IMG/VR virus record: IMGVR_UViG_3300035183_001469
Location: 1 to 25,513 of that record
Length of the DNA: 25,513 bases
Source of the DNA: a virus
Reading direction: 5' to 3' (one strand)
Part shown: in pieces, positions 1 through 25,513 of the stretch
Layout: the number at the start of each line of letters is the position of its first letter
How positions within the stretch are numbered: position 1 is the stretch's first letter
The notes under the pieces: model-generated
Told to the model about the DNA's origin: nothing
The model's input: only the letters and a program-made list of their open reading frames with translations
Databases searched by the model: none
Position numbers and translations under genes: made by a program

Positions 1-222
1 CGCCCGCGCGATCTCCATCTCCGCTTTCGGTTCGGCCTTCCTCCCCGCGTGCGCCGTGGGCCCCGGTTGCGTGCCGCCCATGGTGCCCGACGAGAGCCCG
101 TTGCCGTAATTGATCGACGTGCAGGTTGTGAAGGTATGCCGCTTGCCGTTGTGGAGGATCGCAACGATCGTCATGTCGTCGTGCGCGAACTGTCCTCGCG
201 GCGTGGTGATCATGTCTCCCAT
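1..222 (-). CDS. Tail tube-like protein, N-terminal part (cut by window edge)
   Basis: An open frame starts at an ATG (222-220) and runs off the left edge, giving 74 residues that begin MGDMITTPRG. A GGAGG lies about nine bases upstream, inside the 3' end of the sheath gene. The visible part is polar, with a beta-type stretch (MTIVAILHNGKRHTF) and then a Gly/Thr/Pro segment. No family motif can be proven from this fragment. The function is inferred from position: in contractile-tailed phages the tube gene directly follows the sheath gene. It could also be another small tail protein. Confidence 0.55.
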   Translation of the reverse strand, partial: MGDMITTPRGQFAHDDMTIVAILHNGKRHTFTTCTSINYGNGLSSGTMGGTQPGPTAHAGRKAEPKAEMEIARA

Positions 223-226
223 GCGC

Positions 227-2272
227 CTATTCCTCCGCCTCCTCCGTGATCAAGCCCGGTCCGAGCAGCGCCGAGACCTCGTAGATCTGCCCGCGCGGAA
301 CGACAGTGATCGTCGCGGGGAGTCTGTTGGTGCTCCAAACCTTCTCGGTGCGACTCACACGCGCACGGACGCGCGTTGCGTGGTCCGGAACCAGCGCAAG
401 CCCGAGCGCCTTTTCGAGCGCCCGATCGATGGCGCCCGCCGTGGTGGTCTCGAGGGTCTCGTCGTCGTTGACCGGCGGATCATTGTTGATCTCGCGGTCA
501 AGAATGGGTTGCGCGACGAGGTACGCCTCGATCATCAAGCGCGTGACGTTCAGGTCCCTGTAGCGGCTGGACTCCGCGGCCATGGTCAGGCCGCGGGCGA
601 AGTAGATGCGCCCTCCGCTCGTATCCATGACCGTGAAGCGCGCGGCCCGCAGCTTCACCACGGCCAGGACCTCGTCCACCGGCAGCGCGTCCACCTCGGG
701 CAGCGCGCCGTCGTCGTGGTTGCCAAGGTCGCTCGAGAAGCGGAACGCCGCCGCCTTGTACGCGGCTGCCCATGATTGCGAGCGCAGGAAAGAGCCGCCC
801 AGCGTGCCGCCTCGAAGCCACGCGCCGCGCGCGCAGACGCACACGCGCCGCGACACGAAGCCCGCGAAGGCCTCGACCAGGGCAGCATCGGACTCCGCCA
901 GCGGCGCGCCGATGATGGCGACGATCGGGCGCTTCAGCCCTTCGAGCTCAGCGATCTTCGTGTCCAGCGCTTCCGCGAGGGCGCGCGTCTCCGCAGCGTC
1001 CGCCAGCTCGCCGACCACATGCAGGATCCGGAATGACGCGCCGACGCGGACGAGCTTGTCCACGGCCCCGAGGACGGCCTCGATCGAGAACGAGGGGGCG
1101 ACCGTCGAGCACTCGTAGACGGTGTCCTTCACGTAGACGCCCGGCGGGAATTGAACCGTCAGCCCCAGGCCAGGGATCGCAGTTGTTGCCTCCGCCCCCT
1201 GCGCACCGGCGACGGGAAGGCCCAGCAGATCGCACGCATCGCCGCCGAGGATCGCGAGACGCGAACCGTCGCCCACCGTCGCGCTCGCGATGCGCAGCTT
1301 ATTCGCGGGCGGGACGAGGTTGGCCTCCAGGCCCGTGGCATCGACGAGTCTCGCGGCGACCGCGGCAGGGCTCGCGGGGGGCGGCTTGAAGGTGACGGTT
1401 TGAGGTGCCTTCCCATCGAGTCGCAGGTCCAGCGTCCGCTCGTCGAGGTCTCCGGGCTTGCCCGTCGTGAGGGCGGGCGAGAGTCCGAGCAGCGGCAGCG
1501 CCGAGCCGCCCGTGATCTCGATGCTCGCCGCCTTGCCGACGGCCTTGGTTGTCCAGACAAGCCGACCCGAGGGGGAGAGGGCAAGCACGCTCCCCCCGAA
1601 GACCGTTGCAAGCTGCGCCAGGGCCGCAGCAGCGTCTGCGGGGGCGGCGAGCTTGCACGTTGCCGACGGGGCGCCGTCGATCTTCGCCGACACCTCCTGG
1701 CCATCGAGCGAGCCACCCAGGCCGAAGAGTGCGGCCACCCGCAGATCAGCCGACCCCGTGATCGACGCCGGCGTTGCATAGGCCAACGCGCCGAGGTTCT
1801 TGGTCCCGGTGATCTCCGCCTGACGCCGCACTGGCAGCGCGAGCTCGCTGCGGTAACGCGGCACGATCTGCCCGCCGGCTGCGGTCGAGGAGATCGACAC
1901 GCGGAACCGTCCGACGCCGAGCGGTCCGGTTTTCACGATCTGCACGCGCACCGTCGCCGTATCGCGAGGCTCGCCAACCACGAGCAGCGCCGGCCCGCTG
2001 CCCGTCTGGACCACGGTGCCGAGCACGCCCGGCGTGCTCGCCTCGATCGGCAGCGCGAGCGTCCGTTGCTTCGAGACCCGCACCGCTTGCGCCGTCGCCT
2101 CGACCAGCGGGCCCTCGCCGAGCGCTTCCGCAACTTGCGAGGGGACATCGAACGCGCAGACGTTGCTCGTCGAGCCTCCCGAGCAGATACCTACCTTGGC
2201 CACCACGCGCGCCGCCGAGGCCGTCGGCGCAGCGGGCCCGAATTCCGTGAAGGTGATTTCCGCGGACGGCAT
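227..2272 (-). CDS. Contractile tail sheath protein (Mu gpL-like position)
   Basis: This 681-residue protein probably polymerises around the tail tube and contracts at infection. The C-terminal third (about 390-681) has the pattern of phage sheath proteins: an Ala-rich alpha/beta core, then a helix with NVTRLMIEAYLV and a late beta-rich end. The middle carries an inserted pair of about 70-residue repeats (about 195-266 and 283-353), each starting with a xxxDG strand and ending in a LLGL turn. This makes the protein longer than simple Mu-type sheaths of about 500 residues. The ATG directly follows the stop of the upstream gene (TAGATG), with GGAGGGG six bases before it. The place between neck genes and a tube-like gene agrees. 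Family membership was judged by eye. Confidence 0.75.
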   Translation of the reverse strand: MPSAEITFTEFGPAAPTASAARVVAKVGICSGGSTSNVCAFDVPSQVAEALGEGPLVEATAQAVRVSKQRTLALPIEASTPGVLGTVVQTGSGPALLVVGEPRDTATVRVQIVKTGPLGVGRFRVSISSTAAGGQIVPRYRSELALPVRRQAEITGTKNLGALAYATPASITGSADLRVAALFGLGGSLDGQEVSAKIDGAPSATCKLAAPADAAAALAQLATVFGGSVLALSPSGRLVWTTKAVGKAASIEITGGSALPLLGLSPALTTGKPGDLDERTLDLRLDGKAPQTVTFKPPPASPAAVAARLVDATGLEANLVPPANKLRIASATVGDGSRLAILGGDACDLLGLPVAGAQGAEATTAIPGLGLTVQFPPGVYVKDTVYECSTVAPSFSIEAVLGAVDKLVRVGASFRILHVVGELADAAETRALAEALDTKIAELEGLKRPIVAIIGAPLAESDAALVEAFAGFVSRRVCVCARGAWLRGGTLGGSFLRSQSWAAAYKAAAFRFSSDLGNHDDGALPEVDALPVDEVLAVVKLRAARFTVMDTSGGRIYFARGLTMAAESSRYRDLNVTRLMIEAYLVAQPILDREINNDPPVNDDETLETTTAGAIDRALEKALGLALVPDHATRVRARVSRTEKVWSTNRLPATITVVPRGQIYEVSALLGPGLITEEAEE

Positions 2273-2782
2273 CTAGAACCCCTCCGGTTTGTCCCCGCCA
2301 GGAGACGCGGATTCCGCTTCGAGAGCCGTGGTCAGCACGAGCGCCTTGCGCAGGTCGACGTCCGCGACGGGGAAGCGCAGCGCGAGGGGGACGCTGATCT
2401 TGACGCCCGCCGAGCCGACACGCCCCGCGCCGACGGTCCACTGGACACGCCCATAACGCCGCGCCGTGCGGCTCAGCCCGAGCTTGCGCACCGCCACGAG
2501 CAGCCGGAGATAGATCCCCTCGGCCTCGCCAGGCGTGGCGCCCCAGATCGTCGCGACCGTCTCGACCACGCGATCCTCGCAGATGTGTTTTCCCGGTCCG
2601 CCTTGCTCCGCGGGGGGTTCGAGGTCCTCCCCGTCGGGCACCGAGAAGAGCAGGCGTGCCGGAGACGCGAGCGCGCGGGCCTCATCCTTCCCGATCGCGA
2701 GCTCCAGGCCTTCGACGTTCATCGTCGAATGCAGGGCGGTGGCGATCTGCCCGATGGCCGTCTCTTCCCAGCCGCCGCCCAT
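2273..2782 (-). CDS. Probable tail terminator / neck protein (Mu gp37-like position)
   Basis: This is a 169-residue protein starting MGGGWEETAIGQIATAL. The N-terminal helix followed by a beta-rich middle resembles small phage neck proteins that cap the tail or join it to the head, such as the DUF1834/gp37 group. I see no decisive motif. The frame stays open far upstream, but that part is antisense-like shadow of the next gene. The ATG at 2782 overlaps the stop of the gpG-like gene by one base (TGATG), so translational coupling fixes the start. The call comes mainly from the order gp36 - gpG - this gene - sheath. Confidence 0.55.
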   Translation of the reverse strand: MGGGWEETAIGQIATALHSTMNVEGLELAIGKDEARALASPARLLFSVPDGEDLEPPAEQGGPGKHICEDRVVETVATIWGATPGEAEGIYLRLLVAVRKLGLSRTARRYGRVQWTVGAGRVGSAGVKISVPLALRFPVADVDLRKALVLTTALEAESASPGGDKPEGF

Positions 2783-3234
2783 CACCCGCCCCCGAAAGCG
2801 CGGCGCACGGCCGCCGAGAAGGCCACGCCCACGCCCGCGCGGATGCGTGCGAGCCAGGCCGCGGGCGGTTGTCCTTCCGGAACCAGGGGCCGCGCGGGGT
2901 TGTGCACCATGCCGTGCTGCTCGGTCCCTCGCTGCGCAAAGTGCGCCGTCCAGTGATTGACCCGCACCTCGACCGCACACTCGAACGGGTTGGGCGGCAG
3001 CGGCCGATATTCGACGTGCGCTGCCAAGGGTTGGAGCGCGAGCGCGCCGTCCCGCCGCTTCTGCCAGGCGTCGCCGTCCGGCGCGTGGCCGGTCTCGATG
3101 CCCTCGCGCACCAGCTCGACGGCCTCCTTGCCGAGCGCCTTCTGGACGTCCGTCTGATGCACGCCGCTCGACAGGCCGCGCAGCCCCTTGGCGAGCTCGC
3201 GCAGCCCGTGCCCTGCCAGCCTCGAGACCTTCAC
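2782..3234 (-). CDS. Phage virion morphogenesis / tail completion protein (Mu gpG-like)
   Basis: A 150-residue protein starting VKVSRLAGHGLRELAKGL. The N-terminal helix, the segment ALGKEAVELVREGIETGHAPDG and the late HNPARPLVPEG...WLARIRAG segment match the layout of the gpG/gpS tail-completion family, whose members finish the tail end that meets the head. The GTG at 3234 overlaps the stop of the gp36-like gene in a GTGA junction and has a GGGAGGGGG tract just upstream, so I chose it over a longer frame reaching about 3375. It sits in the usual Mu-like position between gp36 and the tail genes. Confidence 0.7.
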   Translation of the reverse strand: MKVSRLAGHGLRELAKGLRGLSSGVHQTDVQKALGKEAVELVREGIETGHAPDGDAWQKRRDGALALQPLAAHVEYRPLPPNPFECAVEVRVNHWTAHFAQRGTEQHGMVHNPARPLVPEGQPPAAWLARIRAGVGVAFSAAVRRAFGGG

Positions 3235-3656
3235 GCCTGCCCCCTCCCACGCCAGCCGCGTTGCCAGCCCCGGAGCGGAGCAGCTTGTACGCGAGGGCCG
3301 AAGACGGTCGCGCCCGTCGAGCCTTGGCCCGCCACGCCGCGGAGCTTCTCGCCGCCATCGAGGCTCTCGAGCCATCGGATTTGATCGAGGTAGCGGAGGC
3401 GGAGGTTCTTCGAGTCCTCATGCTCCGGATCGAAGCCCGACGCGCTCATGAGGGTATAGGCCGCAATGGCGGCCGTCGCCTCGGATATCGCCCCGGTGAA
3501 GACGGCCAGGGGCGGGTTGAGCTTCCAGAGGTAGGTATCCACGACGCGGGAGGCCGCCTCGAGGCCCTCGAGCCGGCTCTTTTCCGGCACGCGCGCCAGG
3601 GCTTCCTCGTTCACGCCGAGCGCGTAGAGCTGGGGGAGCGTCGCATAGGCCGCCAT
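3231..3656 (-). CDS. Mu gp36-like head-tail joining protein (DUF1320-type)
   Basis: This 141-residue protein begins MAAYATLPQLYALGV. It has the features of the gp36/DUF1320 head-tail connector group: an N-terminal helix, then EAASRVVDTYLWKLNPPLAVF (the 'A..vidgYL...y..PL' pattern), a helix with AAIAAYTLM, and the closing LDQIRWLESLDGGE (usual 'ai.wL..i..G'). These proteins dock under the portal and connect it to the tail. The C-terminal Arg/Gly/Trp-rich tail (about 115-141) overlaps the start of the next gene and is probably poorly constrained. The start at 3656 is three bases past the stop of the gp35-like gene. Confidence 0.8.
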   Translation of the reverse strand: MAAYATLPQLYALGVNEEALARVPEKSRLEGLEAASRVVDTYLWKLNPPLAVFTGAISEATAAIAAYTLMSASGFDPEHEDSKNLRLRYLDQIRWLESLDGGEKLRGVAGQGSTGATVFGPRVQAAPLRGWQRGWRGRGQA

Positions 3657-3659
3657 CGT

Positions 3660-3998
3660 TCAGCCCTTCCCCGGCTCAGTGTTCGCGGGCGGAGGGGCCG
3701 CGTCTCCCTTGCGTTCCGGAACCGGCTTTGTCTTTGGCTCGGCCCTCGCGCCGCCGTCCTTCGCTTCATTCCCCGGCGCAACGCCCGGGAGGATACGCAC
3801 CGTGATCCGCTTCCCCGGATCGCTTTTCAGGGTCTCGATCTGCTCCTTGGTCAGCGCGTCGTCGGGCAGCTCTGTCGTGCCCGCACGCCAGCACAGGCCC
3901 ACGCGCACCTTGCGCCCGTCCCGCTCCTCCTCGCGCCACCCGCACCGGTACGAGTCGTACCCAGCAGGGGGCCAGCACGTAACCAGGATCATCGTCAT
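3660..3998 (-). CDS. Mu gp35-like small head protein
   Basis: A 112-residue protein starting MTMILVTCWPPAGYDSYRCGWRE. It follows the pattern of the small Mu gp35/FluMu family: a short beta strand, 'dGyRRcG', a glycine/aromatic turn, then a conserved helix LTKEQIETLKSDPGKRITVRIL ('lt.eql..Lk.DP.l.V'). The C-terminal 40 residues are Pro/Lys/Glu-rich and disordered. The ATG at 3998 has GGGAGG two bases before it, which fits better than an upstream start at 4088 that would overlap the capsid gene. It lies directly after the major capsid gene, as in Mu. The biochemical role is not established. Confidence 0.7.
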   Translation of the reverse strand: MTMILVTCWPPAGYDSYRCGWREEERDGRKVRVGLCWRAGTTELPDDALTKEQIETLKSDPGKRITVRILPGVAPGNEAKDGGARAEPKTKPVPERKGDAAPPPANTEPGKG

Positions 3999-4023
3999 CG
4001 CCTCCCGACGCAGCACCCGCGGC

Positions 4024-4956
4024 TCAGGGCCGACACTTCGCGATGGATTGCCACACCGACGGGGCCGCGTTGCCCCGGCAGTCGACACCCGCGAGATATT
4101 GATTGTTGATGAAGGCGTACTCGCTCCCGTTCATCAACGCCTGAAAGCGCGGCTTCTGCCGCTCCTGATAGAAGACCGGCCGCATCACCTGGTTCTTGAG
4201 CATGGCCAGAAACCAGGCGTGCGGGTCGTCACTGAGATCCTCGAGCACCAGGACCTCGGCCGTGCCCTGGTTGACGTTGTCATTGTTGAGCCCCGGCTTC
4301 TCGACGATCCTCCGCGCGGTCGCCTCCTTCTGCGGGCTCACCACCAAGGTGTCCGGCTTGATCCCCAGCTTGCGCCCGTTGACATCGACGAGCGACCGCA
4401 TGTTCGCCCGGACCGTCTCGTAGTTCTCGGGCGTGAGCGGCATCCCCGACGGGTAGTAGTTCGATTGCACCAGCGAATCAGGGTCGTCCTGGTCAATGGG
4501 GTGCACCTCGGAGAAGAGCGGCTGCCCGTCGTAGACCACGAGCGACACCGAGCCGATCAGGGGATCGGAATAGGCCACCTGTTCGCCGTACATCAGAATC
4601 GGGATGATGCAGTTATCGGGATGCTTCGCCGCTTGCTGCCCGAGGAGGGTCGCGTAGTCGCCGTAAATGCCGTACTTGTCGTCCTCGATCTTGTTGCGGT
4701 CGACGCCCAGCGTTCGCTCGAAGGGCTTATTCTTGATCGTGAAGCTCTGCTCGCGCAGGTTCTCCACGACCCGCGGCCCCACCCACTCGCGCAGGCTCGG
4801 GATCGCGGTAAGCCACGTGTAGGTTTCATCCTCCCCGGTGCTCGGGACGAAGCGCGCGATCTTCGATGCCCACGGCTCCGCGGCCGACATGCCGTTCTTG
4901 AAGAGGACCTGAAACCCTCGAAACATCGCCCGAAGGCTCGCGTTCGTGATGATCAT
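4024..4956 (-). CDS. Major capsid protein, Mu gpT-like
   Basis: This 310-residue protein is the shell subunit of the head. It matches the Mu gpT family across its length: the N-terminal MIITNASLRAMFRGFQVLF, TGEDETYTWLTAIPSLREWVGPR, the FTIKNKPFERTLGVDRNKIEDDKYGIY segment, DGQPLFSEVHP, and the late LKNQVMRPVFYQERQKP. The length agrees with the family (about 305). It lies just downstream of a decoration-like gene and the protease, the normal order in Mu-like phages. A GAGGG tract precedes the ATG. It is the most confidently assigned structural gene here. Confidence 0.93.
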   Translation of the reverse strand: MIITNASLRAMFRGFQVLFKNGMSAAEPWASKIARFVPSTGEDETYTWLTAIPSLREWVGPRVVENLREQSFTIKNKPFERTLGVDRNKIEDDKYGIYGDYATLLGQQAAKHPDNCIIPILMYGEQVAYSDPLIGSVSLVVYDGQPLFSEVHPIDQDDPDSLVQSNYYPSGMPLTPENYETVRANMRSLVDVNGRKLGIKPDTLVVSPQKEATARRIVEKPGLNNDNVNQGTAEVLVLEDLSDDPHAWFLAMLKNQVMRPVFYQERQKPRFQALMNGSEYAFINNQYLAGVDCRGNAAPSVWQSIAKCRP

Positions 4957-4977
4957 GCGCCGTGTCCCTCGTTGTCC

Positions 4978-5391
4978 TCACCGCGGCCCGATCGACACTG
5001 CGACGCGCCCGCCATCGAGGCCGAGCATCTTGCCCGCGACCGAGCGCTTTCCGCCCCCACTCGTCCGCGCCACCTTGCCCCCATTCACGAGAAAGACGTC
5101 CTTCAGGAAGTCGGCCATGGTGACGGCGTCCGCGCCGCTCGAGTTGAGGAGCAGGAACGCCCCCGGCTCGCAGTTCACGCGGATTGCGCCATCGGGGCCG
5201 CCGGTATTGTCCACCGATTCACACGCACGGCCGACGGGCCGCAGGTTCGGGGCCTCGATGGCCTCGAGCGCGTAGCCCGTGTCGTCGACGCAGACGACGC
5301 TCGCGGCCTCGATCTTCGCGCCAGCCTTCACCCCCGGCGCGAGCCTCTCCGGCGTGACGCCGATCCCGTAGCGCTTGAGGTTGTGTGCCAT
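4978..5391 (-). CDS. Capsid decoration / cement-like protein
   Basis: A 137-residue protein starting MAHNLKRYGIGVTPERLAPG. The sequence is mostly beta with a recognisable core: VGRACESVDNT, IRVNCEPGAFLLLNSSGAD, VTMADFLKDVFLVNGGKVARTSGG and VAGKMLGLDGGRVAVSIG. This is the pattern of small phage head-decoration proteins encoded between the protease and the major capsid gene. They probably bind the outside of the expanded shell and stabilise it. The gene starts two bases after the protease stop, so the two are likely co-translated. The exact Pfam family (DUF2190-like or gpD-like) cannot be decided by reading. Confidence 0.72.
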   Translation of the reverse strand: MAHNLKRYGIGVTPERLAPGVKAGAKIEAASVVCVDDTGYALEAIEAPNLRPVGRACESVDNTGGPDGAIRVNCEPGAFLLLNSSGADAVTMADFLKDVFLVNGGKVARTSGGGKRSVAGKMLGLDGGRVAVSIGPR

Positions 5392-5393
5392 CG

Positions 5394-6440
5394 TCAGCCG
5401 TCCCCGGTCATTGAGGTGGGATCGATGTTCAGCACGCGCGCCACCGCGAGATCGAACTCGCCCGCGGCAGGCGTCCGCGCGGAGAGCGTGGCCTGCGTAT
5501 GACGCACGGTCGGGGGCGCGGGGCGCCGCTCCGGGGGCGCAGGCTTCGGGGGAGTGCCCTTCGGGGGAGCCCCCTCCGGCTTCCGGCCGTCGTCCCCCGT
5601 CGCGCCGACGAGCTCACGCAGAGAGCCGAGGTCCTTCCGGCCCAGCTTCACATAGGCGTCGCGGTTTTCGGCCGGGATCCGTCGCGTGGCAATGCCGCGC
5701 TCGACGAGATCGGCGATCTCCTGGTCCAGGGAGGCGCTACGCGCCGCTTCGAGCTCGGCCAGCGCCGCCGTCAGCGCCGCCGCCGGCTTGTCCTTCCCGG
5801 TGAGGGTGCAGAGCTGGTCCAGCGCTTGTTTCAGGCTCGCGTCGTCGCCCTCCTCTTCCTCCTCCTTCGCGTCGGCCTCCATGTGGTCGTCGAAGGCCTT
5901 GATCAGGTCCTCCTCGGTCGCCGTCGCCGGATCGAGGCCGAGCGCCTTGGCAATGTGTTCGAGGGCTCCTTGCAGCATGTCGCCTCCCTGCGATGCCGCC
6001 ATGAGCGGCGGCAGCCCGTGCGATGCGGGCAAATTGGTCAGCGCGACGTTGATCAGCCGCGCGATCCGCCGGTTATCGAGCTGGAACTCGACCGCGGGCG
6101 AGATGTACCGGTACTTCCGCGCCCGGACCTTGGCAGCGCCGTCCTCGGTCCACCGGATGTTGACGGCCCAGAGCTCGCCGTCGCGGACCTCGATGGAGAA
6201 CCAGGCCGCAGCCTCGCCGGCCTCGCGCGAGAAGCCGTAGAGGGAGAAGTGATCGTAATCGAAGAAGAAATCCGCGCCGTGGTCTTCGGCGTCCGCGAGG
6301 ACGAGGCGCGCGGCCAAATCGTCGAAGAGCAGATCGCCCTTGTAGGTGCGGTTTGTGCCGGCCTTGAAGAGGAGGACCTCCTCCGGTGGCTCACCGGCGA
6401 GGTCGACGAGACGGAGGAAGGCGCGGGCGGGGCGGGGCAT
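5394..6440 (-). CDS. Mu gpI-like head protease with C-terminal scaffold region
   Basis: This 348-residue protein is the prohead protease/scaffold. Residues 1-140 fit the Mu gpI family: a ligand strand with an FKAG turn, DFFFDYDHFSL (family 'iDyeH'), AAWFSIEVRDGELWA ('aaGWi..le.rd.Glw'), IRWTEDGAA, KYRYISPAVEF and the closing NVALTNLPAS. Residues 150-280 are helical and charged with an acidic run, as expected of an internal scaffold. Residues 285-312 are Pro/Lys/Arg-rich linker. I chose the ATG at 6440; a start at about 6533 is possible but adds an unlike-family segment. The usual partner upstream (gpF) is missing; a plus-strand insertion lies there instead. Confidence 0.85.
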   Translation of the reverse strand: MPRPARAFLRLVDLAGEPPEEVLLFKAGTNRTYKGDLLFDDLAARLVLADAEDHGADFFFDYDHFSLYGFSREAGEAAAWFSIEVRDGELWAVNIRWTEDGAAKVRARKYRYISPAVEFQLDNRRIARLINVALTNLPASHGLPPLMAASQGGDMLQGALEHIAKALGLDPATATEEDLIKAFDDHMEADAKEEEEEGDDASLKQALDQLCTLTGKDKPAAALTAALAELEAARSASLDQEIADLVERGIATRRIPAENRDAYVKLGRKDLGSLRELVGATGDDGRKPEGAPPKGTPPKPAPPERRPAPPTVRHTQATLSARTPAAGEFDLAVARVLNIDPTSMTGDG

Positions 6441-7008
6441 GGCGGAGTCGGCGGAGCAACCAGCTCCCACCCCCCGCACGCATGCACCAAGTGCGGTCCT
6501 TTTGCGGTCGATTGGCGCCGGCTGCGATGGCACTTTTGTGCCCTGCCGTCGCAGCCACGGCCTGATTCCCGCGGGGCAGCTCGTGCTTGGCTCTGATGGT
6601 CACGACCACCAGAAGGCACTCTCGCACGGCCACCGGGCGGACAACGAGTTGGCGGCCCTCGCTGGGTACAGCCTGCGAACGTCCGTGGCACCCAGCGCGT
6701 GACGGCGAGAACACGGAGCGAAGGCTGCGAAGTCGCCACGGCGAGGCTTGCGCATTGAGCCCAGCCCCAGCGCGTCAACGGGGTTGCCATCGCCTCAAGC
6801 TGTGCTATGGGCGCGCGCTTTCTGCCCACTTTCGCGATCCCGCGGCCTCCGCTGGCTTGGCTACACTTGCACATGAACCATGCTCAGCAAACATCCGATA
6901 TTACACACCTTTCGCATGCGAGAGACGTGAGGCCAGCGCCTAGTAGCGGCCTCCTGCGTGCGCCGCGGACTTGCACGGCTGACGGCCTCCGCTAGGTTGT
7001 CTCCAACC
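6441..7008. promoter_or_regulatory. Intergenic region between divergent protease and winged-helix genes
   Basis: This is 568 bases without a credible gene on either strand. It should hold the promoters of both flanking genes. It contains a GGCAC-TTTT-GTGCC hairpin (6529-6542), an eight-pair stem CGCTGGGT/ACCCAGCG with a 22-base loop (6660-6667 and 6690-6697), and a locally AT-richer patch (about 6880-6920) with TATTAC at 6899-6904 that could be a -10 element. No gpF remnant is recognisable in the minus-strand frames. Confidence 0.4.
6995..7008 (+). promoter_or_regulatory. Short hairpin abutting the start codon of the winged-helix gene
   Basis: GGTTG-TCTC-CAACC is a perfect five-pair stem with a four-base loop ending at the base before the ATG. 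It would trap the only AGG-like ribosome-binding sequence. A role in limiting translation is inference. Confidence 0.3.
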
Positions 7009-7587
7009 ATGGACCCGCTGGAACTCAACGCGATCGTCGAGCAGGAGCGCGCACGCTCTCGTGCCGCTCATGCTGCGTACGAGGCGCTGCGTGGCTTTCC
7101 CCCCGCCGAGCAGGCACGCATCCTTGCGGTGCTGCATGTCATGGTGGAGCAAGCCGCCAGCGCCATGCCGTCGGGGCGCGCGACGCCCCCGGTCACGTTT
7201 TCGCTCCCCGAGGCGACGTCGCCGCGCTCGGCGCCCCAGCACGAAGCTTCGCCGTCGCCGGAAGAAGAGGAGGATTACGTTGATGACAACGACGGCTCGG
7301 CCGGACGGTCGGAGGGGATCACGGAGACGGTGCTGCGGATTCTCCGCAACTCGTATCCCCGCCGCATGTCAACGCCGGACATCATCAACGCGGTTCAGCG
7401 GGAGAATCCGTCGATCTCAAACGAGTACGTTCACCAGGTCGTGAGCCGGCTGTTCCGGCGCGCGGATAAGCCGCTTCTCCGGTCGGGATCGAAGGGGTTC
7501 TTCAAGTACGCGGCCAAGCCCGTCCGTGGGGACGGTGACATCCTGGTCGAGACGCCGAACAGCAGGAACAAGGAGGCTGGGATGTAG
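7009..7587 (+). CDS. Winged-helix DNA-binding protein, probable moron gene
   Basis: A 192-residue protein starting MDPLELNAIV. Residues 1-55 are helical and may form a small dimerising domain. Residues 56-100 are a Pro/Ser and then acidic linker. Residues 103-170 look like a winged helix: ITETVLRILRNSYPRRMSTPDIINAV, a recognition-helix segment EYVHQVVSRLFRRA, and a wing LLRSGSKGFFKYA. It probably binds DNA as a regulator, but the target is unknown. It is read opposite to the phage head genes between portal and protease, with its own upstream region and hairpins downstream. This is the usual arrangement of a gene expressed from the prophage. Confidence 0.75.
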   Translation: MDPLELNAIVEQERARSRAAHAAYEALRGFPPAEQARILAVLHVMVEQAASAMPSGRATPPVTFSLPEATSPRSAPQHEASPSPEEEEDYVDDNDGSAGRSEGITETVLRILRNSYPRRMSTPDIINAVQRENPSISNEYVHQVVSRLFRRADKPLLRSGSKGFFKYAAKPVRGDGDILVETPNSRNKEAGM

Positions 7588-7595
7588 GTCATCCA

Positions 7596-7652
7596 CCGAC
7601 TTCGAAGAGTCGGAAAGCGAACGCCCCGCAGGCTTGGCAGAGCCTGCGGGGC
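7596..7652 (+). terminator. Two hairpins after the winged-helix gene
   Basis: CCGACT-TCGAAG-AGTCGG (7596-7613) is followed by a perfect 12-pair G+C-rich stem (7623-7634 with 7641-7652, loop TGGCAG). They start eight bases after the stop codon. There is no clear T-run, so this is a terminator by position and stem strength only. Confidence 0.5.
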
Positions 7653-7687
7653 GAGTGGCGGGTTCCGAGCCTTGTCGACCCCCGCCT

Positions 7688-7729
7688 GAGGGACTGGGTA
7701 GGCCTCTCATCGGTAGAGGTTAGTCCCTC
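7688..7729. repeat. Nested inverted repeat
   Basis: An outer perfect eight-pair stem (GAGGGACT 7688-7695 with AGTCCCTC 7722-7729) encloses an inner five-pair hairpin (CCTCT 7703-7707 with AGAGG 7715-7719). It lies between the winged-helix gene and the small ORF and could be a structured RNA element or a protein-binding site. Confidence 0.5.
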
Positions 7730-7791
7730 CCTCGCGGTCGGCAAGCACTTCTTCGTCCGGGCCAGAGCCAGGACACCAGGAGAGGTGCGCC

Positions 7792-7971
7792 ATGCGCAAG
7801 ACTTGCAGCGTTTCTATTGCAGCGTTGCTCGGCAGCCACGTGGAGCCGAGCGAACCCGGACCGTCGTTGAACTCGCCGGAGCCACCTCCGTGCCGGGAGC
7901 CCATTAGGCCGCAGCCCTTCCGCCCGAAGGCGGCACCATTCCGCAGGCCGCTGCGGAGGCAGAACGAATAG
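7792..7971 (+). CDS. Small basic Pro-rich ORF (59 aa), unknown
   Basis: The ATG is preceded by AGGAGAGG at a normal distance, and the frame ends in TAG twelve bases before a strong hairpin. The 59 residues start MRKTCSVSIAALLG, a short hydrophobic stretch after two basic residues. The rest is Pro/Arg/Glu-rich and ends basic. Third codon positions are mostly G or C, as in the surrounding real genes. The amino-terminal stretch is too short for a confident signal peptide. I recognise no family. It may be a small moron product together with the winged-helix gene, or a fortuitous frame. Confidence 0.42.
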   Translation: MRKTCSVSIAALLGSHVEPSEPGPSLNSPEPPPCREPIRPQPFRPKAAPFRRPLRRQNE

Positions 7972-7982
7972 TAGTGGTGTTG

Positions 7983-8016
7983 ACGCGCCGGGCGATCTCA
8001 TCATCGCCCGGCGCGT
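7983..8016 (+). terminator. Strong hairpin, possible terminator
   Basis: A perfect 14-pair inverted repeat (7983-7996 with 8003-8016, loop CTCATC) starts 11 bases after the stop of the 59-aa ORF. It has no T-run. It stands between the plus-strand pair and the 3' end of the portal gene, so it may stop transcription from one or both sides. The remaining bases to 8140 show nothing else. Confidence 0.5.
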
Positions 8017-8140
8017 CTGGCTCGGTCCAGGTCGAGTTCGCGCAGCGTCGTGCGATCATGGCTTGTCAAGCCCCCACACCCTGCTCAGCGCATGCCACGT
8101 ATTGGAGCGGCAGACTTCCCAGACGGCTCCATCATCGCTG

Positions 8141-9514
8141 TCAGTCAGCGGGCTCTCCCTCGATCAACACGACAGGGATGCCGAACTGGCGGGCTAACTC
8201 ATCGAAGTCAACTCGGCCAGCCAATGGTCCTGTCCCAAGGGCGGTTGCGGCATCCGCAAACGAGGCGACGGTCTCGGCCCGGAGCCGGGCCGCCTCCGCC
8301 TCTGCCGCTGCCTCCGCCTTCGCTGCCTCGGCCGCAGCCCGACGCGCTGCTGCCTCCGCCGTCGCGATGTCTGCCTTCCGCCGCGCCTCGAGCACAGCAG
8401 CCTCCGCCTCCGCCTGACGCTCGTCCGGGCTCCGTGCGTCCCACTTCGGCCAGGGAGCGAGCCGCTCGTCCCCGAAGTTGAAGAACGCCCACGGCCGGAG
8501 CACCTGGAAGTGTCCCGCCGTCGCGAGCCCTTCTGTGTCCGCCCTCTTGCCCTCCGCGCGGACCGCGTTGTGCACCTTCCCCAGCGCATGCGAGCCGATC
8601 GGCGCCGGCTCCATCGTGAGCGTCTGGCGCAGGATAGCCATGGCCGCCGCGCTGTCGCAGTACCGGATCCCGCGCTCGAAGACCTCGACCGCGCTCGCGC
8701 CGTCCGCCTGGACGAGCTCGTAGCCCCAGCCCGCCGCCGGCTTGCCCTCGCTGTCCACGTCGACCGGCAGCATGATGACCGGTGACTTCCCCGCGTTCAC
8801 CAGCGCGTCGTGGTAGGCGTCCCGCTCGCGTGCCGTTTCGTCGCTCGCGTCCAGGCCAGCCGGATACTTCCCGACGCGGGTAGGGTGCCCGTAGACCTCG
8901 GAGTAATGCGCCCAGTCCGTGAACATCTGGAGCTTCGCGAGGTAGTACATCGCGACGCGGCGAACGGCGCCGTTCATCCACGGGGTTTGGCTGCCCGACG
9001 CGAAGATCGCCCACTTGTGCACGTCTGCGCTCAGCGCGATCTGCGAGGACGTCGTGCTGACCTTGTAGGTGAGATCGTTGCCGTCGAACCAGAGATCCCG
9101 CGGGTGCCACACCTCGAGCAGCGGAAGCGCCTGCCCTCGATCGTCGGTCCAGTTCAGTTGCACGACCGCGACGCCGAGCATGATCAGCCACTTCAGGATG
9201 TCGCGGAGCACCTGCTCGGGGCACAGCCGCCACCACACTTCGCCCGCCAGCCGCGCGATTTCCTCCGCGCGCGTGGCCTCCGCCGTCTCGGTGGACGGCA
9301 CGAACGAGAGCGGCAGCGCGAGGAGGCCGTCGATCCGTTGCTGGAGAGCGCCGTCCAGCCGTTCGTCGGTCAGGAGCGCCTCGGCCAGGTCCGCGGACTC
9401 GCGAAAGTCGCCGGCCTCGTGACGATCGAGCGCGCTGCGCACGCGGTCATTGTCCCAGCCGACCAGCGGGGCGAAGACGTATTGGGCGTATCGAAGCCGC
9501 GGAGCCTGCGTCAT
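8141..9514 (-). CDS. Portal protein, Mu gp29-like (DUF935-type)
   Basis: This 457-residue protein probably forms the ring at the DNA-entry vertex of the head. It follows the Mu gp29 pattern: VRSALDRHEAGDFRESADLAEALLTDERL near the start, WWRLCPEQVLRDILKWLIMLGVAVVQLNW, LEVWHPRDLWFDG, PWMNGAVRRVAMYYLAKLQMFTDWAHYSEVYG, and RQTLTMEPAP. The C-terminal part (about 365-430) is an Ala/Glu/Arg-rich coiled coil. It is slightly shorter than Mu gp29. The start overlaps the terminase stop by four bases (ATGA). No gpF-like gene follows, unlike Mu. Confidence 0.88.
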   Translation of the reverse strand: MTQAPRLRYAQYVFAPLVGWDNDRVRSALDRHEAGDFRESADLAEALLTDERLDGALQQRIDGLLALPLSFVPSTETAEATRAEEIARLAGEVWWRLCPEQVLRDILKWLIMLGVAVVQLNWTDDRGQALPLLEVWHPRDLWFDGNDLTYKVSTTSSQIALSADVHKWAIFASGSQTPWMNGAVRRVAMYYLAKLQMFTDWAHYSEVYGHPTRVGKYPAGLDASDETARERDAYHDALVNAGKSPVIMLPVDVDSEGKPAAGWGYELVQADGASAVEVFERGIRYCDSAAAMAILRQTLTMEPAPIGSHALGKVHNAVRAEGKRADTEGLATAGHFQVLRPWAFFNFGDERLAPWPKWDARSPDERQAEAEAAVLEARRKADIATAEAAARRAAAEAAKAEAAAEAEAARLRAETVASFADAATALGTGPLAGRVDFDELARQFGIPVVLIEGEPAD

Positions 9515-10920
9515 CGTGTGTACCTCGAGAGCCGAACCGGCCGAGCGTTGGCCGCCGAGAACGAGCCCGCCGTGCGTCCGGCGGGGGAGGCGAGCAGGTC
9601 GTGCGCTGCGGCGCCGGCGTCCACCTGGTCGTCGTGCTCGTCATCCTGCCCGGTGAAACCAAGGTGCTCGGCCAGGAAGACGTTGACCCACGAATCCGGC
9701 CCGACGTCCTCGGGCAGGAGCACGCGCCCGTCGTTCCAGGAGGCCGCGTAGGGTTGCGCGCGCGTGAACTTGTCGGCCTTCACGCGCCGCGCCTCGACCA
9801 CGAAGCCGCGCTCGGCCATGAAGGGGACGATCATCTTCTCGAAGACCGTTACGTAGCCCATGGCCTTACAGCCGCCGTGGGCCTTCTGCAGGCGCGCGCC
9901 GACCGCCGCGAACTCCGGCGCGAGGACCTGCTCGCGGTGGCAGTCGAGCACGTAGTAGATCCGCCGGCCTCGCTCCGGTTCATGCGAGCGCATGACGACG
10001 GCGGATGAGTAATCAGCGTGCTTCCGCGCCGTGTAGGCGAAGTCGACACCGATCCCGTCGCGGTAGCCCGTCACGAGGGCCAGCGCGTCCGCCGTGTACA
10101 GCGCCGGCTCCGCGTTGAAGACGGCGCCCCCGCGCGGACGTGGCTGCCCCTGGTAGAGCGAGGCCCATGTGTACTCTCCGACCTCGCGCCGCCGTTGCTC
10201 GAGTTCAGCCAGCGGCCATCGCTCCGGCCACAGCGCGCGCCCGTCCTCGGAGATCGCTGGCAGGCGCAGGTAATGCCAGCCTTGCGCGAGGAGGCGCCCG
10301 GAGAGGTCCTCCGGATGCCAGCGCGTCGCGAGGACGAACGCGCTCCCGCCCGGCTCCACGCGGTTGATCGTCGAGCCCTGCCACAGGTCCCAGATGCGGG
10401 CGCGGTAGGTCGTGCTCTCCGCCTGGATCCGGTTCTTGAAGGGGTCGTCCACGAACAGCACGCGGAAGCCCTTGCCGGTCAACGAGCCGTTGAGCGCGGT
10501 AAAGACGGCCCGGCCGCCGTCGCGCGTGCGCCACTCGCCTACGCCCTTCGCGCCCGGATCGAGCTCGACGCCGGCCGCGCGAGCGATGGCGCGGGCGTCG
10601 CGGCTCTTGCTGTTCGCCAGCTCGATCCCGTAGGTCGCGTAAGCAATCGCGAGGGTCGGATCCTGGCGCAGATACCAGGCGATCGCGTGAAGGACGGTGT
10701 CGGTCTTTCCGTGGCGCGGTGGCGCATGGACCACAACCCGGACGGGCTCGCGTCGCGCGCGCTCGAGAAGCTCCAGCAGCGGGGCGAGGTGATCAGGGCG
10801 GGTGTGCCCCGGCGTGACGGAGGGGACGAAGTCGGCGAGGCCCCCGCCGGAGGACGTGGCGATCCTCGACCGCTGCGCCGCCGCGAAGACGGCTGCCCTC
10901 GACTGGAAAGGCGACGCCAT
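9511..10920 (-). CDS. Large terminase subunit
   Basis: This 469-residue packaging motor pumps DNA into the prohead and cuts it. The ATPase half shows Walker A APPRHGKT (66-73), a Walker B VLFVDDP (154-160) and the coupling segment LATRWHPEDLSGRLL. The nuclease half shows the acidic motif GVDFAYT (291-297) and a late DEHDDQVDA motif. The APPRHGK signature and VDDPFKN...WQGST pattern point to the widespread terminase group with C-terminal psiM2-ORF9-like domain, not to Mu gp28. This is one sign of mosaicism. The gene overlaps its neighbours on both sides (TGATG and ATGA). Confidence 0.92.
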   Translation of the reverse strand: MASPFQSRAAVFAAAQRSRIATSSGGGLADFVPSVTPGHTRPDHLAPLLELLERARREPVRVVVHAPPRHGKTDTVLHAIAWYLRQDPTLAIAYATYGIELANSKSRDARAIARAAGVELDPGAKGVGEWRTRDGGRAVFTALNGSLTGKGFRVLFVDDPFKNRIQAESTTYRARIWDLWQGSTINRVEPGGSAFVLATRWHPEDLSGRLLAQGWHYLRLPAISEDGRALWPERWPLAELEQRRREVGEYTWASLYQGQPRPRGGAVFNAEPALYTADALALVTGYRDGIGVDFAYTARKHADYSSAVVMRSHEPERGRRIYYVLDCHREQVLAPEFAAVGARLQKAHGGCKAMGYVTVFEKMIVPFMAERGFVVEARRVKADKFTRAQPYAASWNDGRVLLPEDVGPDSWVNVFLAEHLGFTGQDDEHDDQVDAGAAAHDLLASPAGRTAGSFSAANARPVRLSRYTR

Positions 10921-11450
10921 CAGCTCAGTCCTCCCGCAGCGTCGCGCAGCTCGGCCTCGAGTTCATCCGCCAGGCGACGGAGCGCCGTGATCTGCTCGGC
11001 GCGGTCCATTGTGCCCGTGGCCCACCATAGCTCCAGCTCGCGGCAGGCCTTCGCGTCCTTCCACCCGCTCTTGACCGCGGTATCCCAGACGGGCCGCAGC
11101 GCGCGCGGCAGGCCGGCGGGGCGCTCGGCCTCGACCTTCACCTTCGCGTCGACTTGGGCGTGACGTCGGCCCCATCGTTCGGGGTAGCGCGCGCGGAGCA
11201 TGTCCAGCGCGAGCCGCGGATCCGTCTCGGCGCCCTGCGTGGCGATCGAGGCGAGCCGCGCCTCGCCTCTCGCTTCTGCGGCGCGGATTTGGGCGTCGAA
11301 ATCCGGATCTTGCTTGCGCCACTCCCGCAGGGTGCGCGGAGCGATGCCCACGAGCTTGCAGACGGTCGGCCGGTGCAGTTGCCCGAGCCGGAGCGCATCG
11401 AGGATTTGCTTCTCGACCTCCGGCGTTCGCAGCGTCGGCCGGCCGCCCAT
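10920..11450 (-). CDS. Small terminase subunit
   Basis: A 176-residue protein starting MGGRPTLRTPEVEKQILDAL. The N-terminal helix-turn-helix (about 10-45: LGQLHRPTVCKLVGIAPRTLREW) is the DNA-recognition domain of small terminases, and is followed by a helical PDFDAQIRAAEARGEARLA segment. The middle DMLRARYPERWGRR is typical of the group. The C-terminal part ends in a helix that may bind the large subunit. Its stop overlaps the large-terminase start by one base. Its role is to select phage DNA and load the motor. Confidence 0.82.
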   Translation of the reverse strand: MGGRPTLRTPEVEKQILDALRLGQLHRPTVCKLVGIAPRTLREWRKQDPDFDAQIRAAEARGEARLASIATQGAETDPRLALDMLRARYPERWGRRHAQVDAKVKVEAERPAGLPRALRPVWDTAVKSGWKDAKACRELELWWATGTMDRAEQITALRRLADELEAELRDAAGGLS

Positions 11451-11453
11451 TGA

Positions 11454-11840
11454 TCACTCGAGCGCCGCGCGGAAGTCGTCGTAATCGTCGCGCGGCCGAG
11501 CCTCACGGCTCACGCGTCCCTCGAAGCGGCCCGCTTCCGCAGGCGCCGCGCGCGCCGGCAGCCGGCCCTCGCGCAGGGCGATGGCATCGACGAGGCGGCA
11601 GACGTCGCGGAGGATCACGCTGGTCTCAGGGAAGACGATCCGGCGCTCTCGTTCGATGCGCACAGCCTCCTTGAGCCGGCGCTTTTCGACCCGGAGCAGC
11701 CAGCGGAGCGTCTTGACGTCGGCGGCCACGCGCACCGGATCGGGGTTCGGCATCGGTCGGCCCTCGGCCGAAGCGCGCTCGGCTTCCTCTGGGGTCAGCG
11801 GTTGAGCGAGATCCCGCGTCCCTTCGCTGCTTTGGTCCAT
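11454..11840 (-). CDS. Unknown 128-aa phage protein beside the terminase
   Basis: It starts MDQSSEGTRDLAQPLTPEEAE, with GGAGG six bases before the ATG. I preferred this start to a longer frame up to 11990 that lies inside the HNH gene. The middle (about 45-95) is a long helical stretch rich in Arg/Lys/Glu (TLRWLLRVEKRRLKEAVRIE), followed by SVILRDVCRLVDAIALREG. The end is acidic. It overlaps the 3' end of the HNH gene by 46 bases. No family is recognised. Position suggests a packaging accessory or DNA-binding protein. Confidence 0.65.
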   Translation of the reverse strand: MDQSSEGTRDLAQPLTPEEAERASAEGRPMPNPDPVRVAADVKTLRWLLRVEKRRLKEAVRIERERRIVFPETSVILRDVCRLVDAIALREGRLPARAAPAEAGRFEGRVSREARPRDDYDDFRAALE

Positions 11841-12079
11841 GATGGCCTCCGGATCAGGGGGTGCATGAGCATGTGGCAATCGTTGCAGATCACCAGCATA
11901 TTGGCCGGATCGAAGACGAGCTCGGAGGCGATCCCCGAGACCGAGCACGGGATGATGTGGTGCACGTGCCGCGCTGGCGTGCCGCAGCACTCGCAGAACT
12001 GGCCGCGTGCTTCGAGCACCTCACGCACCACGCGCCGGTAGCGACGCACAGGGGTCTCGGGGGTCTGCTCGGCGGCCAT
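11795..12079 (-). CDS. HNH endonuclease next to terminase
   Basis: A 94-residue protein. Zinc ligands CECC (29-32) and CNDC (65-68) flank the HNH core: HH (40-41) in VHHIIPCS, then PANMLVICNDCH (59-69). This is a compact phage HNH nuclease. Homologues beside terminase genes cut or nick DNA during packaging in several tailed phages, and the same job is inferred here. The ATG is at 12079. The upstream 87 bases separate it from the divergent 72-aa gene and should hold both promoters. Confidence 0.85.
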   Translation of the reverse strand: MAAEQTPETPVRRYRRVVREVLEARGQFCECCGTPARHVHHIIPCSVSGIASELVFDPANMLVICNDCHMLMHPLIRRPSWTKAAKGRGISLNR

Positions 12080-12166
12080 TCACCCGAGGGGCCCTTATCC
12101 GCCGAATGCGGGCTGTTTCTGCCCGATACCGAAACCCATCCCCACCAACGTGGTACCCTGTCGCCC

Positions 12167-12385
12167 ATGTTCAGGAAGCTCAATTGGGAACGTGTCGAGG
12201 AAACGCTGGCCGACGGGCAACCCAAACACCACGGCACCTACCGCACCGCGGTTCCCGGCGGTTGGTTGATCGCCATCTGGTCGGATGGGGCCGGACAGCA
12301 CGGCAGCGCATGGGGCGGCGGGGTGACGTTTGTGCCGGATCCCGAGCACAAGTGGGTAGCGGACACGCAGGCGTCGCCGCGATAG
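12167..12385 (+). CDS. Small conserved-looking protein (72 aa), plus-strand
   Basis: It starts MFRKLNWERVEETLADG and reads opposite to all neighbours. The body YRTAVPGGWLIAIWSDG ... WGGGVTFVPDPEHKW has the look of a small beta-sheet family found beside many bacterial genes, with the conserved 'tyra.vPGGWLv' and 'gltFvPDP.H.W' motifs. I know no established function. It sits in a gap between two minus-strand phage genes, so it may be an independently expressed moron. The ribosome-binding site is weak. Confidence 0.65.
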   Translation: MFRKLNWERVEETLADGQPKHHGTYRTAVPGGWLIAIWSDGAGQHGSAWGGGVTFVPDPEHKWVADTQASPR

Positions 12386-12400
12386 GACAAGGCTTCGCCG

Positions 12401-12826
12401 CTACCGCTTCCCCCGGCGCAGGGCGCCCTCCGCCGCAGCAAGCCGCGTCTCGAGTTCTTGGACCTTCGCCCTAAGGCTGGACAGCTCGTCCAGCCCTGCG
12501 AACGCCAAGGGACAGGCCTGGCGCAGGGCCGCGAGGCTCACGACCGTACCCCCGCGGCCGCGCCGTGCGACGCAGAGCAGCGCGCCGCTTTGCCGCTCCA
12601 GCGCGCGCAGGCGCCGCAGCACACGCCTCCGCCACCCGGATCCCTTCGGGGGGACACCCAGCACGACCGCAGCTTCAGCCAGGCCGATGGCCGGTGATGC
12701 AGGGGGCGCTCGACGCGCTTCTCGTCGGCCCTTGCGCTGCGGCACGTCGTCTTCAGTATCATCGCCGGCCGTGCCCCAGACGGCCGTTTCGAGCATAGCT
12801 CCCCAATTTGAGCGCAAAGGATTCAC
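12401..12826 (-). CDS. Small helix-turn-helix/coiled-coil phage protein
   Basis: A 141-residue protein from a GTG at 12826 with GGAGG seven bases upstream; the GTGA overlaps the stop of the upstream frame. Residues about 45-100 may fold as a helix-turn-helix (SPAIGLAEAAVVLGVPP ... WRRRVLRRLRALERQSG). The C-terminus (about 113-138) is a heptad-like coiled coil (LDELSSLRAKVQELETRLAAAEG). It is probably a DNA-binding accessory to replication or regulation. An ATG at 12796 is an alternative start. Confidence 0.65.
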   Translation of the reverse strand: MNPLRSNWGAMLETAVWGTAGDDTEDDVPQRKGRREARRAPPASPAIGLAEAAVVLGVPPKGSGWRRRVLRRLRALERQSGALLCVARRGRGGTVVSLAALRQACPLAFAGLDELSSLRAKVQELETRLAAAEGALRRGKR

Positions 12827-13476
12827 GGGCCACCTCCGGACAGGTGCGCAGCACGAGCGATGCGTGGGAAAGAGGGCGACTTGCGGACCGGCGGGCGTCG
12901 CTGGCCGGCCTTCGCAGTGGGGAAAATAAAGTGTCGAGCGCGGTCAACGCCGTCGCCGGCCGGGGAAGATTTCGCCTCGCCGGGCGGCCCTTCGAGGACG
13001 CTCCCGCCGAGGCCCTGGCCCGCGCCGAGCTCGACCACCTCGACCACCTCGACCGCCTCGACCAGGGCCGCGCCGAGGTGTCCCCGAGGTCCGTGCGATC
13101 GAGAGCCGCGGTCGAGGGCGCCGGTGCAGCTCTTCATTTCCGCCACCTCGGGCCCCCCGGATGCGGGTGCGGCGGAAATACGCTGTCGAGCGCGGTCAAC
13201 GCCGTCGCCGGCCGGGGAAGATTTCGCCTCGCCGGGCGGCCCTTCGAGGACGCTCCCGCCGAGGCCCTGGCCCGCGCCGAGCTCGACCACCTCGACCACC
13301 TCGACCGCCTCGACCAGGGCCGCGCCGAGGTGTCCCCGAGGTCCGTGCGATCGAGAGCCGCGGTCGAGGGCGCCGGTGCAGCTCTTCATTTCCGCCACCT
13401 CGGGCCCCCCGGATGCGGGTGCGGCGGAAATACGCTGTCGAGCGCGGTCAACGCCGTCGCCTTGCTGCGGTTTCAA
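12823..13476 (-). CDS. Protein made of a tandem 84-residue duplication, unknown
   Basis: A 217-residue frame from a TTG at 13476 with GGAGG five bases upstream. Its stop overlaps the next start (GTGA), as expected in this operon. Two identical 84-residue copies (from GDGVDRARQR onward) come from the 252-bp DNA repeat. Each holds AALVEAVEVVEVVELGAG. The end is basic. No family is recognised and the composition (Gly/Pro/Arg-rich) is not convincing as a globular protein. The opposite strand is also open through the repeat with a similar third-position bias, so coding is uncertain despite the good start and stop context. Confidence 0.42.
   Translation of the reverse strand: MKPQQGDGVDRARQRISAAPASGGPEVAEMKSCTGALDRGSRSHGPRGHLGAALVEAVEVVEVVELGAGQGLGGSVLEGPPGEAKSSPAGDGVDRARQRISAAPASGGPEVAEMKSCTGALDRGSRSHGPRGHLGAALVEAVEVVEVVELGAGQGLGGSVLEGPPGEAKSSPAGDGVDRARHFIFPTAKAGQRRPPVRKSPSFPRIARAAHLSGGGP
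12932..13461. repeat. 252-bp tandem repeat, 2.1 copies
   Basis: Copy one is 12932-13183 and copy two 13184-13435. The first 26 bases recur a third time at 13436-13461. I read the two full copies as identical. The unit length is a multiple of three. Inside each copy is a short 9-bp repeat (CTCGACCAC-type, near 13030-13065 and 13282-13317). Confidence 0.93.
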
Positions 13477-13496
13477 CTTTGCCTCCGTGCGCTATG

Positions 13497-15143
13497 CTAT
13501 CCGGCCGCTGCTTTCGCCGGCTGTAGCCACGTCCCCCTCGTGAGGCCCGGCCTTGGCTGTAATCGTTTCGTTATCGTCGCGACCTCCTCGGGCCTGGCGT
13601 CGGCGGTCATCCGGGCCTTTCCCCCGCTCACGGGCGCTGGCTCCTGCGGTGGCAGCGGCAGCCCATACCCGCCAATCCGGGCCAACAGGCAAGCCAAAGG
13701 ATCCATGATCGCCTCCCGCCGCACATCCCGGACGATGCACGTTGTCCAATGATCAAGGACATGCGCGGACGTCACGCTCGGTCCCGCTCGCGGGGCTTGC
13801 TCGTGTGCCAGCGCGACGATGCGTGCGGCATTCACCCGATCCCGAGGCCCCTCTGCTCGGGCCCGACCGCCATTCGCCTGTGCCCAGCGTTGATCAAACG
13901 CAGCAAGGAACCGCCGAACATCGTCCGCGTCTGCGTAGGGCGCCACGGGCTCCCCACGTGCGCGCGCAGCAGCTTTCGCCGCGTCGCCCCTCCGCGCCGC
14001 CCTCACCCGACACGACAGGAACTTGGCAATCCTCGCCGGCCCCATCGCTTCGCCTTCCCGGTCAGGTGGCTGGTCGCGCACGTCCGCCGCGAGCGAGCAA
14101 GCGGCCTCCCGAATCGCGTGCAGCAGGTCCGGCAGCTCGAGCAACGGCGCCGGCCCCGCCATCCCTGCGAGACGCGCGGCAAGCTCGGCCGTGGCAATGC
14201 AGGCGAGCGGCCCTCGCGCCTGCCCCGGGCGAGCGCCAGCGATCCGGAGATCAACCAGAACGCGCTCCACCAGCGTCGCCGCCGGAGGCCCCGCCGCCGG
14301 TGGATCCGAGACTGGAGCCGTCCCCAGTTGTTCGGTTGGAGGGGCAGCCGCCGTGGAGGCCGTAGCCCCCGTCGCAGCCCCACGCTGGGCCTCGAGCGCC
14401 GGGGGAGACACCACGCAGCAATCCCGCTCGCCATCGTCCCGCCGCCCCTCCGGTTCCCCCAAGATCCCATCCACCGCCCCCCCACTCTCCGCCGCGCCGT
14501 CGCACGCGCGCGCGCGCTGGGTGGCAGGAGCAGGGTCAACGTCAGAGGGGGGGATCTTCTGTTCCTGTTCCTGATCCGGATCCGGATCCTGTTCTTGGTT
14601 CCCTGAACCCTTCCCCGAAGGCTTCACCGGACCCTTCGGGAAAGTCTTCCCGGTAGCCTTCCGGGAAGCCCTCCGGGAAGCCTTCCCGGCCACCTTGTCG
14701 AACGCCGCCGCGAAGGCAGGGGAGATCGCCTCGAGCGTCCGCCGGATGCCGCTGCGCGCCTTGTCGAGCAGGCGGCACTCCGGCAACCCCCGCCATTCCT
14801 CCGCCCAGCCGAGGACCACGTTCGGATTCGCCGGCTCGTTGTGCTTCACAGCGTTCGGGAGCCAGCACAGCAGCGAATCCGGATCCCAGAGCGCAAGCCC
14901 CTGGTCCAGGATCTCCTGGAAGCACCGCCGCGTGTCCTCCACTGGCCACCCGAGCCTTTCCGCCATGGCCAGCGGACCGAGCACGAACAGCCCGGGAACG
15001 CGGCTGCAATGACTGCCCGTCAGGAGGTAGACCCACAGGTCCCGGGCGTTAGCCGTGGGAGCCGAGAGGGCGCGGAACCTTTGGTCGCCCCACATTCGCC
15101 GCGTGATGCGGCTGTACCGCTCCGGCGTGCGCTCCTCGCTCAT
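13497..15143 (-). CDS. Replication-initiator-like phage protein with N-terminal winged helix
   Basis: This 548-residue protein starts with an ATG preceded by GGAGGTGGCAA. Residues 1-130 match the N-terminal DNA-binding domain of phage replication proteins: YSRITRRMWGDQRFRALS, ARDLWVYLLTGSHCSRVPGLFVLGP, AERLGWPVEDTRRCFQEILDQGL, and WLPNAVKHNEPANPNVV. A low-complexity linker follows (about 150-190, tetrapeptide Lys/Arg/Gly repeats, then an Asp/Gln/Glu run). The C-terminal half is Ala/Arg-rich, with a helical region about 400-470. There is no Walker motif, so it is not itself a helicase. It probably binds the origin and recruits host helicase, as lambda O does. Confidence 0.7.
   Translation of the reverse strand: MSEERTPERYSRITRRMWGDQRFRALSAPTANARDLWVYLLTGSHCSRVPGLFVLGPLAMAERLGWPVEDTRRCFQEILDQGLALWDPDSLLCWLPNAVKHNEPANPNVVLGWAEEWRGLPECRLLDKARSGIRRTLEAISPAFAAAFDKVAGKASRRASRKATGKTFPKGPVKPSGKGSGNQEQDPDPDQEQEQKIPPSDVDPAPATQRARACDGAAESGGAVDGILGEPEGRRDDGERDCCVVSPPALEAQRGAATGATASTAAAPPTEQLGTAPVSDPPAAGPPAATLVERVLVDLRIAGARPGQARGPLACIATAELAARLAGMAGPAPLLELPDLLHAIREAACSLAADVRDQPPDREGEAMGPARIAKFLSCRVRAARRGDAAKAAARARGEPVAPYADADDVRRFLAAFDQRWAQANGGRARAEGPRDRVNAARIVALAHEQAPRAGPSVTSAHVLDHWTTCIVRDVRREAIMDPLACLLARIGGYGLPLPPQEPAPVSGGKARMTADARPEEVATITKRLQPRPGLTRGTWLQPAKAAAG
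14605..14692. repeat. 12-bp degenerate repeats inside the replication gene, possible origin iterons
   Basis: Units of about 12 bases built on CTTCCCGG / CCGGGAAG recur with 12-base spacing and encode the tetrapeptide repeats of the linker. Several are mutually inverted. A neighbouring 6-base repeat (GATCCG-type, about 14570-14590) follows. An origin inside the initiator gene is known in lambdoid phages; here it is inference. Confidence 0.45.
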
Positions 15144-15961
15144 TTGCCACCTCCGAAGAGGGATAGCTGGCCAGCCGACGGGCCCCGCGCGGTCCGGGTT
15201 TCCGAGCGCCTCACCGCGTCCCGCGCCGTCGCCGCGATCTCCGGATCGATCTCACACCCGATGAACCGCATCCCGAGCCGCCGGGCCGCGACGCCTGTCG
15301 AGCCCCCGCCGGTGAACAGGTCGACCACGACCCCGCCCGGGGGAGCGACCACCGAGAGAAAGCGCTCCAGGAGCTCGGGCGGTTTCGCCGTCTGATGATT
15401 GCGTTCCTCGTGGTGCATGCGGGCGCAGCGAACCACGTTGCCCGCCCCGACATCGTGGAAGACGCCGGTGCCTTTGACGAAGTGCAACACCAGCTCGTGC
15501 TGACTCCGGAACCCACGACCAAGCCCTGGCTGCTCCTTGTCCCAGACGATCATCGCCTGCCAGCGCAGCCCGCTCGACTCGAGCGCCGGAGCGAGATGCG
15601 GCACCATGCGCCAATCGCAGAAGACGCCGAAGCTCCCGCCGTCGAGGAGGAGCCGGTACGCCTGAACCGCGACGCAGCGGAGGAGCCACACGAGGCCCGC
15701 CGTGCCCATGTTGTCGTTGATGAACCACCCAAGCCGCTTGATGCTTTCGTGCTTCAGCATCCCGCGCGACTGGCGCTTCGCGCTCTCCGTGTAGCCGCCC
15801 GAGCAATAGGGCGGATCGATCCACACGGCATGCGCGCAGCTCGCCGGCAGGCAATCAGCGAAATCCAGCGCGTCCGCGTTCGCGAGATGCCACCCGGCAA
15901 GGCCCGCAAGCACATCCTCGATCGAGCCCTCGCAATCCATGGCCCGCTCCTCGTTCGTCAT
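15140..15961 (-). CDS. DNA (adenine-N6 or cytosine-N4) methyltransferase, beta-class order
   Basis: A 273-residue enzyme. The catalytic DPPY motif (49-52) precedes the AdoMet-binding motif DLFTGGGSTG (214-223), which is the beta-class order. It is followed by GMRFIGCEIDPE. There is a TAKPPELLERFL helix at 191-202, as in orphan phage methylases. The protein ends in QLSLFGGGK; QLSLF fits the bacterial sliding-clamp binding consensus. The ATG at 15961 overlaps the HNH stop (ATGA). An ATG at 15940 has a better GAGGAG site and may be the true start. It starts the replication gene by overlap at 15140-15143. Likely role: protection of phage DNA from host restriction, or regulation. Confidence 0.9.
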   Translation of the reverse strand: MTNEERAMDCEGSIEDVLAGLAGWHLANADALDFADCLPASCAHAVWIDPPYCSGGYTESAKRQSRGMLKHESIKRLGWFINDNMGTAGLVWLLRCVAVQAYRLLLDGGSFGVFCDWRMVPHLAPALESSGLRWQAMIVWDKEQPGLGRGFRSQHELVLHFVKGTGVFHDVGAGNVVRCARMHHEERNHQTAKPPELLERFLSVVAPPGGVVVDLFTGGGSTGVAARRLGMRFIGCEIDPEIAATARDAVRRSETRTARGPSAGQLSLFGGGK

Positions 15962-16509
15962 GGTTGCACCGCCAGAAACCCGAAGGGGAAGTCGAAGGGG
16001 TCCGCGCCGCCGCGCGTGCGTCGCCGAGTCCTGGCCTTTTCGCGCTCGCGTGCGAGCCATCCGGGCCGGAGTTCTTCCACGAGACCTCGGCCAAGTGCCC
16101 GATCGAGCGGCAGCGCCACGTCGAGGCGCACGCGGGTCAGGGCTGGAAGCTGGCCATCGCCCGAGAGCGCCCAGCCGTTGCCCACGCGCCCCGTATTGCA
16201 CCGCCAGCACGCCGCGATCAGGTTAGAGGGTTCGTTTGTCCCGCCCTCCTCCGAAGGGATCCAATGGTCGAGAGTGAGGCGGCGCCGCAGAGGTCCCGTC
16301 CGCCATGGTGCACGACGGCGGCAGAGGAGGCAGCGGAACGGAGCAGCATCGAGAAAACCCCGCGCCCCGAGCGCGTAGAGCTGGAGAACGCGCGCCGGAA
16401 TCGCCGTTGCGGGTCCCCCATCTTCCAGCGCGCGCAGCAGGGCGGCCGAGCGCGCGTAGATGGCGAGCCGCGTCGACGGACGGATCCATTTGGAGCCGCA
16501 ACCCCTCAT
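15958..16509 (-). CDS. HNH endonuclease-like protein (early operon)
   Basis: A 183-residue protein. CLLC (60-63) and CWRC (101-104) form a zinc site around LTLDHWIPSEEGGTNEPSNLIAAC, the HNH core with DH (81-82) and N96. It is a second, different HNH protein from the one at the terminase. Residues 1-55 are an N-terminal helical extension, and the C-terminal part is Arg-rich. It overlaps genes on both sides by four bases (ATGA). Its place just before the methyltransferase could mean a nuclease/methylase pair, or a recombination or homing function. Confidence 0.78.
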   Translation of the reverse strand: MRGCGSKWIRPSTRLAIYARSAALLRALEDGGPATAIPARVLQLYALGARGFLDAAPFRCLLCRRRAPWRTGPLRRRLTLDHWIPSEEGGTNEPSNLIAACWRCNTGRVGNGWALSGDGQLPALTRVRLDVALPLDRALGRGLVEELRPGWLAREREKARTRRRTRGGADPFDFPFGFLAVQP

Positions 16510-16733
16510 GGCCGTCCGCCATCGCGCACGCGCGCAACGAGGAGGGGCACGCCCTCCGCCAGTTCGGCGAGCTCTGCCGGCCGCGCGGCGCCCTCACGCA
16601 AGGCCTGCGCAAGGACCAGGAGGCGCTCAGCAAGCCCGCCCAGCTCGAAAACGCCACCCGGACGCGATGCGCCCGCCGAGCCCGACGTCGGCGCGCGCTG
16701 GAGGCCTTCCCGTCCCGACATGCCCCCAACCAT
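16506..16733 (-). CDS. Small unknown early protein (75 aa)
   Basis: The first minus-strand gene after the divergent regulatory region. It starts MVGGMSGREGLQ; an internal ATG at about 16721 or a GTG at 16736 is possible. The central half is helical and Leu/Ala-rich (ELGGLAERLLVLAQALREG). Its stop overlaps the HNH start. There is no known family. As the first gene facing the repressor it might be a Cro- or anti-repressor-type protein, but no helix-turn-helix is visible. Confidence 0.5.
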   Translation of the reverse strand: MVGGMSGREGLQRAPTSGSAGASRPGGVFELGGLAERLLVLAQALREGAARPAELAELAEGVPLLVARVRDGGRP

Positions 16734-16824
16734 CACCGCCCACCCCCATCAATGTCAAGTGTCATCGACGGAAGGTGGCAGAAGGTGCTTGCAACGCCGG
16801 CCTCGACGTGCACAGCATCCAGCC
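16734..16824. promoter_or_regulatory. Divergent control region between repressor and early operon
   Basis: A gap of about 90 bases between the repressor gene and the leftward early genes. It carries a direct repeat TGTCA-AG-TGTCA (about 16753-16764), whose minus strand includes TTGACA. This is a plausible -35 or operator for the leftward promoter, but no matching -10 is clear. The role as the immunity switch is inferred from gene order. Confidence 0.5.
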
Positions 16825-17310
16825 GTGGATCTAGGAGATCGTGTCAAGCACGTCCGGCAACTCCGCGGCCTTGGAAGCGCTGAGCTCGATCGCCTCGCCG
16901 GTGCAGCGATCGGCACGACCAGCCGCCTGGAGAGCAAGCAGCGCGGCAAGTTCGGGGGCACCGCGACCACGGTTGCGCGCGTGGCCAAGGCCCTCGGCGT
17001 CAGCATGCAGTGGCTCATGACCGGCCAGGGCCCGATGGAGGAGACGGAGCAGGACCCGATCCCGAACCGGGCGCTCGCGGCCTCCATCGCGCGGGAAGGC
17101 GGCATCGAGGAGGCTGCCATCCAGGCCGTGCTCGCCCTGCCCGTGAAGGACCCCGAGTCACGCACGGTCCTTTGGTGGATCAACGCCTTCCAGACCCGGG
17201 AGGCGTTCCACCGACAGGAGCGCGAGTTGATGCCCAACGACACGACATCGCCGCGTCGAGCCCAGAAGGAAGCGGGCGCGAAGCCCCGCCGGCCGAAGAC
17301 GAACCCCTAG
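16825..17310 (+). CDS. XRE-family phage repressor-like protein
   Basis: A 161-residue protein from a GTG at 16825. Residues 4-67 form an XRE/Cro-type helix-turn-helix: DRVKHVRQLRGLGSAELDRLAGAAIGTTSRLE ... VARVAKALGVSMQWLMTGQGP. The ending 'LGVs..WL..G.gp' is common among phage repressors. The C-terminal part is acidic, then helical (ALAASIAREGGIEEAAIQAVL), and ends basic. There is no Ser/Lys LexA-type peptidase domain, so induction would not be by self-cleavage. The start is chosen to give a normal family N-terminus; the frame is open much further upstream. It reads divergent from the early operon. Confidence 0.78.
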   Translation: MDLGDRVKHVRQLRGLGSAELDRLAGAAIGTTSRLESKQRGKFGGTATTVARVAKALGVSMQWLMTGQGPMEETEQDPIPNRALAASIAREGGIEEAAIQAVLALPVKDPESRTVLWWINAFQTREAFHRQERELMPNDTTSPRRAQKEAGAKPRRPKTNP

Positions 17311-17540
17311 TCGATGCCAGTTGCCACCTATGACGGGTGACATCGGCATGACGAACCGACGCCTTCGAGCCCCTTGACTGCTACCGGGACGCGCCCGGTC
17401 GATCACGGGTCTGTCCCGACCATCTCTTCGCGCGGGGTGACCGGGCGCTTATCCCAAGCCTTGCAGCGTCCCCCGCTCCGCGGGCAAACCTCCCTTGCCA
17501 ACGTCCGGGAGTCGAGCCTATCCTGCCCGACGGCTCCCGC
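17311..17540. other. Non-coding gap after the repressor
   Basis: A weak hairpin ACCGGG-ACGCG-CCCGGT (17383-17399) may end the repressor transcript. A promoter for the outer-membrane protein operon is expected here, but none is clear. Confidence 0.35.
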
Positions 17541-18659
17541 ATGTTCGCTCGCCTCCTTATCTCCCACGTCGCCGCGCTGGCCGTGCTCTCTGGGGCTGGC
17601 CGTGCGACCGCGCAGGAACGCCTGGATCCTCAGATCGCCATCCGCCTAGAGTACGACCCCGGCCCCCCGCAGCTCGCGTGTCCCTCGAGGCGCGAGTTCG
17701 CGGCGCACATCAACTCGCTCTTCGAGTACGTGGTCGTCCGTGACGACGCCCAGGCGCGTCTCGTCGTGACCGTGGGCAAGAAGGCCGGCGCGTTCGATGC
17801 GGAGATGAAACTCTTTGCCGCAGACGACGAGAAGGATCCGCGCTGGAATCCTCGGAAGCGGAACACCTACCACTGCCAGGAGCTGATCTATGATCTGGCG
17901 GTCGACATCAGGGAACACCTGGGCCCGCTGGGGTGGGGAGAGGACGCTACAGAGCCGCCGCCGTGGCTCCGCGCGCCTGCGCAGCCTGGGAGGCCCGACA
18001 GCGAACCTGAGAAACCACAGATAGGGAAAGACGAGGTCAGCACGCCGCCGGAGCCGGCCGTGGCAGCCCTACCGCCATCCGTGCTCGCGGTGGTGGACCC
18101 CGGCGCCTTCCCGCCACCGAATGCCCAGCCGCAGGCTTCAGGCCCGAAGGCGGAGGTTGGTCTCGGCGCGGTGATGTCACCATACGGTTTACCGAGCGTT
18201 GGTGTGGGAGGAAGCGGTCTCATCGGCCTCAGGTGGCCGAACTTCTTTCTAGCTGCAGATTTTCGAGGCGTGGTTACCCCATCTGCAACGATCGGCGCCC
18301 AATCGATTCCGGGACGAACATCGCTCTGGACGGGCGCGTTGCTGCCATGCGTCGCGACGAAGCATGTCGACATCTGCGGTATCATCGCGGCTAGCCAGCT
18401 AAACTTCAATATTCCCTCCAACATCACGGTTGGCTCTACCGACGGCTTTTCGTTGGGCTTCGGAACGCGGGTCGCGGCGCGATGGACGTTCGGATCAATC
18501 TTCGCGTTAACCGGATACGGGGAACTCACGGCGCAGCTCCGGACGCTCTCGCTCGCTGGCGAGTCCAGCGACGGCAAGGGTGGGGCCGCGATCTACTGGC
18601 GAACCCCAACCGCACGCATAACTTTGGGCCTGGCCATCCACGCTACCATTCCGCAATGA
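17541..18659 (+). CDS. Outer-membrane beta-barrel protein with periplasmic domain
   Basis: A 372-residue protein. Residues 1-25 are a signal peptide ending in ATAQ. Residues 28-138 match a periplasmic domain frequent in Polyangiales: IAIRLEY, a CPSRREFAAHI segment, alternating strands (ARLVVTVGKK, DAEMKLFA), then CQELIYDLAVDIREHLG. A Pro-rich linker (145-205) leads to a region of alternating strands (205-372: AEVGLGAVMSPYG ... LGFGTRVAARWTFG ... ARITLGLAI) that looks like a beta barrel. The barrel-coding DNA uses more A/T at third positions than the phage genes, suggesting separate origin. Its stop overlaps the lipoprotein start (ATGA). Function unknown. Confidence 0.75.
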   Translation: MFARLLISHVAALAVLSGAGRATAQERLDPQIAIRLEYDPGPPQLACPSRREFAAHINSLFEYVVVRDDAQARLVVTVGKKAGAFDAEMKLFAADDEKDPRWNPRKRNTYHCQELIYDLAVDIREHLGPLGWGEDATEPPPWLRAPAQPGRPDSEPEKPQIGKDEVSTPPEPAVAALPPSVLAVVDPGAFPPPNAQPQASGPKAEVGLGAVMSPYGLPSVGVGGSGLIGLRWPNFFLAADFRGVVTPSATIGAQSIPGRTSLWTGALLPCVATKHVDICGIIAASQLNFNIPSNITVGSTDGFSLGFGTRVAARWTFGSIFALTGYGELTAQLRTLSLAGESSDGKGGAAIYWRTPTARITLGLAIHATIPQ

Positions 18660-19786
18660 AAGGCAGATGCAACGTGAAGCAGAAAGCGCGCATTGGCTGG
18701 CTGTTCGGTCCCTTCGTGGGGGCGGCGCTGGGCGTCCTCGCAGCCGGGTGCAGCGAGGGGGTCACGACCATCATTTGGCCAGCGGACGCGGGACCGGATG
18801 CCTCGGCCGACGACGGCGGCACCGGGGAACAGAGCGATGCCGGCGCCGACAGCGGTGAGGAGGATGCCGGCCCAAGTTGTGGGACGACGTGCGCCGGTGA
18901 ATGCGTGGCATGGAAACCCTTGGAGGGGGACGGCCTCCCCGTGCTCTTGTATCTCGGGCCCGACGAGGAGAGCGCGCCTCCCTGCCCCGAAGCCGCGCCG
19001 GCCGAGCAGCTCACCGGACACGCCGACCTCGTCGTCCCCGAGGGCAAGTGTCCGTCGTGCACCTGCGGCCCCTCGACCGGCGCATGCGGGTTGCCGGCGT
19101 CGATTACAGCGCACTCGGCGCCATGCAATCAGGGAGGCATCGCCACGCTCACCGATCCGCCAGCAGCATGGGACGGCGCATGCACGGCGGACAACGCCAT
19201 TCCGGCAGGTCTCTCGTGCGGCCCTAAAGGGGTGCCGTGCGTGCAATCCGTGACGGTCGGCGCGTTGTCCGTGATCGACGAGTCCTGCGCGCCGCAGGCG
19301 CCTACGACGGGACCGGAGATCCCCGCGCCCTCATGGGCAAGCTTTGGGCGCGCGTGCGGCTTTGAGTCATGCGATGCCGGCCACCTGTGCGTACGGTCGG
19401 CACCCGAGGGTTACCGCGAGTGCGTCGCCTGGCCAGGAGATCACGCATGCCCCGAGCAAGCCTATCCCGACCGCGTGGTCCTCTACGAGACCTTCACCGG
19501 GGAGAGGGCATGCACAGAATGCCAGTGTGGCTCCCCCGAGGGAGGGTATTGCACGTCGATGATTTCTCTTTTCGCGGACGGAGCGTGCGGCGTGCCACTG
19601 CCAACCGTAGGGGCCTGGTCCGTCGATCCAAAGTGCGTCGAGATAGCGCCGTACGGCCAGGCCCTTGGCGCCAAGAGCGCATCGCCTCCTGTGTACCATG
19701 CCGGAGCGTGCCAAGCCACGGGGGGCGAGCTCGCCGGAAGTATCGAGCCGATCGGACCGACGACCTTCTGCTGCCAGACGCAATGA
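18656..19786 (+). CDS. Cys-rich lipoprotein
   Basis: A 376-residue protein. A basic N-terminus and hydrophobic stretch end in the lipobox LAAGC (28-32), so Cys32 should be lipidated. A flexible Asp/Ala/Gly-rich linker (about 42-72) is typical of myxobacterial surface lipoproteins. The mature part has about two dozen cysteines in pairs (CGTTCAGEC, CPSCTCG, CTECQCG, final FCCQ), implying disulfide-stabilised repeats. It overlaps the stop of the barrel gene by four bases and is followed 33 bases later by the sigma-like gene, so the three are probably one operon. The ligand is unknown. Confidence 0.78.
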   Translation: MKGRCNVKQKARIGWLFGPFVGAALGVLAAGCSEGVTTIIWPADAGPDASADDGGTGEQSDAGADSGEEDAGPSCGTTCAGECVAWKPLEGDGLPVLLYLGPDEESAPPCPEAAPAEQLTGHADLVVPEGKCPSCTCGPSTGACGLPASITAHSAPCNQGGIATLTDPPAAWDGACTADNAIPAGLSCGPKGVPCVQSVTVGALSVIDESCAPQAPTTGPEIPAPSWASFGRACGFESCDAGHLCVRSAPEGYRECVAWPGDHACPEQAYPDRVVLYETFTGERACTECQCGSPEGGYCTSMISLFADGACGVPLPTVGAWSVDPKCVEIAPYGQALGAKSASPPVYHAGACQATGGELAGSIEPIGPTTFCCQTQ

Positions 19787-19819
19787 TGGACCATTCCAAG
19801 AGCTGGAGGGAATCGCCCT

Positions 19820-20884
19820 GTGAGCGTCCAACCTGACGAAGTAATCCAATATCTGGCCGACGCGAAGCACCTCGAGCGCATCGGGGGATGGTTACGAACC
19901 GCGGGGATCCCCCACCAGGACGTGGCAGACCTCCAGCAGGATGTCGTGAGGGAGACGCTAGAATCGCGCGAGTCGTTCACGGGAGGAGCCGTCGGAGGCT
20001 TCGTCCACAAGATCGCGCGACGGCTGGCCGCCGATTATCACGAGAAGAAGGCAACCCGCACGAGGTTGTCCCATCTTGTGCAGGAGGAGGACGTCGCGCC
20101 GACGACGCCGTACGATCAGTACAGCGAAGCACAGATCGATCGGCTCACCCTTTCCCTGCTGGAGGAGGTTCCCGACAAGTACCGGCCGCTTCTCCGCGCA
20201 AGGTTCGTCGATGGCCTGGACGTCAAGGAATGCGCGACGTCGTTCGATATGCCGGTCCGCACGGTCCAGCACCACATCGAGACCGGGCTCAAACTGTGTC
20301 TCCGTCTGGCCAAGAGCAGGGGGGTGGAGGACGCCCAGCGCCACATGCTGCTTCCCTTGCTCGCCGAGGAGGTCCTCACCGGCCCAGGCGCCGACAACGA
20401 CGACGGCCCCGCCACGACCGATCAGCGCAAGGCGGGGAGTGATCGCCGGCTTGCGGTATCCGTCGCAGCCAACGTCGCGGCCGTCGCCGTAATCCTCTGC
20501 CTCCTCTTGATGCGAACCGCGGCGCCTTCCTCCTTCCGTCCCAGCGTCCTTGTCCGCCTTGGAGGGCAAGTCGAGCTTGCTGGGCTTGCCGCCGTGGCCC
20601 TTGCGAGGCCGAGGCCGGAGAGCGCCCCCATGCCGGCCGTCACAGCCTCGCCGGCCCCGGCCCCACCTCCGCCCGTCCGGTGCCCCCCGTCCAACGTGCC
20701 GTACAACGCGGAGGCGCGGGCGTTGAAACTCGCCCAGATCCTGGCGATGGAGGCCGCCCTCAGGGAGCAACGGAAGCACAAGGCCGAAGAGCAGCGCCCC
20801 GAAGCGCCCTCGCCTCGCCCAGCGCCCACGTCGCCCGCCCGCAGCCCCTTCCAGCTCGTGAACGGCAGCCTAGACGAGCCGTAA
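19820..20884 (+). CDS. ECF-type sigma factor fused to a transmembrane segment
   Basis: A 354-residue protein from a GTG at 19820 with GGAGGG upstream. Region 2 covers about 20-80 (DVADLQQDVVRETLES ... GFVHKIARRLAADYHEKK). Region 4 covers about 107-165 (LTLSLLEEVPDKYRPLLRARFVDGLDVKECATSFDMPVRTVQHHIETG). Then comes an acidic linker, a single transmembrane helix (about 211-232, LAVSVAANVAAVAVILCLLL), and a Pro/Ala-rich tail to 354. The order suggests a membrane-tethered sigma factor whose tail lies outside the cytoplasm. No separate anti-sigma gene is nearby, so the tail or the lipoprotein may be the sensor. It likely controls its own operon. Confidence 0.82.
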   Translation: MSVQPDEVIQYLADAKHLERIGGWLRTAGIPHQDVADLQQDVVRETLESRESFTGGAVGGFVHKIARRLAADYHEKKATRTRLSHLVQEEDVAPTTPYDQYSEAQIDRLTLSLLEEVPDKYRPLLRARFVDGLDVKECATSFDMPVRTVQHHIETGLKLCLRLAKSRGVEDAQRHMLLPLLAEEVLTGPGADNDDGPATTDQRKAGSDRRLAVSVAANVAAVAVILCLLLMRTAAPSSFRPSVLVRLGGQVELAGLAAVALARPRPESAPMPAVTASPAPAPPPPVRCPPSNVPYNAEARALKLAQILAMEAALREQRKHKAEEQRPEAPSPRPAPTSPARSPFQLVNGSLDEP

Positions 20885-21068
20885 GGCTCACGATCTGATC
20901 CGAAACCACGCGGACGGGCTCCCCTGCCAGCCCGCCGACCCACCGAACCTACATCAACGCACGTCGTACCACCGATCTTGGTGGACCCCGTCGATTTCTT
21001 TGCGCCGTTTCGGACTCGCCCGGATGAGCACAGTTGAGGGCGGCACGATTCGCCGCTCCCGACGGGTC

Positions 21069-21137
21069 TGCCATCTCCCTCCGGGGTCCTGAGCGAGGCG
21101 GGAGCCATCAGGCTTCCGGGATGGCAGCCCCGGAGGG
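21069..21137. repeat. Interleaved inverted repeats (pseudoknot-like order)
   Basis: TGCCATC (21069-21075) is complementary to GATGGCA (21120-21126). CCCTCCGGGG (21077-21086) is complementary to CCCCGGAGGG (21128-21137). The order 1-2-1'-2' means the two helices either exclude each other or form a pseudoknot. Confidence 0.65.
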
Positions 21138-21252
21138 GCACGAGTCGAGGCCATTCTCGCCCGTCCCCGCCGACCGCGAAGGAGAAGACGGGGCCAGGTT
21201 AGGCGTCGCGCTCGGCGGGACGGGCACCTTTCAGCATTCGTAGCGTCCGCTG

Positions 21253-21335
21253 CGCGGCCCGCAGTGGGCCGCGATGCAGGCCATCAAGAGGGGCGACCAA
21301 CCCTCCGTCCTACATCGCGGCCCAGTGGGGGCCGC
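21253..21335. repeat. Inverted repeat with self-palindromic arms
   Basis: Arms 21254-21280 and 21309-21335 match inverted at 24 of 27 positions. The left arm region also folds alone: CGCGGCCC-GCAGT-GGGCCGCG (21253-21273), a perfect eight-pair hairpin. Confidence 0.7.
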
Positions 21336-21436
21336 TCGTCGGCCGTAGCCGCCGGTATTGGACGCCGCGCGTCTGGCGTCGCGGCATGGGCGTGCGCAAG
21401 TCCAATACTGGCGCCTACGGCCGGCGAGCGGCCTCC
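21327..21436. repeat. 37-bp imperfect inverted repeat
   Basis: Arms 21327-21363 and 21400-21436 match inverted except at about four positions, including the 23-base core GGCCGTAG...TATTGGAC (21341-21363). The 36-base spacer has its own GCCGCG/CGCGGC hairpin (21364-21385). It ends 31 bases before the next start codon. Confidence 0.75.
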
Positions 21437-21467
21437 TCAACCATCAACGTACCGGAGGGCCGCCCCA

Positions 21468-22307
21468 ATGATTTCTCAGGGGAATGCCGCTGTCTTGCCA
21501 GCGGTTGAGGACGACGACCGCACCCAGGTTTACCAGCGCCCCGAGGCGTCGCGCTGCGCAGACTCGACCGTTCTGCCACCGCCCCTCGAGCGACACGAGG
21601 CGGGCGTAGAGGACGTGGACAACCGCCCCACCACGCCCGACCCCGAATGTGTGCCGACCGAAAACTCGCCAACTACGGAAGGGCCGGTCCAACACGCAGT
21701 TAAGGGCAACAACCACGAGGCCTCACCACAAGAGCCGCTCGGCAAACGAGCGGGCCCCCGGCTATGGTGGGGGGTGCTCGCTTGGCTCCTCATTGCACCG
21801 CTGGTGCGTGCGGCCCGCGCGGTGGAGAACTTCGCGGACGCGGTCCTCGGGCACACGACCATCGTCGAGCAGCTCCCCCCGCGCCTTCGCGTGGTGACGC
21901 TCAGCTCCTCCCCGTCCGTGCCCATTACTGATGGCGTGGGCGAGGCCATTCTCCACGACTGGCTCTTCAGGCTCCCGCCGGACTGGCTTCGCGCCATCGC
22001 CCTCGTTGCGCGCTACGTGGAGGCCCTACACCTTCACGAAGCATCGGTCCGCTTGGTAGCGCGGGTGCACCTCGCACTATCTCGGCTGCCGGCCGACGCG
22101 GACGGGACGGTCCCGCTCTCCCGTCTCAGGCTCTTCCTCCCGGGCATCGAGCGCCGCGAACTGGACCGCGCGCTACGCTGCCTGGAGGACGAGGGGGTCC
22201 TCGTTCTTCTTCCGCCGCGCGCAGGCGAGGACGCGACCACCGCACCAGCCATCGCCGATGAACTACGAGGGGCCCTTACGCGGGTGGAGCTCCGCTCTCC
22301 CGCGTAG
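21468..22307 (+). CDS. Membrane protein with possible C-terminal winged-helix domain, unknown
   Basis: A 279-residue protein; the ATG at 21468 has GGAGGG upstream. Residues 1-95 are polar and probably disordered. One transmembrane helix lies at 98-117 (RLWWGVLAWLLIAPLVRAAR). Residues 150-279 are globular: DGVGEAILHDWLFRLPPDWLRAIALVARYVEALHLH, then a helix-turn-helix-like stretch TVPLSRLRLFLPGIERRELDRALRCLEDEGVLVLLPP resembling the 'replace/read-out' end of winged-helix proteins. This layout could be a membrane-tethered regulator, but no family is recognised. It follows the large structured region and precedes the XRE gene. Confidence 0.65.
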   Translation: MISQGNAAVLPAVEDDDRTQVYQRPEASRCADSTVLPPPLERHEAGVEDVDNRPTTPDPECVPTENSPTTEGPVQHAVKGNNHEASPQEPLGKRAGPRLWWGVLAWLLIAPLVRAARAVENFADAVLGHTTIVEQLPPRLRVVTLSSSPSVPITDGVGEAILHDWLFRLPPDWLRAIALVARYVEALHLHEASVRLVARVHLALSRLPADADGTVPLSRLRLFLPGIERRELDRALRCLEDEGVLVLLPPRAGEDATTAPAIADELRGALTRVELRSPA

Positions 22308-22352
22308 ACGCCGTGTGTCCCGCAAGCGGTTAACACACGCTGGGAGGAGCAG

Positions 22353-22955
22353 ATGCCCCGTCGGAAAGAGCCGAACCCGCTCGCACAGGTTATAGGGCAC
22401 CGAATTCGCGACCTACGGCTCGAGACCGGACTGTCTCAGCGGGCTTTGGCGAGCCTGTGTGGCGTAAGCATAGGCCACGTTTCAACGATCGAAGCCGGCC
22501 TCGCTGCCATCACGATCGAGACTGTAGAGAAGATAGCTCGCGGTCTGGCGGTGTCGCCCGCCGACGTCCTGAACTACGCACCAGAAGAGGACGATCGTGC
22601 CGCCGTGGTTGAGCTATTACGCCGGCTCCCCCCTCAGGACCACGAGAGCGTTGCGCGGCAGTTGCGGTCCATGGCGGGCAGCGTCGCAAGAAAGAAGCCT
22701 CCAGAGCGGCCCTCGCGCGTGCAAGTCTCGCATTACCTGGGGAAGCTCACCGAGACGCAGCGTGTAACGCTTGCTGCCTTCCTGGACGGCCTCAAGAGCG
22801 GGGAACCGCGAGGACGCCCACGACGGCAAGGCGTCCCATCGTTGGATGTCCTCCGATACCGCATCCGCCAACTGTCGGACGAGCAGCGGGCCAAGGTCTG
22901 GGGTTACGTCCACCGGATGCTGGGAACGGCGTCGCAACCCGCACAAGCGGAGTAA
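22353..22955 (+). CDS. XRE-family regulator with three helical repeats
   Basis: A 200-residue protein with GGGAGGAG before the ATG. Residues 11-68 are a canonical XRE domain: LAQVIGHRIRDLRLETGLSQRALASLCGVSIGHVSTIEAGLAAITIETVEKIARGLAV. The rest holds three related helical units of about 26 residues: 85-110 (ELLRRLPPQDHESV...), 125-150 (YLGKLTETQRVTL...) and 166-191 (RIRQLSDEQRAKV...), separated by basic linkers. Repeats may mediate dimerisation. More A/T third positions than phage structural genes. It may regulate the flanking membrane protein or the excisionase/integrase. Confidence 0.85.
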   Translation: MPRRKEPNPLAQVIGHRIRDLRLETGLSQRALASLCGVSIGHVSTIEAGLAAITIETVEKIARGLAVSPADVLNYAPEEDDRAAVVELLRRLPPQDHESVARQLRSMAGSVARKKPPERPSRVQVSHYLGKLTETQRVTLAAFLDGLKSGEPRGRPRRQGVPSLDVLRYRIRQLSDEQRAKVWGYVHRMLGTASQPAQAE

Positions 22956-23126
22956 GCCGCAAGAACGCGCGGGACCGGCGCCGAGGCCTGCCTCCGCTGG
23001 CGAAGCCACAGCAGACTCGCCACCCGCCGCCGAGCATGCCAGTGCGCTCCTTTCGGACATTCCTTGTCCCATCCGGGCGTTCGAATTCGTCGAAAGCGGA
23101 GCGGCACCCGTGGCAGTCTCCGCCCG
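22956..23126. other. Gap before the excisionase-like gene
   Basis: 171 bases with no clear gene. A CGAATTCG palindrome (about 23089-23096) could be an operator. The excisionase frame is also open upstream to 23064. Confidence 0.3.
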
Positions 23127-23546
23127 GTGGCTCCTGTCGATCTACCTCCGGAGGTGAGCGAAGCGCTTACGACGCTAGCGCGCTTCATGGTGCGGGTCAT
23201 TCGCGCAGCCGCGACCTCGGCCGACGGCGAGAACATGGGGCCAGCCTACTACGACGCGAAGACGGCCCCCATGGGGCGGACGACGTTCCTGCGCCTGGCG
23301 CGAGAGGGGGCATTCCCGGCCCGGAAGGTTGGGAGAAAGGTGCTCGCGCGGAAGAGCGATGTCGACGCATGGATTCAGGGCGGCGCATCGTCACCGCTGG
23401 CGATCGCCACACCCCCAGCGGCCCCACCTATCGACGGCGAGGTGGACGCCCTGCGCCTCCACGATTTGATCCTCGAGGGGGAGCGCAAGGGCGCATCCGC
23501 TCCAGCGCAAAGAGCGAGCCGAAAGGCCCGGCGCGGGCGGAAATAG
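23127..23546 (+). CDS. Excisionase-like helix-turn-helix protein
   Basis: About 139 residues from a GTG at 23127. The frame can extend to a TTG at 23064. The core AKTAPMGRTTFLRLAREGAFPARKVGRKVLARKSDVDAWIQ is an HTH_17/Xis-type DNA-binding domain: it has the 'g.s..t..rl...g.fP..kvGrk.l....dv..wi' pattern. The C-terminus is a short helix and then a basic tail (RKARRGRK). Lying upstream of the integrase in the same direction, it probably directs excision and may also regulate the integrase. Translation start is uncertain because no strong ribosome site is seen. Confidence 0.7.
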   Translation: MAPVDLPPEVSEALTTLARFMVRVIRAAATSADGENMGPAYYDAKTAPMGRTTFLRLAREGAFPARKVGRKVLARKSDVDAWIQGGASSPLAIATPPAAPPIDGEVDALRLHDLILEGERKGASAPAQRASRKARRGRK

Positions 23547-23604
23547 CCAACGGTAATGAGCTTGACGGTGCACGGCACTGGCAGTATGGAAGGCCGCAAA
23601 AGGC

Positions 23605-23639
23605 GGAGCCCGCCGGTGCTACCAACACCGACGGGCTCC
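23605..23639 (+). terminator. Terminator hairpin before the integrase
   Basis: GGAGCCCG (23605-23612) pairs with CGGGCTCC (23632-23639). An inner CGGTG/CACCG (23614-23618, 23626-23630) extends it with one C/A mismatch; the loop is seven bases. It lies after the excisionase-like gene. Confidence 0.6.
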
Positions 23640-23665
23640 TGAGCCAAACCCCGCACAACCGAGGT

Positions 23666-23681
23666 TTGACCTATGGGTCAA
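23666..23681. repeat. Small palindrome upstream of the integrase
   Basis: TTGACC-TATG-GGTCAA, a six-pair palindrome about 200 bases before the integrase. It may be an operator or an excisionase/integrase binding site. The rest to 23887 shows no gene. Confidence 0.4.
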
Positions 23682-23887
23682 GTAGCACCCGTCCATCCAC
23701 AGGCTCAACTTTGTTGCCGGCCTGCCGCCCCCATGGGCTGGCGCGGCGAGCTTGACGACGCGCACCGCCAGGGCGTCGAGCACCAGCGACCTGCCGGCCA
23801 CCTGACCGCGCGCGCTGCACGATCTGCCATCCGGCCCGCCGAGCTCGGCGAGGGGGCTGCCACGCATCGGCGCAGGAGGCCTTGACC

Positions 23888-25513
23888 ATGCCCCGCGCGC
23901 GAACGGGAACGTGGAAGCGTTCCGGCGATCAGTTCTTGGTCTACGTCACCCTCCCGCAAGCCCTCGTCCCTGGACGACCGGACCGGCGGCTGCCAGGCAT
24001 CCCCGTGCCGCTGGCCATCAACGGCAGGCCCACCAGCGAGAAGGAGCTCGACAAGCTCGCGAAGCTCTACACGGACCGACCCGAGCTCGCCCTCTCCCGG
24101 CTGGCCGAGCAGGGCAAACTCCCGGAGTGGGTACCGCCCGAGGCGGTGCCGCGCGATGCTCTGTTGCGGGGCGCTGCTGCGAATCCAGCGGCAGCGGCCG
24201 AAGCGGGATCGTTGCTCGAGACGACCGCGCACTACGCAGAGCGGTGGCTCGCTTGGCGGGATCGTCACGAGATGACGTCCATAACGTGCTACCGATCAGC
24301 GGTCGACCAGCACATCCTTCCGGTGCTTGGCGAGAAGCCCGTCGTGGCGATCACGACCCAGGACGCGCGAGAGATTGCCAGGATTCTACGCGAGAAGAGC
24401 GCGGCGAAGGTCCTCAGTCCGGCGAGCGCAAACAAATACTGGAAGGTCTTCCGCGCAATGTTGCGTGACGCATCGGACCCGGATCTGCCTGAGCTCTGCG
24501 TTCGTGAGAGCAACCCGGCCGCCGGGGTTAAGGGACCGCCACGACCGAAGGACAAGACGCGCGGATGCTTCTATCCCCAAGAGTTCCTCCAGTTCGTCAC
24601 CTGCGAGTCGATCCCGCTGCGCGCGCGGCGGTGGGTCGCGCTGATGATCTACCTCTGCCTCCGACCGGGCGAACTTCAGCAGCTTCGGTGCGGGGACATC
24701 GATCTCCGTCACAAGCGCGTTGCCATCTGCCGGTCATGGGACCGCGCGCACAAGCGTGAGAAGGGCCCCAAGAACGGCAAGCCGCGCTACTTGATCATCA
24801 AGGACGAGGACAACGTCCTCCCCCTCCTGCGCGTCATGATCGAGGAGCGGGGAGGCGAGGGGCGCCTCTGTCCGATCAACGCGCAGGCGTTCAGCAAGAA
24901 CTTCCGCCGCTACTTGGACCGCGCGGGGCTGAAACGTCCCGAGCTACGCGAGCGCTCAGCAACGCACATCCCGCTCACGACGCACGGCCTACGCGCGACA
25001 GGGACGACGTGGCGCGCGCGTCGAGGAGACAACCCGCACGAGTTGCGGCGCTGGGTGGGCCACGGCCGGCAGGAGACGACTGACCGCTACATCGACGAGG
25101 CGCAGCTCATGGGTGCGGGCGTGGACCAGGTCTTCCCCCCGCTCCCCGCCTGCCTGCTGGTGAATCGTTCCGGGAATCGTTCCGGTGGTGGGCAAGTAGG
25201 CGGAAAGACTGGCGGAGAGCTTCCCCCATGGGGAAGCCGCCGGAAACGCGTTGCGCGGGCCGCTCACCCACGGGGAAGTCGCCGGAAACGCGCGAACGTA
25301 CCTGCGCTCCCTTCTTCCGCCCCCCTCCCCCGCTACGGATGCACGTACACCAGCGTCCCCGCCGCGAGGTTCTGCGCCCCGTGCCACTCGGCCGGCACCT
25401 GCGGGTCCGTGAACTCGAACAGCCACGCCGCGTCCGCCGGGGAGACGTTCACGCAGCCGTTGCTGCGCGCCTTGCCGAACTCGTCGTGCCAGTACGCCCC
25501 GTGGATCGCGTAG
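23888..25513 (+). CDS. Tyrosine-type site-specific integrase (3' end runs into neighbouring DNA)
   Basis: Recombinase that joins phage and host att sites. The ATG at 23888 has AGGAGG eight bases upstream. The core-binding SAM-like domain spans about 105-195 (LLETTAHYAERWLAWRDRHEMTSITCYRSAVDQHI). The catalytic domain spans about 225-405 with R259 (YLCLRPGEL), K near 298, H366-x-x-R369 (THGLRATGTTW), H392 (WVGHGRQ) and Y401 (TTDRYI). All six residues look intact. The normal domain ends near FPPLP (about 420). The frame then continues about 120 residues without a stop until the last codon, and residues past about 482 are antisense to the L,D-transpeptidase gene, so the visible C-terminus is probably not the native one. 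Confidence 0.9.
   Translation: MPRARTGTWKRSGDQFLVYVTLPQALVPGRPDRRLPGIPVPLAINGRPTSEKELDKLAKLYTDRPELALSRLAEQGKLPEWVPPEAVPRDALLRGAAANPAAAAEAGSLLETTAHYAERWLAWRDRHEMTSITCYRSAVDQHILPVLGEKPVVAITTQDAREIARILREKSAAKVLSPASANKYWKVFRAMLRDASDPDLPELCVRESNPAAGVKGPPRPKDKTRGCFYPQEFLQFVTCESIPLRARRWVALMIYLCLRPGELQQLRCGDIDLRHKRVAICRSWDRAHKREKGPKNGKPRYLIIKDEDNVLPLLRVMIEERGGEGRLCPINAQAFSKNFRRYLDRAGLKRPELRERSATHIPLTTHGLRATGTTWRARRGDNPHELRRWVGHGRQETTDRYIDEAQLMGAGVDQVFPPLPACLLVNRSGNRSGGGQVGGKTGGELPPWGSRRKRVARAAHPRGSRRKRANVPALPSSAPLPRYGCTYTSVPAARFCAPCHSAGTCGSVNSNSHAASAGETFTQPLLRALPNSSCQYAPWIA
25162..25185. repeat. Tandem 12-bp repeat near the integrase 3' end
   Basis: GAATCGTTCCGG occurs twice back to back (25162-25173, 25174-25185). 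It could be part of an attachment site or the relic of a slippage event. Confidence 0.7.
25220..25236 (+). terminator. Hairpin after integrase domain end
   Basis: CTTCCCC-CAT-GGGGAAG, a seven-pair stem with a three-base loop. No T-run. It partly overlaps the first 24-bp direct repeat. Confidence 0.35.
25227..25292. repeat. Pair of 24-bp direct repeats, possible integrase-binding sites
   Basis: 25227-25250 and 25269-25292 match at 22 of 24 positions (core GGGGAAG-Y-CGCCGGAAACGCG) with starts 42 bases apart. Their place between integrase and L,D-transpeptidase suggests arm-type sites or an att region; not proven. Confidence 0.55.
25333..25513 (-). CDS. L,D-transpeptidase (YkuD), C-terminal part
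   Basis: About 60 residues are visible on the minus strand, running in from the right edge and ending in a TAG at 25335-25333. They carry the YkuD catalytic signature: IHGAYWHDEFG then RSNGCVNVSP, with the nucleophile Cys in SNGCVN and the conserved His before it. The end is VYVHP. L,D-transpeptidases form 3-3 cross-links or anchor proteins in peptidoglycan, outside the cytoplasm. This is probably a host chromosomal gene bordering the prophage. The integrase frame runs antisense through all of it. Confidence 0.88.
   Translation of the reverse strand, partial: YAIHGAYWHDEFGKARSNGCVNVSPADAAWLFEFTDPQVPAEWHGAQNLAAGTLVYVHP

Follow-up and report, generated by a model that had tools for sequence, protein, structure and literature searches.

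In some sigma factors, such as IutY (ECF243), the sigma domain is joined to a membrane domain and is freed by proteolysis through Prc and RseP (PMC8999054). Among surface proteins encoded by prophages, the lipoprotein Ltp of Streptococcus thermophilus phages is able to exclude other phages; its gene is located between those of the integrase and the repressor (PMC3952083). In Myxococcus xanthus, SitA/SitI are encoded on the Mx-alpha prophage region, where the polymorphic SitA lipoproteins are toxins with immunity genes (PMC5562445), and phages of spore-forming Bacillota encode sporulation-like sigma factors of a cellular type that may redirect host transcription (PMC9429907).

The window analyzed here, a stretch of 25,513 bases, is in its entirety a prophage record of IMG/VR, and its host is of the Polyangiaceae type, a soil myxobacterium. 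It carries a cassette of five genes that encode a barrel-like protein, a Cys-rich lipoprotein, a membrane-anchored sigma factor, a protein designated g20 and an Xre-type HTH regulator (Table 1). The cassette lies inside the prophage, has one shared promoter, recurs in related prophages with diverse alleles, and is under purifying selection.

The cassette sigma factor resembles IutY, ECF48, ECF52 and ECF53 in having an ECF sigma domain, a C-terminal transmembrane (TM) helix and an extracytoplasmic part, with no separate anti-sigma gene seen, and it shares a Pro-rich periplasmic region with the ECF52 protein SCO4117 (PMC8999054). Unlike those proteins, it has no FecR, zinc-finger or carbohydrate-binding domain that was found and no TonB-dependent receptor; its partners are a small barrel-like protein and a Cys-rich lipoprotein, and it is carried by a prophage. 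The likeness to Ltp consists of a prophage surface lipoprotein gene placed between integrase and repressor and occurring in allelic forms (PMC3952083). By contrast, Ltp is a Gram-positive protein of 142 amino acids with neither barrel nor sigma partners, exclusion is demonstrated for Ltp alone, and the cassette lipoprotein has no PHROG or Pfam match that would group it with Ltp by sequence. With SitA/SitI the cassette shares a polymorphic lipoprotein, a multicopy prophage region and a myxobacterial host, but no toxin/immunity pair is seen in it. The phage-borne sigma factors of PMC9429907 differ in being of the sporulation type and in having no envelope operon. As prophage cargo the cassette is of a new form, assembled from an envelope-sensing family of Polyangia that had not been described, and the observation is larger than first noted.

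Phage backbone and prophage limits

In the backbone, the names of TerL and the methylase derive from family matches, and several others from sequence reading and gene order. A weak match to FluMu_N, which is Mu-like, was obtained for one small head gene. The viral contig L004 is colinear with the backbone, with proteins 58–91% identical (87% for TerL), and stops short of the cassette region.

Table 1. Positions of the features in the window
Feature	Position	Strand	Evidence
Phage structural, packaging and DNA genes	227–16509	-	Family matches, sequence reading, gene order
Tail sheath (contractile)	227–2272	-	
Major capsid protein (MCP)	4024–4956	-	
Protease-type gene	5394–6533	-	
Portal	8141–9514	-	
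TerL	9511–10920	-	phrog_38, E = 1e-73
TerS	10920–11450	-	
HNH	11795–12079	-	
Methylase (MTase)	15140–16033	-	phrog_67, E = 6e-41
cI-like HTH repressor	16828–17310	+	phrog_4, E = 9e-11; cI of L154 79% identical, likewise after the MTase
GACGAACC element upstream of the operon	17350–17357	+	
Predicted sigma70-like promoter, TTGC-N20-TANNNT	17495–17524	+	Same spacing in relatives
Barrel gene (putative)	17541–18659	+	Homologues in 28 loci; 14 invariant columns in alignment A1; alternation test
Cys-rich surface lipoprotein	18656 or 18674–19786	+	Lipobox, 28 Cys; full-length homologues 45–51%
ECF-type sigma factor, one TM helix, Pro-rich tail	19820–20884	+	Profile matches, hydropathy, homologues
g20, fourth cassette gene	21471–22307	+	33–42% homologues directly 3' of sigma in L225, L228 (two), L230, L238
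Xre-type HTH regulator, fifth cassette gene	22353–22955	+	HTH_31, E = 1e-13
Excisionase-like HTH_17 protein (Xis-like)	23064–23546	+	50–52% homologues adjoining a related integrase in L219, L221
Tyrosine integrase	23882–25190	+	phrog_1, E = 3e-38; relatives 62–63%
Host gene, 3' end of YkuD L,D-transpeptidase	25337–25513	-	YkuD, E = 2.7e-9

A true prophage boundary left of position 17541 had been named beforehand as a result that would speak against phage cargo. The boundary is not there: the Xis-like gene and the integrase, followed by a host gene, stand to the right of the cassette, which is therefore inside the prophage. The integrase reading frame continues to 25513 into host DNA, whereas homology with its relatives stops near 25180, where the alignment ends. 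From 25337 onwards the nucleotides match chromosomal L,D-transpeptidase genes of genomes G306 and G380 at 83–84%, and the boundary between prophage and host lies between 25,180 and 25,337.

The sister prophage L154, in genome G380, lacks the cassette: an integrase comes immediately after its methylase and cI genes, and host-like genes come next. The window has a cI of the L154 type, then the cassette, the Xis-like protein and an integrase different from that of L154. The cassette has several attributes of a moron, lying within a prophage, having its own promoter, as predicted from sequence, and being missing at the same site in the sister prophage.

Genes and upstream elements of the cassette

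The gene order in the window is cI, barrel, lipoprotein, sigma, g20, HTH, Xis and integrase. Two phage-like repressors are present, at 16828 and 22353. The barrel, lipoprotein and sigma genes are real, tightly packed open reading frames on the plus strand, and HMM searches found the trio adjacent in most of the 28 loci examined, far beyond chance. The sequence-only reading had described three overlapping or closely spaced genes between repressor and integrase, and this arrangement holds, with cI on the left and the integrase on the right. The lipoprotein starts either at an ATG at 18656, which gives an ATGA overlap with the barrel stop codon, or at a GTG at 18674, and the sigma gene begins 33 nt after the lipoprotein gene.

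The barrel protein has a signal peptide-like start, a periplasmic-type N domain, a Pro-rich linker and a beta-rich C domain. Hydrophobic alternation in the C domain is significant (p = 0.004), and this test is the basis for a plausible but putative beta-barrel fold. The lipoprotein displays a lipobox-type LAAGC, 28 Cys and an Asp/Ala/Gly-rich linker; most of the Cys are invariant among 21 homologues, over the whole length. A match of one lipoprotein to Pfam Prokineticin (E 0.001) was taken as a match of Cys composition. Neither the barrel nor the lipoprotein has a match in Pfam, PHROG, NCBIfam or, by profile search, PDB, and AlphaFold2 models of both from single sequences had a pLDDT of 35 and were without value.

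The sigma factor was likewise correctly described beforehand as anchored in the membrane. It scores 46.3 bits against the ECF superfamily profile TIGR02937 (cut-off 42.9) and 31.3 bits against Sigma70_r4_2 (cut-off 25.7), a region 4 profile that all 19 of 19 homologues match. Region 2 of the window protein reaches 20 bits against a cut-off of 24, and 12/19 homologues have E ≤ 0.01 for this region (best 1e-16). The single TM helix comprises residues 213–231, with the hydropathy peak at 213, and precedes a tail of 123 amino acids that is 19% Pro. A single TM helix followed by a 76–155-residue tail is kept in 19/19 aligned homologues, the tail being Pro-rich in nearly all. Pfam and NCBIfam searches of the sigma protein and its neighbours gave no match to FecR, to a ZAS anti-sigma domain or to a TonB-dependent receptor gene.

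In g20, the conserved part is the C-terminal portion of about 120 amino acids, which by inspection appears winged-helix-like. Homologues of the HTH regulator (41–49%) occupy the equivalent position in L228, L238/L285 and L276.

A described phage system of this make-up was not known to the sequence-only reading, and none was found. The lipoprotein and the sigma factor have no match in 50,697 phage records, the lipoprotein has none in plasmids, and its profile retrieved no relative from IMG/VR viral contigs at the sensitivity used. PADLOC gave no match for the trio. With the sigma factor or the lipoprotein as a single-protein query, viral and genome collections also gave no matches, because only near relatives were within reach. 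An MglA sequence served purely as an anchor for reaching Myxococcota genomes.

The predicted promoter motif TTGC-N20-TANNNT occurs 40–53 nt upstream of the barrel start in 12/12 of the closest cassettes, that of the window among them, compared with 7% of other genes, and each of the seven cassette regions scanned contains it exactly once. Of the 15 closest loci, 14 have a second element, GACGAAC[C/T], farther upstream but within 350 bases of the barrel gene; the number of GACGAACC matches expected over all 23 upstream stretches scanned is about 0.15. GACGAAC was considered as the -35 element of the cassette sigma factor and set aside, as it has no consistent -10 partner. As for autoregulation by this factor, no clear ECF -35/-10 pair was seen, and the promoter looks sigma70-like.

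Relatives in prophages and chromosomes

A search for the three-gene set in other prophages and in chromosomes, as had been proposed, found it in both. Genomes G306, G380, G382 and G442 contain TerL proteins 86–88% identical to that of the window. On contigs C1 and C28 (twice) of G306, the cassette comes after the tail genes, runs in the direction opposite to theirs and is succeeded by a serine integrase, the two prophages on C28 lying tail to tail; on C21 the cassette again adjoins the tail genes. Contig C122 of G442 reads tail genes, small protein, HTH, g20, sigma, lipoprotein, barrel and integrase, and on C49 of G382 g20 follows the tail genes up to the contig end. The cassette or its g20 end is found at 6/6 readable tail ends of related prophages, mostly adjoining an integrase; this count leaves aside a seventh copy (G380 C98), whose contig is too short to read. 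The cassette also stands beside a tyrosine integrase in L230 and L232 and beside a serine integrase in L285, and in L219 and L221 an integrase and Xis related to those of the window (50–62%) adjoin a more distant cassette. A place next to the integrase is the common rule for these cassettes. Among 108 genomes of the host family, Minicystis and Sorangium included, a close barrel (>190 bits) occurs in 4/4 genomes with a close TerL and in only one other (G353). The hypergeometric probability of this co-occurrence is about 1e-6; given the relatedness of the genomes and a 190-bit line chosen once the scores had been seen, it is supporting evidence only.

Lipoprotein homologues are present in several Myxococcota genomes, with a match in 30/379; copy numbers are lower bounds, as scoring in that search was limited to the top candidates of each genome. 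The chromosome of Minicystis rosea contains barrel, lipoprotein, lipoprotein and sigma-TM genes in the order of the window, with no phage gene seen nearby. Sorangium So ce26, with 12 lipoprotein matches, has the order sigma-TM, barrel, lipoprotein at three loci, of which two are intact, one of these being split by an IS, and the third is partial. In L224 and L282, chromosomal loci that are close relatives, barrel and lipoprotein have no adjacent sigma gene. Because such copies occur without phages, the basic function of the cassette need not be phage-related. The possibility raised earlier that the operon is host DNA captured by the phage is correct as to origin, the set being a chromosomal one of Polyangia; its standing as cargo is unaffected. 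Discovery of the trio in a phage-free chromosome had also been put forward as an argument against cargo. The Minicystis locus is literally such a case, but the cargo status survives it because the cassette recurs in several related prophages.

In the barrel and sigma trees, eight other prophage-linked cassettes form one clade together with L278 (100/99 and 99/97), and the window cassette branches off deeply and separately, inside a larger group to which the chromosomal loci L279–L282 and L224 also belong. The lipoprotein tree unites the window, the eight prophage-linked cassettes, L278, L224 and L282 in one clade (98/96). These topologies may be read as at least two captures of a gene set of host origin, the exact place of the window being uncertain owing to its long branches.

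The four prophages of G306 have baseplate proteins that are 97–98% identical, and the cassette pairs measured there are only 50–71% identical in barrels, 52–81% in lipoproteins and 34–59% in sigma factors, with the exception of the C1/C28b sigma pair (92%). Values of dS for the cassettes are about 0.2–0.7 within an allele class and about 1.0–1.2 between classes, compared with 0.17–0.23 for structural genes. Allele classes recur across genomes (C28a and G380 C78, 83–87%; C21 and G380 C63, 78–87%). The cassette dN/dS, roughly 0.15–0.6, argues that cassettes are maintained by purifying selection, and the sequence comparisons indicate that they are exchanged between phage backbones.

Proposed role and alternatives

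The cassette is most likely a host-derived trans-envelope sensor used as cargo for lysogenic conversion. The operon would be transcribed in the lysogen from the shared sigma70-like promoter, and the barrel and the Cys-rich lipoprotein would act as an outer-membrane pair. The sigma factor's own TM helix and Pro-rich periplasmic tail would keep it inactive at the inner membrane. The IutY model suggests that the tethered factor is released by proteolysis on a signal from the outer-membrane pair: a change in the pair would lead to proteolysis of the tail and free the sigma domain, which could then adjust the cassette operon, host envelope genes, or both. The phage would gain a changed and monitored cell surface and plausibly an allele-specific exclusion of related phages. 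The sequence-only reading had suggested that such cargo could alter the host surface by receptor masking or exclusion and be turned on by an envelope signal. Both the proteolytic release and the exclusion role are inferences. Taken as a whole, with the full sensing model included, a five-gene lysogenic-conversion cassette whose source is a chromosomal gene family that Polyangia have in many copies, and which is set beside the integrase of Mu-like-headed, contractile-tailed prophages, is the account we consider probable, if by no great measure. Prophages of this related family appear to reshape or sense the host surface in a way not described before. If so, this is an unusual temperate phage, combining a surface change with a membrane-tethered sigma factor that monitors it.

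An ordinary chromosomal set of Polyangia might instead be hitchhiking near att sites, for example through imprecise excision, as a passenger sensor that does nothing specific for the phage. The many chromosomal paralogues, above all those of So ce26, the same-order set of Minicystis with no phage near, and the separation of the window cassette from the tail-end prophage clade in the barrel and sigma trees would all be accounted for. Chance hitchhiking should often be lost, however, and the cassette is found at every readable tail end of related prophages and is under purifying selection; we regard a passenger as possible but unlikely. It fits nearly as well as allele-specific superinfection exclusion or compatibility, in which the surface pair would keep phages that bear the same allele class from adsorbing or injecting, with sigma and HTH tuning the dose. 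That co-resident G306 prophages are near-identical in baseplate and only 34–81% identical in cassette alleles, that allele classes recur across genomes, and that the position resembles that of Ltp (PMC3952083) point towards exclusion, which we treat as a tentative reading: the genomes are few, the C1/C28b sigma factors are similar, and chromosomal relatives occur where the phage family was not detected (e.g. G353, G001, G002). A stricter version, a phage-borne surface compatibility in which the barrel/lipoprotein pair would mark the lysogen and exclude phages of its class, the tethered sigma would read the pair and set its dose, and co-resident prophages would have to differ in allele, is more doubtful.

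A kin-discrimination surface module, for which Myxococcus offers parallels in the SitA toxins encoded by prophages and in its polymorphic receptor TraA, is improbable. The cassette does have a polymorphic lipoprotein on a multicopy myxobacterial prophage, as SitA has on Mx-alpha (PMC5562445, PMC6070905), but Pfam and PADLOC searches found no toxin domain, and most of its Cys are conserved over the whole length, unlike the variable C-terminal toxin domain of the SitA type. Least probable is a boundary artefact, with the trio being host DNA beyond a prophage that ends left of 17541. It could draw on the frequency of chromosomal homologues and on the L154 integrase directly after cI, and it is largely refuted by the phage-type Xis and integrase to the right, followed by the host gene, and by the related prophages that carry the cassette too.

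The preferred reading, a sensor carried as lysogenic-conversion cargo, connects an envelope-sensing gene family of Polyangia, large and so far without a name, with a family of phages whose standard cargo apparently includes one copy, and it gives a context to two protein families that have no Pfam, PHROG, NCBIfam or PDB match. The allele pattern, with near-identical virions, diverged cassettes and classes common to several host genomes, makes the question of what determines which prophages are able to share a cell directly testable in myxobacteria. Within the cassette itself, L277 is grouped differently in the barrel tree than in the lipoprotein and sigma trees, a discordance that hints at recombination inside the cassette.

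Prophage arrangement and accessory cassette proteins

The placement of the serine integrases in two genomes, G442 and G306, suggests arrays of inverted prophages: the G442 prophage carries one such gene at each end, and those of G306 are flanked by back-to-back methylase copies on contig C1 and by tail-to-tail prophages on C28. The interval between the barrel gene and the serine integrase at L228, L277 and L285 encodes a protein of 160–201 aa that is 86–90% identical across genomes. Many tail-end cassettes encode a further protein of 94–98 aa, of no known family, downstream of g20; none was seen in the window between g20 and the HTH gene.

Coordinates of features in the window and compared loci
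Feature	Coordinates
Serine integrases, G442 prophage	L275:9014-10882; L277:4864-5754
Serine integrase, G306 C1	L151:6953-8668
Serine integrase, G306 C28	L228:9689-11392
94–98 aa protein	L228:4291-4575; L285:579-863; L278:4829-5113
Compact integrated element	L219:3766-11928; L221:3463-11886
Small head gene	window 3660-4031
GC-rich repeated units	window 12823-13476
Chromosomal loci, close cassette group	L279:6194-9614; L281:8125-10835; L224; L282
IS3-type insertion	L108:5538-7039

A compact integrated element

The element at L219 and L221, found in two genomes with integrases 83% identical to each other, comprises integrase, Xis, lipoprotein, a TPR-bearing barrel-like protein, sigma-TM and small ORFs. 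It includes a 63% homologue of the small head gene of the window, besides which no capsid or packaging genes were seen in it, and could be a satellite that depends on a phage, or else the remnant of a prophage in decay. The GC-rich units, present in the window as two near-identical copies ~250 nt apart, also occur in this element and in sister prophages, and several sister-genome contigs end at them.

Chromosomal and Sorangium copies

Within the close cassette group, the loci that lie in chromosomes (L279/L281 and L224/L282) are kept between species with unchanged flanking host genes; the L224/L282 pair carries barrel and lipoprotein genes without an adjacent sigma gene. In one Sorangium trio copy, an IS3-type insertion lies between the barrel and lipoprotein genes.
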